Shown: piece after piece, positions 1-64,000 of the stretch
Position numbering within the stretch: position 1 is the stretch's first letter
Layout of the letters: every line of letters starts with the position of its first letter
Source: a virus
Direction: 5' to 3' (one strand)
IMG/VR virus record: IMGVR_UViG_3300003321_000691
Coordinates: 32,001-96,000 of that record
DNA: 64,000 nucleotides
The notes under the pieces: model-generated
Database searches by the model: none
What the model was told of the DNA's origin: nothing
The model's input: the letters and a program-made list of their open reading frames with translations, nothing else
Translations under genes and position numbers: made by a program

Positions 1-1
1 G

Positions 2-100
2 CAGTGGGAGACCGAGGAGTCGCTGCGGATTGCGATCTGCCGGCCGTGCCTGCGCAGCTCGTTCCATCTCGGCTCGTACCTCGCGGAGCATGCGCTATGA
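2..100 (+). CDS. C-terminal end of an unidentified protein (partial)
   Basis: The reading frame is open from the first base of the window and stops with TGA at 98-100, overlapping the ATG of the next gene by the ATGA arrangement used throughout this genome. The visible 32 residues include a Cys-x-x-x-x-Cys pair (CRPCLRSS) that could be part of a zinc finger. The N-terminus lies outside the window, so no function can be assigned. Confidence 0.55.
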   Translation, partial: QWETEESLRIAICRPCLRSSFHLGSYLAEHAL

Positions 101-510
101 CCCACTACGCCAGTCTCGAAGAGGCCAATCGCCGCGCCGAGGAGCTGATCACGCAGAAGGCGCTACGTGCGCTCAAGGCCGCCCGCATGATGCGCAAGCG
201 TCACCGGCTGGAAGCACAGCCGAAGAAGCGCCGTGGCAACTGCTACGTCACTTGCGAGGCGCTTTACCATCTCCTGGGCGGTCAGTCCCTAGGGCTGGTC
301 CCGCACACCGTCCGCCACGAAGGTGTAGTGCACTGGTATCTCGTGTCGACGCCCGTGGCGAGCGAGAGGAGGGTGCCAATCGTTATCGATCCCACCGCCT
401 CCCAGTTCAAGACCCCGCCCCCGTACCACCTGGGCCGTGGCCGGGGCTTCCTGACCAAGCAGCCCAGCCGTCGGGCCCGGGCGTTGATGGAGACGATGCT
501 GTGGCAGTAG
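97..510 (+). CDS. Phage protein with Cys-His-Asp pattern, possible papain-like fold
   Basis: The 137-residue product starts at ATG 97 after a GCGGAG ribosome binding site; an upstream in-frame ATG would overlap the previous gene and is unlikely. An N-terminal helical, basic stretch is followed by GNCYVTCEALYHLLGG, then HWYLVS and IDPTASQF. This Cys...His...Asp order, in short conserved-looking blocks, is reminiscent of papain-like or NlpC-like cysteine peptidase folds found as small phage proteins. No neighbour explains its substrate. The fold assignment is inference from motif order only. Confidence 0.6.
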   Translation: MTHYASLEEANRRAEELITQKALRALKAARMMRKRHRLEAQPKKRRGNCYVTCEALYHLLGGQSLGLVPHTVRHEGVVHWYLVSTPVASERRVPIVIDPTASQFKTPPPYHLGRGRGFLTKQPSRRARALMETMLWQ

Positions 511-773
511 ACAGCGATCCGGGGGACGAGGCGGACAACAAGCCGTTCCCACACTGGAAGTTCGTGCAACACCGGATTGGTGGCTGCTGGGTCGGCATGC
601 ACCCGAGCCTGATCCACATCTGGCCACCCGACGAGGATCACGACGGTGGCGACGAGGACGACTTCCACAACTACATCCCGAGCACGGGGCGTACTGGGTT
701 ACCTCTCTGGGACCCGCGAGAGGGGCCTCCTCCAAACGGTCTGGATTCCTGGTGGGCGGCCGACCGGGAATAG
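501..773 (+). CDS. Hypothetical protein, Trp- and acid-rich
   Basis: The GTG at 501 is preceded by GGAG at 489-492 and overlaps the end of the preceding gene by 10 bases. The 90-residue product has a central WKFVQHRIGGCWVGMHP segment and an Asp/Gly-rich loop (DHDGGDEDDF). There is no membrane segment or recognised motif. It is probably cotranscribed with its neighbour. The 91 bases that follow it (774-864) hold no gene I can support and no promoter of the type seen elsewhere in the window. Confidence 0.5.
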   Translation: MAVDSDPGDEADNKPFPHWKFVQHRIGGCWVGMHPSLIHIWPPDEDHDGGDEDDFHNYIPSTGRTGLPLWDPREGPPPNGLDSWWAADRE

Positions 774-864
774 CCCACTGAACACCGGCGTAGTACTCTT
801 CCGATAGCGCAGTGTCCCGACCTCGAAGTTCCTCGGGGAGGCATGTGTCTAGAAGAAACGTCCA

Positions 865-1569
865 GTGGGTTACGTAGACGAGTACATGCAGAACATCTCC
901 AACGCCGAGCAGATGGGTGGTAAGGACCGCCTGGTCGCCGGCAAGCACCGCCTGGCTCTCCTGTCGTTCGACAGGCGCAAGAACCAGAAGACGAAGGACC
1001 ACCGTCTCCAGGCCTCGTTCGAGGTCGTGCAGTCGACGGTGTACCAGCCCGGTGCGAAGGTCTCGACGGCCTTCTTCGTCGAACGCTCGGACTACCCCGA
1101 GTACGAGAACGCTCGCGCCAAGGCGTTCATCGACGCGTGCGCGGCATGCGTGGGTGATACCCGCGGCACCGGTCATCTCGGTGGCGAGATGATCACCGAG
1201 GGCCAGCGAGGTCGCGGCATCGTCATCGACGTCACCGTGACGCCGGACATGAACGAGGACGGGTCGCCGAAGAAGGGCAAGAAGGGCAACATCTACACCT
1301 CCGAGGAATGGGCGCCCGTGACCCAGACCTGGGAGCAGGTGGCCGAAGCCCGTGCCGAGCTGGACCGCACGCATGGTGTGTACCGTCCGGCAGGCGAGCC
1401 GGCGCGCCAGCAGCAGACCCAGCAGCAGCAGAACTGGAGCCAGCCGCAGGGCGGCCAGGCTCAGCAGCAGACTGCCTCTCAGCCGCAAGGCTGGGGCAAC
1501 CAGAACCAGACACAGACGACCAACCCGCAAGGTAACGGCGGCGGCAGTCTGCTCCGCCGCGGAGGCTAA
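865..1569 (+). CDS. Probable single-stranded DNA-binding protein (DUF669-like)
   Basis: The 234-residue product has an N-terminal domain of about 140 residues with the pattern GKHRLALLSF...FEVVQST...AFFVERSDYPEYENARAKAFIDACAAC. This is typical of DUF669-like OB-fold proteins that phages encode near their replication genes. It is followed by a long Gln/Gly/Asn-rich tail (about residues 170-234) like the flexible tails of SSB proteins, but the end (SLLRRGG) is basic rather than acidic. The start is GTG 865 with only a weak AAGAAA upstream; ATG 886 is an alternative. The DNA polymerase five genes downstream supports a replication role. Confidence 0.6.
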   Translation: MGYVDEYMQNISNAEQMGGKDRLVAGKHRLALLSFDRRKNQKTKDHRLQASFEVVQSTVYQPGAKVSTAFFVERSDYPEYENARAKAFIDACAACVGDTRGTGHLGGEMITEGQRGRGIVIDVTVTPDMNEDGSPKKGKKGNIYTSEEWAPVTQTWEQVAEARAELDRTHGVYRPAGEPARQQQTQQQQNWSQPQGGQAQQQTASQPQGWGNQNQTQTTNPQGNGGGSLLRRGG

Positions 1570-1571
1570 CC

Positions 1572-1811
1572 GTGAGTGACATCGCGACTGCGAGCGAGCC
1601 GAAACACGGCTCGCAAGGGTGGAAGCTCGTCGACTACGACGTCATCGAGACCGTCCAAGGCACCGTAGGGGTGTTCCAGTACCAACGCACCACCGGCCGG
1701 TACTATCTCGACCACGGTCACCCGCGTGCCGAAACCGAGGACCGCTGGGTGCGTCGCCCCCAGAAGACCCGGTACTGGGATCGCCTCGGCAGCGTCGAGG
1801 ATCAGCCGTGA
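1572..1811 (+). CDS. Hypothetical protein
   Basis: The 79-residue product starts at GTG 1572, seven bases after GGAGG inside the end of the preceding gene. It is rich in aromatic and charged residues (GVFQYQRTTGRYYLDHGH) and looks like a small beta-sheet protein. I do not recognise a family. Its position between the SSB-like gene and the polymerase suggests an accessory role in DNA metabolism, but nothing in the sequence shows this. Confidence 0.55.
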   Translation: MSDIATASEPKHGSQGWKLVDYDVIETVQGTVGVFQYQRTTGRYYLDHGHPRAETEDRWVRRPQKTRYWDRLGSVEDQP

Positions 1812-2062
1812 ACGAAGGCGCAGCTCGGGCCTGCCGCGCGGACCGACGCATCTCGAAGCTCGGGGGCAAGATCCCACGTTCGATGAAGCGGGCCTGGGTG
1901 CGCCTCTCCCACCGGCAGAAGGCCAAGCTCCGCCGTCACTGGCGAGCGGCACAGCACGATCTCGGTGTCATCGGGGAGTTCAAGCAGGACCTCCAGAACA
2001 AGAAGCACCTGGAGAAGACCATCGCGAAGGCGACGGTGTCGTCGGTGGAGCTGAAGCTGTGA
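1808..2062 (+). CDS. Small basic helical protein
   Basis: The 84-residue product starts at GTG 1808, overlapping the previous stop (GTGA). It is strongly basic and predicted to be mostly helical (HRQKAKLRRHWRAAQHD, then a Lys/Glu-rich segment). It could bind nucleic acid or a replication protein, but no motif is recognised. Confidence 0.5.
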   Translation: MNEGAARACRADRRISKLGGKIPRSMKRAWVRLSHRQKAKLRRHWRAAQHDLGVIGEFKQDLQNKKHLEKTIAKATVSSVELKL

Positions 2063-2583
2063 TCGCGCTGCCCATTGTCATCTTGCTCGTCGCCACCCTG
2101 GCGATGGGCGCCAAGAACCAGTGGGCTCGGGGCCGCACATACAAGAGCGGCACAGGCTGGTGCTTTTGGCGCTGGACGGACGTCGACAGCAAGTACATCG
2201 TACGCCTCCACGTCGTCAAGACGCCGTGGTGTGCGGTGTGCGTGCACTGGATTCTGACGCCCGACGCCGAGCCGTACCTCCACGACCACCCGGTCACGTT
2301 CCTGAGCCTCATCCTCCGAGGCTGGTACACCGAGGAGCGTCTGGTTGGCGCGTTCGGTCAGCTCGAACTCCGCCGCCACCGCTGGTGGAACTTCATCCGC
2401 GCCCGACGCGATGACAAGCACTGCATCATCCGCGTCCCTTCGGGTGGCGCCACCACGCTCTGTTTGATGGGGCCGAAGCGCCAGGAGTGGGGCTTCACCG
2501 TCAACGGCGAGTGGGTCTACTGGAAGGACTATTACGCCAAGCAGCGCGCCGAGAAGGCTGCGCAGAAAGAGACCCTCAAGTGA
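2059..2583 (+). CDS. Cupin-like protein with N-terminal membrane segment
   Basis: GTG 2059 overlaps the previous stop. Residues 2-17 (IALPIVILLVATLAMG) form a clear hydrophobic anchor. The rest shows the pattern HDHPVTFLSLILRGWYTEE, then IRVPSGGATTLCLMGPKRQEWGF and WVYWKDYY. This matches small cupin-like (double-stranded beta-helix) phage proteins whose His residues may bind a metal. The membrane anchor fused to such a domain is not something I know to be common. The substrate is unknown. Confidence 0.6.
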   Translation: MIALPIVILLVATLAMGAKNQWARGRTYKSGTGWCFWRWTDVDSKYIVRLHVVKTPWCAVCVHWILTPDAEPYLHDHPVTFLSLILRGWYTEERLVGAFGQLELRRHRWWNFIRARRDDKHCIIRVPSGGATTLCLMGPKRQEWGFTVNGEWVYWKDYYAKQRAEKAAQKETLK

Positions 2584-3230
2584 TCCGCCGGCTCTGGCAT
2601 CGCCTCCGCGGTCAACGCCACGGGGACTGGATGTGGTGCGCGTCCGGTCGGCACCTACACCCGCTGGACCCAGACCCATCGACGATTACGGTCGCCGACA
2701 TCGCCCGCGGTCTAGCGACGGAGTGTCGCTACGCCGGGCACATCCGGCTCGACGCTCCGTACCCGTTCTACGCGGTCGCCGAGCATAGCTGCATGGTCTC
2801 GCGCTACGCTGGGCTCGTGGCCGCCGACCGCGGGTTCTCCGAGGCCGACGTGTTCGACGCCCGGCGTTGGGGCCTCCTCCACGACGCCACCGAGGCGTAC
2901 ATCGGCGACATGATCCGCCCGCTCAAGTACCAGCCCGAGATGCGTGTCTTCCGCAAGGCCGAGGGTCGCATCGAGAAGGCGGTCAAGGCTGCGTTCGGGC
3001 TCTACCCGAGCCAGGACATCCTGGATCTCATCGACGAGGTGGACTCTCGCATCCTCACCGACGAGATCGAGCAGGTCATCAACCAGCCGGACATGGACCG
3101 GGTCCGCAAGAAGTTCGGCGCCCCGCTGGGTGCGGTCGTGCGCTTCCTCCCGCCTCGCGAAGCCGAAGACGAGTTCTTGCTCTGTTACACGGAGCTGGAG
3201 TTCGACCGGGCCGCGGCGCGTCTGGTCTAG
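2580..3230 (+). CDS. HD-domain phosphohydrolase, YfbR-like 5'-deoxynucleotidase
   Basis: The 216-residue product has GRHLHPLDPDP near the N-terminus, then VAEHSCMVSRY (first metal His), WGLLHDATEAYIGDMIRPLK (the HD pair with a conserved Glu) and a later Asp in the helical bundle. This is the pattern of YfbR-type enzymes that remove phosphate from deoxynucleoside 5'-monophosphates and so adjust nucleotide pools. The start GTG 2580 overlaps the previous stop; ATG 2631 is an alternative closer to the family's usual start. The polymerase gene follows with a one-base overlap. Confidence 0.8.
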   Translation: MIRRLWHRLRGQRHGDWMWCASGRHLHPLDPDPSTITVADIARGLATECRYAGHIRLDAPYPFYAVAEHSCMVSRYAGLVAADRGFSEADVFDARRWGLLHDATEAYIGDMIRPLKYQPEMRVFRKAEGRIEKAVKAAFGLYPSQDILDLIDEVDSRILTDEIEQVINQPDMDRVRKKFGAPLGAVVRFLPPREAEDEFLLCYTELEFDRAAARLV

Positions 3231-5866
3231 TGACCCCAGAACGTATCCGAAGCATGCCCGAGTGGGCGGTCGCGTTCGACGTCGAGACACACAAGTCTCA
3301 GCCCGGACTCGCGGCCCCCCCTTTGGTCCTCGGCGCCACGGCCGCGCTCGACAGCGACGGCAAGACGCAGACCAAGCTCTGGTCCAAGGAGGACACTCTC
3401 GCGGTGCTCCTGGAGCTGCTCGAAGACGACCGCTACGTCATCGTCGGCGCCCACATCCCCTACGACTTCCTGGTCTGCACGCTGGAGTGGCGCAAGCGTG
3501 GGCGGGACATCTTCCCGCTCATCTTCCGCGCCTATGAGCAAGGCCGGGTCTGGGACATCCTGGTCGCGGAGGCCCTGAACGGCATCGCCAACGGCTGTCG
3601 CGGCAAGGACCCGCGCACCGGCAAGAAGCTCCGCGACCCTACGACCGGCGACTACACGAGCTACTACTCCCTCGCCATCGTCTCGGACCTGCGGCTTGGC
3701 CGGGTCGACGCCAAGGCCAACGACGAGTTCCGCACCCGATACGCCGTGCTCGACGGCCTCCCGCTCGACCAGCTCCCGCAGTCGGCCCGCGACTATCCAC
3801 AGGATGACGTGCGCAACACGCTCGACAACGCGCTGGCGCAGATTGGCTACCGCCCGAGCATCGGCCGTCATGGCTGGGGCCCGGACGGCCATTGTGTGTT
3901 CTGCAACGCGCCTGCCGAGCAGTCCGAGGCGGCGTGCTGGGCGTTACGTCCGGCCCGTAACCGCCATCAGGTCTCCGTCCAAGTCGAGACCGCGTGGGCG
4001 TTGCACGTGGGCGCGGCATGGGGCTTCGACGTGGACCAGGCCGCCGTCGACAAGGAAGTCACCCGTGTCGAGGACGTGCGCAAGGCCGCCGCCCCCAAGC
4101 TCATCGAGTTCGGCTTCCTCAAGTGGAAGAAGGAGAAGGGCGAGATGGTCCTCTCCGAGTCGCGCGGCAAGATCGCCCGCGCGGTCGCGGCAGCCCAGGG
4201 CGCCACGGAGCCATGCAAGGTCTGCGGCGGTGTGGGCCGAGTCCCGAAGGACAAGGTCCCGACCCGCGTCAAGTATGACCCGGAGAAACACGGCCGCGGC
4301 TGCATTGCGTGTTGCTCGACGGGCTTCGACCTGTCGACGGTGCCGGACCTCAAGCGCACCGACCCGAGCGACACGTTCCCCGACGGCCAGGTCAAGGCGG
4401 ACGCCGACACACTCGCCGAGTCGGTCGACGACAAGCTCCGTATCTTGGGCGACTACAAAGAAGACGCCAAGGTCATCACCAACTACGGCCCCTACCTGCG
4501 CCGAGCCAAGCGCGTGGAACCAGATGGAAGTTGGCGGAGCGTGCCACTGACGCTCTGGCCCAACGTACTGCTCGACTCCGACCGCACGTCCTACGCCGAC
4601 GCCATCCAACAGTTCCCGCGTGACGGCGCCCTTCGCGCCTGCATCCGTGCGCGTAAGGGCTACGTCCTCTGCTCGTGCGACTACAACCAGGGCGAGGTCA
4701 TCACCCACGCCCAGTCGCTGCTCTGGATCCTCGGCTGGTCTCGTCAGGCCGAGATGGTGCTCGCCGGCAAGGAGCTGCACTCGATGTTCGGCTCGACGGT
4801 GCTTCGCGTCGATTACGACGAATTCTTCAAAAACAAGAAGAAGAATAAGGCGTACGCGAACGCCCGTCAGGCCGCCAAGCCGTGGATCTTCGGCAAGCCC
4901 GGGCGCATGGGCGCGGTCAAGCTGGTGCAGCAGCAACGCAGTCAGGGCCCTGACACCCCATGCCCCAACGGCCCGGTGGAGATCGAGATCGAGAGCGACG
5001 GTGGTAAGAAGATCAAGGTCCGCGGCTACCGGGGCCTGCGCTTCTGCATCCTCATGGATGGCGCCACACGATGCGGCGAGACCGCGGACGGCCGCCCCAA
5101 CAAGGCAACGTCGTGGGGCAAGAAGGGCTACGAACGGCGGATTTCGCCGACCTGTCGCGCGTGCCTTGAGTGTGCCGAGCGGCTCCAGGCCGTCTACTAC
5201 GAGACGTTCCCGGAGGCCCGCAAGTACTTCGACTACTGCGAGGCCGTGGTCGACGAGGGGCAGCCGCTGACGGACGAGCAGTGTGCGGCGCTGTACCTAC
5301 CGCCGGGCAGCAGCCTCGAACCAGCGACAATGTGCCAGCACGTGTCCTGGATCATCCGTGGCGGGCTCGAAGGCAACGATGCCTGCAACGGCTATTTCCA
5401 GAGCCTCCTGGCGGTCGCGAGCAAGCTCGCCATGCGGTGGGCCCAGCGCGAGTGCTGCGACCCGACGTACCGCGTGCCGACCGATGCGTGTGCGGGTGGT
5501 AAGGTCAGCCGGTTTGCCGGGCGCGTCAGTCCCCTCCTGGGCTCTCGCTGCATCGTGCTTCAGCACGACGAAATCATTGCCGAACTGCTCGAAGCCAAGG
5601 CGTCGGACGCTGCGGCGCGCCTCTCGGAGATCATGGTAAGGGCCTTTCAGGTAACTTGTCCTGATATGGCGCCGAGTTGTAAAGCTCCGCCCGCGTTAAT
5701 GTTTCGTTGGTTCAAATCCGCCGAGCCTGTGTATGTCTGCCAGAGCTGCGGCCACGTCTCGGACAAGGAGACGTGCCCCAAGTGCTTGGCGGCGTACGGC
5801 AAGCTGGTGGCCTGGGAGCCACCGCCGGAACAAAAGGATGACCCGGGCGCGTTGGTGGCTGCGTGA
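3230..5866 (+). CDS. Family A DNA polymerase with 3'-5' exonuclease and Cys-cluster insertions
   Basis: The 878-residue product has an N-terminal proofreading exonuclease: FDVETH near residue 18 (Exo I), HIPYDF near 77 (Exo II) and YPQDD near 189 (Exo III). The polymerase motifs are CDYNQGEV near 484 (motif A), RQAAKPWIFGKPGRMG near 546-561 (motif B, O helix) and QHDEI near 779 (motif C). Motifs A and B are divergent from the usual DYSQIEL and K...YG forms. Cys clusters occur near residues 222, 329-358, 606-646 and 837-851, the last being CQSCG...CPKC at the C-terminus. The start GTG 3230 overlaps the previous stop; ATG 3254 is possible. Codon use between about 5632 and 5735 is much more AT-rich than the rest of the gene. 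Confidence 0.92.
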   Translation: MTPERIRSMPEWAVAFDVETHKSQPGLAAPPLVLGATAALDSDGKTQTKLWSKEDTLAVLLELLEDDRYVIVGAHIPYDFLVCTLEWRKRGRDIFPLIFRAYEQGRVWDILVAEALNGIANGCRGKDPRTGKKLRDPTTGDYTSYYSLAIVSDLRLGRVDAKANDEFRTRYAVLDGLPLDQLPQSARDYPQDDVRNTLDNALAQIGYRPSIGRHGWGPDGHCVFCNAPAEQSEAACWALRPARNRHQVSVQVETAWALHVGAAWGFDVDQAAVDKEVTRVEDVRKAAAPKLIEFGFLKWKKEKGEMVLSESRGKIARAVAAAQGATEPCKVCGGVGRVPKDKVPTRVKYDPEKHGRGCIACCSTGFDLSTVPDLKRTDPSDTFPDGQVKADADTLAESVDDKLRILGDYKEDAKVITNYGPYLRRAKRVEPDGSWRSVPLTLWPNVLLDSDRTSYADAIQQFPRDGALRACIRARKGYVLCSCDYNQGEVITHAQSLLWILGWSRQAEMVLAGKELHSMFGSTVLRVDYDEFFKNKKKNKAYANARQAAKPWIFGKPGRMGAVKLVQQQRSQGPDTPCPNGPVEIEIESDGGKKIKVRGYRGLRFCILMDGATRCGETADGRPNKATSWGKKGYERRISPTCRACLECAERLQAVYYETFPEARKYFDYCEAVVDEGQPLTDEQCAALYLPPGSSLEPATMCQHVSWIIRGGLEGNDACNGYFQSLLAVASKLAMRWAQRECCDPTYRVPTDACAGGKVSRFAGRVSPLLGSRCIVLQHDEIIAELLEAKASDAAARLSEIMVRAFQVTCPDMAPSCKAPPALMFRWFKSAEPVYVCQSCGHVSDKETCPKCLAAYGKLVAWEPPPEQKDDPGALVAA

Positions 5867-6150
5867 GTGTCTACGTCGACCGCTGCGCCAATAGCTACGG
5901 CCGGATGATCATGTGCCACATGATTGCCGATACGCCGGACGAGTTGCACGCGATGGCCGACCGCATTGGGGTTGCGCGGCGCTGGTTCCAGCAGCCACCG
6001 TCCGCCTCGTTCTGGCACTACGACATCGCCAAGAGTAAGCGTGCCTTGGCGGTCGCGGCTGGCGCCATCGATTGCGACCGGAACACGTTCGTTGGGCATC
6101 TACGACGTATCCGCTCGTCCGCTGTCTTTGGCGAACGCCCGACACAGTAA
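5863..6150 (+). CDS. DUF4031 protein
   Basis: The 95-residue product begins at GTG 5863 inside the polymerase stop. The blocks VYVDRCANSYGRMIMCHMIADT, ELHAMADRIG, WFQQPP, HYDIAKSKRALAVAAGA match DUF4031, a small family common in phages and bacteria. Its reaction is unknown; conserved Asp, His and Arg residues suggest an enzyme or ligand-binding site. The gene sits in the DNA replication block. Confidence 0.75.
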   Translation: MSVYVDRCANSYGRMIMCHMIADTPDELHAMADRIGVARRWFQQPPSASFWHYDIAKSKRALAVAAGAIDCDRNTFVGHLRRIRSSAVFGERPTQ

Positions 6151-6661
6151 GGCCACCGTCCGCTGGGGTACTCCCGAGGACATCATCGCACGTGAGCGGC
6201 GCGTGTTTGGCGGACAAATCGATCTCGACCCGTGTACCGAGGCCGCGTTCGAGCACGTCGTGGGCGCGACCCACAACTACTCCCTCATCGACCGCGGCCA
6301 GGACGGGCTAGCGCTGCCGTGGTTCGGCCGGGTCCACTGTAACCCCCCAGGCGGCCTCATCCCGGAGTTCTGGCGCAAAGCACTAGGCTCCGACGCGACG
6401 CAGGTTATCTGGGTCGGGTTCTCCATCGAGCAGCTGGGTATCCTTGCCGACGAGGAGGCGCATCCGCTCGACTTCTCGTGCTGCATCTTGCGGAAGCGCC
6501 TCGGGTTCCGTCGCCACGACGGTTTCGAGGGGGCGCCCAGTCATGCCAACTTCATCTGCGGCATCAACGTTAGCCACGCCGCATTCTCCATAGAGTTCGG
6601 GCCGCTTGGCAAAGTAACTGCGGGAAGACTCGCGACCACCTCGGGCGTTGATCTCGCATGA
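6128..6661 (+). CDS. Phage Dam-like N6-adenine DNA methyltransferase family protein
   Basis: The product shows WGTPEDIIARERRVFGGQIDLDPCTEAA followed by DGLALPWFGRVHCNPPGG and WRKAL, the layout of phage Dam-like adenine methyltransferases. The catalytic motif is NPPG rather than the usual NPPY or NPPF, so activity may be altered or lost. The only plausible start in the region is TTG 6128, overlapping the previous gene by 23 bases, and this start is uncertain. If active, it would methylate phage or host DNA and could protect against restriction. Confidence 0.65.
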   Translation: MANARHSKATVRWGTPEDIIARERRVFGGQIDLDPCTEAAFEHVVGATHNYSLIDRGQDGLALPWFGRVHCNPPGGLIPEFWRKALGSDATQVIWVGFSIEQLGILADEEAHPLDFSCCILRKRLGFRRHDGFEGAPSHANFICGINVSHAAFSIEFGPLGKVTAGRLATTSGVDLA

Positions 6662-6897
6662 CCAAGACCCCGCGACCCCAAACCCGCACAGCCAAGCTCG
6701 CGAGCACCGGCTACGGCAAGCTCCGGTTCACCGAGCATGTCTATGTCGAGACCCGCGAGTGTGTGGTCCCCGGCAAGGACCCACAGGCCTGGGAACACAT
6801 CTTCAAGTGTACGGAGACTGGCGAGACGCGTCGTTGGGGCCTGGAGCAGCGCGAGGTCTCACCGGATTTCTCGACGCCGGCCACGGGAGGTAACTGA
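6658..6897 (+). CDS. Hypothetical protein
   Basis: The 79-residue product starts at ATG 6658, overlapping the previous stop as ATGA, and ends one base into the next gene behind a GGGAGG ribosome site. It has a basic N-terminus and a central FTEHVYVETRECVVPG segment. No motif is recognised; it may be a small accessory to the flanking nucleic-acid enzymes. Confidence 0.5.
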   Translation: MTKTPRPQTRTAKLASTGYGKLRFTEHVYVETRECVVPGKDPQAWEHIFKCTETGETRRWGLEQREVSPDFSTPATGGN

Positions 6898-7547
6898 TGC
6901 TGGCCTTCCTCGATCTGGAGACCACCGGTCTCGACCCGCGCAAGGAGCGCATCCTCGAAGTAGCCTGCATCATCACCGACGACAAGTTCGTGGAGGTGAA
7001 GCGAGACGGGTGGCTAGTCCGGTGTGACCGCCAGTTCCACGAGCTGGACGAATACGTCCGCGACATGCACACCAAGAGCGGTCTATGGAAGGACCTCTCA
7101 GTGGACGAGTGGGGCGGCACCGCCATCGACGCCGTGGACTACCAGCTCGCGGAGCTATTGCGCGAGCACGCCGTCAAGCTCGGCAAGGACGACAAAGGCA
7201 AGGTCACGCTCGACCGCCCGCAGCTCGCCGGCAACACCATCTCGTTCGACCGAGCGTTCATGAAGATGTACCTGCCGAACGCCGAGGCAGAGCTGCACTA
7301 CCGGAACCTCGACGTCAGCTCCATCAACGAGCTGATGCGTCGCGCCAACCCCAAGGTGTGGGAGGGCCGGCCGCGGCTCTCGGAGTCCGCCGCACACCGC
7401 GCGATGGCCGATTGCGAAGACAGTCTCACCGTGTGCCGGTACTACGCCGAGCGCGTTGGAGGCATTCTCGTGGCTGTGCCAAGCCCCGACAACGCCGCGG
7501 CGACCGTACTGAAGCCGCCGCTACCGATGGGCAAGGACGTGTACTGA
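6897..7547 (+). CDS. DnaQ-fold 3'-5' exonuclease, oligoribonuclease-like
   Basis: ATG 6897 follows GGGAGG. FLDLETTGLDPRKERILEVA at the start is the Exo I motif, NTISFDRAFM the Exo II region and HRAMADCEDSL the Exo III motif of the DEDDh type. The spacing and length (216 residues) resemble oligoribonuclease, which degrades short RNA oligomers to nucleotides; a general DNA exonuclease role is also possible. The last 30 residues extend beyond the family core. Confidence 0.82.
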   Translation: MLAFLDLETTGLDPRKERILEVACIITDDKFVEVKRDGWLVRCDRQFHELDEYVRDMHTKSGLWKDLSVDEWGGTAIDAVDYQLAELLREHAVKLGKDDKGKVTLDRPQLAGNTISFDRAFMKMYLPNAEAELHYRNLDVSSINELMRRANPKVWEGRPRLSESAAHRAMADCEDSLTVCRYYAERVGGILVAVPSPDNAAATVLKPPLPMGKDVY

Positions 7548-8122
7548 TGCTGGTCGAACCTGTCGGCGACCTCCTCGCCTTCGACCCCGGCGCCGATCAT
7601 CCCGCGTGCGCGTTCTTTCGTGCCGGCATCCTCCAGTGCGCCGAGCGCGTGCGGGTCGATGAGGGCTGGAAGGACCTGCCTCCTGTGGCGCGCGCGGTAC
7701 GCATCGCGGAAGCGTGTCTGCGCTGGGGCATCGGCCGAGAGGCCGAGCCTCGCGTCCTCGTTTGCGAGCATCCGCAGGTTTACCGGGCCAAGAAGTCCAA
7801 GGGCGACCCCAACGACCTCATCCTGCTCGCGACCATCAACGGTGCACTCGCCGGCATGTTGGCGCTCGCCGTATCCAAGCGCGACATCGGGCTCCAGATC
7901 CTCTCGCCGACGCCGGCTGAGTGGGCCGGACAGCTCCCGAAGGCGACGACCGGCGACCCGTGGCTCTCACCCCGCGGCTTGCGCATCCGCGAGCGGCTCA
8001 GCGACGCCGAGGCCCTCGTCGTCCAGCCCAGCCACGACGCCCTTGACAGTGTCGGAATCGGTCTCCACGTCCTGGGCCGGTTCGCGCCGCGGCACGTCTA
8101 CCCGGGTGCGCTCCCGTCCTAG
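7547..8122 (+). CDS. RuvC-like nuclease (RNase H fold)
   Basis: The 191-residue product starts at ATG 7547 (TGATG overlap). FDPGADHPACAFF gives the first catalytic Asp of the RNase H fold, VCEHPQVY the Glu, and SHDALDSVGIGLHVLG the C-terminal Asp pattern of RuvC-like Holliday junction resolvases. Such enzymes resolve branched DNA before packaging. The last 156 bases overlap the sigma factor gene encoded on the other strand. Confidence 0.72.
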   Translation: MLVEPVGDLLAFDPGADHPACAFFRAGILQCAERVRVDEGWKDLPPVARAVRIAEACLRWGIGREAEPRVLVCEHPQVYRAKKSKGDPNDLILLATINGALAGMLALAVSKRDIGLQILSPTPAEWAGQLPKATTGDPWLSPRGLRIRERLSDAEALVVQPSHDALDSVGIGLHVLGRFAPRHVYPGALPS

Positions 8123-8653
8123 GCCGTACTCGGCCGACGCGAACGCCGCGAGCTTGGCCTTGACGGCCTGGCGGGCACGGTATAACCGGCTCATCACCGT
8201 GCCGATCGGGACGTCGAGGGCTTCAGCGATCTCGCGGTAGATCTTGCCTTCGGCGTACATGAGGAGCACCTGCCGGTAGTCCGGCTCCAGGGTCGACAAG
8301 GCCTCGGTGATCTCGTCCGAGTACCCGGCGGTCGGGTTCTCCCGCGGGTCGACGTGCCGGGGCGCCTCGTGGCTGTAACGCTCCCCTAGCCGCCCGCGAC
8401 GGCCACGGGTGCGCCAGGTGTTGACGAAGCAGTTGTAGACGATGACGAACAGCCAAGAGCGCACGGAGGTCTCGATTTGCTGGTCATCCGCCGGCTGGAA
8501 GCGTTCCCAGGCCTCCAGAGCCTTGACCATTGCATCCTGGAGGACGTCCTCTGCGATCTGACGCGAACGGCAGAGCCGAATCGCGTAGGCGAGCAGATCG
8601 GGGCGCTGGGGTGGGACCAGCTCGTCAAACGAATAGACCACAGCTACAGCCAT
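7967..8653 (-). CDS. ECF-type sigma factor
   Basis: The 228-residue product starts at ATG 8653 behind GGAGG. Residues about 15-85 carry the region 2 pattern (RSRQIAEDVLQDAMVKALEAW, then RSWLFVIVYNCFVNTWR). Residues about 125-175 carry the region 4 helix-turn-helix (LEPDYRQVLLMYAEGKIYREIAEALDVPIGTVMSRLYRAR). Region 3 is absent, as in ECF sigma factors. About 50 extra C-terminal residues follow region 4, and that part is encoded antisense to the end of the RuvC-like gene. A promoter directly upstream lies inside the end of the endolysin gene. It is likely to redirect host RNA polymerase to a set of phage promoters; which set is not shown. Confidence 0.85.
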   Translation of the reverse strand: MAVAVVYSFDELVPPQRPDLLAYAIRLCRSRQIAEDVLQDAMVKALEAWERFQPADDQQIETSVRSWLFVIVYNCFVNTWRTRGRRGRLGERYSHEAPRHVDPRENPTAGYSDEITEALSTLEPDYRQVLLMYAEGKIYREIAEALDVPIGTVMSRLYRARQAVKAKLAAFASAEYGLGRERTRVDVPRREPAQDVETDSDTVKGVVAGLDDEGLGVAEPLADAQAAG

Positions 8654-8682
8654 CGCGTGTTCCTCCATGCGTGCGTGAGCAG

Positions 8683-8711
8683 ACAATACGCCCTGGCGCT
8701 GCCAGGCGCAA
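8683..8711 (-). promoter_or_regulatory. Promoter of the sigma factor gene
   Basis: On the minus strand TTGCGC (8711-8706), a 17-base spacer and TATTGT (8688-8683) match the promoter family seen elsewhere in this window. The spacer contains a palindrome of the form CTGGC-A-GCGCCAG, so a regulator may bind between the two hexamers. The start codon is about 25 bases downstream of the expected transcription start. Confidence 0.65.
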
Positions 8712-8714
8712 GGT

Positions 8715-9590
8715 CTATTCCCAGAGGAGTGCGGCGCCCGTGTGGATCCCGACCTCGCCATCCTGGGCCAGCCCGTGGGCGGCCTGGAAGTTGAATACGG
8801 CGTTGCGGGTCTGTGGGCCGAAGACGCCATCTGTCGGCAGGTGGAGGCGCTTCTGGATGAGCGTGACGTGGCCACCGCGGTCGCCGAGCTTGGCGGGGCG
8901 CCAGCGGTCGATATCGGTCGTGGAGGACAGTCCAGGCACGCCCAGGGCATCCCCCTGGTCTTGGTGGGCTACCCACTCGTCGGCCCACTGGTGGGGGCAG
9001 GGAGGCGAGGACTCTGGAGGAGGCAGGACGGCTGGCTGCCGTGCTGGGTACAGGTACCGGGCAAGCCACAGCGGGCAGTCCAGAAGATCCGGCGTGCTCG
9101 GGCTGCCTAGGCAGTCCGTGTCCGTGCCGTCCCACACACGAGCGCTGGTGTAGATGATCGGGGCGACACCGAATAGACGCCGCATCTCGGCGACCGCGGT
9201 TTCGATCCACGCGACGACCTGACTTCGTGTCATGCCGGTACCGGCGATACCCTGCGGGAACTCGACGTCCAAGCACGGGGGTAGATCGACACCACGCATG
9301 AAACCACCCTGCGCGTCGACGGCTGCCTTGAACACTCCGACCTGCTCCTCGGGCGAGTGCGAGGCCATGATCGCTGGGCCCATGTAGGCGCCACGGACGA
9401 AGTGGCCGGTGAGCTGGTGCCAGTCGCGCGCGAAGGTTGCGTCTGGGAGCAAGCGCCACGCTTTGTGGCCGCTATCGTACGCGCCGAACGAGGCCCGGAG
9501 CCAGACGAACGAGCAGCCGGCACGGGCGAGCGCCGCGAAATCGGGCGGGTGCTGCCCGTCGACGGAAGCGTAGTCGACGCCCCAGGTCAC
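8715..9590 (-). CDS. Endolysin: GH25-type muramidase with C-terminal peptidoglycan-binding domain
   Basis: The 291-residue product starts at GTG 9590 (overlapping the previous stop as GTGA). VTWGVDYASVDG, FVWLRAS, PCLDVEFPQG and PIIYTSARVWD form the GH25 lysozyme core, with Asp and Glu in DVEFP as the catalytic candidates. The last 70 residues (GGHVTLIQKRLHLPTDGVFGPQTRNAVFNFQAAHG) are a PG_binding_1 domain. No signal peptide is visible, so export would need a holin. It degrades host peptidoglycan at the end of infection. Confidence 0.85.
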   Translation of the reverse strand: MTWGVDYASVDGQHPPDFAALARAGCSFVWLRASFGAYDSGHKAWRLLPDATFARDWHQLTGHFVRGAYMGPAIMASHSPEEQVGVFKAAVDAQGGFMRGVDLPPCLDVEFPQGIAGTGMTRSQVVAWIETAVAEMRRLFGVAPIIYTSARVWDGTDTDCLGSPSTPDLLDCPLWLARYLYPARQPAVLPPPESSPPCPHQWADEWVAHQDQGDALGVPGLSSTTDIDRWRPAKLGDRGGHVTLIQKRLHLPTDGVFGPQTRNAVFNFQAAHGLAQDGEVGIHTGAALLWE

Positions 9591-9808
9591 TTGACCGCTC
9601 CGCGCAGACGCTGGCGCAGCTGCTCGTCGCTCTCGCAGTACCCGCCACGGAGCGTGTCCTCGATCGGACACTCAGCGGTCTGCGTCGGTGACCACTCCCG
9701 TACCGTGCCGCGCGTCGTGGCGATGCGGTCGAGAACCTCTGCGTCGGCCGCGGAGAACTGCATGATGGTCAGTTCGCGAACGAGTTCCCCGAACGGGTCA
9801 GGAAGCAT
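9587..9808 (-). CDS. Hypothetical protein
   Basis: The 73-residue product starts at ATG 9808 behind GGGGA. It is acidic and helical (DPFGELVRELTIMQFSAADAEVLDRIA), with two Cys residues. It overlaps the endolysin start by four bases and is probably translated with it. No family is recognised. Confidence 0.55.
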   Translation of the reverse strand: MLPDPFGELVRELTIMQFSAADAEVLDRIATTRGTVREWSPTQTAECPIEDTLRGGYCESDEQLRQRLRGAVK

Positions 9809-9809
9809 G

Positions 9810-9995
9810 TCAGTTCCCCTTGCTGCGGTCGATGAACGGCTCGTTGATGGCCTGGACTTCGATGTCGGTCGGCACGTACTTGCTGCCGTCCTTTGGCAGC
9901 TTGGCCTCGAAGGCGTCAAAGCAGTCATCACACATGGCGAAGATGACGCCGGTGGACTCTTTGGCCTTGCAGACTTGGCAGATGGGCTTGCTCAT
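9810..9995 (-). CDS. Small zinc-ribbon protein
   Basis: The 61-residue product begins MSKPICQVCKAKESTG and continues MCDDCFDAF, giving a CxxC...CxxC zinc-binding arrangement over about 20 residues. A C-terminal segment without motif follows. One of many short Cys-rich proteins in this genome; partner unknown. Confidence 0.65.
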   Translation of the reverse strand: MSKPICQVCKAKESTGVIFAMCDDCFDAFEAKLPKDGSKYVPTDIEVQAINEPFIDRSKGN

Positions 9996-10591
9996 AGCGG
10001 CAACTCCGGGCGCTTGGGGAACAGCTGGGCGTGTCGTGCTGCATCGTCCACGCAGCGATACAGGTGCTCTAGACCGCGTACCGCCGGCTTCACGATGAAA
10101 CTGTAGGGGGCGTCCTTCCAGCCCGACTCCGATGCGTGGTTCTGATCAGCGGTGGTGGCGGCTTCCTGGCCGGGGGACTCCAGGCGCCAGACGTGGCCGT
10201 ACTGCCAGCCGTTGAGGATGGCCTCGGCCTCGTTGACGAAGCGGACGTCTTCGACGACGGCGAGCATGGGCCGCTCGCGCCAGATAACACCACCTTCACC
10301 GAGGGTGTACCTGACCCAGAAGTCATCGCCGAAGTTCTTGCGGATGCCTTCGGTACCGAGGCGCTGGAGGAACCAGCGCGGCGAGAAGCCGTAGCGCTCA
10401 TCCACCGCTTCCTTCTGCTCTTGCGTCCCCCACACCTGTTGGTGCGAGAAGCCCATGGTGTCCACGGCGAGCTGCTTGAGTGGCGCGGCGAGCGCGTACT
10501 TCTTGGCGCCGTACTTCTCGACGAGGTAGTTGGCGACGCTGGACTTACCAGCTCCAGCCGGCCCCATGAGTCCGATGACGGTGGTCAGCAC
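9992..10591 (-). CDS. Deoxynucleoside monophosphate kinase
   Basis: The 199-residue product begins with a P-loop (GLMGPAGAGKSSVANYL). It continues with KKYALAAPLKQLAVDTMGF, FLQRLGTEGIRKNFGDDFWVRY and a Walker B-like VVEDVRFVNEAEAI. This is the pattern of T4 gp1-type dNMP kinases, which phosphorylate dNMPs including modified ones. GTG 10591 overlaps the previous stop (TAGTG). It fits with the HD nucleotidase and polymerase in supplying DNA precursors. Confidence 0.85.
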   Translation of the reverse strand: MLTTVIGLMGPAGAGKSSVANYLVEKYGAKKYALAAPLKQLAVDTMGFSHQQVWGTQEQKEAVDERYGFSPRWFLQRLGTEGIRKNFGDDFWVRYTLGEGGVIWRERPMLAVVEDVRFVNEAEAILNGWQYGHVWRLESPGQEAATTADQNHASESGWKDAPYSFIVKPAVRGLEHLYRCVDDAARHAQLFPKRPELPL

Positions 10592-12024
10592 TAGTCCTCC
10601 GCATTCGCCTGGTCGTCAGCGAGTTCGCTGACCCAGAGCGGGATGTCGCTGGAGCACCAGCGGCGCGGCTCCAGCATGCGCATCGATTGCACTGGGACCT
10701 CGAACTCGGCGCCGATGTCCTGGGCGAACGAGTTGAAGCCGATGAGGCTGCCGTTGACCATGAGGTTCGGCAGGCAGATGCGCTGGTGCCAGTGCCCCAT
10801 GCACGTCAGTGACGCCGGCTTGAGCGTCTCCCACCGGGCCCTGGCGCGGAACAGCGGCACCGTGATGCCACCCACGCCGCCGTGGTACTTGAACACGTCA
10901 CCGTGCAGGAAGCGAATGGAACGCCCGTAGACGTCGTCCAGGTAGGTGAACGACGACGTCGGGAGGATGAACCGTACGCGCGGCTCGTCCTTGTAGTGCA
11001 TCGCGAGCTGCGCGTAGAGAAAGACCTCCAGCGAGTTCTGCGTGCGGGTCGCCGACTCCATCTTCTTGGTGGTCCGCCCGTGGTTGCCGTCATTGCAGGG
11101 GATGAGCCACTGCTCGATCTCGGGGTCTTCCAGAAGGTGATCGATGCCGGCGGTGATGCTGCGCTGCGCGTAGAGCACCGCGTCGGTCGGCGATAACAGG
11201 TTGGCTTGCCGGTTCTCGTCCCGCAGGAAATTGGTGATGAAGTCACCTCCGAGCCATAGGATGGCGTCGCGAATCTTGAACGGGGTCTGACGTTGGTGAT
11301 CGATGGCCCAATGGCTCGCCTCGAAGAAGCGCTCCATGCGGTGCGCCGAGATGTCGAGGTTGTACCTGTTCCGACCTTGCACCGATTCCGGTTTGACCTC
11401 CTCCTCGATGTGCCAGTCCGACGCCAGGATGAGTGGTGTCGCCTCGCGAAGCTTGGATGTGCGCTCGCGTGGGCAGACGCTCGGTCCGACCTGCTCGTGC
11501 TGGTGGGCGAGGACTTCGGCCACAACCGCGGCGTACTCGCCGCCGTCCGAGAGCTGCTTGATCAGCTCCGCGTTCTCGTTTTCGAGGTCCTTGACCTTGC
11601 GTTTGAGGCGGTGCTCCTCGACGCGGGTGATCGTCTCTTCGACGACCTCGACGCGAGGCGTGGTCGCCGGTGCAGGCGCAGCTGAGCCTGCGGTGTAGAG
11701 CGGTGCGACGTACTCGTGGTAGTTCGGCGTCCCGGCCATGATGTGGGTGCCTGATTCGGGCGACTCGCCGCATTCGGCGCAGTAGTCGCCGGTCTTTGGG
11801 TCGTTATCGACCGACTCCCAGATACGTAGGTGTGGCCACTTCGCGGTCGCGTATTTCGACGGCGCTTCCGGGCGCTCGGAGTGGACGCGTGGGCTCTTGC
11901 GGTCGGTCTTGCGCCGGCCGTTGTTGAAGCACTCGACGCAAATCTTACGCTTGCCGCCACGGCCGTCGCTTCCGTAGGCCTGCTCGGGGAGGTCCCGGCC
12001 ACACGGGCCTGTGCACCGACTCAC
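10591..12024 (-). CDS. Metallophosphoesterase-like protein with zinc fingers and coiled coil
   Basis: The 477-residue product starts at GTG 12024. Residues 4-35 hold CTGPCG...CVEC and around 80 is CAECGESPESGTH, two zinc-finger-like clusters. A charged coiled coil follows (EEHRLKRKVKDLENENAELI). The catalytic part has LASDWHIEEE, LGGDFITN, CNDGNHGR, FLHGDVFKYHGG and MGHWHQR, matching the five blocks of calcineurin-like phosphoesterases. The substrate is not clear; DNA or nucleotide phosphates are likely given the neighbours. Confidence 0.78.
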   Translation of the reverse strand: MSRCTGPCGRDLPEQAYGSDGRGGKRKICVECFNNGRRKTDRKSPRVHSERPEAPSKYATAKWPHLRIWESVDNDPKTGDYCAECGESPESGTHIMAGTPNYHEYVAPLYTAGSAAPAPATTPRVEVVEETITRVEEHRLKRKVKDLENENAELIKQLSDGGEYAAVVAEVLAHQHEQVGPSVCPRERTSKLREATPLILASDWHIEEEVKPESVQGRNRYNLDISAHRMERFFEASHWAIDHQRQTPFKIRDAILWLGGDFITNFLRDENRQANLLSPTDAVLYAQRSITAGIDHLLEDPEIEQWLIPCNDGNHGRTTKKMESATRTQNSLEVFLYAQLAMHYKDEPRVRFILPTSSFTYLDDVYGRSIRFLHGDVFKYHGGVGGITVPLFRARARWETLKPASLTCMGHWHQRICLPNLMVNGSLIGFNSFAQDIGAEFEVPVQSMRMLEPRRWCSSDIPLWVSELADDQANAED

Positions 12025-12770
12025 GAGGCGCTGGGTGCGCGGCCGAACCGGGCAAGGAGACGCTGCCACCAGCTGAGGCGCAGGTAGCGGGTACGACGGC
12101 GCATGTTGCGCGAGAGCCCGAGCTTGGCGACGTGGGCGCGGTAGCCACGCATCTCGCCGACCTGCGTCCAACCCTGCTTCGGGTCGAACTTCTGGGCGTA
12201 GCCACCGGGACGGACCTCGTTCGGGCGCTTGGACAGATTGCACTGGTCGTACTGGACGCCAGCGGTATCCTGCGGCGGCTCGAAGGCCTCGGGGTAGTTG
12301 AAGTTGGACAGCGGAACGTCGTCGATGTAGTAGGTGTCGGCCTCGACCCGGTCCGCAATCTCGCGGTCCCAGAACGAGCCGTCCGCCATCTCGACGGCCA
12401 GGCGCAGTCGCGGGTCACCGACAACCTCGCAGACCTCATGGCTCGCGATGGACGTCCACGGGTCGCCGTAGAGTGTCGCGAGGTCGAGGAACACGTAGAT
12501 CACGGGCGTGCCATCTGGCAGCGCGTCGTGGAAGCCGAGCGCACCTTGCTGGTCCTTGGGCGCCACGCCGATGAGCCGGATCTGCACTTCGCCGGCTTGG
12601 GGGGGTGCCTCGGGCGTGGCGGCGCGGACGGCCATGGCGGTGTCACCCTGCCAAGCTGGCGCGATATGCTCGCGAAGCTGGCGTTGCTGAGCCGCGGCGT
12701 AGGCCTGGCGGTCCGCAAGCGGTACCTTGGCGTCCACGTCCACGACCACGAAATCGAAACGATGAATCAT
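12021..12770 (-). CDS. Zincin-like putative metalloprotease
   Basis: The 249-residue product contains IASHEVCEVVGDPR, resembling the S-H-E-x-x-E-x-x-x-D-P motif of zincin-like proteins. It is followed by an acidic EMADGSFWDREIADRVEA block and NFNYPEAFEPP. The C-terminus is very basic (RNMRRRTRYLRLSWW). It could cut host or virion proteins, or be a structural relative without activity. ATG 12770 overlaps the previous stop. Confidence 0.5.
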   Translation of the reverse strand: MIHRFDFVVVDVDAKVPLADRQAYAAAQQRQLREHIAPAWQGDTAMAVRAATPEAPPQAGEVQIRLIGVAPKDQQGALGFHDALPDGTPVIYVFLDLATLYGDPWTSIASHEVCEVVGDPRLRLAVEMADGSFWDREIADRVEADTYYIDDVPLSNFNYPEAFEPPQDTAGVQYDQCNLSKRPNEVRPGGYAQKFDPKQGWTQVGEMRGYRAHVAKLGLSRNMRRRTRYLRLSWWQRLLARFGRAPSAS

Positions 12771-13126
12771 CCCAGCCTCACGACAGCGTCTGCGGCGTCA
12801 AACTCTCCGAGCTTGTCCGCGGCATTGTAGGGTGGCTCGTCGGCCACCTCGGTAGTGTTCACGGTCTTCTTCTTGCCGGGCCGTTTGCCAGGCGCAGCGG
12901 CGAGCTGCGCCTTCATCTCGGTGATGCTAGTGGCGGGCTTGAATGCCGGCGCCACCTGTGTTGTCGATCCGGACTCCACGGTGGGGTCCTGGATAACCGG
13001 GTACGTCGGCGGCGTCCGTGCCCCTTCGCACCTTGTGATGATGCGATCGATGAGGCGCGGATCGACTTCACGACCCGCCAGACCTTCGAGGATACCGGCC
13101 AGCCAGGCGCGGTCCTCGGGGCTCAC
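12767..13126 (-). CDS. Hypothetical protein
   Basis: The 119-residue product starts at GTG 13126 with overlapping stop and start on both sides. It has a folded-looking N-terminus (SPEDRAWLAGILEGLAGREVD) followed by a long low-complexity Pro/Thr/Lys region (KRPGKKKTVN). No function can be assigned. Confidence 0.5.
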   Translation of the reverse strand: MSPEDRAWLAGILEGLAGREVDPRLIDRIITRCEGARTPPTYPVIQDPTVESGSTTQVAPAFKPATSITEMKAQLAAAPGKRPGKKKTVNTTEVADEPPYNAADKLGEFDAADAVVRLG

Positions 13127-13494
13127 TTGAACGACCAGCCCTTGGCCTGGATGACCTGGCGCGCAGCGGCCGTGACCGGGTCCTCTTCGCCCGTGCTGGC
13201 CGAGCCAGAGCCAGCGTTCGGCGCGATGTTGTGCAGGACGCACGCGACGAACGGCTCGCCGTACTGCGCGAACAGCGACGCCACCGTCGTGTCGAGGGTG
13301 TGGTTCATCACGGCCATTGCGAACTGTCCCGCAATACTGATGGCGAGAGTCAGGACGTCCGTGCCTTGGAGGGCGATGGACTTCTCGGCCTCGGCGCACT
13401 TGATGGTGTTGTCGATGACCGTCTTGGTCTCGGACTTGAACCACGAGCAAGCGCAGGTGGTCGCGATGAGAGTGACAGCGATGAGTTTCTTCAC
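13123..13494 (-). CDS. Predicted lipoprotein, possible spanin
   Basis: The product begins V/MKKLIAVTLIATTCACSWFKSE: two Lys, a hydrophobic core and Cys, the layout of a lipoprotein signal, although the lipobox is not perfect. The remaining 100 residues are helical with no further membrane segment. It lies between the membrane-protein genes and the endolysin, so an outer-membrane spanin role in lysis is possible. GTG 13494 follows CGAGG. Confidence 0.5.
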   Translation of the reverse strand: MKKLIAVTLIATTCACSWFKSETKTVIDNTIKCAEAEKSIALQGTDVLTLAISIAGQFAMAVMNHTLDTTVASLFAQYGEPFVACVLHNIAPNAGSGSASTGEEDPVTAAARQVIQAKGWSFK

Positions 13495-13515
13495 AAGTAC
13501 CTCGGGAAAGATAGT

Positions 13516-13569
13516 GGGCCGCGCGTCCAACCCGGAGGAAGTGCGATGGACAGACCAGACGCGCGGCCC
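13516..13569 (-). other. Perfect 12-base inverted repeat, RNA stem-loop
   Basis: GGGCCGCGCGTC at 13516-13527 is the exact reverse complement of 13558-13569, with a 30-base loop. It fills the gap between two minus-strand genes. No T-run follows on the minus strand, so it looks more like an mRNA processing or stability element than an intrinsic terminator. Confidence 0.55.
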
Positions 13570-13574
13570 TTGTG

Positions 13575-14102
13575 CTAGTTACCAGCGTCCGAGGGCGCCG
13601 GGGTATTCCCGTCGGTGACCGAGACTTGGACGTCGGAGGCGTGCTCGAACAGCCAGAGGACCACGCCCCGAATGGATTCGGGGAGGTACGGGGCGAGTGG
13701 CTCGATGATAACCTTCTTGACCGCCGTGTAGCCGCCGGCCGCACCAAAGGCGACGACCAGGGCCGACCAGGCTGCGTGCGCCGTCGCCGGGCCGCCGCCA
13801 GCCAGTGAGGCAGCGAGTGCCGTGCCGAACGAGCCGGCCAGGACGAGCAGCGTGGAGCCGATGTCGGTGTGCAGAAACCTCCAGCGGCCACCCAGATACT
13901 TACGCACGAGGGCCACAACGATGACGAGGCTGAGCGCCGCGGCGTAGGCCTTGTGACCATTCGCGAAGGCGTCGTAGACGGCCTTGGCGACGTCGGTAGA
14001 ACCGTCCTGCGGGTCGACCAGGTTCCCGGCCCGGGCCAGACCCGAGAACGAGAGCATAGCAGCCGCGGCAGCGATGAGTGTGGTGTACAGGTTCTTGAGC
14101 AT
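13575..14102 (-). CDS. Membrane protein with signal peptide and three membrane segments, holin candidate
   Basis: The 175-residue product starts at ATG 14102. Residues 1-30 look like a cleavable signal peptide (LYTTLIAAAAAMLSFSGLA). Hydrophobic segments follow at about 60-75 (AALSLVIVVALV), 90-112 (STLLVLAGSFGTALAASLAG) and 118-135. The end is acidic and Thr/Pro-rich. Proximity to the lipoprotein and endolysin genes suggests a role in lysis, but this is inference. Confidence 0.5.
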   Translation of the reverse strand: MLKNLYTTLIAAAAAMLSFSGLARAGNLVDPQDGSTDVAKAVYDAFANGHKAYAAALSLVIVVALVRKYLGGRWRFLHTDIGSTLLVLAGSFGTALAASLAGGGPATAHAAWSALVVAFGAAGGYTAVKKVIIEPLAPYLPESIRGVVLWLFEHASDVQVSVTDGNTPAPSDAGN

Positions 14103-14103
14103 T

Positions 14104-14256
14104 TCAGCCTCCAGTGCAAGCAGACGCAACCGCTGAGCACAGGGCGCGGTAATCCGGCGGAAGGAAGTGGCAGATGATTGCCAGGATACCACCCACCAGC
14201 GCCGCCCACTTTGCGATCTTGGCCGCGCGGGCCTTCTCTTCAGGGGTCATCTTCAC
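14104..14256 (-). CDS. Small single-span membrane protein
   Basis: GTG 14256 overlaps the preceding stop (GTGA), and its TGA sits one base before the next ATG. The 50-residue product has a basic N-terminus (MTPEEKARAAKIAK), one membrane segment (WAALVGGILAIICHFL) and a Cys-containing tail. Its size and form would suit a holin or lysis regulator beside the 175-residue membrane protein. Confidence 0.55.
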   Translation of the reverse strand: MKMTPEEKARAAKIAKWAALVGGILAIICHFLPPDYRALCSAVASACTGG

Positions 14257-15776
14257 AGGTTGTCACCGGATGCGAGGTGGTTCCAGCAGCGGCGAACGCG
14301 ACCGACCATGTAGTTGTAGGCCCCCGCGCCACCCGCGCCTGCCGTGCTCGTACTGGCCCGGAACAGCGCGGCGATGCCGTCACCGAGCGGGAGGACGTCC
14401 GAGCTGTCGGTCAGCGTCGCGGCCAAAGTGCCGTTGATGTAGAGCTTGGCCTGCGTGTGTCCGGCCGAGTTGCGATTGGTACCGCACAGCTCTAGGCGCA
14501 TGCGATAGACCGTGTTCGCGGACACGGTGACAGACGTGTTCACCGTCGTGATGCCGGCGTTGTGCAACATACGCAGGACCCACTTGCCGCTGTTGGTGCC
14601 CGGGTCGAAGTGCGCGTACACGCGGTTCGTGCCGGTGAGCCAACGAAGGCCAAGGTCGAACACCGCAGCGTTCGCAACGTCCGTGATGGTACCGGTCGCC
14701 ACCGCGAACTCCATCACAAAGTCGGTGTCAGCGTCGAAGCCGGTGTCGTACGTCGACGTAAGCATCGTCTCGCCGTCGCCAACCCCAGAGACACCGTTCG
14801 TGACGATGTTGACGACGCGCTGGTTGAGGAGCGTGTTATTCCAGCCCTGTCCGGCGCCGTAAGCGTCGATGAACTGTACCGAGTCGAGGTTGTACCAGGC
14901 TAGCGACGCCGACTGTTCGGTCGAGATGCCGGTCCACGACCAGCCGCGAGGGAGGTCGTAGTAGGTCACCTGCACGGCGTGGATACCAATCGGGTTCGTG
15001 TTGCTACCTCCACCCGCGAGCTGAATCGCCAGCGTCTCGCCGGTCTTCACGACCTTGGGGCCGTGGCCGCCTGTTGGCGACGCGTAGATGTCGAAGCTGC
15101 TGGATGCGGTCGCCGCGAGTGATACGGTTTTGGTCACGACCGAGGTCGTGAGCCCGCCAGAGGTCGGATCACCCTTGTAGAGGGTGGCCAGAAGACTCTG
15201 CGTGCCGAAGGCGTTTTTCCAGTAGACGGTGATGCTGGAGATGATCGCGCCGACGGGGATTTCTGAGAGTGGGAGGTAGAGCGTGTCGTTGGCCGACAGG
15301 ATCCAGTCACCGGCGTAGTTCGTGTCTGTCTGGAGAAATTTGCTCGTACCACCCCCACCACCACCCGGCGCACCGATTGGGGTCAGCAGTAGAGTCGTGG
15401 GGGTCGCGTAGCGCCAGTTCTCGTCGATCTCGGACACTTGGCCCATGCGGTAGCCGTTGTGGTCGACGACACTGCGGACATTCTGCCCGTAGTCGCGGAA
15501 CGTCGACAGTGGGATGACGTTGCTCTCCGCGGTCGCGCCCAGGTCCGTGTTACCGACCGCCAGTCCACCGCTGGTGAAATAGTACGACAGGAACAATAGC
15601 CACAGATAGGTCCAGTACTGCCACCAGTTCTGCCAGGCCGAAGGGGGGACCTGGCCGGTGGTCCAGCCGGTGTCTTGTTGTCCTGATGACGGCGTCGAGA
15701 TGTTGGTGGCAGGGGTGCCGCCCGCGGTGACGGCCCAGCGTGGTGGGGCGGAGGATGGCTTGGCGTTATTCGGCAC
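14253..15776 (-). CDS. Tail fibre or receptor-binding protein
   Basis: The 507-residue product starts at GTG 15776. It is rich in Ser, Thr, Gly and Asn with repeated beta-strand patterns and a Gly-rich hinge (APGGGGGG near residue 140). The last 200 residues (from about YDTGFDADTDFVMEFAVATG) resemble a concanavalin/LamG-like beta-sandwich that could bind sugars. It is the last tail gene after the baseplate block, the usual place for a receptor-binding protein. A TGGCAY-type motif overlaps its start. Confidence 0.65.
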   Translation of the reverse strand: MPNNAKPSSAPPRWAVTAGGTPATNISTPSSGQQDTGWTTGQVPPSAWQNWWQYWTYLWLLFLSYYFTSGGLAVGNTDLGATAESNVIPLSTFRDYGQNVRSVVDHNGYRMGQVSEIDENWRYATPTTLLLTPIGAPGGGGGGTSKFLQTDTNYAGDWILSANDTLYLPLSEIPVGAIISSITVYWKNAFGTQSLLATLYKGDPTSGGLTTSVVTKTVSLAATASSSFDIYASPTGGHGPKVVKTGETLAIQLAGGGSNTNPIGIHAVQVTYYDLPRGWSWTGISTEQSASLAWYNLDSVQFIDAYGAGQGWNNTLLNQRVVNIVTNGVSGVGDGETMLTSTYDTGFDADTDFVMEFAVATGTITDVANAAVFDLGLRWLTGTNRVYAHFDPGTNSGKWVLRMLHNAGITTVNTSVTVSANTVYRMRLELCGTNRNSAGHTQAKLYINGTLAATLTDSSDVLPLGDGIAALFRASTSTAGAGGAGAYNYMVGRVRRCWNHLASGDNL

Positions 15777-15785
15777 GGCTCTTGC
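15772..15785 (-). promoter_or_regulatory. TGGCAY-N5-TTGC-type motif at the fibre gene start
   Basis: The plus strand reads GGCACGGCTCTTGC, matching the copies at 18907, 25592, 32119 and 33088 in sequence and orientation. Here it overlaps the GTG start of the fibre gene. The base before GGCAC is C rather than T. Function unknown; operator or promoter element. Confidence 0.4.
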
Positions 15786-15799
15786 TAGGTTACCACAGG

Positions 15800-16300
15800 T
15801 TAGATAACGCCCGCGTAGGCGCCGTTATCATAGGCCTGGGCGCCCGTACCGTCGTAAGTGAACGTGACGGCTGGGGCGACGACGGAGTACACCACGTAGA
15901 GCTTCACGCCGGCCGCCTTGGCGTCCATGAGGAAGCTGTGGACGATCGTTGCCAAGGCGGTCGTTACCGAGATGCCCAGGACCTCTACGACCGCGGTGGC
16001 GATGGTCTGCGTGGCCACATTGATCACCGCGCTCAGGTCATTCAAGATCAGCTGCACGATCGTAATGAACTCCTCGGTCTTGCCGGTGGAGTTGTCGGTC
16101 GCGATGCGGGCCCGGATGTAGCGGCGATAGGTGTCGTCGTCGAGACCCTGCCGCGTCTGCCCCACGAGCTTGCCGATGAGGTCGAGCTGGGCTCCGATAG
16201 CGTTATCGACGGTGCGCTGGAGGAGCAGCTGCTGGAGAGCGTCTTCAACCTCTTGCGCTGGTCCCGCGAGAACAGCGACAAGCTTTTGGATATTGGTCAT
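15800..16300 (-). CDS. Baseplate/tail protein, DUF2612-like (P2 gpI analogue)
   Basis: The 166-residue product has AVLAGPAQEVEDALQQLL and AQLDLIGKLVGQTRQGLDDDTYRRYIRARI, the core pattern of DUF2612 tail proteins. These take the place of P2 gpI at the outer end of the baseplate. It follows the J-like gene, in the P2/Mu order of W, J, I and fibre. Confidence 0.75.
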   Translation of the reverse strand: MTNIQKLVAVLAGPAQEVEDALQQLLLQRTVDNAIGAQLDLIGKLVGQTRQGLDDDTYRRYIRARIATDNSTGKTEEFITIVQLILNDLSAVINVATQTIATAVVEVLGISVTTALATIVHSFLMDAKAAGVKLYVVYSVVAPAVTFTYDGTGAQAYDNGAYAGVI

Positions 16301-16354
16301 CTAGCGAACCAGGAGCGTGGCCAGAAAGACCAGGGTGATGATGAGCTTCTTCAT
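16301..16354 (-). CDS. Tiny 17-residue hydrophobic peptide
   Basis: ATG 16354 overlaps the stop of the J-like gene (ATGA), and its TAG directly abuts the ATG of the next gene at 16300. The predicted peptide MKKLIITLVFLATLLVR has a signal-peptide or membrane-toxin character. The exact fit between two genes favours translation, at least as a coupling element that keeps ribosomes moving to the next gene. Confidence 0.4.
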   Translation of the reverse strand: MKKLIITLVFLATLLVR

Positions 16355-17694
16355 GGCGTGTCTGCCGAGGAGTTGATGGTGATGCGGGACGTATCGAATA
16401 CGGCCACGCTCCGGTTACCGACAGGGATGGTCGCGCCAGACGCCGGGCTAGGTGCCGTGCCGATGTAGAGGGGCTCTACGTCGAGGATGCCGGGGACGGT
16501 GTACACGGCCGCGTTGAGTCGGGATGCCCGGACGTCGAGCGCGATTGGGTACACCAGCGTGGCGATGGCGAGCTTGACTTCGTTGTCGCCGTCGAGCGGG
16601 TAGGCCGAGGCGTCGTAGGTCAAGGTCACTGAGACGTAGACTAGGATCTGCGTCGGACGAGTGAACGAAATGGTGTGGACGACGCCTTGTGAGTCCGTGA
16701 CCGAGACTGTGGTCGTCCCGTGCGTGACGATGCCGGCCGCAATTTGGCTGAACAGTGCTGCGGCGATGTCCGCATCGGCGCCACCCTGCACGATACACTC
16801 GATCGCGTGTGGCGGGACGCCGTTCGCGTCGGTGACGTCGGAGTCGTTCTCGTAGACGGTGCACGTAGTGACTCCCGAGACTTTGAGGACCGCCGCCTCG
16901 ATCGCGGGACCGGTGCTTCCGCCTTCGCCGCCCAGTTCTTGCTCGCGCAGGATGCGCAACTGCTGGTCGGTGTACGTGTTGGCGCCTTCGACAGCGTCGA
17001 GGAGGTTGATCGCGCCGAGTAGTCCAGCGACCGGGGCGACGTTCACGTTCGTGAGGTCGCGCGCCGCCACGAACACCGGCCCGCTCACCACCGCCAGCAT
17101 GACCGCGTCCACGGCGCCGTCGCCGATGCCGAGGAAGGTCCAAGTCACGCTGCCGTCGCCGATGGTGACGCCAGTGCCGGTCGGGCCGCCCGAGCCGGCG
17201 CTCGTGCCTCCGATCGTGCACTGGTAGATCTTGCTGTTATTTTTGACGCGGTCGCCCGGAGCATAGAGCGTTGTCGGTAGCCACGCGTTGACCGCCGCGA
17301 TCGTTGTGTCGATCTGGGTAGCGAACTGCACGGCCGTGCTGGCCGCCGCGACGATAGTGCCGTGCGTGATCGACGAGCCTGGTGTGCCCGTCAGGGCCGC
17401 AGTCACCGTCGAGAAGGTGGCCAGCGGCCGGAGGGTGCCAGTGAGCTTGCAGAGCGCGTCGAGGGCCTGGCCCGTAGCGGCGTCGACGTCCTGCGAGCTG
17501 TACACGGCTTGGGCGAGCGCCCACAGCTCCGCGTAACGCTCGGCCATGATGCCGTCGATCTGGCCAAGGACCGTCTTGTCCCCCAGCACCAGGGAGGCAC
17601 CGAACGCCGACCGCATAGCGGCGTCGAGGTCAGCCCGAACCACAGAGAGGGACTTCGGGACGAAGCCGGCGCTAGTTAGGCCATACGTTAGCAT
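16351..17694 (-). CDS. Baseplate J-like protein (Mu gp47/P2 gpJ family)
   Basis: The 447-residue product starts MLTYGLTSAGFVPKSLSVVR and has LGDKTVLGQIDGIMAERYAELW, then a central VAGLLGAINLLDAVEGANTY and LREQELGGEGGSTGPAIEAAVLKVSGVTTCTVYEN. This is the baseplate J domain that forms the outer wedge of contractile-tail baseplates. An extra beta-rich segment near residues 130-190 resembles a carbohydrate-binding insertion. Confidence 0.85.
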   Translation of the reverse strand: MLTYGLTSAGFVPKSLSVVRADLDAAMRSAFGASLVLGDKTVLGQIDGIMAERYAELWALAQAVYSSQDVDAATGQALDALCKLTGTLRPLATFSTVTAALTGTPGSSITHGTIVAAASTAVQFATQIDTTIAAVNAWLPTTLYAPGDRVKNNSKIYQCTIGGTSAGSGGPTGTGVTIGDGSVTWTFLGIGDGAVDAVMLAVVSGPVFVAARDLTNVNVAPVAGLLGAINLLDAVEGANTYTDQQLRILREQELGGEGGSTGPAIEAAVLKVSGVTTCTVYENDSDVTDANGVPPHAIECIVQGGADADIAAALFSQIAAGIVTHGTTTVSVTDSQGVVHTISFTRPTQILVYVSVTLTYDASAYPLDGDNEVKLAIATLVYPIALDVRASRLNAAVYTVPGILDVEPLYIGTAPSPASGATIPVGNRSVAVFDTSRITINSSADTP

Positions 17695-17792
17695 TATCGT
17701 TCACCTTTTTCTCGGTAGGGGCGAAGCTCGTCACGGTTGCGCTTCCTGTACTCGCGCTGATACGCGGCCAACTCCTCCTTGGTTTTGGCCAT
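17694..17792 (-). CDS. Small basic 32-residue protein
   Basis: ATG 17792 follows AGGGAG, and the TAA overlaps the next ATG (TAATG). The product (EELAAYQREYRKRNRDELRP) is highly charged. The YxxxYRxxNRxxxR pattern resembles the N-terminal repeats found before HNH nuclease domains, so this may be a remnant of a homing endonuclease or a small DNA-binding peptide inside the baseplate operon. Confidence 0.5.
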   Translation of the reverse strand: MAKTKEELAAYQREYRKRNRDELRPYREKGER

Positions 17793-17795
17793 TGG

Positions 17796-18206
17796 CTAGA
17801 TCTCCCTCGTCAGGCTATCGGCGACGGTGTCGCCGAATACGGTCGTGACGTTCCAGGTCACGGTCATGAGCCGTGTCGCGTTGTCGTAGGTCGCCGAGAC
17901 CGAGTTGATGGTCCCGACGCCCGGGACGTCCGCGATGGCGCTGCGGATGGCCGCTTCGGACTTGACCTGGTTGAAGACTTCGCCAAGCAGCGCGTCGTCC
18001 GCGGACACGCCCTCGCGCTCGAACCAGGGCGTACCGGCGTCGAGGTCGAGGAACCACTCGCCGCGGACCAAGAGGATGGCCTCGCGGATGAGCTGGGCGA
18101 CGCCGACCACTCCGGTGGCGAGCTGTAGGTCGCCGTTCTCGAACACGAGGTCACCCGTGTTATCGAGCAGGAGGTCGACGGGGTCGGTGGAGAGTAGCGA
18201 CGCCAT
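17796..18206 (-). CDS. Baseplate wedge protein, gp25/W-like
   Basis: The 136-residue product has DLLLDNTGDLVFENGDLQLATG, then AQLIREAILLVRGEWFLDLDAGTPWF and a terminal beta region. This matches the gp25/W/Mu gp46 family, the small wedge protein that helps start sheath assembly. ATG 18206 overlaps the previous stop (TAATG). Confidence 0.8.
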   Translation of the reverse strand: MASLLSTDPVDLLLDNTGDLVFENGDLQLATGVVGVAQLIREAILLVRGEWFLDLDAGTPWFEREGVSADDALLGEVFNQVKSEAAIRSAIADVPGVGTINSVSATYDNATRLMTVTWNVTTVFGDTVADSLTREI

Positions 18207-18895
18207 TACTCCGCCTTCGTCTTCTCGGTCCCGGCATCCCAGCCAGTGCCAGTAATCGGGTCGATTCCGAGCGCGGTTTGGAGTGCCGTTAGTGCGTGGA
18301 TGGCTGGAGGATCGGGGGTAGGTGTCGTGCACGCGGCAATCGCGGCTTTGATGGCCAGCCCGAAAAAATCGAGCGCGGTCTGGACGACAACCGCCGCGCT
18401 CGCGTTTTTGCTGCCGAGACGTAGCCCGTCCGGCGCAGTCAAAACCATCGCGTTGTCTGGCGGGTTGTCGATGGGCGCCGTGCGCGGGCGCAGGCCAGGG
18501 ATAGCAATGCCGTCGCATAGCGAGTGCATGCGCTGGTCGTCCAGCTCGATGTCCTGGTGACCGCCCGCGTTCCACTGGTGCATCGACCGCTCGGCAAAGA
18601 CCACGAGCACGACGTCCCCGGTCTTGAGTGGCCAGGTGATGGAGTAGTCGCCGGCCCCAGGGAACATGACCGGCACTGAGACCAGCGGCGCCGGGCGCTC
18701 GGTCTGCGTCGCGCCGCCCTCTACGGTGTAGCTGCGACGGGCGATGAGCTGGACCGAGCAGCTCTGACTCGCCGCGTCATAAGACGTGATGTAGCCCCAC
18801 TGGCACGTGTGTAGGTCTTCCAGGCGATCCTCGATCGCGCCCTGGATGACCTCGGCCAGTGTAGGGGTTTGAAGTTCCTGGGGGTCGTCCGCCAC
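18206..18895 (-). CDS. Baseplate spike protein, Gp138-like
   Basis: The 229-residue product begins at GTG 18895. QGAIEDRLEDLHTCQWGYITSYDAASQSCSVQ and PVMFPGAGDYSITWPLKTGDVVLVVFAERS form the OB-fold N-terminal domain of Gp138-like membrane-piercing spikes. A short C-terminal part replaces the long beta-helix of larger spikes. A TGGCAY-type motif lies 12-25 bases upstream of its start. Confidence 0.75.
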   Translation of the reverse strand: MADDPQELQTPTLAEVIQGAIEDRLEDLHTCQWGYITSYDAASQSCSVQLIARRSYTVEGGATQTERPAPLVSVPVMFPGAGDYSITWPLKTGDVVLVVFAERSMHQWNAGGHQDIELDDQRMHSLCDGIAIPGLRPRTAPIDNPPDNAMVLTAPDGLRLGSKNASAAVVVQTALDFFGLAIKAAIAACTTPTPDPPAIHALTALQTALGIDPITGTGWDAGTEKTKAE

Positions 18896-18906
18896 CCCCG
18901 AAGTTT

Positions 18907-18920
18907 GGCACAGTTTTTGC
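18907..18920 (-). promoter_or_regulatory. TGGCAC-N5-TTGC motif upstream of the spike gene
   Basis: The plus strand reads TGGCACAGTTTTTGC (18906-18920), in the 26-base gap between two baseplate genes. Read on the coding strand it is GCAAAAACTGTGCCA, ending about 11 bases before the spike gene start. One of six copies in the structural region. Confidence 0.45.
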
Positions 18921-18921
18921 G

Positions 18922-19884
18922 TTACGTGGCTGGCTGGACCTGCGCCGGGACGGCCTCAACCTCCGAGAACCAGTCCGTGCCCCAGGTGTCGCCTTTGTGG
19001 ATGACCTTCTGGATGCGGAAAAACTGGCCGGCAATAGCGCGCGACGTGACTTGTACGAGGTTCCCCGGCCGGAGCTGCGGGTAGAGCAGCATCTTGAACT
19101 TCAGCTCTGGCGACTTGCCGCCGCGGGTTGGGTTCGTGTACTCTGGCGTGCCAATGAGGCCGGTGTCCTGGCTAACTACGACTGCCTCGCCCGGCCCGAC
19201 GTCGCCGTCCCGAAGGAGTTGGAGCTTCCCGTCCTGGATGGACCACAGGACCCCGAAAGGGGCCAAGATACGAGTCAGCTCGTTGCGGGACGCGCCCTGC
19301 GCAGCGTACCCGCCGTTGAACTGGACCTGGAGGCCACCCAGCCGGTTGACGTCTGTAGCGCTAAGGGACAGACCCATGCTGCGGGTGATGTCCTGGACGG
19401 CCTTGAGCACCGTCGTCCCCGGACCGTAGGTCCGATTGATGCGGGCAAGGCGCTGGGCGCGATCCCCGTCGCCGAGCTGGAACACCGTCTCCCACTGCGG
19501 CTTCGCCAGCCGGGAGTATCCGCGGCGCACGTCCCCGAGAAACAGCGTGCGCAGTTCCTTCTGGTAGCCGGCGTCGAGGCGGATGGTCAACGGCTTTTTC
19601 GTGCACAGGGCGCGAGTACGCTCCGCCAGGTTGTCGATGATCACCTCGGCCTTGTTCGGCGTGCTAGTCACCGACTTCTCGATGGAGAAGCGAACACGCA
19701 TGCCGGTGATCTCGATCGCGTTCTCCGGCCCGGGCGCGCCCTCGAAGAAAGCCTCGGGCAGCGGGCTGGGCGTGATGATCGTGACCTTGCATCCGCGGTT
19801 GGTCAGACGCGAGGCAACCTCGGGGGTCTGAGGCAGCTCGATGTTCTTGTCGATCGCCCCTTGGATGATGGATGTAACGGACAT
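18922..19884 (-). CDS. Baseplate hub protein, gpD/gp27-like
   Basis: The 320-residue product starts at ATG 19884. VRFSIEKSVTSTPNKAEVIIDNLAERTRAL, IRLDAGYQKELRTLFLGDVRRG and later KMLLYPQLRPGNLVQVTSRA are typical of the hub ring protein that connects the tube to the spike. The position between the plug-like and spike genes agrees. Confidence 0.75.
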   Translation of the reverse strand: MSVTSIIQGAIDKNIELPQTPEVASRLTNRGCKVTIITPSPLPEAFFEGAPGPENAIEITGMRVRFSIEKSVTSTPNKAEVIIDNLAERTRALCTKKPLTIRLDAGYQKELRTLFLGDVRRGYSRLAKPQWETVFQLGDGDRAQRLARINRTYGPGTTVLKAVQDITRSMGLSLSATDVNRLGGLQVQFNGGYAAQGASRNELTRILAPFGVLWSIQDGKLQLLRDGDVGPGEAVVVSQDTGLIGTPEYTNPTRGGKSPELKFKMLLYPQLRPGNLVQVTSRAIAGQFFRIQKVIHKGDTWGTDWFSEVEAVPAQVQPAT

Positions 19885-19886
19885 TG

Positions 19887-20261
19887 CTACGGAATCGGTC
19901 GTCCGGTCTGTTCGATGTAGGCCAGGCGCGCCAGCCACTCCGACGTTGGCAACCACTTCATGACGACGCGCGACCCGAGGTCATCGAAGCCGGCGTCCAG
20001 CCCCGCGCCTGACGTGTCATAGAGGCCGAGCACGCCGTTCGTGAACGGCTTCTGGCGCGCAGTACGCCCCAGGTACGCCCCAAGAACGATCTTTACCCCG
20101 GCGATGATCGTGTTCTCGTCACCGTCGAGCATGTCGAAGTACCAGGCCGCATCCCGGTCGTTCCAGTACACGTGCATGAAGTAGTGGTCGCCCGCGATCG
20201 TGACGCCCATGATGTAGTCGGCGATCGACGGTTGCAGCGGGATGGTGTGTACGTTGTCCAT
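19887..20261 (-). CDS. Baseplate plug-like protein (DUF6983 type)
   Basis: The 124-residue product shows the pattern FMHVYWNDRDAAWYFDMLDGDENTIIAGVKIVLGAYLG, then a late LGSRVVMKWLP. This matches small phage proteins annotated as baseplate plug or DUF6983. It probably closes or links the hub. Confidence 0.65.
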   Translation of the reverse strand: MDNVHTIPLQPSIADYIMGVTIAGDHYFMHVYWNDRDAAWYFDMLDGDENTIIAGVKIVLGAYLGRTARQKPFTNGVLGLYDTSGAGLDAGFDDLGSRVVMKWLPTSEWLARLAYIEQTGRPIP

Positions 20262-20264
20262 GGG

Positions 20265-21161
20265 TTAGTGGAAGATGCTGGTGAGGAGGTTGGTAGTCTG
20301 CTGAGCAGCGCGGAGGCCGATGCCGCCAGCGCTCTGGTCCTGAGCAAGCTTCTCCTGGAACTGCTGCTGGGCCGCGACGTTCGGGTCGAACTTCACATTG
20401 TACGGGATGTACGTGCGCTCACCTTTATCGTCGACGTTCACGAAGCCGTCCGGCACCGGCGTATGAGGCGCGTCCGCCAGGAAGCGGTAGTATCCGCCGC
20501 TGTGGAGTGCCGGACCAGGGGGTCCGGCAATCAGCAGTGCGAAACTGCCATTCTTGATGCGCGGGTCGTTCTCCTTGACCGAAAAGACCTTGTAGAAGCC
20601 AGGATCAAGCACAGCAAGGCGCTCGCCCAGGTGCTTGGTGCCCTCGCCTCCCGGGGTCGCGACGCGGACCGTTGTGCGGTTGTTGGTGACGAAGATGAAC
20701 TGCGTGAACTCGATCTTGAAGCGCAGCTGGTGAGGCTCTCCCGACTCGCGCGGGATGGACAGGTCGGACATGACCATGTCCTCGAACACGTCGAGCGACG
20801 TGCTCACGACGAGGGGCTCGCCGTCCTGCCGCATCTTCAGGAGCTTCTGGTAGATGACCCCCGACGGGATGGAGCCGTCCCGACGTGTGGTGTGGCCAGC
20901 CACCGCCCCGATCGGCGTATCGGAGACGATGCATTCCAGGCTGATCTTCATCGGCTTGGCGCGGACATGATCGGCGATGTCGGCCCCCTTCTCGACCGGA
21001 TACGACGTCACCTCCAGCGGGAACGTGTGGGTCTCGCCGGTCGTGATGTCGATTGGATAGCCGTCGATGAGGACGGTCTGCGCCTCCAGCTTCGAGACAG
21101 AGATCGTCGCCGGCCGAGCCGACGAGTCGCGCAGGTCTTCGAGTACAGATACGACCGACAT
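20265..21161 (-). CDS. Dit-like tail/baseplate protein
   Basis: The 298-residue product begins at ATG 21161. VSKLEAQTVLIDGYPIDI and THTFPLEVTSYPVEKGADIADHVRAKPMKISLECIVSD match the N-terminal domain of Dit-like proteins in contractile-tail phages. The C-terminal part is rich in Gln and Ala. It links the end of the tape measure to the hub. Confidence 0.7.
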   Translation of the reverse strand: MSVVSVLEDLRDSSARPATISVSKLEAQTVLIDGYPIDITTGETHTFPLEVTSYPVEKGADIADHVRAKPMKISLECIVSDTPIGAVAGHTTRRDGSIPSGVIYQKLLKMRQDGEPLVVSTSLDVFEDMVMSDLSIPRESGEPHQLRFKIEFTQFIFVTNNRTTVRVATPGGEGTKHLGERLAVLDPGFYKVFSVKENDPRIKNGSFALLIAGPPGPALHSGGYYRFLADAPHTPVPDGFVNVDDKGERTYIPYNVKFDPNVAAQQQFQEKLAQDQSAGGIGLRAAQQTTNLLTSIFH

Positions 21162-22817
21162 TTAGTCTCCCTTCCGCAGCGCCTCGTGGGCGTCGCGGAG
21201 CTGGTTCTTGTGGTGCTCGTCCATCGCACCCGTGAGTTCCTCTTTCGACATCCCGCGGGCGTCGATCTTGACGTCATTGTGGATGGTGATCTGTTGGCGC
21301 AGCTCGTCCTTGAGCGAGCTAAGATCGGTCGGCTCCGCGTTCGCTTGGGCGGCACGTCGTTCGCGGGCTGCTTTCCAGTACGCCAAAGATCCCGAGAACT
21401 GGTCCGGGTCTAGAGCATCGGGGTCGAACTTCGCTTTCGTGGCCGCACGCGCCGTGATGGTCGCATCCGCGTCGGCCGACTTTTGCGCCTCGGCGAGGGT
21501 CTTGAAGCCGCCAGTCTCGACACGAAGGCCGAGAATTTTCTCGATGGCGCGGGTGAGCTGGATGAGCTGCTTGATGACCGGCAGGTCCGCGATCTCGTCG
21601 AAGATGCGCTCGAACTTGTCTCGCAGCTCGGTGAACAACGCGATGACGATGCCGAGGATCGGGATCAAGGGCCCGATTGGACCGAGGATATCGGTCCACA
21701 TACCCTTGGCCGCCTTCCCGGTCAGCTTCATGATGATCATCCATAGACCGAGGGCGACCAGAAGCACCGTTGTGACGACCTTGATGGCCTTCCCACCGTG
21801 CGCAAAGATCTCCCAAAGCACCTGGATGATGGCGATAATGGCTGTGGCCTTGCCCATGAATCCGCCAAAGCCTTCATGCCACCGCGTCTTCAGCTTCTCG
21901 AACGCTGGGATGAGCGTGTAGGTAATGGCTGCCGCGATGGCGCCAAACAGCGTGATCATGAGGCTCTCGTGCTGTTTGAGGAACGCGACCACGTCGCCCA
22001 ACGCGTTGACAAACATCGTCAGTGCCGGGATGATGGCGACGACAATGGCGTCCTTGACCGCGCCCCAGCGAGCGTTGAGGCGCTTCATGGCGCGTTCGTG
22101 TTGTTCGAGCTTCTCGACGTCTTCCTCGCCCATCGTCACGCCGAGTTTCTCCGCCTCCTCGCGAAGGGAGACAATGCCCTCCTTACCTTGGTTCAGGAAC
22201 GGGATTAGCTGCGGGCCGGCACCGCGTCCGAACAGCTGCATCGCGAGCGCGGCCTTCTCGGCCCCGTTCGGCATGTGCTTGAACTTCTCGGCAATCTCTT
22301 CGAGTGCGGCGTCCAGGCCACCGCCTTCGCCGCCGTGCTTGACCGTCTTGCGCAGCTCGTCGGACGAGATCCCGAGCTTGGACAACGCGCTGGAGAACCC
22401 CTTGGCGTGCAGACCTCCGCCTTGGAGGTTGAACGACAGGCGTTGGAGACCAGAGGTCAGCGCCGCCTGCGAAGACCCCGAGACGTCGGCCGCGTAGCCA
22501 AGCGCCTGTACGGCCTCGGTCGTGATGCCGAGGCGCTCGCCCAGGTGCTTGGCCGCGATCGTCGCCTCCATCGTGTGCTCAATCATCTCCTTGATTGATT
22601 TCACGCCCTCGATGCCCGCGAAGGCCTCTAGGCCTTCTTGCAGCTCCTTGGCGAGACCGCCCTCGCCCTCCTCGCCGCCCTCGCCCTTGTGCTTCTTATG
22701 GGCTTCACCGAGAGCCTCGATGTTCTTGCGAGTCTTCTCGATGACCTCGTTGGCGCGGTTCCACTGCTCCTCGTCGACGTTGAGGCCGATGGTTGCGATT
22801 AGCTCTACGATGTCCAT
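21162..22817 (-). CDS. Tail tape measure protein
   Basis: The 551-residue product lies directly downstream of the tail chaperones. It has a helical N-terminal half with GLQRLSFNLQGGGLHAKGFSSAL, a region of several hydrophobic segments (AIVVAIIPALTMFVNALG, TLFGAIAAAITYTLIPAF, AIIAIIQVLWEIF, VVTTVLLVALGLWMIIM) and a charged tail. The membrane-like segments may form the DNA channel at injection. By the usual rule of about 0.15 nm per residue the tail would be roughly 80 nm, which is an estimate only. Confidence 0.85.
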   Translation of the reverse strand: MDIVELIATIGLNVDEEQWNRANEVIEKTRKNIEALGEAHKKHKGEGGEEGEGGLAKELQEGLEAFAGIEGVKSIKEMIEHTMEATIAAKHLGERLGITTEAVQALGYAADVSGSSQAALTSGLQRLSFNLQGGGLHAKGFSSALSKLGISSDELRKTVKHGGEGGGLDAALEEIAEKFKHMPNGAEKAALAMQLFGRGAGPQLIPFLNQGKEGIVSLREEAEKLGVTMGEEDVEKLEQHERAMKRLNARWGAVKDAIVVAIIPALTMFVNALGDVVAFLKQHESLMITLFGAIAAAITYTLIPAFEKLKTRWHEGFGGFMGKATAIIAIIQVLWEIFAHGGKAIKVVTTVLLVALGLWMIIMKLTGKAAKGMWTDILGPIGPLIPILGIVIALFTELRDKFERIFDEIADLPVIKQLIQLTRAIEKILGLRVETGGFKTLAEAQKSADADATITARAATKAKFDPDALDPDQFSGSLAYWKAARERRAAQANAEPTDLSSLKDELRQQITIHNDVKIDARGMSKEELTGAMDEHHKNQLRDAHEALRKGD

Positions 22818-22820
22818 GGC

Positions 22821-23105
22821 TTAGTCGTCCCTACGCTGCCGCGTGTGGAGGCGCTCCTCAGCGTCACTCCACTCTTGAACGGCCTCGCACATGTCGAGCA
22901 CGTCGTCGATCGAGCGCCCGGTGGCCGGCCACACGGGACCATCCACTTCATCCATGCGGATGCGCTTATCGAGCCACAGGCGGTAGCACGGCCACGCCGC
23001 CTCGATCTCCGGCCTTAGCTGGAGTGGCTCGCCGGCTGGACGCTTGCGGGCGCGTCGGGGGCGTCCGGTGGGCCGTTTGGCACCACCGCTTGGCTGAATC
23101 CGCGA
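22821..23105 (-). CDS. Tail chaperone T extension made by -1 frameshift (GT fusion)
   Basis: There is no good independent start for this frame. It is open from the run of seven T residues at 23111-23105 to TAA 22823-22821, adding 94 residues to the first 130 residues of the upstream chaperone (224 in total). The extension is basic at first (RPTGRPRRARKRPAG), then folded and acidic (PEIEAAWPCYRLWLDK, EAVQEWSDAEERL). This mirrors the G/GT arrangement of tail assembly chaperones, which sit just before the tape measure gene. Confidence 0.75.
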   Translation of the reverse strand, partial: SRIQPSGGAKRPTGRPRRARKRPAGEPLQLRPEIEAAWPCYRLWLDKRIRMDEVDGPVWPATGRSIDDVLDMCEAVQEWSDAEERLHTRQRRDD

Positions 23106-23494
23106 AAAAAATCGCGGAAGTTCACCTCCACGGCGAACGCCATGAGCTTGAACAGGAGCATGAGGTCTCCTGCGCAGACACCGTTGATCTGGTCGACGCT
23201 CTGTAGTGGGACGGCGCGGCCGTGCGAGACGACCAGGGTACCTTCCAGCACCTGAGAGGCCAGCGATTCGATCTCGTCGGGGTCCAGCGTCTCGGACAGA
23301 CGCATCAGGGCCGGCACTAGCGAGGCGACGTCGGACTTGAGCTTGATGCCCTTGAGCGAGCCCAGGGCTGGGCCCATGAGCTTGCCCAGACGAGCCAGCA
23401 AACGGAAGCTACGGAGGGCTGGAAGCTGAGTGGTCTTGACGAGCACCGAGCTGCCATCTTCTCCAGTGAACGTGCGTTCCTCGGTCTTCTGCAC
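23015..23494 (-). CDS. Tail assembly chaperone G
   Basis: The 159-residue product starts at ATG 23494. FRLLARLGKLMGPALGSLKG, LSETLDPDEIESLASQVLEGT and LMLLFKLMAFAVEVNFRDFF are typical of G-type chaperones that coat the tape measure during tail assembly. The gene lies between tube and tape measure. A T7 slippery run is in frame as GAT TTT TTT (23113-23105), allowing a share of ribosomes to make the longer GT protein. Confidence 0.8.
   Translation of the reverse strand: MQKTEERTFTGEDGSSVLVKTTQLPALRSFRLLARLGKLMGPALGSLKGIKLKSDVASLVPALMRLSETLDPDEIESLASQVLEGTLVVSHGRAVPLQSVDQINGVCAGDLMLLFKLMAFAVEVNFRDFFRGFSQAVVPNGPPDAPDAPASVQPASHSS
23099..23118 (-). promoter_or_regulatory. Programmed -1 frameshift site within a palindrome
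   Basis: On the coding strand T TTT TTT (23111-23105) is a canonical X XXY YYZ slippery heptamer in the zero frame. It is flanked by a perfect 7-base inverted repeat (TCCGCGA...TCGCGGA, 23099-23105 and 23112-23118) that would put the slippery run mainly in the loop of a hairpin. Downstream stimulatory structure was not evaluated. Confidence 0.75.
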
Positions 23495-23497
23495 GAC

Positions 23498-23944
23498 CTA
23501 TTCTCCGAAGCCGTCGCCGAGGTCCATGTCGATGGCCTCGCAGTCGAGCGTCCACTCACGTGCCGGGAGGTCCTTGCCGTAGGACGCATTGGCGACCTTC
23601 TGGATCCACGCGTTGGTGGCGTGGAGGCGCGTCAGGTCCGAGAGGCTCTTGACCATGCACGGCATGACGTCAGCGGTCGTCAGCGTCTCGGCCTCACCCA
23701 GCGAGTGGATGCCCGAGAGGATGGCGTTGGACGGCGACGTGACCATCAAGGTGAACTTGATGGAGCCGGCGCGGTTACGGTTCTTGACGCGAGCCACGCC
23801 GCCCGTCGCGCCGACCTTCTTGGTGAAGGCGGCCTCGTCGCGCTGAGCTTCGATGAACGTACCGTCCATGAAGCCCGAGATGACGTAGGGGCCGAACGTC
23901 AGGATGACGCCAAGTGGGTCGTACTGGCTGAAGGGGACTGCCAC
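23498..23944 (-). CDS. Tail tube protein (DUF3277-like)
   Basis: The 148-residue product begins FSQYDPLGVILTFGPYVISG and continues DGTFIEAQRDEAAFTKKVGATGGVARVKNRNRAG and KFTLMVTSPSN. This is the DUF3277 pattern of inner tube proteins in contractile-tail phages. It lies directly downstream of the sheath gene, as expected. Confidence 0.8.
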   Translation of the reverse strand: MAVPFSQYDPLGVILTFGPYVISGFMDGTFIEAQRDEAAFTKKVGATGGVARVKNRNRAGSIKFTLMVTSPSNAILSGIHSLGEAETLTTADVMPCMVKSLSDLTRLHATNAWIQKVANASYGKDLPAREWTLDCEAIDMDLGDGFGE

Positions 23945-23953
23945 GGGGATTCC

Positions 23954-25573
23954 TTACAGGGAGACGGTGCCCTGGACGTTGGTCTTGTGGATGGCGCCCG
24001 ACCGGGTCGCGTTCCACTTGACGTTGTTGAGGGTGCGGGTCGCCTTGTCCGTGCTCGCGACGTTCGCGACCAGCGGCACGGTGATCGTTGGCGCCGGCTT
24101 GGCCGCGTAGATCTTGCGCCGCACGGCCTCCTTGAGAGTGGCGATGACCGCCGCCTCGATGCGTGCGATGCCGGAGTCTTCGTATTCGACCTTGTCGCCA
24201 CCAGCCTCGACGTTGAACACGCGAACCTGCATGTCGTTGGCCACCCAGTCGTCACCGACGATGGCGTCCATGAACTCGCCATCCGCGCACGTACCCTCGA
24301 AGGTGATCGAGAGGCCGGCCACCAGCTGGATGCTGTTGCCCTGGCGAGCGCGGAGGTTGGTCTTCTGCGTGGTCGTGAATGTCACCGACGAGACGCCGGC
24401 CAGCGGCTTGAACTTCCAAGTAGCCGAGCCTGGGTCCTTCGGGAGCATCTTGCCGAGCCACGCCGGGCCGGCCATCTGCGCCGGAATCGGGTGGTAGATC
24501 GCCATCGTGCGCGTGTACGCGAGGGTGTGAAGCGCGTCGATCGTGTCCGCCGAGCCGCCGGTGCCACCCGTGACGGTGAGCGCCGCGGTCTCGCAGACCT
24601 GCGGGATGTAGATCTTGCGGCCGGCGCCCTCCGTCCAGGCAGCCGCAGCCGTGACGACAGCCTGGCTGTTGAAGATCGTCGAGAGGGCGTACCAGTCCGT
24701 GGTCGAGGCCAGAGCGATGGCGTTGAGGTCCGCCGTGACGCCCGGGTCGGCGTGCGTCTGCTTGTTCGAGAGCAACGCCGGGTCATTCACGGCGAGCGAG
24801 AACCAGTTGCCGGCGGCAAGGCCGGTCACGGTCATGGTCAGGCTGCCGGCCGAGCCTGTGGTGGCCGCGGTGTAGTTCGCGCCGGTGACTGCGTTGAGCT
24901 GGGCGACGAGCTGCTGGATGACGACGTCCTGGTTGGTCGCACCGCGGAGCAGAGTCTGCGTGCCCGAGCCCGTGGTCGTGATGTCGATCGCCGTCGGGAC
25001 CAGAGCGTTCGCCTTGGAGGTCGCGAGCTTGATGGTGTTCGCGTCGACGACGATGACCCAATACGGGGTGTTGGCCGTCAGCGGCGCCGGCAAGCCGCCG
25101 CCGGAGTTGGAGATGTAGTAGGGGCCGTCGCCCGAGGCCATGCCGTGGGCCGTGGCGACGATAGTGTCAGCGGCCGGGGTCACGGTACCGAGCGTGACGT
25201 CCGCCAGCGTCGTGAAGCTCGCCGTCGACGAGGTCACGCCACGACCAGCGACCGAGATCGCGTAGGTGGTGCCGGCAGCGCCGAACGTGTTCAGACCGAT
25301 CGCGTACGCCTGGGTCGGCTTGTTCACGCCGCGGCCAATAGCCACCTGCACCGGGCGAGGGGTTTGCGAGAACGCAGCGTTGGCCGCGAGGTACTCCGGC
25401 GAGTCGGTGGCGAAGCCGTCCGACACCATGCCAGGGAGGTCGCTGTAGTAGCGAATGCGATCCGGCCAGGTCGCGCTGTAGCCCAGAATCATCTGGGTAC
25501 CGAACCCGATCTGGGAGATACCTACCTGATCCCGGGTGATTGAGATGGTTACGTAGTCGTCCAGGGTCGCCAT
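23954..25573 (-). CDS. Tail sheath protein (DUF3383-like)
   Basis: The 539-residue product begins with VTISITRDQVGISQIGFGTQ and WPDRIRYYSDLPGMVSDGF, the DUF3383 sheath pattern, and ends with a conserved-looking core (AIARIEAAVIATLKEAVR). It proves a contractile tail. Residues about 130-210 form an inserted module (TAHGMASGDGPYYIS...LTANTPYWVI...NALVPTAIDITTTGSGTQ) that also occurs in two other virion proteins here. A TGGCAT motif lies 19 bases upstream of its ATG. Confidence 0.88.
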   Translation of the reverse strand: MATLDDYVTISITRDQVGISQIGFGTQMILGYSATWPDRIRYYSDLPGMVSDGFATDSPEYLAANAAFSQTPRPVQVAIGRGVNKPTQAYAIGLNTFGAAGTTYAISVAGRGVTSSTASFTTLADVTLGTVTPAADTIVATAHGMASGDGPYYISNSGGGLPAPLTANTPYWVIVVDANTIKLATSKANALVPTAIDITTTGSGTQTLLRGATNQDVVIQQLVAQLNAVTGANYTAATTGSAGSLTMTVTGLAAGNWFSLAVNDPALLSNKQTHADPGVTADLNAIALASTTDWYALSTIFNSQAVVTAAAAWTEGAGRKIYIPQVCETAALTVTGGTGGSADTIDALHTLAYTRTMAIYHPIPAQMAGPAWLGKMLPKDPGSATWKFKPLAGVSSVTFTTTQKTNLRARQGNSIQLVAGLSITFEGTCADGEFMDAIVGDDWVANDMQVRVFNVEAGGDKVEYEDSGIARIEAAVIATLKEAVRRKIYAAKPAPTITVPLVANVASTDKATRTLNNVKWNATRSGAIHKTNVQGTVSL

Positions 25574-25591
25574 GGGGTACTCCGAGAGCTT

Positions 25592-25605
25592 GGCATGATT
25601 ATTGC
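25592..25605 (-). promoter_or_regulatory. TGGCAT-N5-TTGC motif upstream of the sheath gene
   Basis: The plus strand reads TGGCATGATTATTGC at 25591-25605, in the gap between the neck and sheath genes. This stretch is AT-richer than its surroundings. It may mark a late promoter or an operator for the tail genes. Confidence 0.45.
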
Positions 25606-25618
25606 ACTAGTCGAGGGT

Positions 25619-26464
25619 TCAAGGGAGAACCCAGGTTACGGGCGTTTCCACCACGCCATCGACGGTGGGGGTCGCCACCACCCGCTCGATGTAGGTGTCC
25701 GGATCCTGGACCTCGCTCTTGAGCGACAAGGTCAGCGTGAGCGTCGCCCTGGGCTCCAGGACGGTTGCGTTGATGGTGCCGTCCGTCGAGCTGACGCCGC
25801 TGGTCTGCATCACGCCTACGCCCGCCGCCCGGAGGAGGGCTGCGCGGCGCGGAAGCGCGCTCACAACCGCGTCGAGTAGTGCGGTGGGAGACGCAGAGCC
25901 CTCGGCGTTGCCGCCGTAGCACTGGACCGAAACCGTGACGCGACGCATGCCGCGGGAGAGTGCACTCAGCTCGGCGCCCGCCTTGCGCGTCGCCACTACT
26001 GCCACTACCTGGATGGTGCCCGAGCCGGCCGAGGTGATATCGACCGTGATCGGAACCCAGGCGTTCTGGAACGTCGACGCGAGCTTGAAGTGATCGGCGT
26101 CGACTGGGACGATCCAGTAGTTCGTCAGCGCAGCAAGTCCGGCCGGGACAGCGCCGGACGAAGTCACTTGGATAGGGCCGTCGCCCTGTGCGAGACCGTG
26201 CCCAACGCAAGTGAGCGTGTCTGCTGTGGTATCTACGGCCGTAACGGTCTTCGCGGCGAATGTCAGAGGCGCATCCGTGTAGTCGGTCCAGTCGATGCCC
26301 TGGCGGAGGATCGTCATGACACGCATGCCAACGAAGGGCGTCGGCGGGCGTTGGTCGCCCTGGAGATTCCAGATGACCGACGAGCCAACAATGCCGGTCG
26401 CGTCGGAAATACAGTCGTGGATGGCGTCCTCCACCGTCGACCATGGGATGCCCGGGCCGCTCAT
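25619..26464 (-). CDS. Neck terminator-like protein with HGLAxGDG module
   Basis: The 281-residue product starts at ATG 26464. PWSTVEDAIHDCISDATG and SVIWNLQGDQRPPTPFVGMRVM match phage neck/tail-terminator (gp12-like) proteins. Residues about 95-170 are the same inserted module as in the sheath (VGHGLAQGDGPIQVTSSG...PITVDITSAGSGT). It would cap the tail at its head-proximal end. Confidence 0.65.
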   Translation of the reverse strand: MSGPGIPWSTVEDAIHDCISDATGIVGSSVIWNLQGDQRPPTPFVGMRVMTILRQGIDWTDYTDAPLTFAAKTVTAVDTTADTLTCVGHGLAQGDGPIQVTSSGAVPAGLAALTNYWIVPVDADHFKLASTFQNAWVPITVDITSAGSGTIQVVAVVATRKAGAELSALSRGMRRVTVSVQCYGGNAEGSASPTALLDAVVSALPRRAALLRAAGVGVMQTSGVSSTDGTINATVLEPRATLTLTLSLKSEVQDPDTYIERVVATPTVDGVVETPVTWVLP

Positions 26465-26841
26465 GGGTTGACCTTTCGGGCGATGCGCACGCGCCAGTGG
26501 GAGTCGCCATCGAGTGTCCACTTCTCGACGGAGCGGACTACCCACGGCTCCGCGATCCCGTTATCGTTGGGGATCATGACCTCGTCGGGTGCGGTGTCCA
26601 CGTCGCGCGTAGCGAGCCGAGTCGCGGTGTAGAGCCACTGCTGCTGCTCGCCGCGCTGAGACTCTTCGAGCACCAAGAGATCACGTCCCGAGAGGGGTTC
26701 GACCACAGCCACGATCGAAAACGTCGACGGCGTGCCGGCGAGCTTGCGGCCCTTGTCGTCGTAGCCGGGCGTGGCTGGCTTGATCCGGTTGACCTTGTAG
26801 GTCCCGGTTGCGAATGAGTCGATGACGTCTAGCAGGCCCAT
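26461..26841 (-). CDS. Neck or head completion protein, hypothetical
   Basis: The 126-residue product starts at ATG 26841 and ends in an ATGA overlap with the terminator-like gene. GTYKVNRIKPATPGYDDKGRK and LEESQRGEQQQWLYTATRLATRD suggest a small beta-sheet protein. Its place in the head-tail connector block is the only functional clue. Confidence 0.55.
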   Translation of the reverse strand: MGLLDVIDSFATGTYKVNRIKPATPGYDDKGRKLAGTPSTFSIVAVVEPLSGRDLLVLEESQRGEQQQWLYTATRLATRDVDTAPDEVMIPNDNGIAEPWVVRSVEKWTLDGDSHWRVRIARKVNP

Positions 26842-26843
26842 GG

Positions 26844-27380
26844 CTACTCCTCGCCCCCGCTCTCACCTTCGCCCGCGCCCTCGCCAGACTCAGCCGTGGC
26901 GGTCACGCCTTCGACCTTCCAGCTAATCGCGTTCAGGAGCTGCCCTTGGTCGACGAGGGTGACATGGCTGCCCTTGCGTTTGATCGTGCGGCGTCCGGCC
27001 TCAGACTCGGCGAGTCGGGGTACGACTTGCTCAGAAGTGATGGTGTTCTTGATGGCCGTCGAGACGAAGGTGCCGAGTAGGCCGAGAGCCTCGGACAGTT
27101 CGATCTTTGCCTTGAGGTACGAGACCGCGATCCGGCTGGTCTGCTTCTTGATGTCATCTCGGCGCAGCTCGAACGTGCGTCGGATGAAACTGCGCTCCGG
27201 GATGTGCGCAGCTGGCGAGCCGAACTCGTGGATGGCGGCAAGCTCGACCATCGAGATGCCCGATTCGTGCTGCCCCGATGACGCCAGGACGCCGACTTTG
27301 ACCTTCGCGCCCTCGGCCATCGCAGCGCGCACCTTGGCGCGGAGCTGTTTCCAGCCCTTGAGGTTGACGTGCGATGGCAC
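26844..27380 (-). CDS. HK97 gp10-like neck protein
   Basis: The 178-residue product starts at GTG 27380. KVKVGVLASSGQHESGISMVELAAIHEFGSPAAHIPERSFIRRTF matches the gp10-like family, in which the IHEFG and IPxRxFxR blocks are conserved. The tail end is a Gly/Glu-rich low-complexity run. It probably joins head and tail. Confidence 0.72.
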   Translation of the reverse strand: MPSHVNLKGWKQLRAKVRAAMAEGAKVKVGVLASSGQHESGISMVELAAIHEFGSPAAHIPERSFIRRTFELRRDDIKKQTSRIAVSYLKAKIELSEALGLLGTFVSTAIKNTITSEQVVPRLAESEAGRRTIKRKGSHVTLVDQGQLLNAISWKVEGVTATAESGEGAGEGESGGEE

Positions 27381-27381
27381 G

Positions 27382-27786
27382 CTACCCGTCCCAGCCCGGG
27401 TCCGACGGTCCCAGGCCACCCGCGTTGAGCACGAGGCCCGCACGAGCTGCGGTGGTCTTGGCGAGCCCCATGTAGAGCGTGCCGTACGACGTCAGCACCA
27501 GCGAAGTCTTGTAGCCGAGCATGGGGTTGCTGTACGACCGCGACAGTCCACCCGCCGACTCCGACGCGACCATGCCCACACGGCCTCGCATGCGGCCGAG
27601 GGTCGCGAGATGCGCGGCGTAGTAGATACGTCCGGCACGCAGCTTGGGCGAATCCTCTCCGCCCCACACGTCGACCGCGAGGTGTGAGTTGGCGACCGCG
27701 AGGATGACTTCCTGCGCGATCGGTGTGACCACGTCGCCCGCTAGCTCGGGCGCGACGGCCTGCACGTCTTCCCAGGTGATAGCCAT
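27382..27786 (-). CDS. Head-tail connector protein (DUF4054-like)
   Basis: The 134-residue product begins ITWEDVQAVAPELAGDV and has AGRIYYAAHLATLGRMRG, then SESAGGLSRSYSN and TSYGTLYMGLAKTT. This is the DUF4054 layout of head completion proteins that bind below the portal. Confidence 0.75.
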   Translation of the reverse strand: MAITWEDVQAVAPELAGDVVTPIAQEVILAVANSHLAVDVWGGEDSPKLRAGRIYYAAHLATLGRMRGRVGMVASESAGGLSRSYSNPMLGYKTSLVLTSYGTLYMGLAKTTAARAGLVLNAGGLGPSDPGWDG

Positions 27787-28763
27787 TACGATGCCGCCGG
27801 GGTCGGGGTTAGGATGGCGTTGCCGCCGGCCGAGTCCTGTAGGACTGAGATGACCGCGCCAAGCGATCCGTCGACGGGGACATACGTGTTAGCTGGGATG
27901 TAGGTCGAGCCGTTGCCTTTGGTCGCGACCGTCGACGTGGTGATGCCGCCGTTGTTGGTCGTGATGTCGATCGCCGTGCCAGCCGACGCGTTGGCGTAGG
28001 TGGTCGCGAGTTGGAACGTCGTCGCCGATGTTGCGATGACGAAGTAGGTCGTCGAGGCCGAGAGCCCAGTCGGGAGCGTGCCGTCTACCCAGCCCTGCGT
28101 GAGCAGTGGATTCACGGTGAACGGCGTCGTGACGCGGGCGCGGATGAAGTAGAGCTGCGCCGAGCCGTTGATGCTGGTCGTGGCCCAGTCGGCCGGCGCT
28201 GTGGACACGACGGTGTACGTGCCCGCCGCCGCCTTGAAGCTGTTCGTGTTGTCGGTGACGCCCGAGAGCGCGGTCCAGGCCGACCCATTCCAGTACTCCC
28301 AGACCACTACGCCAACGGTGCCGGCGGTACCGATCTGGAGCTTGAGCGGGCCGTAGGTTGTCGTGTACCCAACAGCGAAGTAGTCGTTGGCGACGCCCGT
28401 CGCGAAGGGTGTCACGTCGTTCGCGGTCGCATTGTTGAGCGCCGTCGTGACGTCGACGATGGCACCGCCCGCCGCGATCTGGAACGCCTTGGATACGGCC
28501 GTGTCGCCGAGCGCAGCCACCTGGAGTGGGAAGCCTGTGGCCAGGCCGTGTGCCAGCGCCGTGGTTAGGGTGTCCGAGGACGCGCTGACTGACTGCACGG
28601 CCGTGTTCGCGCCACCCTGGGCAATCCAACCGTTGGAGGTGAGGACCAGGCTGTACTTCTTCCGCCCCATTTGGGTGTCGGTCTGGTAGCCGGTGACGTT
28701 GCCCGGGGTCGCCGTATAGGCAGCGACGATCGAGCCAGCTGGGTAGAGAGGGTAGAAGGACAT
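27786..28763 (-). CDS. Virion surface or decoration protein with HGLAxG modules
   Basis: The 325-residue product starts at ATG 28763. It contains two degenerate copies of the module shared with the sheath (ALAHGLATGFPLQVAALG, then a LPTGLSASTTYFVIATSATT part with ASAGTAIDITTNNG). It also has a VVVWEYWNGSAWTALSGV segment typical of adhesive beta domains. It lies next to the major capsid gene, so a capsid fibre or decoration role is likely. Confidence 0.55.
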   Translation of the reverse strand: MSFYPLYPAGSIVAAYTATPGNVTGYQTDTQMGRKKYSLVLTSNGWIAQGGANTAVQSVSASSDTLTTALAHGLATGFPLQVAALGDTAVSKAFQIAAGGAIVDVTTALNNATANDVTPFATGVANDYFAVGYTTTYGPLKLQIGTAGTVGVVVWEYWNGSAWTALSGVTDNTNSFKAAAGTYTVVSTAPADWATTSINGSAQLYFIRARVTTPFTVNPLLTQGWVDGTLPTGLSASTTYFVIATSATTFQLATTYANASAGTAIDITTNNGGITTSTVATKGNGSTYIPANTYVPVDGSLGAVISVLQDSAGGNAILTPTPAAS

Positions 28764-28782
28764 GGTGCTCCTGAAATGACGA

Positions 28783-28819
28783 AGGCCCCGGAGGAACCCC
28801 GATGGGGCCGCCGGGGCCT
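28783..28819 (-). terminator. Strong hairpin after the major capsid gene
   Basis: AGGCCCCGG (28783-28791) pairs with CCGGGGCCT (28811-28819) around an inner CCCC...GGGG hairpin. On the minus strand it is followed by TTCGTCATTTC, a weak T-rich tail. A partial terminator between the major capsid gene and the next genes would raise capsid expression relative to downstream genes. Confidence 0.65.
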
Positions 28820-28842
28820 ATATGGGCTAGGTGCCCAAGACG

Positions 28843-29910
28843 TTAGTCGGTCGAGTCGGTAATGCCGTCGCCGTACGAGATGCTCGCCGGGTGCATCGCG
28901 ACAACGCCGCCGGTGCGCATGTGGCAGAGAGTCTTGTACTCCCAGCCCGACTGCTGCGGAGGCAGCTGCTCGAACTCGACCGGGAGGAGGCACACGAGGC
29001 GCTCCGGGCTCTTGTCGTAGCAGACCATGCGGCCCGTCGAACCCGACCAGTTACCCGACTGGCTCTGGTCCAGGCGGTACGTCGGACGCACTTCCTGGAT
29101 GAACGGGTTGGTGTCCTCGAAGAAGGACAGGATGGTCTGGTTCGAGCCATCACCCATGCGGCGCGTCGCGGCAATTTGGTACGCCTTGAGCGGGAGGAGC
29201 AGGGTGGTCGGCTGGTAGACGCCGAAGCTCGACGTCACGACGTTGTTGACGAAGTTGTGCATGTCGAGCACGATTTCGTCCGCCGTCTTGTCGCGCCAGA
29301 GCTTGGTGCCCTTCGCGCCGTTGGCGACCGTGAACGAGGTCGTGTTCGAGAGGGTGGTGAGACCCTTGAGGCCGCCGGCCGTATCACCGTAGAAGATGAT
29401 CTGGTCGATCTTCAGCTCCATCGCGTAGCGCGCGGCCATCGCCTTGCGTACGTCCAGGGGCAGCTGGGCCATCATGCCGGCGCGCAGCTCCTGGAAGTTG
29501 TAGCCGTACATGACGCCGTACGGCTTGATGAGCTGCGTGCTCTCGGCACCCTTCACGTCAGCGCGGGGCGGGTCCTGCGCGTAGTCGTCGACCAGGGCGG
29601 CAGCGCCGACCTTATCGAACGAACGGTAGGTCCAGAGGCTCGCGCCAGGGCCCATCGACGAGTCGATTGGCACGAGCGACTTGCCTTCGAGGCGGGGGTA
29701 CAGGACTTCCAGGAGGCCTGGACGGATGTACTCCAGCTGGCGTGCAAACCAGATGGACTCCGAGGCGTCACGGTGGGAGATGCCCTGGAGCAGCCACTGC
29801 TGCTTCGCGTTGCAGCCGTCGAAGCGAGCGTCGCGCGGGACGAACGTCTGCGAGGCCGAGAGCATCTTGCTGTGACGCTCTGGAGAGAACTGGGTGTGCG
29901 TGAAGGCCAT
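28843..29910 (-). CDS. Major capsid protein (DUF2184-like)
   Basis: The 355-residue product has DDYAQDPPRADVKGAESTQLIKPYGVMYGYNFQELRAG, PLKAYQIAATRRMGDGSNQTIL and the ending CHMRTGGVVAMHPASISYGDGI. This agrees with DUF2184 major capsid proteins of HK97 fold. It is preceded by the cement-like and scaffold genes and followed by a hairpin, as is usual for the most highly expressed virion gene. Confidence 0.85.
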   Translation of the reverse strand: MAFTHTQFSPERHSKMLSASQTFVPRDARFDGCNAKQQWLLQGISHRDASESIWFARQLEYIRPGLLEVLYPRLEGKSLVPIDSSMGPGASLWTYRSFDKVGAAALVDDYAQDPPRADVKGAESTQLIKPYGVMYGYNFQELRAGMMAQLPLDVRKAMAARYAMELKIDQIIFYGDTAGGLKGLTTLSNTTSFTVANGAKGTKLWRDKTADEIVLDMHNFVNNVVTSSFGVYQPTTLLLPLKAYQIAATRRMGDGSNQTILSFFEDTNPFIQEVRPTYRLDQSQSGNWSGSTGRMVCYDKSPERLVCLLPVEFEQLPPQQSGWEYKTLCHMRTGGVVAMHPASISYGDGITDSTD

Positions 29911-29931
29911 GATGGTTTTTCCGTACGTGCG

Positions 29932-30333
29932 TTACAGGAGACGGCAGTGAGCGACGAAGCGCGTGCCAATGGGAAGGTTGGCGGCGGTGCCGTTCTTGGT
30001 GCAGACGACCTTGAGGACGTCGCCCTTGGCGCCGCTGATGGAAGTGCCTGGCGTACCCTGGCCGAATGCGAGGTCGGCGAGAGTGCCGACGCCCGACGGG
30101 GTCAGGTCCACGGTCGACAGGACTGTCGCACCGGCTTGGAGCGTGATGGTGTAGCGGTTCGACGCATCGGCCGTGTAGCCGCCCGGAAACTCGCACTCGA
30201 AGGAGTCGACGATGTAGTCGCGCTCCATCGTGCACAGAGCCAGCGACGTGGTCGCGGAGATCGCAGCCACTGCCGAGCAATCCGGGAGGACGCGTTCGGC
30301 GAGCGTGGTGTTTGTGCGGCGTGGGGTAGCCAT
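29932..30333 (-). CDS. Small head protein, possible decoration
   Basis: The 133-residue product (FECEFPGGYTADASNRYTITLQAG, KGDVLKVVCTKNGTAANLPIGTRFV) is a beta-rich protein between the cement-like and capsid genes. Its position and composition suggest a capsid decoration protein. No family name is certain. Confidence 0.55.
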   Translation of the reverse strand: MATPRRTNTTLAERVLPDCSAVAAISATTSLALCTMERDYIVDSFECEFPGGYTADASNRYTITLQAGATVLSTVDLTPSGVGTLADLAFGQGTPGTSISGAKGDVLKVVCTKNGTAANLPIGTRFVAHCRLL

Positions 30334-30352
30334 GGTGGATCAGCTCCTGGAG

Positions 30353-30883
30353 CTACTTGTTGCGGAAGTCGACTTCGAGGAGCGCGACCTGGCCAGCGGT
30401 CGCAACCGAGAGCCACTGGCCCATGTTGGTCGCGTCGATGCAGGTCGAACCACCGGCGTCCGTCGAACGCGCGGCGCCGAGCGTGCCACCCGCGTAGCGG
30501 ATGAATAGGCGGTCACCGACGTTGCAGCCGTCTTCGCAGGTCACATAGATGCGACCGGCGCGGAGGCAGCTGAATGGGATGCCGACGACGAGGCCCGTCG
30601 AGTCCAACTCGCCAACGGTCGTACCGTCCGGGAGGGTGAACGTACGCTCGTAGTTGTGGCGGTGGATGATGACGCCCGCGATCTTGGCGGTCGACGCTGC
30701 TGGGAGGATCGAGTCCTCCGCCGACGCAGGGCTCGACGTCTTGAACGCTACGATGGCGCCGAACGGCATCGACGCCGAGGCTTCCGAGTTACGCAGCGTG
30801 AAGCTGCTCATCGGGTTGGCGTCGGCGAGCATGCCTGCGAAGGCAACTGCCGGGGCGACAGGGACTGAGGTCTGGACGGCCAT
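30353..30883 (-). CDS. Structural cement-like capsid protein
   Basis: The 176-residue product has AFAGMLADANPMSSFTLRNSEA, FGAIVAFKTSS, GVIIHRHNYE, then SCLRAGRIYVTCEDGCNVGDRLFIRYAGG. The layout resembles cement proteins (gp24/gp53-like) that stabilise the capsid and are encoded just before the major capsid gene. Confidence 0.65.
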   Translation of the reverse strand: MAVQTSVPVAPAVAFAGMLADANPMSSFTLRNSEASASMPFGAIVAFKTSSPASAEDSILPAASTAKIAGVIIHRHNYERTFTLPDGTTVGELDSTGLVVGIPFSCLRAGRIYVTCEDGCNVGDRLFIRYAGGTLGAARSTDAGGSTCIDATNMGQWLSVATAGQVALLEVDFRNK

Positions 30884-30885
30884 GA

Positions 30886-33078
30886 CTACGCGATCTCCTT
30901 GCGGTGCTTCGGGGCCCAGGTGTTCCAGGCTCCGGCGCTCTGCGAACGAGCGCGATTGAGTGCGGCTGCCTCGTCGAGGTCGTCCGCATCGGTCTTCTGC
31001 TGGTCGACGGCGGTCACGGCCGTCTTGCGGGCTTCGGCGAGCGCCTCGGCGCCGGCCGCGGTCTCGACCGCATCCTGACGGGCGCGCTTGAGGGCGCCAT
31101 CGAACAGGGCATCGACGTACGCCTCCGGCTTGTCGGCCGGGACGTCTTCCTTGTCGACATGCTTGACGACGGCGCGCTTGATCTCGATGGTCGACATTGA
31201 GGTGTCGACCTTGGCGCCGGTCTTCAGAGCCTTGGTGATGAGGTCGACGCGAGCAGCGACGGCCTTGTTCTGGGCGTCGGCCGCATCGTTGCGTGCCTTC
31301 TTGGCCTCGGCCTTGGCGGCTTCGAGGTCCTTCTTGAGGCTGGCGATTTCGCCTTCGGCCTTGGCCAGGGCGGTCTCGGCCTTGTCGGCGCGGGCCCTCT
31401 CGGCCTTGATCTTTTCGCTCTTGAGCATGTTGGTGTCCTGGTGGTCGAGGGTCTGGCGGTGCGCCTTCTCGAATCCCTCGCTGGAGATGCCGAAGTGCTT
31501 GGCGCGCTTGGTGATCCGGTTGAAAGCGGCGTGCTTCTCTTCCGGGTCCTTGAAGTCGAACTGGGCGAACCGCGACATCGCGGCGCGGGTGTGGTCGGGG
31601 TCGTGGATGGGCAGGCCCTCGCGGTCGGGCACCGCGAAGCTGGTCGTCGCCATCTTGTGGCGAGCCTCGGCGGTCAACTTCCCGGCGTCATCGTACGAAG
31701 CCGTGTAGGCGTCGTCGTGCTCTTGCTCGTCGTCATCCTGGTCGTCGTCATCCGAGTCATCGTCGGAGTCGTCGTCCTGGTCGTCGTCCTGGTCGTCGTC
31801 ATCCGAGTCATCGTCGGAGTCAGCCTGGGGCTGGCCGTCCATCTGCTCGCCGTGACCGCCAAGGCCGTCTTCGTTCTCGTCGGAGGCAGTCACGTCGTCT
31901 TCGTCGTCGACGTCCGCACTGGAGTCCTGGACCTCTTCCGACTCGGCACCGGCTGGCTTCTTCGCCTTCTTGCCAGGCTTGGCGTCATTCTCGCCACGTG
32001 CGTTGCGACTCGCCTCGTCCTTGTCGTCCGGGTCCTTGTCCGCCGGCTTGCCAGCCTGCGTCTTCGGTTCCTCGTCCGCATCGGTGCGGTCTAGGGCGTC
32101 AGCCATGTTTTGGATAATGGCATGGTTCTTGCATGCGTCAAGCAAGTCCTCGATGCTCGAATAGCCTAGGATGGCCGCGTCCTTCTTGGTGACGTACTTG
32201 GCTAGCTCGGCGTTTCGCTTCAGGTCGGCGAACTTCTGCGCAGCCTGCTTGTGCTCGTACTCCGAGCGCAGGTTCTGGAACTGGACGTTGGGCTTGGCTT
32301 CGCGTTTCGCCGCCTTGTCGTGCTCGGCGGCCTGCGCCTCGTGCTCTTTGGCGCCCTTCTTGTCGCCAGCAGCCTTCGCTGCGGCAGCAGCGGCACGGTG
32401 GAGCGCGGCGGCTTTGTCGTGGCCTTTGCCTGAGCTGTGGGCTTGGATGCTGGCGCGGTTCGCGTCCTCTCCGGCCCGACCGGCGGCGGCCCTACGAGCC
32501 TCAGCAGACGCCTCCCGCGCCGCGTCACTCCACTCGTCCATGACGACGGAGGCGGCGTCCAGGCGGATGCGGGCGCTGTTGCCGGCGCGAGCGGTGTCGA
32601 CGATCGCGATGTGGTTGCCGCGAATGTTTCGCTGGATCGCGTCGTAGTGCCCGTACGTCGGATGCACGCCCGGCACTTCTTCGAGGTCACACGTGTAGCC
32701 GGCGCTGACCTGGTTCTTGTTCGGCAGTTTGCCGACGACGTCGCCGTCGTAGATCGCCAGGTCCCCGCGAACGTGGTCGTCGTCGCGGATGGGGGTGCCC
32801 ATCAGGGCCCCGACCGCGTACTTCCGGGCGTTGTGCGCGTCGAGCATCTCCGGCGGGTGGTCGTCGGTGACTGGCACGCCGTTGAATGAGGACAGTGCCG
32901 CGGTGTCGAACACATCCTCGGGGAGGCGTAGTTCGCGACGGACAGAACCGTCAGGATTCAGGTAGTTGAATACACCACACCGCGTGATGTGGGCCTGGAC
33001 GCGGAGGGTGCCGTCCTCCCGGCGTGTGGCGGGGCGCAGCTCTCCGAGGTCGAGACGTCGGGCGACGCGAAGCATCAC
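30886..33078 (-). CDS. Capsid maturation protease (DUF2213-like) fused to scaffold region
   Basis: The 730-residue product starts at GTG 33078 or ATG 33075. Residues 1-165 carry LPEDVFDTAALSSFNGVPVTDDHP, VRGDLAIYDGDVV and YGHYDAIQRNIRGNHIAIVDTARAG, the DUF2213 pattern of phage prohead proteases. Residues 200-330 are Ala/Lys-rich. Residues 420-450 are almost only Asp, Ser and Gln. From residue 545 a charged coiled coil of scaffold type runs to the end. Protease and scaffold in one chain fits self-cleavage during head maturation. ATG 32106 and the Met in NMLKSEKIKAERARADK could start shorter scaffold-only products. Confidence 0.72.
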   Translation of the reverse strand: MMLRVARRLDLGELRPATRREDGTLRVQAHITRCGVFNYLNPDGSVRRELRLPEDVFDTAALSSFNGVPVTDDHPPEMLDAHNARKYAVGALMGTPIRDDDHVRGDLAIYDGDVVGKLPNKNQVSAGYTCDLEEVPGVHPTYGHYDAIQRNIRGNHIAIVDTARAGNSARIRLDAASVVMDEWSDAAREASAEARRAAAGRAGEDANRASIQAHSSGKGHDKAAALHRAAAAAAKAAGDKKGAKEHEAQAAEHDKAAKREAKPNVQFQNLRSEYEHKQAAQKFADLKRNAELAKYVTKKDAAILGYSSIEDLLDACKNHAIIQNMADALDRTDADEEPKTQAGKPADKDPDDKDEASRNARGENDAKPGKKAKKPAGAESEEVQDSSADVDDEDDVTASDENEDGLGGHGEQMDGQPQADSDDDSDDDDQDDDQDDDSDDDSDDDDQDDDEQEHDDAYTASYDDAGKLTAEARHKMATTSFAVPDREGLPIHDPDHTRAAMSRFAQFDFKDPEEKHAAFNRITKRAKHFGISSEGFEKAHRQTLDHQDTNMLKSEKIKAERARADKAETALAKAEGEIASLKKDLEAAKAEAKKARNDAADAQNKAVAARVDLITKALKTGAKVDTSMSTIEIKRAVVKHVDKEDVPADKPEAYVDALFDGALKRARQDAVETAAGAEALAEARKTAVTAVDQQKTDADDLDEAAALNRARSQSAGAWNTWAPKHRKEIA
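31741..31821 (-). repeat. 30-base exact direct repeat encoding Asp-rich sequence
   Basis: 31741-31770 and 31792-31821 are identical, with a period of 51 bases. They encode the DDDSDDDDQD-type stretch of the protease-scaffold protein. The unit length is divisible by three, so copy number could vary without breaking the frame. Confidence 0.8.
32119..32132 (-). promoter_or_regulatory. TGGCAT-N5-TTGC motif inside the protease-scaffold gene
   Basis: The plus strand reads TGGCATGGTTCTTGC at 32118-32132, within coding sequence and 13 bases upstream of an internal in-frame ATG (32106). The spacing to that ATG is the same as between other copies and true gene starts, which hints at a separate scaffold transcript or product. 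Confidence 0.35.
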
Positions 33079-33087
33079 CCAAAACTT

Positions 33088-33101
33088 GGCACGGATCTTG
33101 C
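33088..33101 (-). promoter_or_regulatory. TGGCAC-N5-TTGC motif upstream of the protease-scaffold gene
   Basis: The plus strand reads TGGCACGGATCTTGC at 33087-33101, in the 44-base gap before the head genes. It ends 10 bases from the GTG start. Confidence 0.45.
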
Positions 33102-33122
33102 GTGCGGTCTAGTACCGCGGGT

Positions 33123-33290
33123 TCACAGGTGATACGGGCAGCCGATGCGGAGGCACTTTTGGCAGGCGACCAGCGGCACGACACGAGCTGACGGGTAGTC
33201 TCGGCGCGCTCGGCGACGTAGCCGCCCGTCCTCGAAGGCTGGACCGGTGTACGCGGTGACCAGGCCGACTAGTAGCGCCAGGGTGAGCAT
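33123..33290 (-). CDS. Small membrane protein with Cys-rich end
   Basis: The 55-residue product has an N-terminal membrane segment (LTLALLVGLVTAYTGPAF), a run of Arg residues (RLRRRARRDY) and a CQKCLRIGCPYH end that could bind zinc. ATG 33290 overlaps the previous stop. Confidence 0.55.
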   Translation of the reverse strand: MLTLALLVGLVTAYTGPAFEDGRLRRRARRDYPSARVVPLVACQKCLRIGCPYHL

Positions 33291-33556
33291 CAATCCCGGT
33301 CCTCCAGCCACCCAGCGATCACGTAGGTCCCAAGGGCGTAGCCAAAAGACTCGGGCACGAGGAACCATGGCGAGACCTTGAGAAACGCCCAGGCCATCGC
33401 CGCGCTCACATAACAGATGAGAAACGCGCATTTGGCTGCACGCCAGCGCCCGCGACGTCCGCGCGCCGCCGCGTGTGTGTAGGCAGCGATCAGCGCGTCG
33501 TAGACCGCCGCCAGGATGAACACTCCGATACCCCACAGCAGATCGATGGCGGTCAC
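33290..33556 (-). CDS. Small membrane protein with three membrane segments
   Basis: The 88-residue product starts at GTG 33556 (GTGA overlap). Hydrophobic segments are LLWGIGVFILAAVYDALIAA, AFLICYVSAAMAWAF and a shorter GYALGTYVIAGWL, with an Arg-rich loop between the first two. It could be a second holin-like protein or an inner-membrane partner of the cargo proteins encoded upstream. That role is speculative. Confidence 0.5.
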   Translation of the reverse strand: MTAIDLLWGIGVFILAAVYDALIAAYTHAAARGRRGRWRAAKCAFLICYVSAAMAWAFLKVSPWFLVPESFGYALGTYVIAGWLEDRD

Positions 33557-33750
33557 GACTTCCTCCGACGAACCGGCATGTGGACCAGTTCCTTGCAGCG
33601 CGGACAGGTCAGCGGCAGCGGGGCGACGCGCCAGCCGTCGCACGGCTTGTTGCAAACCGTCTTGCGGGCAGACTCCATCGAGGTGGCGTGTACCAGACGA
33701 CCACCACGCGGCGAGACAGGCATCCACTCCTTGACCTTCGGCGCAGGCAT
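33553..33750 (-). CDS. Small zinc-binding protein
   Basis: The 65-residue product begins MPAPKVKEWMPVSPRGG and has VCNKPCDGW followed by LTCPRCKELVHMPV, a CxxxC...CxxC arrangement. It ends with a basic RRRKS tail. Confidence 0.55.
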   Translation of the reverse strand: MPAPKVKEWMPVSPRGGRLVHATSMESARKTVCNKPCDGWRVAPLPLTCPRCKELVHMPVRRRKS

Positions 33751-33790
33751 TCAGAGAGGTTACGGCCGCGCAGGTCATGGGTCTATAAGC

Positions 33791-33812
33791 TGTAACTTTC
33801 CTAGTAGTTACA
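33791..33812 (-). terminator. Small AT-rich hairpin after the MuF-like gene
   Basis: TGTAACT (33791-33797) pairs with AGTTACA (33806-33812) with an 8-base loop, immediately beyond the TAG of the MuF-like gene. It is the lowest-GC stretch of the region. No T-run follows, so termination would be weak. Confidence 0.4.
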
Positions 33813-33813
33813 A

Positions 33814-35526
33814 CTATTCCTGGTCTTCGTCCTGGACGGTGTCATCCACTTGATCTTCATCGAGATCTGTGTCTCCGACGAGGTCGTCGGCCAGGTCTTC
33901 ATCGTTCCCGAGGAGGGTGGCGCCAATGTCCGTGTCCTCTTCGCCAGGATCGACCAGGGTGTCCTCATCGTCACCCTCGTCCTCGTCATCGTCGCCGAGG
34001 ATGTCGTCGAGCACGGGCTCGGCGTAGCAGCGGCACTGGTAATCCTCGCCGGGGAGGATGGGTTCGTCCGCGCCCTCCGGCTGGGGTGGGTCGTCGTAGG
34101 AGAAGATTTGCCCTTCCAGGTCGTAGTGACTAGGCAGGGCGTTAGGGTACTTGCCGTCGGGGTTACCACGGACCCGCTCGTCGCGGACGGTGCGCCACAC
34201 GAACCGGCGGATACCTAGCTTGCGCTGGCGGTGGTGATTGACGTCGGCGTAGAGCTTGCCGATCTGGTCGCGAGCGATAAGCCGGGCGTGGCGCTCGGCC
34301 ACCCCGAAGCGCTCCTCGATATCTTCGCGCAGCTCGTCGCTAGGGCGGCCGTTGCGTACGGCTTCGAGCACCAGCTCTTGGAGATCGTCGTGGAGGTCGG
34401 ACGGGATGCGCGAGATCAGCCCGACGTTCTCGCGGACGAAGTCGTCGATGCGCTCGACGGTGTCGATGTCGTCGATGCTGTCCGGGTCGATGCCGATGGC
34501 GTCGTGGAGCTGGTCATGGAGCTGCCGGCGCTGGAACGTATCGGTCTGCTCGGCGAACTGTTTGGCGACCGCGGCAATCTGCGGCTTGTTCGTCGCCTTG
34601 CGCAGGTCCGACGCGGCGCCGTCGATGAGCTTCTGGGCCTTGTGGGATTCTGGGGAGTCTGTGCGTTTTTGTGGTGGCGCAAGTGACACGATCTCGCTCG
34701 TGCCGTATTTGTCCACAGTCACAATCCCGTCGAAGCCTAGGTCTCGCAGGTGCTTCGTTAGAGCGGCGCCGGTTTTGCCGGTCGCTTCGTGTAGCCGTGC
34801 TTTCCAACCTTCCGGTCCGTATAGTGGTCCAGTCTTACCGGACAACGGGATCACCAGAGGAGACTTGAACTTGACGGTATCGACTTCCCAGCCCGGCGGC
34901 GGTGTGTCCTTACCGGGACCGTGAAGCATATATCGTCCATGGGGTTCGATATCCTGGCCGTACTGCCCGGTCTTCGGCGCCTTCTCGGTGTTGTGTAGAG
35001 CGCGAAATTTGACCGGGACACCGGTCTGGAACTTGACGCCGTTTTCCGTGATTTTCGCCAAACCGCCCGACAAGCGCTCGACGAACGCGCGTTTCTCGGA
35101 GCCACCAGCCCCTGTCCAGCGCCCGCTCTCGTCCCGTGGCTCGTCAGGATCGTAGTCGAAACGTTCCTTCCTTTTCTCGGCGAGCTTGGGTACCTCGCGC
35201 AGGACGTCTTTGTACGCCGCGCGGACCCAGCCCATGAGCATGCGCACGAGGCGCGCCGCGTACTGCTCCTCGATACGCAACGGTGGCAGCATCTGCCGAC
35301 CCTTGCGTGGTCGACGCGTACTCGCGTCGCAGTGGACAATCCTACCCGAGTGCAGACGGACGTCGAACGAGTCCTGATGCGGGTGGGCTTTGAACCACTC
35401 GATCTGGCCCAGACGCTTGGCGGCGGCACGCTTGGACTGGTAGCGGCGGGAGAGCCGCTTGCCTGTCTTCTCGCTGAATACCGCCCAGCCCAACCCCGAG
35501 CGACGGACTACGTCAGCGCGGTCCAC
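33814..35526 (-). CDS. MuF-like minor head protein with inserted ART-like domain
   Basis: The 570-residue product starts at GTG 35526. Residues 15-55 (GWAVFSEKTGKRLSRRYQSKRAAAKRL) resemble a small DUF2188-like module. Residues 125-140 hold the linker FDYDPDEPRDESGRWTGAGG. Residues 165-285 (VKFRALHNTEKAP, GRYMLHGPG, VKFKSPLVI, HLRDLGFDGIVTVDKYGTSEIVSL) have the block order of ADP-ribosyltransferase-like phage domains. Residues 415-505 are the MuF domain (ARDQIGKLYADVNHHRQR, FVWRTVRDERVRGN, GEDYQCRCYAEPV). The last 60 residues are almost all Asp and Glu. MuF proteins ride in the virion and are known to carry toxin domains in other phages. Confidence 0.7.
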   Translation of the reverse strand: MDRADVVRRSGLGWAVFSEKTGKRLSRRYQSKRAAAKRLGQIEWFKAHPHQDSFDVRLHSGRIVHCDASTRRPRKGRQMLPPLRIEEQYAARLVRMLMGWVRAAYKDVLREVPKLAEKRKERFDYDPDEPRDESGRWTGAGGSEKRAFVERLSGGLAKITENGVKFQTGVPVKFRALHNTEKAPKTGQYGQDIEPHGRYMLHGPGKDTPPPGWEVDTVKFKSPLVIPLSGKTGPLYGPEGWKARLHEATGKTGAALTKHLRDLGFDGIVTVDKYGTSEIVSLAPPQKRTDSPESHKAQKLIDGAASDLRKATNKPQIAAVAKQFAEQTDTFQRRQLHDQLHDAIGIDPDSIDDIDTVERIDDFVRENVGLISRIPSDLHDDLQELVLEAVRNGRPSDELREDIEERFGVAERHARLIARDQIGKLYADVNHHRQRKLGIRRFVWRTVRDERVRGNPDGKYPNALPSHYDLEGQIFSYDDPPQPEGADEPILPGEDYQCRCYAEPVLDDILGDDDEDEGDDEDTLVDPGEEDTDIGATLLGNDEDLADDLVGDTDLDEDQVDDTVQDEDQE

Positions 35527-35527
35527 A

Positions 35528-36100
35528 TCATTCGTCGTCGCGGTCCGAGTGCATCGGTCCCGGGACAGGCGGCGCGGCCTTCGGCTTCTTCTTGCGGGTC
35601 TTCGCCGGCACGACCTCACCCGGCGCGTCGTGGCTTAGACCCGGCGGCGCCTTGGTTGGGTTCGTGGAGGCGTGCTTGCGAGCGGACTTGATCTTCTTGG
35701 CGACCTTGCCGGGCACGAGTGGACGCCCGTACAGGTCCGGGCCCGTAGCACCGGCCTCGACCGCGTCGCCGTTAAGGACGTTGGGCTGAGGCGGCGTGTT
35801 CGGGTCGGGCGCGGCGGCCTTCTTGGGGTCGTACGCGTCCTGCCGGCTCTTGCCGACGGTTGTGTCCACGACGTCCATGCGGGACGAGTTGGCGTACTCC
35901 GCGACGATCGCGTCGAGGAAATCCTGCCCATCGTCGATGTGCTTCACGCCCTTGCCAGGCAAGTAGAACCCGTCTCGCTCCGCGATCTGGCGGAAGCTGT
36001 CGGAGTGATAGATGGCGTGAATGCCACCTTGCGGGGTCAGGTCGAACTCGGCTAGGACGGTCTCGGTGTCCCAGTTGATAGCTTTGACAATTAGACTCAC
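35528..36100 (-). CDS. Hypothetical head-region protein
   Basis: The 190-residue product starts at GTG 36100. The N-terminal 85 residues look folded (GGIHAIYHSDSFRQIAERDGFYLPG, VAEYANSSRMDVVDTTVG); the rest is Pro-, Lys- and Ala-rich and probably disordered. It lies between two virion cargo genes. Confidence 0.5.
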   Translation of the reverse strand: MSLIVKAINWDTETVLAEFDLTPQGGIHAIYHSDSFRQIAERDGFYLPGKGVKHIDDGQDFLDAIVAEYANSSRMDVVDTTVGKSRQDAYDPKKAAAPDPNTPPQPNVLNGDAVEAGATGPDLYGRPLVPGKVAKKIKSARKHASTNPTKAPPGLSHDAPGEVVPAKTRKKKPKAAPPVPGPMHSDRDDE

Positions 36101-38181
36101 GGGATGCCCTCCATCGCTTTGTTGGCGCGTGCACGGACTTCGGGCGAGTAGGTCACCTTACGCAAGTGGTTCCAGCCCAGGCCGTAGCTGTAGTCATGCT
36201 TAGCATTCTCGATTGCGAGGATGCTGTGGTCCGCTTTGAGATGCTCTGCACGCAGCGCGACATGCTCGATGGCCTCACGCTCGATGCCGGCGGCGTGTAG
36301 CTCGCGAGCGAGATGGGCCGTGTTGATGGACTGGATCTGGTCGTGGGTCGATGGCAGCAGCCCATGGTCGTGCGGAACGTTATCGTATGGGTAGATGAAA
36401 CGCTCCGGCTCACCCTTCGGGAGCGAGAGGCCGTTGTCGATCATGGCCGGCATTTTCCGGCCGTCCGAGGTCGTGGTCACGACCACGTTACCTTTGTGGC
36501 GGTCGCTGCCGCCCATGATGTAGTCGGCTACGCGCATGCGTTCGGCGCCATCTCGGTCAAACGTAGTCGAGCGCGCGTCGGCGAGGACATCGCCGTCCGC
36601 CCACGCGTGGAGGCTGCCCTTCTGGACCTGGCTTCCGCTCGTGTTCGGGAACTCTTTGACCACGCAAGCTGGCACGAGGTCCTGAGCCCCGAGTAGCGGA
36701 GCCACACGTGACACCGCCGCCTCGCGGAGGTAGTAGGTGCCCGGATCGATGTTGCCGCGGGCGAAGCGCTCGCCATCTGCCGGCTTCCAATTGGCTCGGG
36801 TGCCGTCGTCGAGCTTGAACTTCTCCTTACCTTCCATCATGCCTCCGTCGCCATTCGGCTTGCGCTCGGCGATGCTGCGGAACTCCAGCTCCGCGCGAGA
36901 GCCTGGAGAGCTGTCGCGGGCGAGCCCCGACGGCCGTAGTGCGTCACGCTCGGCGTTAGCCTTGTCACGAGCAGCCTCGGCGGCGCGGCGCTCGGCGCGG
37001 GCCTCACGCATCTCGCGATGCAGGTCGCCCGCAGCAACGCTGGCGAGGCTGTGGCTTTGCTGGCCGGCCTTGGCCCACGCTTCGTTGGCAACCTGCTCGC
37101 GGGCGAGCGCGACCCCGGCGGCAACCTGGGCCTCGTTGGCAGCCTTCTGCGCCGCGGCGAACTTCTCGGCCTTCTCCTTGCGGACGGCCTCGGCCTTGAT
37201 CGCCGCTTCCATGCGGGCGACCTCGGCCTCCTTCTCCTTGGCGACCTGCTCGCGGACACGCTCGCGGACGGCGCTCTCGCGCTCGGCGTTCTCACCTAGC
37301 TTGGCGTTGTTGCGGACGGCACGTTCCTCGCGATCACGGATCTCCTTGGCTCCGGCGGTCAGTTCGTGGTCCGGGAAGTTCTGCTGGCCTGGGAGCGTGC
37401 GTGCGGCGGAAGGCTCTTGGCCCTCCTTGGCGGCCCGAGCGTTTTCCTCCTCCAGGATCTTTCCACCCCGCACCTTCATTGCGTACGGGTCCATGCCGGA
37501 CGCTGCCTCGTACTCTTTGCCCCACAGCCCGCGCTTGTAGTCGCGACCTGGCTGCTTGAACGCCTCACGCGCCTTGTCGGCCTCGCGCTGGGCGTTGTAG
37601 TCGTTGCCGAAGCCGGCCGCGACCTTCTCTTTGGCAGCGCGCTCGGCCTCGCGTTGGGCGTAGCGAGCCTCGCGGGCCTCGCGCTCGGCCTTCTCCTTCT
37701 CCGCACGCTTCTTGGCGAAGGCCTCGGCGCGCTTGCGTCCGGCAGCGGCGTCCTTCTCCTTCTTCTCCTTGTTGAAGGCCGTCGTACCGATCTCGGCCTT
37801 GCGCTTCGCGACGTTCGCCGCGCGTGCGTTCTTACGCTTCTCGATCGCGGCAGCCTTGCGTTCGGCCGTGTTCGGCGCCGCCTTGGCTCCGCCGGCCTCC
37901 GCAAAACGCCCCGCTTCGTCGCGTGGGTGCTGGGACTCGTCGAAGTCGTCCTGCCGGTGCCCTTGCTGCGGTGCGTCGGGCGCAGCATACACGTAGGCCG
38001 GGTCGCCCGTCTCGGCGCAGTGGTCACGGCGAGCACGCTCGGCATCGTCCGCGTTGTCCCAGTGCGACACGAGATAGAGCCCCTCACCGGGCGGCTCTTG
38101 GCGGTCAACGGCAACGACATTGAAGCCGCGCTCGGGCGTCAGCGCCTTGATCTGTGCGAACGCGGCGTCAATCCAGCTCAT
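36097..38181 (-). CDS. Coiled-coil protein with C-terminal PI3/4-kinase-like domain
   Basis: The 694-residue product starts at ATG 38181. Residues 75-90 hold the linker DDFDESQHPRDEAGRFAEAG. Residues 95-430 are a very long Lys/Glu/Ala/Arg coiled coil. Residues 440-680 hold a kinase-like fold: ANWKPADGERFARG (nucleotide-binding Lys), YYLREAAVSRVAPLLGAQDL and VPACVVKEF, GGSDRHKGNVVV (catalytic loop, DRHxxN) and MIDNGLSLP (metal-binding DNG). The block order matches the phosphatidylinositol 3-/4-kinase-like family best known from actinobacterial proteins. It sits between the MuF-like gene and the HD hydrolase. Whether the target is lipid, protein or nucleotide cannot be told. Confidence 0.65.
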   Translation of the reverse strand: MSWIDAAFAQIKALTPERGFNVVAVDRQEPPGEGLYLVSHWDNADDAERARRDHCAETGDPAYVYAAPDAPQQGHRQDDFDESQHPRDEAGRFAEAGGAKAAPNTAERKAAAIEKRKNARAANVAKRKAEIGTTAFNKEKKEKDAAAGRKRAEAFAKKRAEKEKAEREAREARYAQREAERAAKEKVAAGFGNDYNAQREADKAREAFKQPGRDYKRGLWGKEYEAASGMDPYAMKVRGGKILEEENARAAKEGQEPSAARTLPGQQNFPDHELTAGAKEIRDREERAVRNNAKLGENAERESAVRERVREQVAKEKEAEVARMEAAIKAEAVRKEKAEKFAAAQKAANEAQVAAGVALAREQVANEAWAKAGQQSHSLASVAAGDLHREMREARAERRAAEAARDKANAERDALRPSGLARDSSPGSRAELEFRSIAERKPNGDGGMMEGKEKFKLDDGTRANWKPADGERFARGNIDPGTYYLREAAVSRVAPLLGAQDLVPACVVKEFPNTSGSQVQKGSLHAWADGDVLADARSTTFDRDGAERMRVADYIMGGSDRHKGNVVVTTTSDGRKMPAMIDNGLSLPKGEPERFIYPYDNVPHDHGLLPSTHDQIQSINTAHLARELHAAGIEREAIEHVALRAEHLKADHSILAIENAKHDYSYGLGWNHLRKVTYSPEVRARANKAMEGIP

Positions 38182-38720
38182 GAGGCAGACTCCAACAACT
38201 TGTCGAGATGGCCGATCATGGCCGGAACAGCAATCGTCGCGACGTAGGAGGTGTCACCGTCGGGAGCGTGGTAGTTGTAGAGCCCGAGGCCGTGCTTGAA
38301 GCCGTCGTGCTCCTTCCGGTACATCTCGACCGCGGCGCCCCCGTTCGAGACGTTCGCGATACGGTCGGCGAGCTTGAGCGCGGTGGCCCTGGGTCCCGCA
38401 GCCCGGATCTTGGGATAGGTCAGCGCGGCTCGGGTCTTCCGGTTCGGGCCGGGTTCGTTGGTGACGGCCGAAACGAGCGCCCCGACCTCCTCCCCGAAAG
38501 CCTCCTCGACGTCCCGCACAGTCGCGTCGGTGTCTTCTGGCGCGTCGTGGAGCCAGGCGGCCGTCCGCAGCGCCAGGTCATCCCCACAGAAACGCACAAT
38601 CACTTCCTCGACCTTCGCGAGGTGGTGGGTGTACGGCAGGGGGCCGTAGAGTTGGCCCTTCCGGTGCACGTGGTGGTACGTGGCGAAGGACTTAGCGGCG
38701 TGGAGGGGGTCGATTTTCAT
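38178..38720 (-). CDS. SpoT/MESH1-like HD hydrolase, putative (p)ppGpp hydrolase
   Basis: The 180-residue product starts at ATG 38720. AAKSFATYHHVHRKGQLYGPLPYTHHLAKVEEVIV gives the first metal-binding His residues. RTAAWLHDAPEDT gives the HDxxED motif characteristic of alarmone hydrolases. FGEEVGALVSAVTNEP, AAGPRATALKLADRIANVSNG provide the remaining conserved blocks. It lacks synthetase, TGS and ACT domains, so it is a small alarmone hydrolase. It is encoded 47 bases downstream of the portal gene, whose product ends in a RelA/SpoT synthetase domain, and has its own promoter with an operator-like palindrome. An antidote or immunity role is the simplest reading. Confidence 0.8.
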   Translation of the reverse strand: MKIDPLHAAKSFATYHHVHRKGQLYGPLPYTHHLAKVEEVIVRFCGDDLALRTAAWLHDAPEDTDATVRDVEEAFGEEVGALVSAVTNEPGPNRKTRAALTYPKIRAAGPRATALKLADRIANVSNGGAAVEMYRKEHDGFKHGLGLYNYHAPDGDTSYVATIAVPAMIGHLDKLLESAS

Positions 38721-38739
38721 GGCTTCAGCTCACATATCC

Positions 38740-38771
38740 AATGTAAGCACGGATCTAGTTGACGCAACTAG
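38740..38771 (-). promoter_or_regulatory. Promoter of the HD hydrolase gene with operator-like palindrome
   Basis: On the minus strand TTGCGT (38767-38762), a 16-base spacer and TACATT (38745-38740) resemble the other promoters in the window. The perfect inverted repeat CTAGTTG-ACG-CAACTAG (38755-38771) covers the -35 element and the stop codon of the portal gene. This arrangement would allow a repressor to control the hydrolase separately from the head operon. Confidence 0.55.
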
Positions 38772-41734
38772 TCCAAGCACCCGAAAGTACTGTGCAAGAT
38801 AGGTGGGCACGGAATGGGTTCCGAGGACTTACCCGAATCGAGTGCGTAGTAGTGGTCCGACATCTTGGCGGCGTAGGCCTGGATCTCCGCCTTGTGCTCG
38901 GCCAGTGTCTGTTTCTGGCTGTCGTTCACCGGCTTGTAGATGTCGTGGCACCAGTCACCCCACTTGTCCTCGCGCGGCGTGCGGACCTGGATCTCCTTCA
39001 TCAGACCGTCGTGGTCCTTGATGGTGAGGTGCACCGAGCGGTACCCGCCCTCTTGGGGCTTCTCGATGTAGTTGGACTCCTCGACGACGTGGAAGTGCCG
39101 CTTGATGGCGTCGACGTTGGCGTGGACCCCGGCCACGTCCTTGGCGATCATGCGGAACCCGGTGCCATCCCAGAGGTCGCCCGGCTTCTGGTACTTCGGC
39201 TTGCGCTCCATCTTACCCAGCGCGCTCTCCAGCTCCTTGACGCGGCCCTTGACGGCCGTGCCTGGCACAGCGATCTCCTGGAGCTTGGCCTCGGTGCCGG
39301 CGAACGACGCGCGGTGCTGGGCGAGGAACTCGTGCATCGCCTGCCTGTGCGCCTCCACGCGGGCCGAGAGCTTGATCGGGCCGTGGCCCGAGCCGGAGCT
39401 GGTCGGCGTCATCGGCGAGCTGCCACCACCCGAGGTCCACTTGCCGCTGGGGTCGCGTGCCTCGTTCTCGTCGTAGTCGGCACGGACGCCCTGCTTGGCG
39501 AAGTACTCGCGGATGGCGTTGCCACCCTCGACCGTCGACGACATGTCGAAGTCGACGTAATCCCCGCTAGTGTTGCGGGACTGGAGGTGCTTGGTCAGGT
39601 CCTCGACCTTGGCGGAGCCGAGCTTCTCGGCCTTCCACGCGCCGCCTTGCGGGAAGCTGTAAACCACGCTGCCGTTGCCGCCGCTGCGCTTCTGCGCTTC
39701 GCGGCCGACCAGGTGCTCGTCGTCGGAGCCGGAGGTGCGCCGGCCCTGGTTCATGAAGGCGTACTTGCCCGGATTGTCGCCGAGCGTGACCTTGTACGCG
39801 GTCACGGTGTCGCCATAGCCACCGGCTGGTGCGGGGCCGTCGCCTTGGGCACGGCCGATGTGACCGGCCACCGCGTTCGCGTTGCCGGCGTTCTTGTTGC
39901 CGAGATCGGCGCTCTTGCCCGAGCCGAGGCGGTAGACCACGAACGAGTCGCCCGCCTTTGGCTCCTTGTCGCCGGTCTCGTCACCCGAGTGGGTGAGTGG
40001 TGCGCCCGATGCAGTCCACCGCCCGCCCTCGTCGCGCGGGTGCTTGGCCTCGTCGTAGTCATCGGCACGGAATCCGCCGGTGCGTGGCACGCGGAATGGG
40101 TTCTTGCCGGCGCGGTCACCGTTGGCCTGCACATACGGCTTGGGCGGAGTCTCTGGGTCGGGGGCGGCCGGCTCACCCGGAGGCGTGGTCGGATCGGACG
40201 GATCGAAACTGCCCGGCGGCGGGGGCGGCTGATACTCCGGGTCGAGCCTGCCCATCGCACGGAGGTCGTCCTCGGTGACCGGGCCAGACGCCGCGGCTTC
40301 CTGGTTCTCACGAGCGTCGAAGTCGATAGTGATCTCGGGGTTCCACTCGCCCGAGCCCCAGTGCGAGTTGGCCACTTCCTCGGCGGACACGACCTGGCGG
40401 TCGAGCCAGATGGCGTCGGCCTGGGCCGAGACGAGCATTGCCTGGGCGCGGTCCTTGGCGCTCTCCTGCCACAGAGGCTTAAAGCGGACGTTCCACTTCG
40501 GCGGCTCTTTCTTGTCGCCGGTCGTGCGGAAGATGATCTTGATGAGCTGCGTGAGCTGGGGGAGGAGCTTCTCGCGCTGGTACGCGGCGACGCGGTCGTA
40601 GAAGAAGCGGATGTCGCTCTCGCCGGTGGCGTTGAGGCCACTGGGGCTGGTGCCGAACAGAAGCGTGAGCGGCATGTCTGCCGACGCGGCGAGGCGCGTG
40701 GAGAACTTGTCCATCAGGTCCGGCAAGCCGGCGATGGGGGTCTGCGTGCGCTGATAGTCGTCGTCGGAGTCGATGACCGTCGCATTGATCGTCGACGACG
40801 CCATGTCCATGGCCCCGAGGCGCTCCTGGAACAGGGTCGCGCCATCCTCGGACGCGAGCGTGTCCCACAGGTCCTTCATCTTGTAGACAGCCTTGGCGAA
40901 CTCCGAGACGAGCACACCGGCCGAGCCCCACGCGAGGTTGAAGTCGCGAAGGACACGCCACATGCGGACGAGCACCGAGTCGCCCCAGCCGCCTTGCGCC
41001 GCCATCGTTTGGTACCGGCTCACGCGCTGGCCAGGGAACACCAGGAGGCGGCTCTCGTGGATGTCGAACACCGTCTGCGAGTATTGGCCGCCGGCCGGGG
41101 GCAGAATGGCGCGAGAGGTCAGGCGGTAGATCTCGGGCTGGCCGTACTTGGGGGCCCGAGGGTCGGCGTAGCCGTAGACCGGATACAGCTCTCGCGGCTC
41201 CAGCGGCGTCAGCCAGTCGAGCGAACGTACCTTGTCGAGGTCGAGCGGCTTGGTCAGGTCGGTCTGACCGTCGTTGGCGCCGATGAGGACCGCGCCACCG
41301 CCAAGGCCGCGCTCGTACGAGAGGCCGACGCGGATGATGTGGTTCGCGCCCAGGACGTCGAGCTTGTCCAGGACTTCGGCGACGCGGTCAGCCTCGGCCT
41401 GGCCGTCCGCCTCTTCGTCGTCGGTCTCGGGGATGACGACGTCGTAGCCCTCGCGGAGGGCTTCCTTGGGCATGGTCTCGACGGCGCGGGCCGCGAGGTC
41501 ATCGCCACGCCACAGCTCGGCTAGTTGGTCGAAGGTGAGCGTCGCTGCGCGGAAGGAACTGCCCTCGCGCTTGTCCCGGCCGTAGACGCCCAGGCCCGTG
41601 AACGCGTTCATCCATCCAGCGTCGATACGCCGGACCTTCGGCTTGCCTCCTGGGTTGCCGGAGCTACCTGGGGCGAACTTTCCGCCATCGGTGCGTGCCG
41701 GCTTCTTCGGACCCTTGGCCATGGCAAGAACCAT
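38768..41734 (-). CDS. Portal protein fused to ART-like and RelA/SpoT synthetase domains
   Basis: The 988-residue product is far longer than DUF1073 portals, whose domain spans about residues 35-490 here (FDQLAELWRGDDLAARAVETMP, LYPVYGYADPRA, ESRLLVFPG, PLTLLFGTSPSGLNATGESD). A Pro-rich stretch and the linker DDYDEAKHPRDEGGRWTASG (about 562-580) lead to an ART-like segment (590-745; SFVVYRLGSG, NANAVAGHIG, VTAYKVTL, DDEHLVGREA). A second linker, DYDENEARDPSGKW, ends near 765. Residues 789-935 are a RelA/SpoT domain with GRVKELESALGK (829), LWDGTGFRMIA (855), GGYRSVHL (about 897), EIQVRT (about 915) and a late HDIYK. All blocks of an active pyrophosphokinase are present. Start ATG 41734 or 41722. 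Confidence 0.82.
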   Translation of the reverse strand: MVLAMAKGPKKPARTDGGKFAPGSSGNPGGKPKVRRIDAGWMNAFTGLGVYGRDKREGSSFRAATLTFDQLAELWRGDDLAARAVETMPKEALREGYDVVIPETDDEEADGQAEADRVAEVLDKLDVLGANHIIRVGLSYERGLGGGAVLIGANDGQTDLTKPLDLDKVRSLDWLTPLEPRELYPVYGYADPRAPKYGQPEIYRLTSRAILPPAGGQYSQTVFDIHESRLLVFPGQRVSRYQTMAAQGGWGDSVLVRMWRVLRDFNLAWGSAGVLVSEFAKAVYKMKDLWDTLASEDGATLFQERLGAMDMASSTINATVIDSDDDYQRTQTPIAGLPDLMDKFSTRLAASADMPLTLLFGTSPSGLNATGESDIRFFYDRVAAYQREKLLPQLTQLIKIIFRTTGDKKEPPKWNVRFKPLWQESAKDRAQAMLVSAQADAIWLDRQVVSAEEVANSHWGSGEWNPEITIDFDARENQEAAASGPVTEDDLRAMGRLDPEYQPPPPPGSFDPSDPTTPPGEPAAPDPETPPKPYVQANGDRAGKNPFRVPRTGGFRADDYDEAKHPRDEGGRWTASGAPLTHSGDETGDKEPKAGDSFVVYRLGSGKSADLGNKNAGNANAVAGHIGRAQGDGPAPAGGYGDTVTAYKVTLGDNPGKYAFMNQGRRTSGSDDEHLVGREAQKRSGGNGSVVYSFPQGGAWKAEKLGSAKVEDLTKHLQSRNTSGDYVDFDMSSTVEGGNAIREYFAKQGVRADYDENEARDPSGKWTSGGGSSPMTPTSSGSGHGPIKLSARVEAHRQAMHEFLAQHRASFAGTEAKLQEIAVPGTAVKGRVKELESALGKMERKPKYQKPGDLWDGTGFRMIAKDVAGVHANVDAIKRHFHVVEESNYIEKPQEGGYRSVHLTIKDHDGLMKEIQVRTPREDKWGDWCHDIYKPVNDSQKQTLAEHKAEIQAYAAKMSDHYYALDSGKSSEPIPCPPILHSTFGCLD

Positions 41735-41737
41735 GCC
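41724..41737 (+). promoter_or_regulatory. Inverted copy of the TGGCAT-N5-TTGC motif at the portal start
   Basis: The plus strand reads GCAAGAACCATGCC, the reverse of the other copies. It overlaps both candidate start codons of the portal gene. The 15-mer GCAAGAACCATGCCA is shared exactly with the minus strand at 32118-32132. Confidence 0.35.
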
Positions 41738-41770
41738 ACGGCCGCGGCCCTCAGTCCATTCGCTCAGGGT

Positions 41771-41992
41771 CTAAGGGAGCGGAACCCTTACCTCGCTGTG
41801 GAGCCTGAGCTGCCAGGCTGAGGCCACAATCTCGCCACGGTCAACTTTACACTCGACCTGGGACTCTGGGAGGAGCTGCTTGAGCCGGGCGTGCACCGCC
41901 CGGCAGTATGCCAAGAGGTCTTCGCCGTGGATATCGAAGTCCACGTCCACGAGAGCACGCTCGATGTTGTAGTGGAGATCGAACTCGGTCAC
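41771..41992 (-). CDS. Hypothetical protein
   Basis: The 73-residue product starts at GTG 41992 (GTGA overlap). FDLHYNIERALVDVDFDIHGEDLL suggests a small alpha/beta protein; a Cys pair is present. No family is recognised. It is the last gene of the small-gene block before the portal. Confidence 0.5.
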   Translation of the reverse strand: MTEFDLHYNIERALVDVDFDIHGEDLLAYCRAVHARLKQLLPESQVECKVDRGEIVASAWQLRLHSEVRVPLP

Positions 41993-42429
41993 AGCGTAGG
42001 TCCGGCGTACGCTGGGCGTGGGCTTTGCTGCGCCCAGTACGCTTGCACGTGCTTGTCAGGGACCCAGGACTTGGCAGTGATGATTTGCTCGCAGCATCCG
42101 GAGCGGTGCTCGGTGCACATCTCCGGGGCGTTGCCGCAGTGGTACCGCGCCTGGTTAATGCACCCGTCGACGGCACACGCACGGCCAGTGTCACCGCACC
42201 AGTGCAGATCAGCCCACAGCTCCGGCCCTTTTTCGGGGTCACCTGCTTCGTCCCACTCGACGCAGATCTCGCACGCTAGATTGCCGCAAACGGTGAGACC
42301 GCAGTTACGCGAGGTGTGGCTCTGCCACCAGCCGATGCAGTCGATTGGACATCCCGCTGCCACCAGCTCGGCGACGGCCTGAAGGCGCAGCTTGGCCACC
42401 GCGTTGGCTGCCTGAATGGCTGCGTTCAC
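41989..42429 (-). CDS. Cys-rich multi-zinc-finger protein
   Basis: The 146-residue product contains 15 Cys residues in clusters such as CPIDCIGW, CGLTVCGNLACEICVEW, CAVDGCINQARYHCGN and CTEHRSGCCEQ, consistent with three or more zinc sites. The N-terminus is helical. It may bind nucleic acid or a host regulator; no family name is certain. Confidence 0.6.
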   Translation of the reverse strand: MNAAIQAANAVAKLRLQAVAELVAAGCPIDCIGWWQSHTSRNCGLTVCGNLACEICVEWDEAGDPEKGPELWADLHWCGDTGRACAVDGCINQARYHCGNAPEMCTEHRSGCCEQIITAKSWVPDKHVQAYWAQQSPRPAYAGPTL

Positions 42430-42617
42430 GCCTCTCCTCCGTGCTCGGGTTGGGTGCCGCAGTCCTGGCAGTCGTCCCACGGACGGCCGTGGAGGCAGCG
42501 CGGATGCGGGGCCTGGTCGACGGCCTGGCGCATGGCGTGCGCCTCCAGGAGCTGGAGCCATTTCTGGAAGCGGGTCTTGGGATTGATCTTGGGGGTCTGA
42601 GCCTGGTCGTCGCTCAC
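42426..42617 (-). CDS. Small protein with Cys/His end
   Basis: The 63-residue product starts at GTG 42617. A charged helix (FQKWLQLLEAHAMRQAVD) is followed by CLHGRPWDDCQDCGTQPEH, a zinc-finger-like end. Overlaps both neighbours by four bases. Confidence 0.5.
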   Translation of the reverse strand: MSDDQAQTPKINPKTRFQKWLQLLEAHAMRQAVDQAPHPRCLHGRPWDDCQDCGTQPEHGGEA

Positions 42618-43108
42618 TTGGTCCTCTTGGTCTTCTTCGTAGCACGCTTGAGGCCGGGGCATCCATGTTTCGCGGCCCATCGCTCGAATGCGGCCTCATC
42701 CTGGCGGTTCCAGCTAGATAGTACGTAATTGAACACGTGCATGGCATCCGCCACGTGGTTCACATAATGTCCGGCTTGCCGAGCAATCGCGCGTAGTGCT
42801 GAGTCGGTCAACCGACGCATCCAGATCACGCGACGCGAGCTGCCAACGAACTTGCGGTCTTTGTGTGTGGTGGCGCCACCGACGACGACGCGACAGAGCC
42901 AGGGACGGCGTTCTTTATTCGGTCCCTTCTGGGCCAACTCCCACATGCAGTGGAGGATGGACGTCGCGGCGTGCATACCGTGATGGCATAGACGTGGCTT
43001 GCCAGAAACGCGCAAGGTTTTGCCAACCTCGACGCGCCTGCCATCGCCGTAGTTCAGGCGACGGTTAGCCCCGACCAGGTGCCAACCCAAGCGCGTGTGA
43101 CCCTTCAC
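42614..43108 (-). CDS. DUF7666-like hypothetical protein
   Basis: The 164-residue product has GWHLVGANRRLNYGDGRRVEVGKTLRVSG, LCHHGMHAATSIL, CRVVVGGATTHKDRKFVGSSRRVIWMR and LRAIARQ. This order of WHxVG, LCxxGxHA, DKxV and R-V-W blocks is that of a phage family I associate with DUF7666. A basic Lys-rich tail is added. Function unknown. Confidence 0.5.
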   Translation of the reverse strand: MKGHTRLGWHLVGANRRLNYGDGRRVEVGKTLRVSGKPRLCHHGMHAATSILHCMWELAQKGPNKERRPWLCRVVVGGATTHKDRKFVGSSRRVIWMRRLTDSALRAIARQAGHYVNHVADAMHVFNYVLSSWNRQDEAAFERWAAKHGCPGLKRATKKTKRTK

Positions 43109-44193
43109 TTGCTCCTCCGTGCCTTGATGATCGCCTTGACCAAGGCGACCTTGCCGCCGGGGAGCTTGCTCGCGCCGACGATCTTGAGATGCGTGGCGTA
43201 CACGCGGAGGCTGTCGATGGTCTCGTCGATCAGCTTGCGAGGGGTGAGCTTGGCGAGCGAGCGGACCGACTTCACCTCGACGTTGCGTGTCTTCTTCGGC
43301 AGGTTCTCCGGGTCGATGACGTACAGATCGGGGTGGTAGTCTTCGCCACGATCGGTCTGCTCGTCACCCTCGGCAAACTCGTCCGCCTCCTCTTCGGCAG
43401 AGGTCGGCTCGGGGATGTCACTCGGGTCGGCCACCGTGTCCGGGAGGTCGACGCCCACGTCGAGGCCCACGACCTCGTACTCGCAGACGCGCATCTTTTG
43501 GAACGAGGAGTCCTTCGGGATGCACACCACGTTCTCTGGCTTCACGCGGCAGATGACCGTCTGGCCTTGGCCGAACCCCCGAGCGTACTCGGCGGCGCCG
43601 ACGTGCAGACCCTCGTGGCACGGGGTGTCCGCATCATCGGAGATCTTGTTGCGGTCCATACGGATGACCGCACCCGGCGCGTTCGAGATCGTGCCCGAGT
43701 GGCAGTCGAGGAAGTCCGACCTCACACCCTTGTACGCGAGGAACGTGCCGTCCTGCTCGATCGGGATCCCGATGTGCTGGAGGAACGGGTAGAGCTGCTG
43801 GACCGACCGCCAGCTCGGGTTCTGCTGGAGGCGTCCGAAGAAGCGGAGCAACGGACGGGGGTCTTCACCCCTGGACGCCATCGCCGACGCCCGAGTCTGG
43901 AACCCCTCCGGGAGAGGCTCGCCTTTGAACGTGATGGCACCGTTGTCGTTGACTGCGAAGCCGTCGAGCAACGTGTTGAGCGTGTGGTCATCCGTCGACT
44001 GCGACAGGTACGAGAGCAGCGCTCCACCGCGGGTGGTCGACTGCATGATGAGATCCCAGTTGGGGTCGTCCTTGCCCAGCTCGACGCGAATGATCGCGTA
44101 CTGGGTCGTGCCCTTTTGGAAGACCTTGGGGGCGCCGTCGATGATCAGCGTGACGGAGTCGGGGGTCAGGTTGAACGGGATAGGTTGCATCAC
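43105..44193 (-). CDS. rIIB: RIIB-like protein
   Basis: The 362-residue product starts at GTG 44193, overlapping the RIIA stop. LYPFLQHIGIPIEQDGTFLAYKGVRSDFLDCHSGTISN, VIRMDRNKISDDADTPCHEGLHVGAAEYARGF and VICRVKPENVVCIPKD are characteristic of T4 RIIB homologues. An acidic linker and a basic C-terminal domain follow. RII proteins of T4 overcome the lambda Rex exclusion system; here the role is presumably protection against a host defence. Confidence 0.82.
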   Translation of the reverse strand: MMQPIPFNLTPDSVTLIIDGAPKVFQKGTTQYAIIRVELGKDDPNWDLIMQSTTRGGALLSYLSQSTDDHTLNTLLDGFAVNDNGAITFKGEPLPEGFQTRASAMASRGEDPRPLLRFFGRLQQNPSWRSVQQLYPFLQHIGIPIEQDGTFLAYKGVRSDFLDCHSGTISNAPGAVIRMDRNKISDDADTPCHEGLHVGAAEYARGFGQGQTVICRVKPENVVCIPKDSSFQKMRVCEYEVVGLDVGVDLPDTVADPSDIPEPTSAEEEADEFAEGDEQTDRGEDYHPDLYVIDPENLPKKTRNVEVKSVRSLAKLTPRKLIDETIDSLRVYATHLKIVGASKLPGGKVALVKAIIKARRSK

Positions 44194-46364
44194 ACTTCCT
44201 CTTTCTTCTCAGCGTTGAAACGGTCGACGAGCTGGATGTATTTCGCCCAATTCGCGAGGCGCTCGTCACGCTCCTTACGATGGTTGTAGTTCCAGATGAT
44301 CTCGATCCCGCCGTCGCGATACTCGCCCGCTTCCTTGAGCAGCGGGTACGCCGCGGAGATGGCCTCGTAGGCTGCCTGGGCCTCGCACGCGCCTTGGTGC
44401 ACCCCGTTCGCGCGGCCGAGGTCCAAGAGCACTCTGCGGGTTTGGCCATGAACTTCCTTGATGCGTCGCGCAGAGCGCATCGAGTTGCGGACGTACTGCG
44501 AGATGATGTGCTTGCCGCCGAAGGTCTTGATGACGCGGCCCAAGAACTTGTCCGGAGCCGACGAGGCGGGGCCGATCTCCGCCCAAAGGATCTCCTGGAT
44601 GGTACTCATGCGCTCGGGGGTCGCGAGACCCGCAAGCCACGTCTTCCGCCAGACGCTGTACTCGGTGCCGGCGAGCTTGCTGCGGTCGAGCGGCTTCTTG
44701 TGCGTCTCCTTGTACCCGAAGATGGTCGGCATCTCGACATCAAGCGCGTCGGCGATGGCCTTGTCCTCGCGGTAGGTGTTGTAGAACCCGTCCGAATCGA
44801 ACTTCTCCAGGACGACGTAGACGTCGCTATCCTCCGGGGCGCGAGTGACCGCTTCCCAGTGGTCGGAGTACGGCTTGGTGAACCGGGTCGAATTACCCTT
44901 GAATGAGAACATCATCGCACGGTGCTTGGCGCGAAGCTCGGGCGACTTGAAGCCCGGCACGAACGGGGCGTTGAAGTGAAGTGTCGACAGACGGGCGACA
45001 CGTGCGCCTTCGAGCCGGCAAGCCTTCAGGGTCGCGGTGAGCGTGGCTTCGAGCGCTGCGGTCTCGGCCTCGGTCGGAGCAGCCTTGCCTTGGTTCTTGG
45101 CGCGGACCACGTAGTCGAAGTGATCGAGTGAGTAGCCCGCCAGCTTCTTGCCCGTGTCATCGATGAGGAACCGGAGAGCCTTGTCGACGGTGACCTGATT
45201 GGTCGTCGCGTCGTTGCGCACGAGGCGGAACGGGCCGCCGCTCTTGCCGTCGGGGCCAATGTCGCTGTCGTCGAACAGCTTGACCCAGCTCTTGCCAAGG
45301 TCTTGGTATTCGTCGGGCAGATCGAGGTCCAGCTCCTGGAGCACGCGGACCCGGAGACGCTTTTGCCAGTCTGTCTCGGCGTCGCCGTCGAGAATTTCGA
45401 GTGCCTTGGATACGAACTCGTCGACGAGCGTCGTGAACTTCTCGACAAGCGCGTCCTTGGTCTTCTGGGTGTAGCGCAACTCCTCACGCGAGCCGGTGAA
45501 GTGGACCGCGCCCATGTCGAAGCGAAGCACGCCGGAGAGCTTGTGGAGACAGCGGTGCTCCTTCGGAAGCGTCAGCTCTTGGAGGCGCACGCGGTACGGG
45601 ACGCAGCCCATGACTGCGACCCAGCCGCCGAACGGGTTCGCGCCGCCTTCCTCGAAGCTGTAGTTGATCTCGCCCGAAGCCAGTGTCACGCGCTGATCCG
45701 GCGCAGCCGGCAAATCGGTGTTGATGGTCGGACGCGGCTCGAAGAAGCGGTAGAGCGCCTTGGCCTTCTGACGAAACTCGTACTCGTCGTCAGGTTGCGT
45801 GGCGATGACGATCTCGACGCCGGTATCGGCCGGGTCCCACGCCTCCTCGGCGAGTAGGTTGATGACGCCGCGGTCACTCGGGTCGAGCGAGGCGACGTAG
45901 GTGGACCTGAAGCCGCAACGCGGGCCCTCGAAGTCCGGTGTGAACATCTCGGCGTGACGGGAGATGACCGTGAAGCTGTCGGCGTACGAGAACGCCGACT
46001 TGGAGCCGATTCCGAGCATGCCGACCGCATCGTCGCGGTCGCGCTTGGTCGAGGCGCCGTACTGGGTGAAGACGTTGAACACGTCGTCCCGAGAGAGTCC
46101 CGGGCCCGAGTCCTTAATGCGCAGATACCGGTCGTCATCGGTTGGCAGGTGCACTTCGATCGGCACGTGGCCACGGCCGGCGACGCGGTTGGCGTCCCAG
46201 GCGTTGGCGCTGTACTCGCGGAGCACGGCCAGCTTCTTGTCGCTGTAGAGCGTGTCGCGGAGAATGCCCATGATGTGGGCCTCGTCCGCCTTGGAGATGC
46301 CGAAGCTCACGCCCGCGACAGCGCCGCCGACAGCCAGAGTCCGGTCAGTCTTCTGGGGTCTCAT
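44190..46364 (-). CDS. rIIA: RIIA-like protein with GHKL ATPase domain
   Basis: The 724-residue product begins at ATG 46364. LREYSANAWDANRVAGRG gives the N box (Glu and Asn) and LRIKDSGPGLSRDDVFNVFTQYGASTK and MLGIGSKSAFSYADSFTV the G boxes of the GHKL ATPase fold. The long remainder matches the layout of T4 RIIA. It is translated with RIIB through a GTGA overlap. A promoter-like sequence lies directly upstream. Confidence 0.85.
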   Translation of the reverse strand: MRPQKTDRTLAVGGAVAGVSFGISKADEAHIMGILRDTLYSDKKLAVLREYSANAWDANRVAGRGHVPIEVHLPTDDDRYLRIKDSGPGLSRDDVFNVFTQYGASTKRDRDDAVGMLGIGSKSAFSYADSFTVISRHAEMFTPDFEGPRCGFRSTYVASLDPSDRGVINLLAEEAWDPADTGVEIVIATQPDDEYEFRQKAKALYRFFEPRPTINTDLPAAPDQRVTLASGEINYSFEEGGANPFGGWVAVMGCVPYRVRLQELTLPKEHRCLHKLSGVLRFDMGAVHFTGSREELRYTQKTKDALVEKFTTLVDEFVSKALEILDGDAETDWQKRLRVRVLQELDLDLPDEYQDLGKSWVKLFDDSDIGPDGKSGGPFRLVRNDATTNQVTVDKALRFLIDDTGKKLAGYSLDHFDYVVRAKNQGKAAPTEAETAALEATLTATLKACRLEGARVARLSTLHFNAPFVPGFKSPELRAKHRAMMFSFKGNSTRFTKPYSDHWEAVTRAPEDSDVYVVLEKFDSDGFYNTYREDKAIADALDVEMPTIFGYKETHKKPLDRSKLAGTEYSVWRKTWLAGLATPERMSTIQEILWAEIGPASSAPDKFLGRVIKTFGGKHIISQYVRNSMRSARRIKEVHGQTRRVLLDLGRANGVHQGACEAQAAYEAISAAYPLLKEAGEYRDGGIEIIWNYNHRKERDERLANWAKYIQLVDRFNAEKKEEV

Positions 46365-46642
46365 TCTTCCTCCGCCACTACAGTAGGGATAGTGACGCTT
46401 ACTGGCAAGTCCAAATCGTTCGCCCGGGCGGTCCGATTGCCGAATCCGGCGATCCCGGATTGTCGATGCCAGGCAACCCACGCCGCGCGGGACATGCCGC
46501 GCTGCGGAACCTTGCCGGCGAAGAAGTTGATGCGAGCCTGCGCAGCTACGATCGCCGCCGGGTTTCCGCTGGCGGTCGCGCGACGCGCCATCTCGCCCGC
46601 GAGCGCGTGCGGGGATAGAGCATAGAGGGCGCGGGGGATCAC
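46361..46642 (-). CDS. Hypothetical protein
   Basis: The 93-residue product starts at GTG 46642. A helical N-terminal part (LAGEMARRATASGNPAAIVAAQARINFFAG) is followed by a GMSRAAWVAWHRQSG motif. No family is recognised; the 3' end contains the rII promoter. Confidence 0.5.
   Translation of the reverse strand: MIPRALYALSPHALAGEMARRATASGNPAAIVAAQARINFFAGKVPQRGMSRAAWVAWHRQSGIAGFGNRTARANDLDLPVSVTIPTVVAEEE
46380..46408 (-). promoter_or_regulatory. Promoter upstream of the rII genes
   Basis: On the minus strand TTGCCA (46408-46403), a 17-base spacer and TACTGT (46385-46380) fit the promoter family of this phage. The expected start would leave a leader of about ten bases carrying GGAGGA directly before the RIIA ATG. 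It lies within the end of the preceding gene. Confidence 0.45.
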
Positions 46643-46815
46643 GCCGCCCCCTTCACTGGCTTCTTGAAGAAGTCCTTGTCTTCGGCCGTGAACGGCTCCT
46701 CGTCACGGAAGTCCTGGCCACAGCCGCGGCAACGCAGGTACGTCACGCCTCCGAAATAGCCAAGCAGCGTGGAGTGGGTACCTCCACAGCACGGACACTG
46801 AACGATCTCACCCAT
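46639..46815 (-). CDS. Zinc-ribbon protein
   Basis: The 58-residue product starts MGEIVQCPCCGGTHST and continues YLRCRGCGQDF, a classical CPxCG...CxxCG zinc ribbon. An acidic and then Lys-rich tail follows. It may bind RNA polymerase or nucleic acid. Confidence 0.65.
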   Translation of the reverse strand: MGEIVQCPCCGGTHSTLLGYFGGVTYLRCRGCGQDFRDEEPFTAEDKDFFKKPVKGAA

Positions 46816-46996
46816 TGGGATCCTCCACTTCGAGCGCGCCCGTGACCTCGGCGCTGGGGCAGCCGGGGTCGGAGCACGCGGGCACCAGGACATTGCCTGG
46901 CAGGTTTAGAAGACGCGTGGCGGAGCCGGCGCAGTACGCACAATGGCCCCGGCCTTTGAGGTCGGCGCGGAAGTTGGGCTCGACCTCGATGATCAC
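46808..46996 (-). CDS. Small Cys-rich protein
   Basis: The 62-residue product starts at GTG 46996. HCAYCAGSATRLL and PACSDPGCPSAEV give two CxxC-like pairs, a probable zinc site. It overlaps genes on both sides. Confidence 0.55.
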   Translation of the reverse strand: MIIEVEPNFRADLKGRGHCAYCAGSATRLLNLPGNVLVPACSDPGCPSAEVTGALEVEDPNG

Positions 46997-47364
46997 GCGA
47001 CGGCCTTGGTGGCACCGGGAGGAATCGAACCTCCCTGGGACTTTTCACCACTGACGGGGACCACCCTCGTCGGTGCCTTGATCGGGGGATGCGGACGGAC
47101 GCGCGCCCGCCTGTGCTCTTGCTTGACGTGATCGCGGAGCGCCAACTCGACGCCCTTGGCGAACTCGTCAACATTGTCCGTGGGGAACACGACGCGTCCA
47201 GCCAGCTCCGGCGTGGCCAGGCCTTCCGCCAGGCGAGCCTTGACCCATGCCGTGCCGGCCGCTTCCGAGCCGAACACGATGTCGGGATCGCAGGCCAGGA
47301 TGGCCTTGATCATCGGCACGCCCATCTGCTGAGCGATGAACGGGTCGCGGGCCCAGTGGCTCAC
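46993..47364 (-). CDS. Hypothetical protein whose end overlaps a tRNA-like element
   Basis: The 123-residue product starts at ATG 47364. Residues 1-95 look like a real folded protein (AQQMGVPMIKAILACDPDIVFGSEAAGTAW, ELAGRVVFPTDNVDEFAKG). The last 28 residues (from about VSGEKSQGGSIPPGAT) are the translation of a tRNA-like sequence. The protein may have been extended when that element was inserted. Confidence 0.55.
   Translation of the reverse strand: MSHWARDPFIAQQMGVPMIKAILACDPDIVFGSEAAGTAWVKARLAEGLATPELAGRVVFPTDNVDEFAKGVELALRDHVKQEHRRARVRPHPPIKAPTRVVPVSGEKSQGGSIPPGATKAVA
47007..47077 (-). other. tRNA-like element with intact acceptor and T arm
   Basis: On the minus strand GGCACCG (47077-47071) pairs perfectly with CGGTGCC (47017-47011), followed by A and an encoded CCA (47009-47007). 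The T arm GGAGG-TTCGATT-CCTCC is perfect. The 36 bases between acceptor and T arm are about five too few for D and anticodon arms, and no good anticodon stem forms. It is either a decayed tRNA gene or a tRNA-like processing signal within a coding region. Confidence 0.5.
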
Positions 47365-47465
47365 GACACACCAGCCTTACGCAGAAGGCCGGCCACGGAC
47401 TCCTCCGAGAGGAACGGGACCAGTGGCGCGGCGCAGATGGCGATGATGTACCAGGCGAGTTTCAC
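47361..47465 (-). CDS. Small membrane peptide
   Basis: The 34-residue product starts at GTG 47465. A single hydrophobic segment (LAWYIIAICAAPLVPFL) is followed by a short charged tail. It overlaps both neighbours by four bases, which supports translation. Confidence 0.45.
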   Translation of the reverse strand: MKLAWYIIAICAAPLVPFLSEESVAGLLRKAGVS

Positions 47466-47608
47466 GCGAGCACCTTCTCGGGCGTCTTGAACGCCCAGTA
47501 ACTGGGGATTGATTCCAACGAAATGAACATGAACACCGGAGGCTCCTCTTCGACCGCAGGCTCGGTGTAGGTAGCGAGGGCCGGTTCGAGTATTTCTTCT
47601 TCCTTCAC
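47462..47608 (-). CDS. Small acidic protein
   Basis: The 48-residue product starts at GTG 47608 (GTGA overlap) and ends in a TGA overlapping the next GTG. It is rich in Glu and Pro (EPAVEEEPPVFMFISLESIP). No family is recognised. Confidence 0.5.
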   Translation of the reverse strand: MKEEEILEPALATYTEPAVEEEPPVFMFISLESIPSYWAFKTPEKVLA

Positions 47609-47784
47609 AGTGCCTCCGAGATGCCAAATGCCGTGACCGTGTGGGCGGTCATGCCGAGTTTCGTGATACCCATCTCCGGGACGTCGAGCTTGGTACTGAC
47701 GTTCCTGGCCAGGGCGACCTTGTCGGCGAAGTAGCCAACCGCGATCAGATCCTTGTGGGCCTTCAGAGCCTTTTTGGCAGCCAT
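47605..47784 (-). CDS. Small basic protein under its own promoter
   Basis: The 59-residue product starts at ATG 47784, nine bases after GGAGG; a longer upstream start would place the promoter inside the gene. MAAKKALKAHKDLIAVGYFADKV is basic at first, then alternates strands. It is the first gene after the promoter at 47812-47840. Confidence 0.6.
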   Translation of the reverse strand: MAAKKALKAHKDLIAVGYFADKVALARNVSTKLDVPEMGITKLGMTAHTVTAFGISEAL

Positions 47785-47801
47785 CTTTTTCCTCCAGTCC
47801 G

Positions 47802-48047
47802 TCACGACTCTAACGTAGGCACGACCAGGGTCGTGCGCAAGGCCAAATCAGCAAGGTATTTCGCGTGGCCGGCCTCGCAGTTCGCGTGCATGGCCGCCCA
47901 CTTGCCATTAGCCTTGACCCGTTTCGCGCAGCGGTTGCAGAGCGCCGCGGCAGGGCAATAGCCGTACGGGCACTTGCGCTTGCGGACGCCACCAGCGACG
48001 CCGCAGTTATCGCAACAGAGCTTTCGACCCTCGTAGCAGTAGCCCAT
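47802..48047 (-). CDS. Cys-rich zinc-finger protein
   Basis: The 81-residue product starts at ATG 48047 behind AGGAGG. LCCDNCGVAGG, KCPYGYCPAAALCNRC and HANCEAGHAKY supply nine Cys and two His residues in pairs, enough for two or three zinc sites. As an early gene it may bind a host protein or nucleic acid. Confidence 0.6.
   Translation of the reverse strand: MGYCYEGRKLCCDNCGVAGGVRKRKCPYGYCPAAALCNRCAKRVKANGKWAAMHANCEAGHAKYLADLALRTTLVVPTLES
47812..47840 (-). promoter_or_regulatory. Early-type promoter
   Basis: On the minus strand TTGCGC (47840-47835), a 17-base spacer and TACGTT (47817-47812). The spacer is almost a perfect palindrome (ACGACC-CT-GGTCGT). Transcription would start near 47805, just before the 59-residue gene. 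The promoter lies inside the last codons of the upstream gene. Confidence 0.7.
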
Positions 48048-48056
48048 GACGTCCTC

Positions 48057-48191
48057 CTAGTAGACCGAGTAGACCTTCTTGGCGACCGCGACCGCCACTT
48101 TCACGGCCACGTACATGGCGCCGTAGACGGCGAGCCCACACGCGGCGACCAGCTCCAGCTTCATCGTGGCGACGAACACGGCGAACGACAC
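48057..48191 (-). CDS. Small membrane-associated protein
   Basis: The 44-residue product starts at GTG 48191 behind CTGGAGG. It is rich in Val and Ala (LVAACGLAVYGAMYVAVKVAV) and could form one membrane segment. It is the first gene after the left-firing early promoter. Confidence 0.5.
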   Translation of the reverse strand: MSFAVFVATMKLELVAACGLAVYGAMYVAVKVAVAVAKKVYSVY

Positions 48192-48308
48192 GGGGGACCT
48201 CCAGGGGAAGTGGTTGGGGCGCGCTGGGCCTGCCAGACGCGCCGCCAGGTGTCACGGCCCGAAGGCCTACGGGCTTCTCGCCCGGCCACCCGCCGCTCTC
48301 CCAACCAC
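48192..48308 (-). promoter_or_regulatory. 5' leader of the left early transcript
   Basis: About 117 bases separate the expected transcription start (near 48308) from the GTG at 48191. The stretch can form GC-rich hairpins such as GCCCG...CGGGC and ends in CTGGAGG. It holds no gene that I can support and may affect mRNA stability. Confidence 0.35.
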
Positions 48309-48314
48309 ACCTAC

Positions 48315-48343
48315 AACATAAGCACCGGCGGGGTACTCCGCAA
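48315..48343 (-). promoter_or_regulatory. Left-firing early promoter
   Basis: On the minus strand TTGCGG (48343-48338), a 17-base spacer and TATGTT (48320-48315), followed by GTAGGTGTGG. The same extended sequence occurs on the right arm. It should drive the minus-strand small genes from 48191 downward. Confidence 0.75.
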
Positions 48344-48403
48344 GGGCAAATCGACCGGGAGATCTACTAGGTTATTCAGGTACTTACCTATGTCGATTTT
48401 CCC

Positions 48404-48432
48404 TTGCGGGGGACCCCGCCGGTGCTTATGTT
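48404..48432 (+). promoter_or_regulatory. Right-firing early promoter
   Basis: TTGCGG (48404-48409), a 17-base spacer containing GGGGACCCC and TATGTT (48427-48432). Transcription should start near 48439, about ten bases before the first ATG, giving a very short leader. Confidence 0.75.
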
Positions 48433-48447
48433 GTAGGTGTGGGAGTG

Positions 48448-48534
48448 ATGACGAAAAAGCCGGTGAAATTCCTGGTGTTTGGCTCGTTCTACTGCGCCGT
48501 CCCCGTGACGGCCCCCAAGAAAGGGAAGAAGTGA
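48448..48534 (+). CDS. 28-residue leader peptide
   Basis: ATG 48448 (in a GTGATG context) lies about ten bases after the predicted transcription start. The product (KKPVKFLVFGSFYCAVPVTA, then KKGKK) is basic with a hydrophobic middle. Its TGA overlaps the next ATG (TGATG). It may work as a leader peptide for the operon. Confidence 0.45.
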   Translation: MTKKPVKFLVFGSFYCAVPVTAPKKGKK

Positions 48535-48758
48535 TGACCCCGACGATGGAAGCGCTTGCGGTGTTTGCTAAGAAGCACCCGTCCCCGTTCGCCAAAGTCG
48601 AGCCCCCGATGGACAGTGCCGGCGTGACGATGACCGAGGCCTACCGCACTGGGTACTGCCGCTTCGGTCACGGCGACGGCTGGTTGACACTCGGTCGCCC
48701 GTACAAGGGCGCTGGAACGGAGTGGCACTACTTCTGCGCCACGTGCGCGAGCACGTGA
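48534..48758 (+). CDS. Small zinc-finger-like protein
   Basis: The 74-residue product starts at ATG 48534. A helical N-terminus (EALAVFAKKHPSPFAKV) is followed by YCRFGHGDGW and WHYFCATCAS, with Cys and His spaced as in a zinc finger. Second gene of the right early operon. Confidence 0.55.
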   Translation: MTPTMEALAVFAKKHPSPFAKVEPPMDSAGVTMTEAYRTGYCRFGHGDGWLTLGRPYKGAGTEWHYFCATCAST

Positions 48759-48769
48759 GGAGGACTCAG

Positions 48770-49075
48770 ATGGGCAAGTACGGCAAGATCACGCTCGGCT
48801 CCCTGGAGGCGCTCGACAACTCCGGCATCGAAGGCTGCGCTACGATGCTCTCCGAGCTGTGCGCGTCCGCGTTCGAGCTAGTCGCTGACCCGAAGGACTG
48901 GAAGGCCCCCATCAACAAGATCGTCCGTTTCGACGCTATCGAATACACCCCCGACGCGCTCGCCTACGCGGTCAAGTACATGACCGCCACGGAAGTGACG
49001 ATGACCCCGGTCTCCAATCACGAGACCCGCGTGACCTCGGTCGGCTACCGGATGGGCCCGGCTGGGGATCACTGA
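48770..49075 (+). CDS. Hypothetical early protein
   Basis: The 101-residue product starts at ATG 48770 after GAGGAGG. It is mixed alpha/beta (LEALDNSGIEGCATMLSELC, IVRFDAIEYTPDALAYAVKY). No family is recognised. It ends ten bases before a further promoter. Confidence 0.55.
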   Translation: MGKYGKITLGSLEALDNSGIEGCATMLSELCASAFELVADPKDWKAPINKIVRFDAIEYTPDALAYAVKYMTATEVTMTPVSNHETRVTSVGYRMGPAGDH

Positions 49076-49085
49076 TGATTTCCCC

Positions 49086-49114
49086 TTGCGCACGGCCCGC
49101 ACCGTGCCTACTGT
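49086..49114 (+). promoter_or_regulatory. Promoter upstream of the 572-residue gene
   Basis: TTGCGC (49086-49091), 17-base spacer with ACGG...CCGT half-sites and TACTGT (49109-49114), preceded by TTTCCCC as at the other plus-strand promoters. Transcription should start near 49121, leaving GGAGG just before the ATG. Confidence 0.7.
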
Positions 49115-49127
49115 GTCTGTGGAGGAC

Positions 49128-50846
49128 ATGATGGACCCGACGCTTCTGGAACTAGACCTCGACAAGCCGGCCGGCAAGGCTCCGGCCGCGATCAAGATCC
49201 CGGTGCCCTCGGCGCCCGAGCTTGACCTCGTCGACGACCCCAAAAACCTCGTCTGCCTCGACTGCGGCGCCAAGGGCCCGGTGAACGACGGCAGCCTGTG
49301 CGAGGCCTGCTACAACAAGGCCAACGCTCCCGCGGAGGTCGCCGAGGCGGCCTCGGACTTCGCCGACATCGCCGCGAATGCCGCGGAAAACGCAGCCATC
49401 ACGGGCATCGCGAATCTCGGCGCGAACGGCCTGGCGAATCTCGGCGTCGGCTTCAACAACGCAGACGGCTACATCGAGATGCTGCGCCGTGGTGCCGCGG
49501 ACGCGACCGTCGCGGAGTACACCCGGACGCTGCGCGACCGCTACGGCTACGACGTCAACGTCGCGGTCGATAACGGACGCTACACCATCACGCTGACCAA
49601 AGACGGCAAGTCCGAGACCATCTCCAACACCTTCATGACGGTGATCGCCGGTAACGGCGGTTACGAGGGCCCGGAAAGCCACGTCAACGATGACGCCATC
49701 GCCCTCCTGAAGGCCAAGACTGCGGCGGCCAAGGCTGCCAAGGCCAAGGCGGACGCCAACGCCCACAACGGCCTGGTCATGGCTCCGGCGGAGGCCGCTC
49801 CCGCGGTCCGAGCGCTGCGCCACGGCGACCTCGTCGCGGGTGGTGTCGCCGAAGGTAACGGCATCCTGACCCACTGGACCGGCCAGAAGCCTCTAACGCT
49901 CGCGACACTCAACGAGTACTGCGACGCGGCCGAGATCCCGACCAAGTTCCGCCCCAAGGCGAAGAAGTTCGAGACCCAGGCGAACCTGGCCGTCAAGGAA
50001 GTCGGCACGGAGCTGGGACTCGATGTCCGCCGCGAGAAGAAAAAGGACCTCGTCAAGGGTGACGTGGCGTACGACCGCCGCTGGTTCCTCTCGGAGCCGA
50101 ACCTCGAAGCGGGCGCGGGCGACGCGTCCGGCAAGGTGGTCCTGGTCGTCACGCTCGACGATGACACCCTGAAGTTCGACGTCGAGAGCGACGCGGCGGT
50201 CAAGATCGCCGAGAAGTTCACGGACCTCTGCGGGCGCGAAGTGCTCCAGGCTGGTCACATCACGACCTGGCTCGGCGCGGTCATCCGCGACTGCCTCGGC
50301 GGTGTGAAGTACGGCGGTAGCTGGTACATCCCGCGCCACACCCGCGCGGCCGGTCAGAAGATCATCGCGGCGTTCGCGCCCAAGTGGGGCACGGAGTGGA
50401 TGAATCCCCCGCTCCCGATCGCGACCTCGGCCGAGCTGGCCGCGGGTATCGCGGCGGGCCTCGCGGCGGAAGTCGACGAGACCTTGACCGAGCTGGCCGC
50501 GGCGGCCAAGAGCTGCAAGGACGGCAAGGTCGGCGAGAAGGCGGCCGTGACCTACCTCGGCAAGTTCAAGGCTCACGGCGAGCGTGTGCTTGCCTACGCC
50601 CAGTTGCTCGGTGACGCGTTCGTCGCGACCAGCAAGCAGAAGGTCAAGGACGCGGTTGCCAAGCTCGAAGGCTCGCTCGACGGCGCCAGCATCCGCTACG
50701 CCCTCGCGATGGAGGAGGCCGAGAAGGACCTGCTCCGCGACCAGGAGAAGATTGCCGCGGACCTCGCGGCGCTCGATGCGGAACCCGGCGCCATCGAGGC
50801 GCGGTTCGAGAACCTCGACATCGCGACGGAGAGCGCCGATGCCTGA
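49128..50846 (+). CDS. Large early protein with zinc finger, possibly DUF6744-related
   Basis: The 572-residue product starts at ATG 49128 or 49131 behind GGAGG, directly downstream of its promoter. Residues 45-70 hold CLDCGAKGPVNDGSLCEACY, a zinc finger. Residues 140-195 are beta-rich. The central part ends in GHITTWLGAVIRDCLGGVKYGGSWYIPRHT, which resembles a phage family I associate with DUF6744. The C-terminal 150 residues form a helical bundle. High expression is likely, but its function is unknown. Confidence 0.6.
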   Translation: MMDPTLLELDLDKPAGKAPAAIKIPVPSAPELDLVDDPKNLVCLDCGAKGPVNDGSLCEACYNKANAPAEVAEAASDFADIAANAAENAAITGIANLGANGLANLGVGFNNADGYIEMLRRGAADATVAEYTRTLRDRYGYDVNVAVDNGRYTITLTKDGKSETISNTFMTVIAGNGGYEGPESHVNDDAIALLKAKTAAAKAAKAKADANAHNGLVMAPAEAAPAVRALRHGDLVAGGVAEGNGILTHWTGQKPLTLATLNEYCDAAEIPTKFRPKAKKFETQANLAVKEVGTELGLDVRREKKKDLVKGDVAYDRRWFLSEPNLEAGAGDASGKVVLVVTLDDDTLKFDVESDAAVKIAEKFTDLCGREVLQAGHITTWLGAVIRDCLGGVKYGGSWYIPRHTRAAGQKIIAAFAPKWGTEWMNPPLPIATSAELAAGIAAGLAAEVDETLTELAAAAKSCKDGKVGEKAAVTYLGKFKAHGERVLAYAQLLGDAFVATSKQKVKDAVAKLEGSLDGASIRYALAMEEAEKDLLRDQEKIAADLAALDAEPGAIEARFENLDIATESADA

Positions 50847-51009
50847 TACTAGGACTGAGTCCCAACGGGCCTACGAGGCTCGTCAGGCTCTGCGTAAGGC
50901 GGCCACGGATTACGCCGCGTCCATCCTGCTCGGCGACGCGTCCGTCACCGCGGCGGCGTTCGAGAGACTCGAAAATGTGGCCGAAGGCTACAAGAAGGAG
51001 AAAAAGTGA
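50839..51009 (+). CDS. Small helical protein
   Basis: The 56-residue product starts at ATG 50839, overlapping the previous stop by eight bases. It is helical and charged (SQRAYEARQALRKAATDYAA). No function can be given. Confidence 0.5.
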   Translation: MPDTRTESQRAYEARQALRKAATDYAASILLGDASVTAAAFERLENVAEGYKKEKK

Positions 51010-51218
51010 GCGCCAAAGCCGACTACGAGCGTTTTCTCGCCGATGTCGAGACGATCATCCAGTCCGTGCACGACATCAATGTCGCCGGCATTGCGTCCGG
51101 CATCTGCGACGACCTCACCAAGATCGCGACCCAGCTCGTGCTCCTGAAGTCCAAGGCGCGGTTCGTGGGCAGCCACGCTCACGCCGCTGAAACCCAAAAC
51201 GAAAGTAACGAAACGTGA
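51006..51218 (+). CDS. Small helical protein
   Basis: The 70-residue product starts at GTG 51006 (GTGA overlap). It is predicted to be helical (YERFLADVETIIQSVHDINVAG). No family is recognised. Confidence 0.5.
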   Translation: MSAKADYERFLADVETIIQSVHDINVAGIASGICDDLTKIATQLVLLKSKARFVGSHAHAAETQNESNET

Positions 51219-51487
51219 ATCACCCCGACGACAAAGAGTTCATGCTCAACCCGCGGAAGTGGCCGAACTGGCCCTACCAAACCATCAAGAACAACCACAA
51301 CCGCAAGCCTGGCGCGTTCCCGCGCTGTGGCCTGCTCGTCGAGTTCTCGGGTCCGTCCGAGGACATCGCGAATGCGGACATCCGCTTCGTCGAGGCCAAC
51401 CTCTACTCGGTGACGATGGAGGACCTCGCGAAGGCCGAGAAGATCAGCATCGACAAGCTGCTCGCGGACGGGTGGGTGGTGGACTGA
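51215..51487 (+). CDS. Hypothetical protein
   Basis: The 90-residue product starts at GTG 51215. It has aromatic-rich NPRKWPNWPYQTIKNNHNRKP and a later FVEANLYSVTMEDLAKAEKI helix. Overlaps neighbours on both sides. Confidence 0.5.
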   Translation: MNHPDDKEFMLNPRKWPNWPYQTIKNNHNRKPGAFPRCGLLVEFSGPSEDIANADIRFVEANLYSVTMEDLAKAEKISIDKLLADGWVVD

Positions 51488-51993
51488 TGCGCACGTCGTA
51501 CGACCCCAAGCGTTATCGCATCGCCCCGTGGCGTGGGCGGTACGGAGACCAGACACACGCCCTTCGACTGCACCCGCACGTCGATGACATCCGCCGTCAG
51601 ATTGTGGCAAAGAAGAAACAGATCGTTCGTCTCGACGAGCAAATCCATCAACTGGAGCAGCTTGAACGGAGGGCGGCTGGCATCGTCATCGACGGAGTGC
51701 TCGTTCGGGAGCCCAACGGGCCTCCGGGTAGCAAGTGGTACGCCATCACTCTTGTTGATGACCACGTGCACCGGTCCGCCAAGATCTATCCGAACGCCCA
51801 TAACGGCGGGAAGACGTTCGGATACCACATCTACATGGACAGGTACCCGTTCCACAGGCACGAGTGGCGCGGGACCGGGCACACCTACGAGCAAGCCGTC
51901 GAGGGCGCTCGGGCGTGGGTGCTCCGTGCCGAACGGCAGCCGTTCAGGGCCGAGCGCCTAGACGGTACGATCCGCGAGGAGTTTGCTCGATGA
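51487..51993 (+). CDS. Hypothetical protein with coiled coil
   Basis: The 168-residue product starts at ATG 51487 (TGATG). Residues 30-60 form a coiled coil (DIRRQIVAKKKQIVRLDEQI), followed by a compact domain with YAITLVDDHVHRSAKIYPNA and FHRHEWRGTGHTYEQA, rich in His. No family is recognised. Confidence 0.5.
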   Translation: MRTSYDPKRYRIAPWRGRYGDQTHALRLHPHVDDIRRQIVAKKKQIVRLDEQIHQLEQLERRAAGIVIDGVLVREPNGPPGSKWYAITLVDDHVHRSAKIYPNAHNGGKTFGYHIYMDRYPFHRHEWRGTGHTYEQAVEGARAWVLRAERQPFRAERLDGTIREEFAR

Positions 51994-52487
51994 AACACGA
52001 AGCCGAAATCCACGCAGTACTAGCCCGCGCCGCGCTCACCCGCGCTGTGCGTGAGCTACAGGAAACCTTCACCCGCTGCACGCAAGGGATGGAGTGCGAC
52101 CCCGAGATCGTGCTTCCGCACGGTCACACGCGGGCCGCGCTGGCGAGCGCGATGGATGCTCTTGACCAAGCCAATAGCGAGCTAGCCAAGCCCGACACCA
52201 AGCCCATCACCCGCACCGGCAAGCCCGACCGCCGCGCGCCGTACCCCGACCGTCAGAACCGGCCGAGGCAGCCCGCGATCGGCAACGCCGACGAGGCTAA
52301 CGAAGTCTACCGGCGCATGTCGCCGCGCCAGCGCTACCTCGTCGGCACCGGCAATGTGAAGCACGTCGAGATCGCTCCGCTGTTTTCGGGCCGGTCAGAA
52401 GACGTGGTCTCGCGCGTCACAGAGAAGTGCAAGGGCTGGCTGGCCGCCGGGCCGAACCTGAAGACCGTCAAGACGGAGGTACCGTGA
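51990..52487 (+). CDS. Hypothetical protein
   Basis: The 165-residue product starts at ATG 51990. It has a helical N-terminal half (EIHAVLARAALTRAVRELQE), a Pro/Arg-rich linker and a C-terminal RQRYLVGTGNVKHVEIAPLF segment. Function unknown. Confidence 0.5.
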   Translation: MKHEAEIHAVLARAALTRAVRELQETFTRCTQGMECDPEIVLPHGHTRAALASAMDALDQANSELAKPDTKPITRTGKPDRRAPYPDRQNRPRQPAIGNADEANEVYRRMSPRQRYLVGTGNVKHVEIAPLFSGRSEDVVSRVTEKCKGWLAAGPNLKTVKTEVP

Positions 52488-52771
52488 GTCGACTCTGGGA
52501 GGAACCCATCGGCCGTCTGGAGCTGGAAACGCTCTGGGAAGAATCGCGCACCGAGACCGAGCACGGGCCCGACGCAACGGCCGGCGAGCGCCGGCATTGG
52601 GTCTGTAACCGCTTCCGGCAACTCCACCCCAACGTCGATGCCAAAGCCTTGTGGGCCTGGGTCGGCGACAACCTCGGCCGCCTGATCGAAGTCGAGCCCG
52701 CCGGCCGAGTCAACCGCCATGTGACCTGGGGCCGCCACAACCGGGCGCGGGGCCGGAGGTACGCACGATGA
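52484..52771 (+). CDS. Hypothetical protein
   Basis: The 95-residue product starts at GTG 52484. Trp- and Arg-rich (HWVCNRFRQLHPNVDAKALW), with a basic C-terminus (RHNRARGRRYAR) that may bind nucleic acid. Confidence 0.5.
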   Translation: MSRLWEEPIGRLELETLWEESRTETEHGPDATAGERRHWVCNRFRQLHPNVDAKALWAWVGDNLGRLIEVEPAGRVNRHVTWGRHNRARGRRYAR

Positions 52772-53016
52772 GACGCTATCACGTTCAGTACAGCGGCAAG
52801 AACAACGGCGAAGCCGAATGGGACGTCCTCGACCGCATGCGGAAGCACCCCAATTGCGAGAACTGCCCCGGCGTCAGCGTCGCTACGCTGACCACCCGGG
52901 CGCTCGCGCGGGCGGTCTGCGCCGAGCGCAACGCCGAGTGGGCGGACGAGCAGGAGCAGGCCCTACAGCGCGAGATCGATGAGCAGCACTACAACGGTTG
53001 TGGGGATCCGAAGTAA
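52768..53016 (+). CDS. Small Cys-containing protein
   Basis: The 82-residue product starts at ATG 52768. HPNCENCPGVSVATL gives a CxxC pair; two further Cys residues follow. Helical acidic end. Function unknown. Confidence 0.5.
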   Translation: MRRYHVQYSGKNNGEAEWDVLDRMRKHPNCENCPGVSVATLTTRALARAVCAERNAEWADEQEQALQREIDEQHYNGCGDPK

Positions 53017-53435
53017 TGCGCACATTGAGAGACAACATGAAGACCTGGCCTCAGATTCTCATCGAGTATGGGAAACACGACAACGAGTTCTGGTACATCG
53101 CCGACGAGGCGGCTCTACATCGGGCTGCGATCAAGATCGTCGCGGCACGCGTCAAGTGTGGCTACATCCGGCCACCGGGCGATGGCCCGGAAGGCCTCCA
53201 GGAGGAGGTGCCGGCAGAGATGCTCGCGCGGTTGCCGAAGGCGATGCAGGAGCAAGCGAAGCGCACTAAGGAACGCAATGCCTACGCCCGCCGCGAGTAC
53301 GCGACCGCCGTCAAACTGTGGGTGCTGGCGCAGAGGGCGCAAGACGGCGACGGCGCGGCGGCCTGGGAGCTGCTCCGCGAGCGTCGTGACCACGAGTATG
53401 AGCGTGTCGAGTTGGTTACACCGGAGGTCCCGTGA
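53016..53435 (+). CDS. Hypothetical protein
   Basis: The 139-residue product starts at ATG 53016 (TAATG). An alpha/beta N-terminal domain (QILIEYGKHDNEFWYIADEAALH) precedes a long charged helix (KRTKERNAYARREYATAVKL). No family is recognised. Confidence 0.5.
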   Translation: MRTLRDNMKTWPQILIEYGKHDNEFWYIADEAALHRAAIKIVAARVKCGYIRPPGDGPEGLQEEVPAEMLARLPKAMQEQAKRTKERNAYARREYATAVKLWVLAQRAQDGDGAAAWELLRERRDHEYERVELVTPEVP

Positions 53436-53953
53436 AGGCGACGCGGCGGAAGTCTCCGGCCGAGCGCGCCCGCAAGGCCGCCGCTACGAAGCGTAAGGCG
53501 AAGGCCACACCGAGCGAGCGCGATCTCCTGCTAGCTGCCATTGCCCAACACCCGGAAGACTTTCAGCTTGTCCTCGGGCCAGTGCATTGGGGTCCGCAGC
53601 GCACGCGTAGCGGCGGCCACCTCGCCGAGATCCCAGAGCCCCGCGTGCGCCTGCACGATGTGCCGGGCTACCAGCGCGAGGTATCCATCCATGTCACTCG
53701 CTACATCGCCGGTCGACACTACTGGGTCGACATCCGCGAGGAGGGTAACCCGATCTGGGACGCCAAAGAGCAGACTTGGGCCAAGGCGTGGGACGACCGC
53801 AACGGCGACGGACGCAGCTGGGGCGAGAAGTTCAACAAGCCGGAGTCCGCCGAGGACTTCATCCAGCTCGTGCTCAAGGACCACTTCACAGGCACCGTCT
53901 ACCGCGTGACGCGCGACTACGAGACCGTCACGTATGGACGGGAGGGCGACTAA
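53432..53953 (+). CDS. Hypothetical protein with basic N-terminus
   Basis: The 173-residue product starts at GTG 53432. The first 30 residues are very basic (KSPAERARKAAATKRKAKA). The rest is beta-rich and aromatic (RYIAGRHYWVDIREEGNPIW). It may bind nucleic acid through the N-terminus. Confidence 0.5.
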   Translation: MKATRRKSPAERARKAAATKRKAKATPSERDLLLAAIAQHPEDFQLVLGPVHWGPQRTRSGGHLAEIPEPRVRLHDVPGYQREVSIHVTRYIAGRHYWVDIREEGNPIWDAKEQTWAKAWDDRNGDGRSWGEKFNKPESAEDFIQLVLKDHFTGTVYRVTRDYETVTYGREGD

Positions 53954-54208
53954 ATGCAGAAGCTCACCAAACATGGCGTCCGCGACCTCAATGGCAAGCT
54001 CAAGGCCGTGACGCCCGCGCCACCAGCAAGCCCGATGGCCGCGCTCAAGCCGGCCGTCGACGAACTGCGCAAGCGACTGCGTGATACCGCCGAGGCTGCG
54101 TTCTTTGCCGGCCTAGACTACGCACGCCAGCACCACATCACCGATGCTCCGGGCGATGACGCAGGACAAGCGTTCGATGCCTGGTGCGAAGAGAAAGGGC
54201 TCCGATGA
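53954..54208 (+). CDS. Hypothetical protein
   Basis: The 84-residue product starts at ATG 53954, directly after the previous stop. A helix (DELRKRLRDTAEAAFFAGLD) followed by an acidic end. No family is recognised. Confidence 0.5.
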   Translation: MQKLTKHGVRDLNGKLKAVTPAPPASPMAALKPAVDELRKRLRDTAEAAFFAGLDYARQHHITDAPGDDAGQAFDAWCEEKGLR

Positions 54209-54852
54209 GCGACCGATTCCTCAGTACTCTGCATGTTCTCGGTCCAGTCGTTCTGCCAACCTGGGGCAACATACGCATCATGATGATGCCGTTCCACACG
54301 GACGACGTCTACGGCTCTCTGCCGAGTGACCTTCGTCGTTGGGCGAAGACTATCCAACAGATGGTTGCGGGCGCGCCGGCCGGTGTTGGCTATCTCACTA
54401 TCGATGAGGCGCCCGTCCGCAAGGGCGAGACGCACCGACGTCCAGGTCTGCATGTCGACGGCATCGGCCCGGACGGTAAGGCTGGCGGATGGGGCGGAGG
54501 CGGCGGCTACGGCGCGAACGGGATGACGATGGTCTCCAGTCACATCGGCTGCCGCGCGTACGCGCAAACGTTCGATGGTGCGCCTGGTCCCGATGGCGAC
54601 TGCGCCCACCTCGCCTCGCAGTGTGACAAGCACCGCGCGGTCGATCTCAAGCCTGAAATGATCTACTTGTGCTCGCCACTGACCGTACATGAGGCACTAC
54701 CGATGAGCGAGGATACGTGGCGCCAGTTCTGTCGCGTGTCATTCCCGTCGGACTCGCCTTGGTACGAGGGCTACACTGAGAACCCGCTCGGCATCAAGCC
54801 GACCGGGCCGATTCACCCGCGCCGTAGCGCGGAGATGGAGTACCGCCCGTGA
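54205..54852 (+). CDS. Possible Fe(II)/2-oxoglutarate-like or cupin-fold protein
   Basis: The 215-residue product starts at ATG 54205. GETHRRPGLHVDGIGPDG carries a HxD-like pair, and LCSPLTVHEALPMSED a distal His with a later Arg, the order found in double-stranded beta-helix dioxygenases. A Gly-rich loop (GGWGGGGGYGANG) lies between. The blocks look strongly conserved, but the enzyme class is an inference. Confidence 0.45.
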   Translation: MSDRFLSTLHVLGPVVLPTWGNIRIMMMPFHTDDVYGSLPSDLRRWAKTIQQMVAGAPAGVGYLTIDEAPVRKGETHRRPGLHVDGIGPDGKAGGWGGGGGYGANGMTMVSSHIGCRAYAQTFDGAPGPDGDCAHLASQCDKHRAVDLKPEMIYLCSPLTVHEALPMSEDTWRQFCRVSFPSDSPWYEGYTENPLGIKPTGPIHPRRSAEMEYRP

Positions 54853-55220
54853 AGCGACGCCCCGACCACACCCCAGACAACCCGGACGTGTTCGTGTTCG
54901 GCTCGAACGAGCTAGGCATTCACGGCGCCGGTGCGGCACGCTACGCCAGAATCCAGCTCGGCGCCAAACAACGCGTCGGCCTAGCCAAGAACGAGCGCTC
55001 GTACGCGCTACCGACATGCAGCGAGCCGGGCATCCCGTTGTCGCTCGCCCAAGTCGGGGTCTACGTTGGCCTGTTCATCGTCTGCGCGAAGGCTCGCCCT
55101 GACCTGCGGTTCTACGTCTCGCCGGTCGGGTGCGGCCTCGCTGGCTACACCGAGGACGAGATCGCGCCGCTGTTCAAGGACGCGCCCGAGAACTGCGAAT
55201 TGCCGGAGGGCTGGCGATGA
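54849..55220 (+). CDS. Macrodomain-like phage protein (A1S_2505-type)
   Basis: The 123-residue product starts at GTG 54849. DVFVFGSNELGIHGAGAARYA, ERSYALPTCS and RFYVSPVGCGLAGYTEDEIAPLF match a phage non-structural protein family with macrodomain-like character. The GSNxxGxHGAGAA loop would bind ADP-ribose or a related nucleotide. It could bind or remove ADP-ribose signals during infection; the reaction is not shown. Confidence 0.65.
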   Translation: MKRRPDHTPDNPDVFVFGSNELGIHGAGAARYARIQLGAKQRVGLAKNERSYALPTCSEPGIPLSLAQVGVYVGLFIVCAKARPDLRFYVSPVGCGLAGYTEDEIAPLFKDAPENCELPEGWR

Positions 55221-55477
55221 TTGCCTGGACGCTAACGACCAACTACGGCGGCCCCAAGTTGAAACGTTTCGACGCACGGGTCGGCCACCTTCATGTTGGT
55301 TGTGAAGACAACGGCGAAGGCTGGTTCAACTGGTGGGTTGCGACCGCGGAACAAGGCGTGGCACCGGGTGAGTGGATGTGCCTGAAGACGGGCGGCGCGA
55401 AGTCCGAAGACGAAGCAAAGCTCCAGATACACTCTGCTGTCATCGAGATCGTCATGCGAATGCTGGAGGGGCTGTGA
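55217..55477 (+). CDS. Hypothetical protein
   Basis: The 86-residue product starts at ATG 55217. Beta-rich with several Trp (GEGWFNWWVATAEQGVAPGE) and a C-terminal helix. Overlaps both neighbours by four bases. Confidence 0.5.
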   Translation: MIAWTLTTNYGGPKLKRFDARVGHLHVGCEDNGEGWFNWWVATAEQGVAPGEWMCLKTGGAKSEDEAKLQIHSAVIEIVMRMLEGL

Positions 55478-55713
55478 CTTACGTCGCCATCGTTCGCCGG
55501 CCCGACCGCACGATGCTGACCGTCATCCGGTCCAGCGACAAGCGCAAGCTGCTTGACTACGTCACAAAACGCTGTCTGGGCGGAGCGGTGCGCAGCGAGC
55601 GCGGCAAGCACATCGTCCGGGCATGGCTAGAGACGCCCGACTACCAAGCCACGTGCGTGTACGGTGTCAATGGACGCTACGTGGAGTTGTTCGATACAGT
55701 GGAGCTGCCATGA
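55474..55713 (+). CDS. Hypothetical protein
   Basis: The 79-residue product starts at GTG 55474. Strand-rich with basic loops (VAIVRRPDRTMLTVIRSSDK). No family is recognised. Confidence 0.5.
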   Translation: MTYVAIVRRPDRTMLTVIRSSDKRKLLDYVTKRCLGGAVRSERGKHIVRAWLETPDYQATCVYGVNGRYVELFDTVELP

Positions 55714-56033
55714 CCAAGCTGTTAGACGTCCCCGCTGCTGCCAAGAAGATCGGCATCGCGCCATCCACCGTTCGCGGCATGATCGCTCGCGGCGAGCTGC
55801 CACACACCAAGGACGCTTCCGGGCGTGTATGGCTCGAAGCTGCTGACGTCGCGGCAACCCCGCGGCGCTCGCGCGGGCGCCAGCCCCAGGACCCCAAGAA
55901 CCTGATCGGGCGTCTGTACAAGAGCCAGGTCGCCAAGCTAGGGTCCATCCAGGAAGTCGCCGACAAGTACCAATTGACGCACCAGGCCGTCAGCGATGCC
56001 ATTGCGCGTTATGAGGCGGCCTCGCGGCGTTAG
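55710..56033 (+). CDS. HTH DNA-binding protein
   Basis: The 107-residue product starts at ATG 55710. Residues 5-45 (VPAAAKKIGIAPSTVRGMIARGELP) are a MerR/excisionase-like winged helix motif. A second HTH-like segment (IQEVADKYQLTHQAVSDAIARY) is at the end, separated by a basic linker. It closes the operon before a strong terminator and could be the regulator of the palindrome-containing promoters. Confidence 0.68.
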   Translation: MTKLLDVPAAAKKIGIAPSTVRGMIARGELPHTKDASGRVWLEAADVAATPRRSRGRQPQDPKNLIGRLYKSQVAKLGSIQEVADKYQLTHQAVSDAIARYEAASRR

Positions 56034-56056
56034 CTCCCGCACACGCCATGTGGGAT

Positions 56057-56102
56057 AGCCCGGCGCGTCAACGCTAAGTTGGCGTACCCGGGCTGTTTTT
56101 TT
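56057..56102 (+). terminator. Rho-independent terminator
   Basis: AGCCCGG (56057-56063) pairs with CCGGGCT, with an inner GTCAAC...GTTGGC stem, followed by GTTTTTTT. It terminates the right early operon after the HTH gene. The T-run continues directly into the next promoter (CCCCTTGCGG). Confidence 0.85.
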
Positions 56103-56106
56103 CCCC

Positions 56107-56135
56107 TTGCGGAGGGGACCGGGGCTGCTTACGTT
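56107..56135 (+). promoter_or_regulatory. Promoter after the terminator
   Basis: TTGCGG (56107-56112), 17-base spacer and TACGTT (56130-56135), followed by GTTGGTGTAGG as at 48433. The ATG of the next gene is at 56158 behind GGAAGGAAG. Confidence 0.75.
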
Positions 56136-56157
56136 GTTGGTGTAGGAAGGAAGCGCG

Positions 56158-57072
56158 ATGAAAACCCTGGTCACCGAACTTGCTGTTTTCGCTCCTGGCC
56201 ACGGCCCGGCGTACGGCTGCGGCGGCTCCCGGTACTACTGGCACTTCGACACGGAGTACCCGTGCGGCGGTTGCCACGCGTGCGTCCCGGAGGGCAAGGC
56301 GGCCTACTTCGTCGGCTTGTTCATCTACCGCGCCGCGCACTTCGCGGCGGTCTCCGCTTCCGCCAGCGCCTACGGCGCGCTCGCGGCGGTCGGTAAGGCG
56401 GTCGCTGCGGCGGCTGCTCCCGGTGCCGGCGTCGGCGCGTTCGTCACTGGTGCCATCGCGGTCTGGAACGAGCACACGAAGGGCGCGTGGTACGAAGTGA
56501 CTGGCAAGCGCGGCACCGCCAAAGCCCACTTCGGCAAGGTCGGTGAGTGCGTCTGGGTCGGCGAACGCGGCTTCACCAAGTACGGCCACACCAGCTACTC
56601 CGTCCGGGTCGGCATCAAGCCGCTCGGCGCCAGCGAGGCCCTGTTCGTCCCCGCTTCCTGCGTGACTCGTGTGCTCCCGCCAGCTGAGGCTCTCCCCGCC
56701 ATCGCGGCGAAGGAGGCGGCCGTCGCGGAAAAGGCGGCCCGCACGCCCCTCGCGGCCGGCAAGGGTTCGATCGTCACCGTCGCATTCGGCCCGTGCGCGG
56801 GCGCGATTGGTCGGGTGTTCTGGGTCGGCTCTGGCAAGGGCGGCCCGCGGTTCGGCCTCGACCCTGACCTCGACCGGAAGAAGGGCCGGTGCCCGTCTCC
56901 GCTCTGGGTAGACGCCCGGGACTGCGTCGCGTACGTCCCGCCGGTGTCTGCGGCCAAGGTCGCGTTCCCGCCGAAGACCGTCGCCGAGGCGGCTGCCCCG
57001 GTGCCTGCTCCGGTGACCGCCAAGAAGATGCCCAAAGTCGTGTTCGAGAAAGCGAAGGAGATTACACTGTGA
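56158..57072 (+). CDS. Hypothetical protein with two beta-barrel-like segments
   Basis: The 304-residue product starts at ATG 56158. The N-terminal part has CGGSRYYWHF and CGGCHACVPEG, a probable zinc site, then an Ala-rich helix. GAWYEVTGKRGTAKAHFGKVGECVW and GSIVTVAFGPCAGAIGRVFWVG look like two SH3/KOW-like barrels. The C-terminus is Ala/Pro/Lys-rich. First gene of its operon. Confidence 0.55.
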   Translation: MKTLVTELAVFAPGHGPAYGCGGSRYYWHFDTEYPCGGCHACVPEGKAAYFVGLFIYRAAHFAAVSASASAYGALAAVGKAVAAAAAPGAGVGAFVTGAIAVWNEHTKGAWYEVTGKRGTAKAHFGKVGECVWVGERGFTKYGHTSYSVRVGIKPLGASEALFVPASCVTRVLPPAEALPAIAAKEAAVAEKAARTPLAAGKGSIVTVAFGPCAGAIGRVFWVGSGKGGPRFGLDPDLDRKKGRCPSPLWVDARDCVAYVPPVSAAKVAFPPKTVAEAAAPVPAPVTAKKMPKVVFEKAKEITL

Positions 57073-57551
57073 CCCCCATCTATGGCCACACCAGCGAAGC
57101 GACCGCGTACGAAGTCGCCGACTACCCCTACGGGTACAACCTGCGTTGCAAAATCCGGTACTGGATCGAGTTCAAGCCCAAGCACGGCTTCCGCTTCGTG
57201 TCCCAGACCCTGAACCCCAAGAACGGACGCTGGAACAAGCCAAAGCCCTCGATCTACATCGAGTTCGGCATGGCGATGTACCTTGACGCGGAGAACCACG
57301 TCCAGTTCCGCGGCATCGGGCAGTACTCCAGCGCGGAGGACATCCTCGCTTTCATCAAGGACTTCCCGGGCACGGACTTCAGCGTACTCACCAAGGTTAT
57401 CCCGGCAAAGATCAAGTACGCGCAGATGCGACTCGAAGGCAAGGCCTTCATCACCATCAATGGCCAGCGCGTCCCGGACTCCGAGGCCGAGTTGACCCGG
57501 TTCAAGGCCGAGATCGCGCTGCTCGAAGAGGCCAAGGCGGTGCTCTCGTGA
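57069..57551 (+). CDS. Hypothetical phage protein
   Basis: The 160-residue product starts at GTG 57069. CKIRYWIEFKPKHGFRFVSQTLNPKNGRWNKP is a pattern I have seen in small phage proteins of unknown function. A helical C-terminal half follows. No enzyme motif is seen. Confidence 0.5.
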   Translation: MTPIYGHTSEATAYEVADYPYGYNLRCKIRYWIEFKPKHGFRFVSQTLNPKNGRWNKPKPSIYIEFGMAMYLDAENHVQFRGIGQYSSAEDILAFIKDFPGTDFSVLTKVIPAKIKYAQMRLEGKAFITINGQRVPDSEAELTRFKAEIALLEEAKAVLS

Positions 57552-57781
57552 AGCCCGAAGGCCCCGGTAGTCATCTCAACGGTTATCGCGTCGACCTCGC
57601 GGTGAAGCGTCCCGACGGCACATACGTCGTACTCGTGGATCGCGGCACCGCGCCCCCGAACCAGCACCCGTACGTCACCGCAATCTGGTACCCGGAATGT
57701 GGTGACAGCTGGAACCTCGGGCACTACTTCACCACTCGCCGCGCCGCACTCATCGACTTTGGCAAACGGGAGGCCGCATGA
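57548..57781 (+). CDS. Hypothetical protein
   Basis: The 77-residue product starts at GTG 57548. Beta-rich (VDLAVKRPDGTYVVLVDRG), with WYPECGDSWNLGHYF. Overlaps the next ATG (ATGA). Confidence 0.5.
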   Translation: MKPEGPGSHLNGYRVDLAVKRPDGTYVVLVDRGTAPPNQHPYVTAIWYPECGDSWNLGHYFTTRRAALIDFGKREAA

Positions 57782-58251
57782 TTCGGTTCATCGTCGGCTA
57801 CCTCACTGTTCTGATCGCCATCTACGCTTGCCACGCTTCACCGCACGGTGTGCGATGTACCTGGCGCGAGCTGTGGCGACAGCTCTGCCACCGCAAGACA
57901 CGACTCCCGCGCGCCATCGTCCTCTGTCTCGCACTATGCACTGGCTGCGTAGGCTGGTCCCGACACGACACGGCCCGAGAGCTGGCGTTCACCGGCGAGA
58001 TGGCGCTCGACACTGCCCAAAGTATCACCATCGGCGAGCAGTGCATGGAAGAGAACCCGATCGTGGGGATGTGCGGCCAGCGCCTGGCGTTCTACATGCC
58101 TGGGATGGTCATTGTCCACGTGGTCACCTCCGCCCTGCTACCCCCAGACAAACGTCGGGCGTGGCAGTGGCTCACGCTTGGGGTCGAAGGCTCCACCGTG
58201 ATGGCGAACGAGATGGGCGGGTGGGGTGTCGGCGGGAAGGGGAAGTTGTGA
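57778..58251 (+). CDS. Membrane protein
   Basis: The 157-residue product starts at ATG 57778. Hydrophobic segments occur at residues 3-20 (FIVGYLTVLIAIYACHA), 45-58 (AIVLCLALCTGCVGW) and 105-120 (GMVIVHVVTSALLPP). An Cys/Met-rich middle part follows the second. No family is recognised. Confidence 0.5.
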   Translation: MIRFIVGYLTVLIAIYACHASPHGVRCTWRELWRQLCHRKTRLPRAIVLCLALCTGCVGWSRHDTARELAFTGEMALDTAQSITIGEQCMEENPIVGMCGQRLAFYMPGMVIVHVVTSALLPPDKRRAWQWLTLGVEGSTVMANEMGGWGVGGKGKL

Positions 58252-58481
58252 GCCAAGACACCGAGACTCTCGCCGAGGACCTCTACTGCGCCCTCAACGC
58301 GCAGCCACGGCCAAGCTGGAATCGTCTACGCCAGCGGGAGCGGCAACGCTATCTCGACGTCGCATTCGAGATCGTTGTGTCCAACGAGCCCCTCAAAATC
58401 TCACTGCACCGGAGGCTACGCCGCCTGATCGCGGACCAGCGCCAGGGGCAGCTCCGCTTCATGCGGACGGGTGTGCGATGA
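58248..58481 (+). CDS. Small basic helical protein
   Basis: The 77-residue product starts at GTG 58248. Arg-rich helices (WNRLRQRERQRYLDVAFEIV). Overlaps its neighbours by four bases. Confidence 0.5.
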   Translation: MSQDTETLAEDLYCALNAQPRPSWNRLRQRERQRYLDVAFEIVVSNEPLKISLHRRLRRLIADQRQGQLRFMRTGVR

Positions 58482-58618
58482 AACTCCTCCGCAAGATCCT
58501 CTGCGCCGTGTTCGGCCACGACTACTGGCTGTGCGCCAGCCAGTGGCGATGTCACCGCTGTGACAAGTGGCAGTCCCACGAGGACTCCCTGGTCACGGTC
58601 CTGCGGAGGCACCTGTGA
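58478..58618 (+). CDS. Small zinc-ribbon-like protein
   Basis: The 46-residue product starts at ATG 58478. KILCAVFGHDYWLC and WRCHRCDKWQSHED supply Cys and His in a zinc-knuckle-like order, a type of tiny protein found in many phages. The 57 bases after it (58619-58675) hold a GGAGA ribosome site but no clear promoter. Confidence 0.55.
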   Translation: MKLLRKILCAVFGHDYWLCASQWRCHRCDKWQSHEDSLVTVLRRHL

Positions 58619-58675
58619 CGAATTCTGGAATTACTACCCGGCCGCGAGCGTAGTGGTCGGCAAGGAGAAACTGCG

Positions 58676-60220
58676 ATGGGTAACGAGAAACTTGCTCCGA
58701 ACATGAGCCCCGCCTCTGCGATGGCGGTGGCGACCTCTGGCGCCCCGACGCCCACGGAGCAACAGCTCCTCAGCGACTACCGGGTCCTGCTCACCAAGTA
58801 CCGCAACGTCGAGCACGAGGCCATTCACTACCGCGTCATCGCCGAACAAGGCGACGCCATCCTCAAACGCCTGGAGAAGGCCGCGCACCTGCTTGGTGTC
58901 GTGGTCGCGGTTCGCGGCGAACGCATGACGATTGTCCAAGGCACTCAGGTCATGGACATTGGCTACCTCAAGGACGCCAAGGTCGGCGACACGGTCACGC
59001 TCCTGCCCGACAGTATGCAGGCCCTCACGATCGTCAAGGATGCCCCGCCGTCCGCCACGGTCGCGACCGCAGTCTCGACGGCCAAGGACGGCCGCGTCGA
59101 GGTCAACGCCGATGGCGTTGGCCGGCGCCTGGCCATCTGCCAGGTCCCGTGCGATGCGGGCGACCGCGTGCTCACCGACCTCTCGCTCTCGGTCGTGTTC
59201 GAGAACCTCGGCAAGCCCAAGAGCCTGCTCACGTTCGAGAAGTCGACCGGCATCACCTGGGACGACATCGGCGGCCAGGAAGAGGCCAAGCGCGTCCTCC
59301 GCGACGCGATCGAGACCCCAGTCAAGCACCGGGAGCTGTACACCAAGTACGGCCGCAAGCCGACCAAGGGTATCCTCTTGGACGGTCCTCCCGGCACCGG
59401 CAAGACCCTCCTCGCCAAGGCGTCGGCCACGGCGCTCGCCCGCGTGCACGGTCACGAGATTTCCCCCGGCTTCATCTACGTCAAGGGGCCCTCGCTGCTC
59501 TCGAAGTGGGTCGGCGAATCGGAGGCCTCCGTCCGCGCCATCTTCGCCGCCGCTCGCGAGCACGCCAAGGAGCACGGCTACCAGGCTCTCGTCTTCATTG
59601 ACGAGTGCGAGGCCGTGCTCGGCAAGCGCGGCAACGAGCGGTCGGGCATCCTGACCCAGACCATGGTCCCGCAGTTCCTCGCGGAGATGGACGGCCTGGA
59701 CGACAACGGCCCGCTCATCCTGCTCGCCACCAACCGCCCCGGCGATCTCGACCCCGCGATCGTTCGCGAGGGCCGCGTCGACCACAAGGTCAAAGTGGGT
59801 CGCCCAGACCGTGCCGCGGTCGAGCGCATCGCGCAGATCCACCTCAAGAACCGGCCGGCCGCGAGCGGCACGTCCGCGGAGGAGCTGGCCTCTGCCATCG
59901 CGGCGCTCGTCGCGACCGAATCGGTCTATACCGTACAGGTGGGCCAGCACGAGGTCCCGCTCCGGCTCTTGGCCTTCGCCTCCGGCGCCATGATCGCCGG
60001 CATCGTCGAGTCGGCCTCCGAAGCGGCGCTGCACCGCGACGTCGCCTCTGGCGGGTTCTCAGGGATCCGCATCGAGGACATCAAAGCGGGCGTCAAGCAC
60101 GCCATCGACAACCTCACCAACATCGACCCCACCGAGGCGGTGCTGGAGCTGCTGCGCAGCAACGAGGAGTTGTCGGCTGCCGCGAAGGAGACGCCTCCGA
60201 GTGTCAAACTGGTGAACTAA
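58676..60220 (+). CDS. Proteasomal-type AAA+ ATPase (Mpa/ARC/PAN-like)
   Basis: The 514-residue product starts at ATG 58676 behind AAGGAG. Residues 25-70 form a coiled coil (LLTKYRNVEHEAIHYRVIAE). Residues 70-190 are OB-fold-like and beta-rich. The AAA core has WDDIGGQEEAKRVLRDAIETP, GILLDGPPGTGKTLLAK (Walker A, near 237), SKWVGESEASVRAIF (pore loop and arginine region), VFIDECEAVLGKR (Walker B, near 306) and LATNRPGDLDPAIVREGRVD. Coiled coil plus OB plus one AAA domain is the architecture of ring ATPases that feed proteins to proteasomes. No C-terminal HbYX motif is present (ends KLVN). Confidence 0.82.
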   Translation: MGNEKLAPNMSPASAMAVATSGAPTPTEQQLLSDYRVLLTKYRNVEHEAIHYRVIAEQGDAILKRLEKAAHLLGVVVAVRGERMTIVQGTQVMDIGYLKDAKVGDTVTLLPDSMQALTIVKDAPPSATVATAVSTAKDGRVEVNADGVGRRLAICQVPCDAGDRVLTDLSLSVVFENLGKPKSLLTFEKSTGITWDDIGGQEEAKRVLRDAIETPVKHRELYTKYGRKPTKGILLDGPPGTGKTLLAKASATALARVHGHEISPGFIYVKGPSLLSKWVGESEASVRAIFAAAREHAKEHGYQALVFIDECEAVLGKRGNERSGILTQTMVPQFLAEMDGLDDNGPLILLATNRPGDLDPAIVREGRVDHKVKVGRPDRAAVERIAQIHLKNRPAASGTSAEELASAIAALVATESVYTVQVGQHEVPLRLLAFASGAMIAGIVESASEAALHRDVASGGFSGIRIEDIKAGVKHAIDNLTNIDPTEAVLELLRSNEELSAAAKETPPSVKLVN

Positions 60221-60222
60221 CC

Positions 60223-60378
60223 ATGAATGACCAACTCAAGAAGCTCATCGGCACGAGCGTCCTGCCCAAGGACCGCAAGCCGACCGAGGCGCACCTCCCG
60301 CCCGAGGAGGTCCAAGTCGACGACAAGGGCGAGCCCATCTACAAGCGCTGCCCCAACTGCGGTGGGTACCACGGATGA
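60223..60378 (+). CDS. Small protein with CPxCG end
   Basis: The 51-residue product starts at ATG 60223, two bases after the ATPase stop. It is charged and ends YKRCPNCGGYHG, half of a zinc ribbon. It could be an accessory to the ATPase. Confidence 0.5.
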   Translation: MNDQLKKLIGTSVLPKDRKPTEAHLPPEEVQVDDKGEPIYKRCPNCGGYHG

Positions 60379-60893
60379 AGCTCCGCGACCTCCCTGTCGG
60401 TGCTCTGTTCCGTTTCGTTCCCGGACCATCACCGACACATCCGAGCATCCAACTGACGCTGACTCTGATGATCGTCCCGCCGCAAACCGATGACTGGAAC
60501 GATCGCTACGCGTACGAAGCCGCCCACAAGATCCCAGGGACACTAGGCTACGCCTGGTCCGCCCGCCGCGACGGCGTATTCGGGGCGTGCGAGGTCAAGG
60601 ACGTGGATCTCATGTACGCCGATACAAACGATCCCCTGTACTCCAGCTGCGCTTGGGAGGTAGCCCGACTCGTCGGTGAACGCTCGCGCGAACCGAAGAT
60701 GGTGTCGTACCCGAAAGACCCCACACCGATTCTAGGCATCATCGCGGTCGGACGCGAAGCGCACTGCACCACACCGGACTGCGTCAAGCTCGGCACGACC
60801 GTCGAGCTGGGCGCCTCAGGCCTGTGCTACTGCTGTGGCAAGCCACTCAAGCGTGGTGAGGGCCCACCACGGGTGACGATCAGCATTGGATGA
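60375..60893 (+). CDS. Hypothetical protein with C-terminal zinc site
   Basis: The 172-residue product starts at ATG 60375. A beta-rich N-terminal part (LPVGALFRFVPGPSPTHPS) is followed by HCTTPDCVKLG and LCYCCGKPLKRGEG, a four-Cys zinc site. No family is recognised. Confidence 0.5.
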   Translation: MKLRDLPVGALFRFVPGPSPTHPSIQLTLTLMIVPPQTDDWNDRYAYEAAHKIPGTLGYAWSARRDGVFGACEVKDVDLMYADTNDPLYSSCAWEVARLVGERSREPKMVSYPKDPTPILGIIAVGREAHCTTPDCVKLGTTVELGASGLCYCCGKPLKRGEGPPRVTISIG

Positions 60894-61185
60894 GCTAGCT
60901 GCACTCGCATCCTGCCGCCTCCACCTGTGGTGGCTGACACGCCCACTCGCGCGGCCGGGTGTGCGTGTGTTCAGAGACGGCCTCCGCGCATTCCTGGCCG
61001 CGGACGTCCGCCGGCAGCTTCGTCACGTGGGTATCTGGGGCGAAGGTGATCGCGTCGACGTGCGCGTCACCGCCGACGGGCACGCGATCATCCACTGGCG
61101 TCACGGCTCCGAGGAGCTGGGCGTCTCGCTGGTGGTGGAGGGGCTGGGAATCGAACCCGACCGCTCTCGCGGCACATCGGTTTAG
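60886..61185 (+). CDS. Hypothetical protein overlapping the first tRNA
   Basis: The 99-residue frame starts at TTG 60886. Residues 1-85 look plausible (LHLWWLTRPLARPGVRVFRDGLRAFLAADV, VDVRVTADGHAIIHWRHG). The last residues are the antisense reading of tRNA-Ser(GCT), so the true end is uncertain. Confidence 0.4.
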   Translation: MDELAALASCRLHLWWLTRPLARPGVRVFRDGLRAFLAADVRRQLRHVGIWGEGDRVDVRVTADGHAIIHWRHGSEELGVSLVVEGLGIEPDRSRGTSV

Positions 61186-61221
61186 CAAACCGCGCTAGGC
61201 ACCCGCACAGGCTGCCCCTCC
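61133..61221 (-). tRNA. tRNA-Ser(GCT)
   Basis: GGAGGGG pairs with CCCCTCC; anticodon loop TTGCTAA on a GCGGT/ACCG stem; long variable arm as in class II; T arm TCGGG-TTCGATT-CCCAG. CCA is encoded. Confidence 0.9.
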
Positions 61222-61245
61222 ATAGTTGACGATGATGACGACAGG

Positions 61246-61330
61246 TGGCGGAAGAGTTAGGAATCGAACCCGACCGTGAGGCAGACGCGGTTTTCGAGAC
61301 CGCCGGGAGCCCATGCTCCCCTACTCTTCC
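61246..61330 (-). tRNA. tRNA-Ser(CGA)
   Basis: GGAAGAG pairs with CTCTTCC; loop CTCGAAA on GCGGT/ACCGC; long variable arm supports Ser. Encoded CCA, discriminator G. Confidence 0.88.
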
Positions 61331-61337
61331 AAAATCG

Positions 61338-61409
61338 TAGCCGCGACGGGTGTCGAACCCGCCCCATTCGCTTGAAAGGCGAACCGCCGCACCGGCAGCG
61401 TCCGCGGCT
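61338..61409 (-). tRNA. tRNA-Glu(TTC)
   Basis: AGCCGCG pairs with CGCGGCT; loop CTTTCAA on TTCGC/GCGAA; T arm CGGGT-TCGACA-type loop is regular. No encoded CCA (the following bases read CGA). Confidence 0.85.
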
Positions 61410-61410
61410 A

Positions 61411-61481
61411 TGGTGGCTCCGGCGAGACTCGAACTCGCTCTCCGACGTTCGGAGCGTCGGGTCGGATCCATCCGCAGAGTC
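61411..61481 (-). tRNA. tRNA-Arg(CCG) with shortened D arm
   Basis: Loop CTCCGAA on CGACG/CGTCG and T arm GCGAG-TTCGAGT-CTCGC are perfect, CCA is encoded. The acceptor GACTCTG/CGGAGCC has one A-C mismatch, and the D arm is only CGGA-TGGA-TCCG, with 15 rather than about 19 bases between acceptor and anticodon stem. Confidence 0.75.
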
Positions 61482-61482
61482 G

Positions 61483-61555
61483 TGACCCCGGCAGGACTCG
61501 AACCTGCTCACGCCGGTTTAGGGGACCGGTACGGCTCCTGTGCCGCCTCGGGGAC
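61483..61555 (-). tRNA. tRNA-Arg(CCT), C33
   Basis: Stem CCGGT/ACCGG with loop CCCCTAA gives anticodon CCT and C at position 33. GTCCCCG pairs with CGGGGTC apart from a T-T at 2-71. No encoded CCA; one base separates it from the previous tRNA. Confidence 0.8.
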
Positions 61556-61556
61556 A

Positions 61557-61630
61557 TGGAGTGCACCGAGGGACTCGAACCCTACCCCACATCCGGTTGC
61601 AGCGGATGGCCAGGCCTCCTGGTAGTGCAC
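61557..61630 (-). tRNA. tRNA-Cys(GCA)
   Basis: GTGCACT pairs with GGTGCAC; loop CTGCAAC on CATCCG/CGGATG; encoded CCA with discriminator T. The outer T-stem pair is mismatched. Confidence 0.88.
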
Positions 61631-61631
61631 A

Positions 61632-61705
61632 TGGTTCAGGCCGAGGGACTCGAACCCTCACAGCGCGGGTCAAAGCCGCGCGTCCTACCGTTAGACGAAG
61701 CCTGA
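61632..61705 (-). tRNA. tRNA-Gln(TTG)
   Basis: TCAGGCT pairs with GGCCTGA; loop CTTTGAC on GCGCGG/CCGCGC; T arm GAGGG-TTCGAGT-CCCTC; encoded CCA. Confidence 0.9.
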
Positions 61706-61709
61706 TCGT

Positions 61710-61784
61710 TGGAGCCCAAGCCGGGAATCGAACCCGGACCTCATCCTTACCAAGGACGCATGCGACCATCGCGACTGCAAGGGC
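61710..61784 (-). tRNA. tRNA-Thr(GGT)
   Basis: Loop TTGGTAA on CGTCC/GGATG; T arm CCGGG-TTCGATT-CCCGG; encoded CCA. The acceptor GCCCTTG/CTTGGGC has two T-T mismatches. Confidence 0.85.
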
Positions 61785-61786
61785 AC

Positions 61787-61860
61787 TGGTGGATCCGGAG
61801 GGAGTCGAACCCTCATCGCTCGGTTGCGGGCCGAGCATACGCCCGTTGTAATACGGACCC
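61787..61860 (-). tRNA. tRNA-Ala(CGC), C33
   Basis: GGGTCCG pairs with CGGATCC and includes the G3-U70 wobble that identifies tRNA-Ala. Loop CCCGCAA on CTCGG/CCGAG gives anticodon CGC with C33. Encoded CCA. Confidence 0.88.
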
Positions 61861-61861
61861 A

Positions 61862-61935
61862 TGGTGGAGCCGGCGGGAGTCGAACCCGCATCTACGCGCT
61901 GCCAGCGCGCCGTCGTCCCGCTGGACCACGGCCCC
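61862..61935 (-). tRNA. tRNA-Ala(GGC)
   Basis: GGGGCCG pairs with CGGCTCC with G3-U70; loop CTGGCAG on GCGCG/CGCGT; encoded CCA. Confidence 0.9.
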
Positions 61936-62039
61936 ATTGTTCCCCGCTTCCGACCAAACCGGCGCCCGCGACCTCGTCATTGGAGAGTTTCAAGCTCTCC
62001 GACATGTCGCCATGACCCCGGCAGGGCCCAGGGTGGGCG
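61936..62039 (-). other. tRNA-like remnant
   Basis: This 104-base gap contains a perfect hairpin GGAGAG-CTTGAAA-CTCTCC, which would be an anticodon arm reading TGA (Ser). It also holds CCTGCCGGGGTCA, identical to the 3' end of tRNA-Arg(CCT). There is no proper acceptor pairing or T loop (TTTGGTC). Probably decayed tRNA material. Confidence 0.35.
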
Positions 62040-62114
62040 TGGCGGTCCCGACCGGAATCGAACCGGCCTATGACGGTAGACAGCCGCCCATCCTCACCAG
62101 AGGATTACGAGACC
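62040..62114 (-). tRNA. tRNA-Asp(GTC)
   Basis: GGTCTCG pairs with CGGGACC; discriminator G as in Asp; loop CTGTCTA; T arm GCCGG-TTCGATT-CCGGT; encoded CCA. Confidence 0.9.
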
Positions 62115-62189
62115 AATTGGCTTCGGCCGAGTGCCGACGTCTTACCGCCAACACCACGCTTGCGTCCCATTCCTGGGAACCGAATTCGT

Positions 62190-62735
62190 TTATGCTTCTA
62201 GCTCGCCCGTCCAGTAGAGGAAGTCCCGCCACTGGTCCGGTGTGCTTGTCTTGGAGAGCTGAAGGACTACCGCCGGCAAATCCACCGGCTGCCTCGGCTG
62301 CTTGAGCAGCTTCATGCCCGCCTGGGCCGGCGTCCGTCCCGCCTTCCGCGCGTTGCACGGCGAACAGGCCGTCACGATGTTGTCCCAGGTCGTCCGACCG
62401 CCCTGCGAGCGCGGCACAACGTGGTCGTAGGTCAGCTCGCTCATCGTGTGCTTCTTGCCGCAGTACTGGCACGTGTAGTTGTCGCGCCCGTAGATGTTCA
62501 CGCGCGAGAACTTCACCGGCTTCTTGTGCCGACGGAAACGGCGGAGGAGACGAACCACCGCCGGAATCTTGATCACGAGAACCGAGCTGCGGGCGAAGCC
62601 ATCGTACTCGGAGACGATCTCGACTTTGCCTTGGAACCACAGCGCGACCGCGCGGGTCCAGTGCACTACCTTCAGAGGCTCGTAACCCTGGTCCAGGACC
62701 AGCGTCTGCTCGTTCGTGGCGTACGTGGCTGTCAT
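62190..62735 (-). CDS. HNH endonuclease inside the tRNA array
   Basis: The 181-residue product starts at ATG 62735. Residues 1-70 have NEQTLVLDQGYEPLKVVHWTRAVALWFQG. The nuclease core is YTCQYCGKKHTMSELTYDHVVPRSQGG followed by WDNIVTACSPCNARKAGRTP, with CxxC pairs for zinc and the DHVVPRS histidine. Most likely a free-standing HNH nuclease that may act as a mobile element, or one involved in packaging. The 75 bases downstream (62115-62189) show no gene. Confidence 0.85.
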   Translation of the reverse strand: MTATYATNEQTLVLDQGYEPLKVVHWTRAVALWFQGKVEIVSEYDGFARSSVLVIKIPAVVRLLRRFRRHKKPVKFSRVNIYGRDNYTCQYCGKKHTMSELTYDHVVPRSQGGRTTWDNIVTACSPCNARKAGRTPAQAGMKLLKQPRQPVDLPAVVLQLSKTSTPDQWRDFLYWTGELEA

Positions 62736-62767
62736 GACGGTTTGCTCCTGTTCTCGTATTGTAGCGG

Positions 62768-62840
62768 GGTAGTGGACGGGGATCGAACCCGCCTGGACCG
62801 GTTCACAGCCGGACGTCCTCACCAGAAGACGACCACCACC
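62768..62840 (-). tRNA. tRNA-His(GTG)
   Basis: GTGGTGG pairs with CCACTAC, with the extra G-1 opposite C73 that marks tRNA-His. Loop CTGTGAA on GTCCGG/CCGGTC. No encoded CCA. Confidence 0.9.
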
Positions 62841-62841
62841 A

Positions 62842-62926
62842 TGGTTGCGGGAGCCAGGACTCGAACCTAGCGCTGGTCTAGCCGTTGGGGTATGAGCCCA
62901 ACCCGCCGCCGTGGCGTGTTCCCGCA
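62842..62926 (-). tRNA. tRNA with CAT anticodon and long variable region
   Basis: TGCGGGA pairs with TCCCGCA, encoded CCA. Anticodon arm GTTGGG-CTCATAC-CCCAAC has three G-C pairs next to the loop, as in initiators. The variable region (GGCTAGACCAGCG) is about 13 bases, and the T stem is extended to six pairs, giving 85 bases in total. Initiator, elongator or Ile2 identity cannot be settled. Confidence 0.7.
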
Positions 62927-62929
62927 TAG

Positions 62930-63000
62930 TCCCCCGCGCTGGACTTGAACCAGCAGCCAACCGCTTATCGAGCGGACGCTCTGCATTGAGCTAGCGAGGG
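62930..63000 (-). tRNA. tRNA-Ile(GAT), C33
   Basis: CCCTCGC pairs with GCGGGGG; D arm GCTC/GAGC; loop TCGATAA gives anticodon GAT with C33; T arm GCTGG-TTCAAGT-CCAGC. No encoded CCA. Confidence 0.85.
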
Positions 63001-63006
63001 AAGTCG

Positions 63007-63079
63007 TACGGAGCGTGGGAATCGAACCCACCGCAAGCAGTTTGTAGGACTGCGATCACCCCCAGGTGGTCTGCTCCGC
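63007..63079 (-). tRNA. tRNA-Val(TAC), C33
   Basis: GCGGAGC pairs with GCTCCGT (G-T at 1-72); GCAGT-CCTACAA-ACTGC gives anticodon TAC and C33; T arm GTGGG-TTCGATT-CCCAC. No encoded CCA. Confidence 0.85.
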
Positions 63080-63080
63080 A

Positions 63081-63154
63081 TGGTCGAGCTGGCTGGAATC
63101 GAACCAGCACTGGATGCGTCCGGGGCACCCCGACTGCCAATGTCTTTCAGCTCG
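63081..63154 (-). tRNA. tRNA-Pro(CGG), C33
   Basis: CGAGCTG pairs perfectly with CAGCTCG; GGTGC-CCCGGAC-GCATC gives anticodon CGG and C33; T arm GCTGG-TTCGATT-CCAGC; encoded CCA. Confidence 0.85.
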
Positions 63155-63155
63155 G

Positions 63156-63228
63156 TAGCGAGCGCCGGAATCGAACCGGCCACGGGCGGCTTATGGAACC
63201 GCTCTCACCTCCGGGTGAGCTGCTCGCC
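63156..63228 (-). tRNA. tRNA-Met(CAT), C33
   Basis: GGCGAGC pairs with GCTCGCT; GCGGT-TCCATAA-GCCGC gives anticodon CAT with C33; T arm GCCGG-TTCGATT-CCGGC. No encoded CCA. A lysidine-type tRNA-Ile reading ATA cannot be excluded. Confidence 0.82.
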
Positions 63229-63229
63229 G

Positions 63230-63303
63230 TGGCACGCCGCCTAGGATTTGAACCCAGCCGCTTCTGTTTTGGAGGCAGAGCCGTGCACCAGCACGCGCGA
63301 CGT
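63230..63303 (-). tRNA. tRNA-Trp(CCA)
   Basis: ACGTCGC pairs with GCGGCGT; discriminator G; loop CTCCAAA as in known tRNA-Trp; the closing pair of the anticodon stem is C-A. Encoded CCA. Confidence 0.87.
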
Positions 63304-63304
63304 A

Positions 63305-63379
63305 TGGTAGTTCCGAGAGGAGTCGAGCCTCAGCCGTCAGCGTTCGTAGCGCTGCGTCCCCAATCCCGGGAGCGGAACC
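63305..63379 (-). tRNA. tRNA-Arg(ACG)
   Basis: GGTTCCG pairs with CGGAACT; CAGCG-CTACGAA-CGCTG gives anticodon ACG, usually converted to inosine by TadA. The T loop is CTCGACT (C54 instead of T). Encoded CCA. Confidence 0.85.
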
Positions 63380-63386
63380 GTAACTG

Positions 63387-63461
63387 TGGTGACCCATGCG
63401 GGGATCGAACCCGCCTTTGCGACTTGAGAGGCCGCCGTCCACACTAGCTGACTCATGGGCC
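63387..63461 (-). tRNA. tRNA-Glu(CTC)
   Basis: GGCCCAT pairs with ATGGGTC; GCGGC-CTCTCAA-GTCGC; T arm GCGGG-TTCGATC-CCCGC; encoded CCA. Confidence 0.88.
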
Positions 63462-63462
63462 G

Positions 63463-63539
63463 TGGCGCACCGTACTGGAATCGAACCAGTCTCATCCGAC
63501 TTAACAGGTCGTCGCAATCGCCAGACATGCCACCGGTGC
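63463..63539 (-). tRNA. tRNA-Asn(GTT)
   Basis: GCACCGG pairs with ACGGTGC except the last pair; discriminator G; loop CTGTTAA on CGAC/GTCG; T arm ACTGG-TTCGATT-CCAGT; encoded CCA. Confidence 0.88.
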
Positions 63540-63544
63540 ATTCG

Positions 63545-63617
63545 AGCCTCGCGTCGGAGTCGAACCGACCACTGCCGCATTACAAGTGCGGTGCGTTCCC
63601 GCGGACGCCTGCAAGGC
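63545..63617 (-). tRNA. tRNA-Thr(TGT)
   Basis: GCCTTGC pairs with GCGAGGC; CCGCA-CTTGTAA-TGCGG; D arm GCGT/ACGC; T arm GTCGG-TTCGACT-CCGAC. No encoded CCA. Confidence 0.88.
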
Positions 63618-63619
63618 AC

Positions 63620-63693
63620 TGGAGCCCACACCCGGAGTCGAACCGGGACCGGCGGTTTACGGGACCGCTGCACGACCATCGTGCTGTGAGGGC
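63620..63693 (-). tRNA. tRNA-Thr(CGT), C33
   Basis: GCCCTCA pairs with TGTGGGC (one T-T); GCGGT-CCCGTAA-ACCGC gives anticodon CGT with C33; T arm CCCGG-TTCGACT-CCGGG; encoded CCA. Confidence 0.87.
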
Positions 63694-63811
63694 AAAAGAC
63701 GAGCGAAGATGGAAGCGAGCGTGTTTGCCGGGTACCGACCCAAAGCCCCGAGTTGAACGGGGCAGGCCCTTTTATCAGAAGAGAACACTCGCTAAGGCGG
63801 CTCGTCAAATC
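63694..63811 (-). ncRNA. Structured RNA or aberrant tRNA-like element
   Basis: Read on the minus strand, GACGAGC (near 63808) can pair with GCTCGTC (near 63700), which is followed by TTTT. Inside it AGCGAGTGTT pairs with AACACGCTCGCT. Nested within are an anticodon-like arm (CTCTT-CTGATAA-AAGGG) and a perfect T arm (CCCCG-TTCAACT-CGGGG). The parts do not assemble into a normal tRNA. It could be a decayed tRNA-Ile within a terminator-like stem or a distinct small RNA. Confidence 0.4.
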
Positions 63812-63887
63812 TGGAGCGGACGACCCGAATCGAACGGGCCTGAGACGGTTTGGAAGACCGGTGGTTCACCTTGATACCTACGTCCGC
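63812..63887 (-). tRNA. tRNA-Gly(TCC)
   Basis: GCGGACG pairs perfectly with CGTCCGC; loop CTTCCAA on CGGT/ACCG; T arm GCCCG-TTCGATT-CGGGT; encoded CCA. The stretch 63888-63973 beyond it has hairpins but no canonical tRNA. Confidence 0.87.
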
Positions 63888-63973
63888 GTGGCGGCTTCTG
63901 GGATGCCACGCTCCCACGTTCTCGACGCTCGCGCATCGAGACCGCATCCGGGTAGTCCCCGGCATTTCTACCG

Positions 63974-64000
63974 AGCGGGCGACGGGAATCGAACCCGCCA
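63974..64000 (-). tRNA. Partial tRNA at the window edge
   Basis: T arm GCGGG-TTCGATT-CCCGT and the 3' acceptor strand CGCCCGC with discriminator T are visible; the anticodon lies outside the window. Confidence 0.7.

Follow-up and report, generated by a model that had tools for sequence, protein, structure and literature searches.

A RelA/SpoT synthetase domain fused to a phage portal protein beside a predicted alarmone hydrolase, within an exchangeable island of putative effectors

The window, meaning the whole stretch of 64,000 nucleotides that was analyzed, comprised bases 32001-96000 of a 107,904-base IMG/VR record, a metagenomic virus contig without end repeats that contained one RelA/SpoT match. 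This match lay in the C-terminal part of a portal protein, whose gene was placed in the head module alongside the genes for MuF, protease, and the major head protein. The virus also carried genes for a contractile-tail sheath and RIIA/RIIB as well as 17 tRNA genes. As the whole record yielded neither an integrase nor a resolvase and RIIA/RIIB were present, the virus is probably not classically temperate, unlike the phages of MuF toxins. The features of the locus are as follows.

28843-29910, minus strand: major head protein, the query that found the sister phages
30886-33078, minus strand: DUF2213 head maturation protease, candidate processing enzyme (Pfam, PHROG)
33814-35619, minus strand: MuF head protein (MuF at residues 412-532) with a linker near residue 161, followed by an insert (Pfam, PHROG)
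34660-40250, no strand assigned: effector island, without DNA similarity to the sister phage and with flanks 70-76% identical
35528-36100, minus strand: 190-aa protein inside the island (no PHROG match)
36097-38181, minus strand: 694-aa cargo-like protein with a linker motif near residue 86 and a PI3/PI4-kinase-like C-terminus (Pfam)
38178-38720, minus strand: MESH1/SpoT-like small alarmone hydrolase (HD_4), P0002, 180 aa (Pfam, PDB match, residues)
38768-41734, minus strand: 988-aa portal protein with C-terminal extension (open reading frame, Pfam, PHROG)
38771-39379, minus strand: RelA/SpoT synthetase (SYNTH) domain, residues ~786-988 (Pfam 1.1e-16; model and fold search; invariant catalytic positions)
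39425-39487, minus strand: linker motif 2, RADYDENEARDPSGKWTSGGG, about residues 750-770
39470-40012, minus strand: middle domain resembling cargo, residues ~575-755 (its homologue in L047 lies between a pair of linker motifs)
40010-40063, minus strand: linker motif 1, DDYDEAKHPRDEGGRWTASG, about residues 558-575
40265-41617, minus strand: portal core, residues ~40-490, Phage_portal_3 (Pfam 8.5e-78; ~72% identity with sister portals; DNA of 40251-41602 76% identical)

The fusion protein was encoded by a minus-strand open reading frame running from 41734 to 38768 (988 amino acids plus stop) without interruption. An earlier note on this DNA had claimed that a portal protein was fused in one frame to a complete RelA/SpoT domain and that the portal part ended near residue 490. 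Both claims were confirmed by the domain matches: Phage_portal_3 (PF06381) covered residues 70-441 (E = 8.5e-78; 262 bits versus a cut-off of 33.8), the PHROG portal match extended to residue 491 (E = 8e-100), and RelA_SpoT (PF04607) matched residues 830-931 (E = 1.1e-16; 61.6 bits versus a cut-off of 27). Third-position GC was 0.88, 0.88, and 0.91 in the portal core, middle region, and synthetase, respectively, and second-position GC along the reading frame deviated in the two short linkers only. Since codon-position GC was coding-like across all three parts, no frame break was indicated, in agreement with the continuity that the note had assumed. While the fusion, the domain identity, and the intact catalytic residues proposed there stood, the second cargo-like domain, the two linker motifs, the adjoining hydrolase, and the exchange of cargo had been overlooked. 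With the hydrolase neighbor and the exchangeability of the cargo taken into account, the fusion looks like part of a modular effector island and not like an isolated curiosity.

The middle domain (residues ~575-755) had no match in Pfam or in the phage collection, and its sole homologue found was located between the two linkers of a MuF protein (L047; 32% identity, 8e-11). By eye, this domain resembled an ART (VYR...), an impression on which we base no claim, as a two-sequence AlphaFold2 model was of poor quality (pLDDT, 44.8).

All of the synthetase blocks that had been quoted from residues 789-935 were present, with their catalytic positions conserved, also in alignment with solved synthetases. 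A phmmer search of PDB returned YwaC, YjbM, and RelP. Structure prediction, suggested earlier as a check, supported the assignment: for an AlphaFold2 model of residues 770-988 (input of three subfamily members; mean pLDDT, 76.5), the PDB fold matches at E ≤ 1e-3 were RelA/SpoT-type synthetases in 47 of 47 cases, with a Foldseek probability of 1.00, and included RelP, YjbM, RelSeq, CapRel, and the type VI secretion effector Tas1. Because the TM-scores were modest (~0.35-0.5), the fold assignment rests on the sequence profile and the Foldseek probability together. The window protein was aligned with proteins of two other viruses (L014 and L016) and with Pro-Nvie1-6, the four members being 31-37% identical overall. 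Residues R62, K64, K72, R75, K76, D87, R92, Y129, H133, E145, Q147, R149, and T150 (domain numbering) were invariant in 4/4 members. We take R62, K64, K72, R75, and K76 to be the R/K cluster of the ATP site, D87 to be the Mg-binding residue, and Y129 to be the G-loop tyrosine; the catalytic E and the RT motif are presumably among E145, Q147, R149, and T150.

A profile built from the four members placed canonical (p)ppGpp synthetases on top (YwaC, 1.4e-23; RelP, 8e-23; YjbM, 1e-21), compared to 4e-8 for FaRel2 and 5e-6 for CapRel. This ranking favors a (p)ppGpp-type enzyme. Wherever the enzyme acts, it may instead be of the toxSAS type, modifying tRNA or making (p)ppApp, a reading that we rate somewhat below even odds. 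Apk2, whose architecture is the most similar, makes (p)ppApp only (PMC12226406), and several toxSAS products can be neutralized by alarmone hydrolases (PMC11782079); however, the profile scores speak for the other product, with the proviso that overall similarity does not settle the substrate.

The hydrolase gene started 47 bases past the portal stop codon, and its own stop codon overlapped the start of the gene for the 694-aa cargo-like protein; no sigma-70-like promoter was found upstream of it. The HD_4 match scored 37.5 bits (cut-off, 27.2), the nearest PDB match was MESH1 (2.8e-13), and the metal-binding or catalytic residues H33, H58-D59, E62-D63, D119, and N123 were retained. By analogy with known synthetase-hydrolase pairs, the protein is probably the immunity partner of the portal-borne synthetase. 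A comparable arrangement was seen on an unrelated contig (L041), where the gene for a linker-bearing 312-aa protein that weakly matched RelA_SpoT (E = 0.011) was followed by an HD hydrolase gene. Within the sequence examined, no neighboring hydrolase was found beside the relatives in L014, L016/G002, and Pro-Nvie1, and the pair is thus not universal. Annotation, which contained no IapK model, recognized no IapK-type second immunity gene beside the fusion.

A search with the major head protein yielded two sister contigs (L007 and L008) at 75% identity, which are alike in this region and are therefore counted as one case. Their portals were ~72-73% identical to the window portal through the core and carried an ADP-ribosyltransferase (ART; ADPrib_exo_Tox, 2.1e-17) at the site of the SYNTH cargo, and their MuF protein carried an inorganic pyrophosphatase (InPase, 1.8e-32). 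Both enzymes belong to types that are well established as virion cargo or toxins (PMC5512222). No hydrolase gene was found in either of the two sister records. At the DNA level, the portal core (40251-41602), the MuF core (34013-34659), and neighboring head genes were 70-76% identical to the sister phage, whereas similarity was undetectable from 34660 to 40250. The replaced segment begins within one structural gene and ends within another. Because it was replaced between conserved flanks, we regard the portal C-terminus, the hydrolase, the kinase-like protein, the small gene, and the MuF insert as one effector island. The portal C-terminus is a site of exchangeable cargo between these sister phages. 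Portals with 39-42% identity (L011 and L012), and likewise MW202816, ended after the core, so the C-terminal extension is not general to this portal family.

Being swapped in the sisters and absent from the portals with 39-42% identity, the SYNTH region is not needed for portal function. It might still serve structurally, decorating the portal crown as a domain that is catalytically inactive or senses nucleotides. Its attachment to a structural ring and the apparent placement of the relatives found, on or beside head proteins, would fit such a use; however, the invariance of the catalytic residues in four divergent members and the substitution of an unrelated enzyme in the sisters make it improbable.

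Relatives were reached by way of the major head protein, a portal alignment, and IUPAC patterns; IMG/VR protein scans with the whole protein, the domain, or two- or four-member alignments recovered none. Apart from two stand-alone enzymes, two patterns for the G-loop and catalytic strand found only L014 and L016. In the 80.7-kb virus that contains L016, the synthetase was located at the extreme C-terminus of a 1401-aa protein that ended in the same CPP...GCL tail as the window protein. The N-terminus of this protein (L144) was portal-like: a 390-aa stretch matched the Pro-Nvie1 portal at 21% identity (E = 9e-8), and that portal in turn matched Portal_Mu (8.6e-8). This is moderate evidence for a second, unrelated portal-like-SYNTH fusion. 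In L014, SYNTH was part of a 1292-aa protein encoded directly after the portal gene, with a subthreshold MuF match (0.0051) and three further linker-separated modules. In the Nitrososphaera provirus Pro-Nvie1, it constituted a separate gene (Pro-Nvie1-6, FR725450; 34.5% identity, 9e-24) that overlapped the final part of the portal gene. All close SYNTH relatives found in virus records thus occupied head-gene positions, and these three placements indicate repeated occurrence of the subfamily at the portal/MuF position, in viruses that are unrelated and include an archaeal one.

The recurrence also bears on the idea that the fusion is an assembly chimera or a mis-joined gene, as might be suspected for a metagenomic contig without end repeats. 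We consider such an artifact highly improbable: the frame is single and unbroken with constant codon usage, the domain junctions fall at the linker motifs, and a separate portal-like-SYNTH fusion with the same tail exists in a different virus.

Cargo in these proteins was preceded by a linker of the form [FY]DxxxPRDExG[RK]WTxGGG. The pattern [PA]R[DEA][EPA]xG[RKE][WF] occurred in 4 copies in the ~108-kb record, all in the island, where the portal had two and the kinase-like protein and MuF had one apiece, and the 17-kb region of the sister phage likewise had 4 linker copies, all within its island. When the residues of the proteins predicted in the window were shuffled, 0.003 copies were expected, a figure that describes the concentration and is not a formal test, the pattern having been drawn up after the copies were known. 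A stricter DNA pattern (PRDExG..WT) had at least 94 distinct occurrences in IMG/VR, with a consensus of about K-[FYD]-D-P-D-[QE]-P-R-D-E-x-G-[RK]-W-T-[DS]-G-G-G, of which only the flanks are informative because the search pattern itself dictated P, R, D, E, G, W, and T. Among the matches listed, 77 linker-bearing open reading frames had Pfam matches to Phage_Mu_F (at least 8), ADPrib_exo_Tox (at least 7), Phage_portal (at least 6), ART-PolyVal (at least 6), capsid (at least 4), prohead protease (at least 4), Portal_Mu (at least 3), topoisomerase IB (at least 3), zeta toxin (at least 3), and 2H (at least 2). Ten linker-bearing frames among the matches listed were scanned singly, and in most of those with a recognized effector domain, this domain was C-terminal to the linker. 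Cargo that follows the linker in other viruses includes ARTs, zeta toxin, and topoisomerase IB, and a SAM-lyase-like protein of L014 was also preceded by the linker. A literal-string search of the open-licence literature did not find the exact linker strings.

The linker may be a packaging tag, a cleavage site, or a mere cassette junction, readings that cannot be told apart from the sequences. A broader proposal is that tailed phages use it generally, as a tag or a site of processing, to load interchangeable enzymes into the head, either carried on portal, MuF, or protease-capsid fusions or in free form. In that case, the portal-RelA/SpoT fusion and the hydrolase would form one cassette of the system, and the portal ring would be a programmable platform for effectors. 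We put this forward only tentatively and think it rather less probable than not.

From these findings, we infer a portal-borne polymorphic effector with a probable immunity hydrolase, and packaging, release, delivery, product, activity, and the immunity role are all put forward as predictions. The best explanation, to which we assign a probability of about 0.5, is that the portal is a carrier of exchangeable enzyme cargo that is delivered with the DNA, with the hydrolase serving as self-protection. The ring-forming portal core would be ordinary, and its capsid-facing C-terminus would bear cargo joined by PRDExGRW linkers, in the window phage the middle domain and a SYNTH domain of the small-alarmone-synthetase type. 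Portal C-termini point into the capsid interior in known structures; the cargo is therefore most likely enclosed in the head, where up to twelve copies of the fusion would be kept. To our knowledge, portals are not ejected, so release of the cargo must be assumed: the linker would be cut or the cargo otherwise freed, possibly by the DUF2213 protease. The SYNTH enzyme would then enter the next cell together with the DNA and move pyrophosphate from ATP to the 3'-OH of GDP/GTP (most likely), to ATP/ADP, or to tRNA, depressing host growth, translation, or defense at the start of infection. In the producing cell, the MESH1-like hydrolase would clear the product, leaving phage production unharmed before packaging. 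Incorporation of a SYNTH enzyme into the portal ring, perhaps with its delivery, is plausible. If the cargo is delivered, an enzyme making an alarm signal or blocking tRNA would enter the cell attached to the ring through which the DNA passes.

The main rival to delivery is an action in the producing cell. The late portal fusion, or a freed piece of it, would raise alarmones during assembly and thereby tune host shutdown, lysis timing, or the exclusion of competing phages, with the hydrolase as counterweight. Such a role would suit the adjoining synthetase and hydrolase genes, the general knowledge that portals remain in the head after ejection, and a cycle that is probably virulent (RII genes present, integrase not found). 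However, the sisters place ART and InPase, typical injected cargo, at the same positions, the linker is common to many head proteins, and an assembly-time role requires no portal fusion; we therefore regard an undelivered enzyme as unlikely.

Delivery, alarmone synthesis, and self-protection by a hydrolase follow the published model of MuF toxins (PMC5576092, PMC12226406) and polyvalent proteins (PMC5512222), and the same view of packaging and delivery has been published for MuF and portal fusions (PMC5512222, PMC5576092). The statement of the earlier note that phage RelA/SpoT domains are known solely as stand-alone toxins proved incorrect: MuF-fused domains were predicted in 2012 (PMC3482391; see also PMC5576092), and the biochemistry of one, Apk2, has been characterized (PMC12226406). 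Apk2/Aph1 is a MuF-fused (p)ppApp synthetase with a (p)ppApp hydrolase and IapK immunity (PMC12226406, PMC11699363). It resembles the window phage in having the synthetase at the C-terminus of a protein of the head vertex, which is encoded in the head module beside an HD hydrolase gene. In the window phage, however, the carrier is the portal, with MuF a separate gene, no IapK was recognized, no integrase was found, and the SYNTH profile is nearest to (p)ppGpp synthetases. The fusion would thus carry the principle seen with Apk2 on MuF over to the portal, coupled with the adjoining hydrolase.

In the parts of PMC5512222 available to us, effector enzymes on portal or MuF proteins are likewise thought to be packaged and injected, with portal fusions to 2H, PBECR, and inorganic-pyrophosphatase domains and with RelA/SpoT on MuF; a portal RelA/SpoT, a hydrolase partner, and the PRDExGRW linker did not appear in those parts of the text. 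MuF polymorphic toxins (PMC5576092, PMC3482391) also combine a conserved head-protein carrier with exchangeable toxins, including RelA-like and ART domains, and ART on MuF is known from Bxa (PMC11699363). Here, the carrier is the portal, and the exchangeable island reaches from the C-terminus of the portal as far as the insert in MuF. The toxSAS FaRel/ATfaRel (PMC11782079) shares the pairing with a small alarmone hydrolase, but FaRel is not on a virion protein, and no second type-II antitoxin was recognized in the window phage. Pro-Nvie1-6 belongs to the same SYNTH subfamily and differs in not being fused.

No published portal-RelA/SpoT fusion was found in open-licence texts, figures aside; Fig. 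5C of PMC5512222 shows RelA/SpoT architectures and could include one. So far as the open-licence literature shows, the new elements are RelA/SpoT on a portal, its hydrolase neighbor, the exchange of portal C-terminal cargo between sister phages, and the linker that the cargo proteins have in common. The shared linker constitutes a concrete candidate for how heads choose and release cargo, and the swap between sister phages is a natural experiment on what portals can carry.

A synthetase domain was also found on a second portal-like protein, encoded by an IMG/VR virus sequence (record G002, L144:4099-8304). This 1401-aa protein carries the domain at its C terminus, in the same subfamily as that of the window's portal fusion; its N terminus is portal-like, with the portal of the thaumarchaeal provirus as the nearest relative of this part, and a long acidic linker is also present. 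In another virus sequence, a protein in the MuF position (L014:5038-9530) carries a synthetase domain and three modules set apart by linkers, and it also matches the phosphoheptose-isomerase family (HAD-like). It is followed by an S-AdoMet-lyase-like protein bearing the linker tag. A predicted synthetase-hydrolase pair without a portal was found at L041:9159-10857, where an HD hydrolase gene follows the gene of a 312-aa linker-bearing protein, the putative synthetase member by a weak RelA/SpoT match.

The window's MuF protein (33814-35619) contains an insert (residues ~155 to 300) downstream of its linker, at the site that InPase occupies in the sister phages. No terminase was recognized among the window proteins tested, and Pfam and PHROG searches gave no match for the 586-aa ORF listed here with other window genes:

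43105-46481, adjoining RIIB-like and RIIA-like genes, a short distance upstream of the portal region
49086-50846, plus strand, 586-aa ORF with a strong coding signature
61246-63887, minus strand, array of 17 tRNA genes
62190-62960, HNH endonuclease ORF overlapping the tRNA array

Further linker-tagged proteins occur in other virus sequences. A 1683-aa portal polyprotein (L063:1796-6847) comprises Hint/LAGLIDADG (intein-like), 2H, and PI3/PI4-kinase-like domains, the last similar to that of the window's 36097-38181 protein, and a linker-tagged ART comes next. At L058:1897-5445, a single chain combines a capsid domain with a prohead protease and has the linker close to its N terminus. In the L020:10523-11539 protein, a type IB topoisomerase domain comes after the linker; 3 of the 77 linker ORFs match this family, and this topoisomerase is possibly head-carried.
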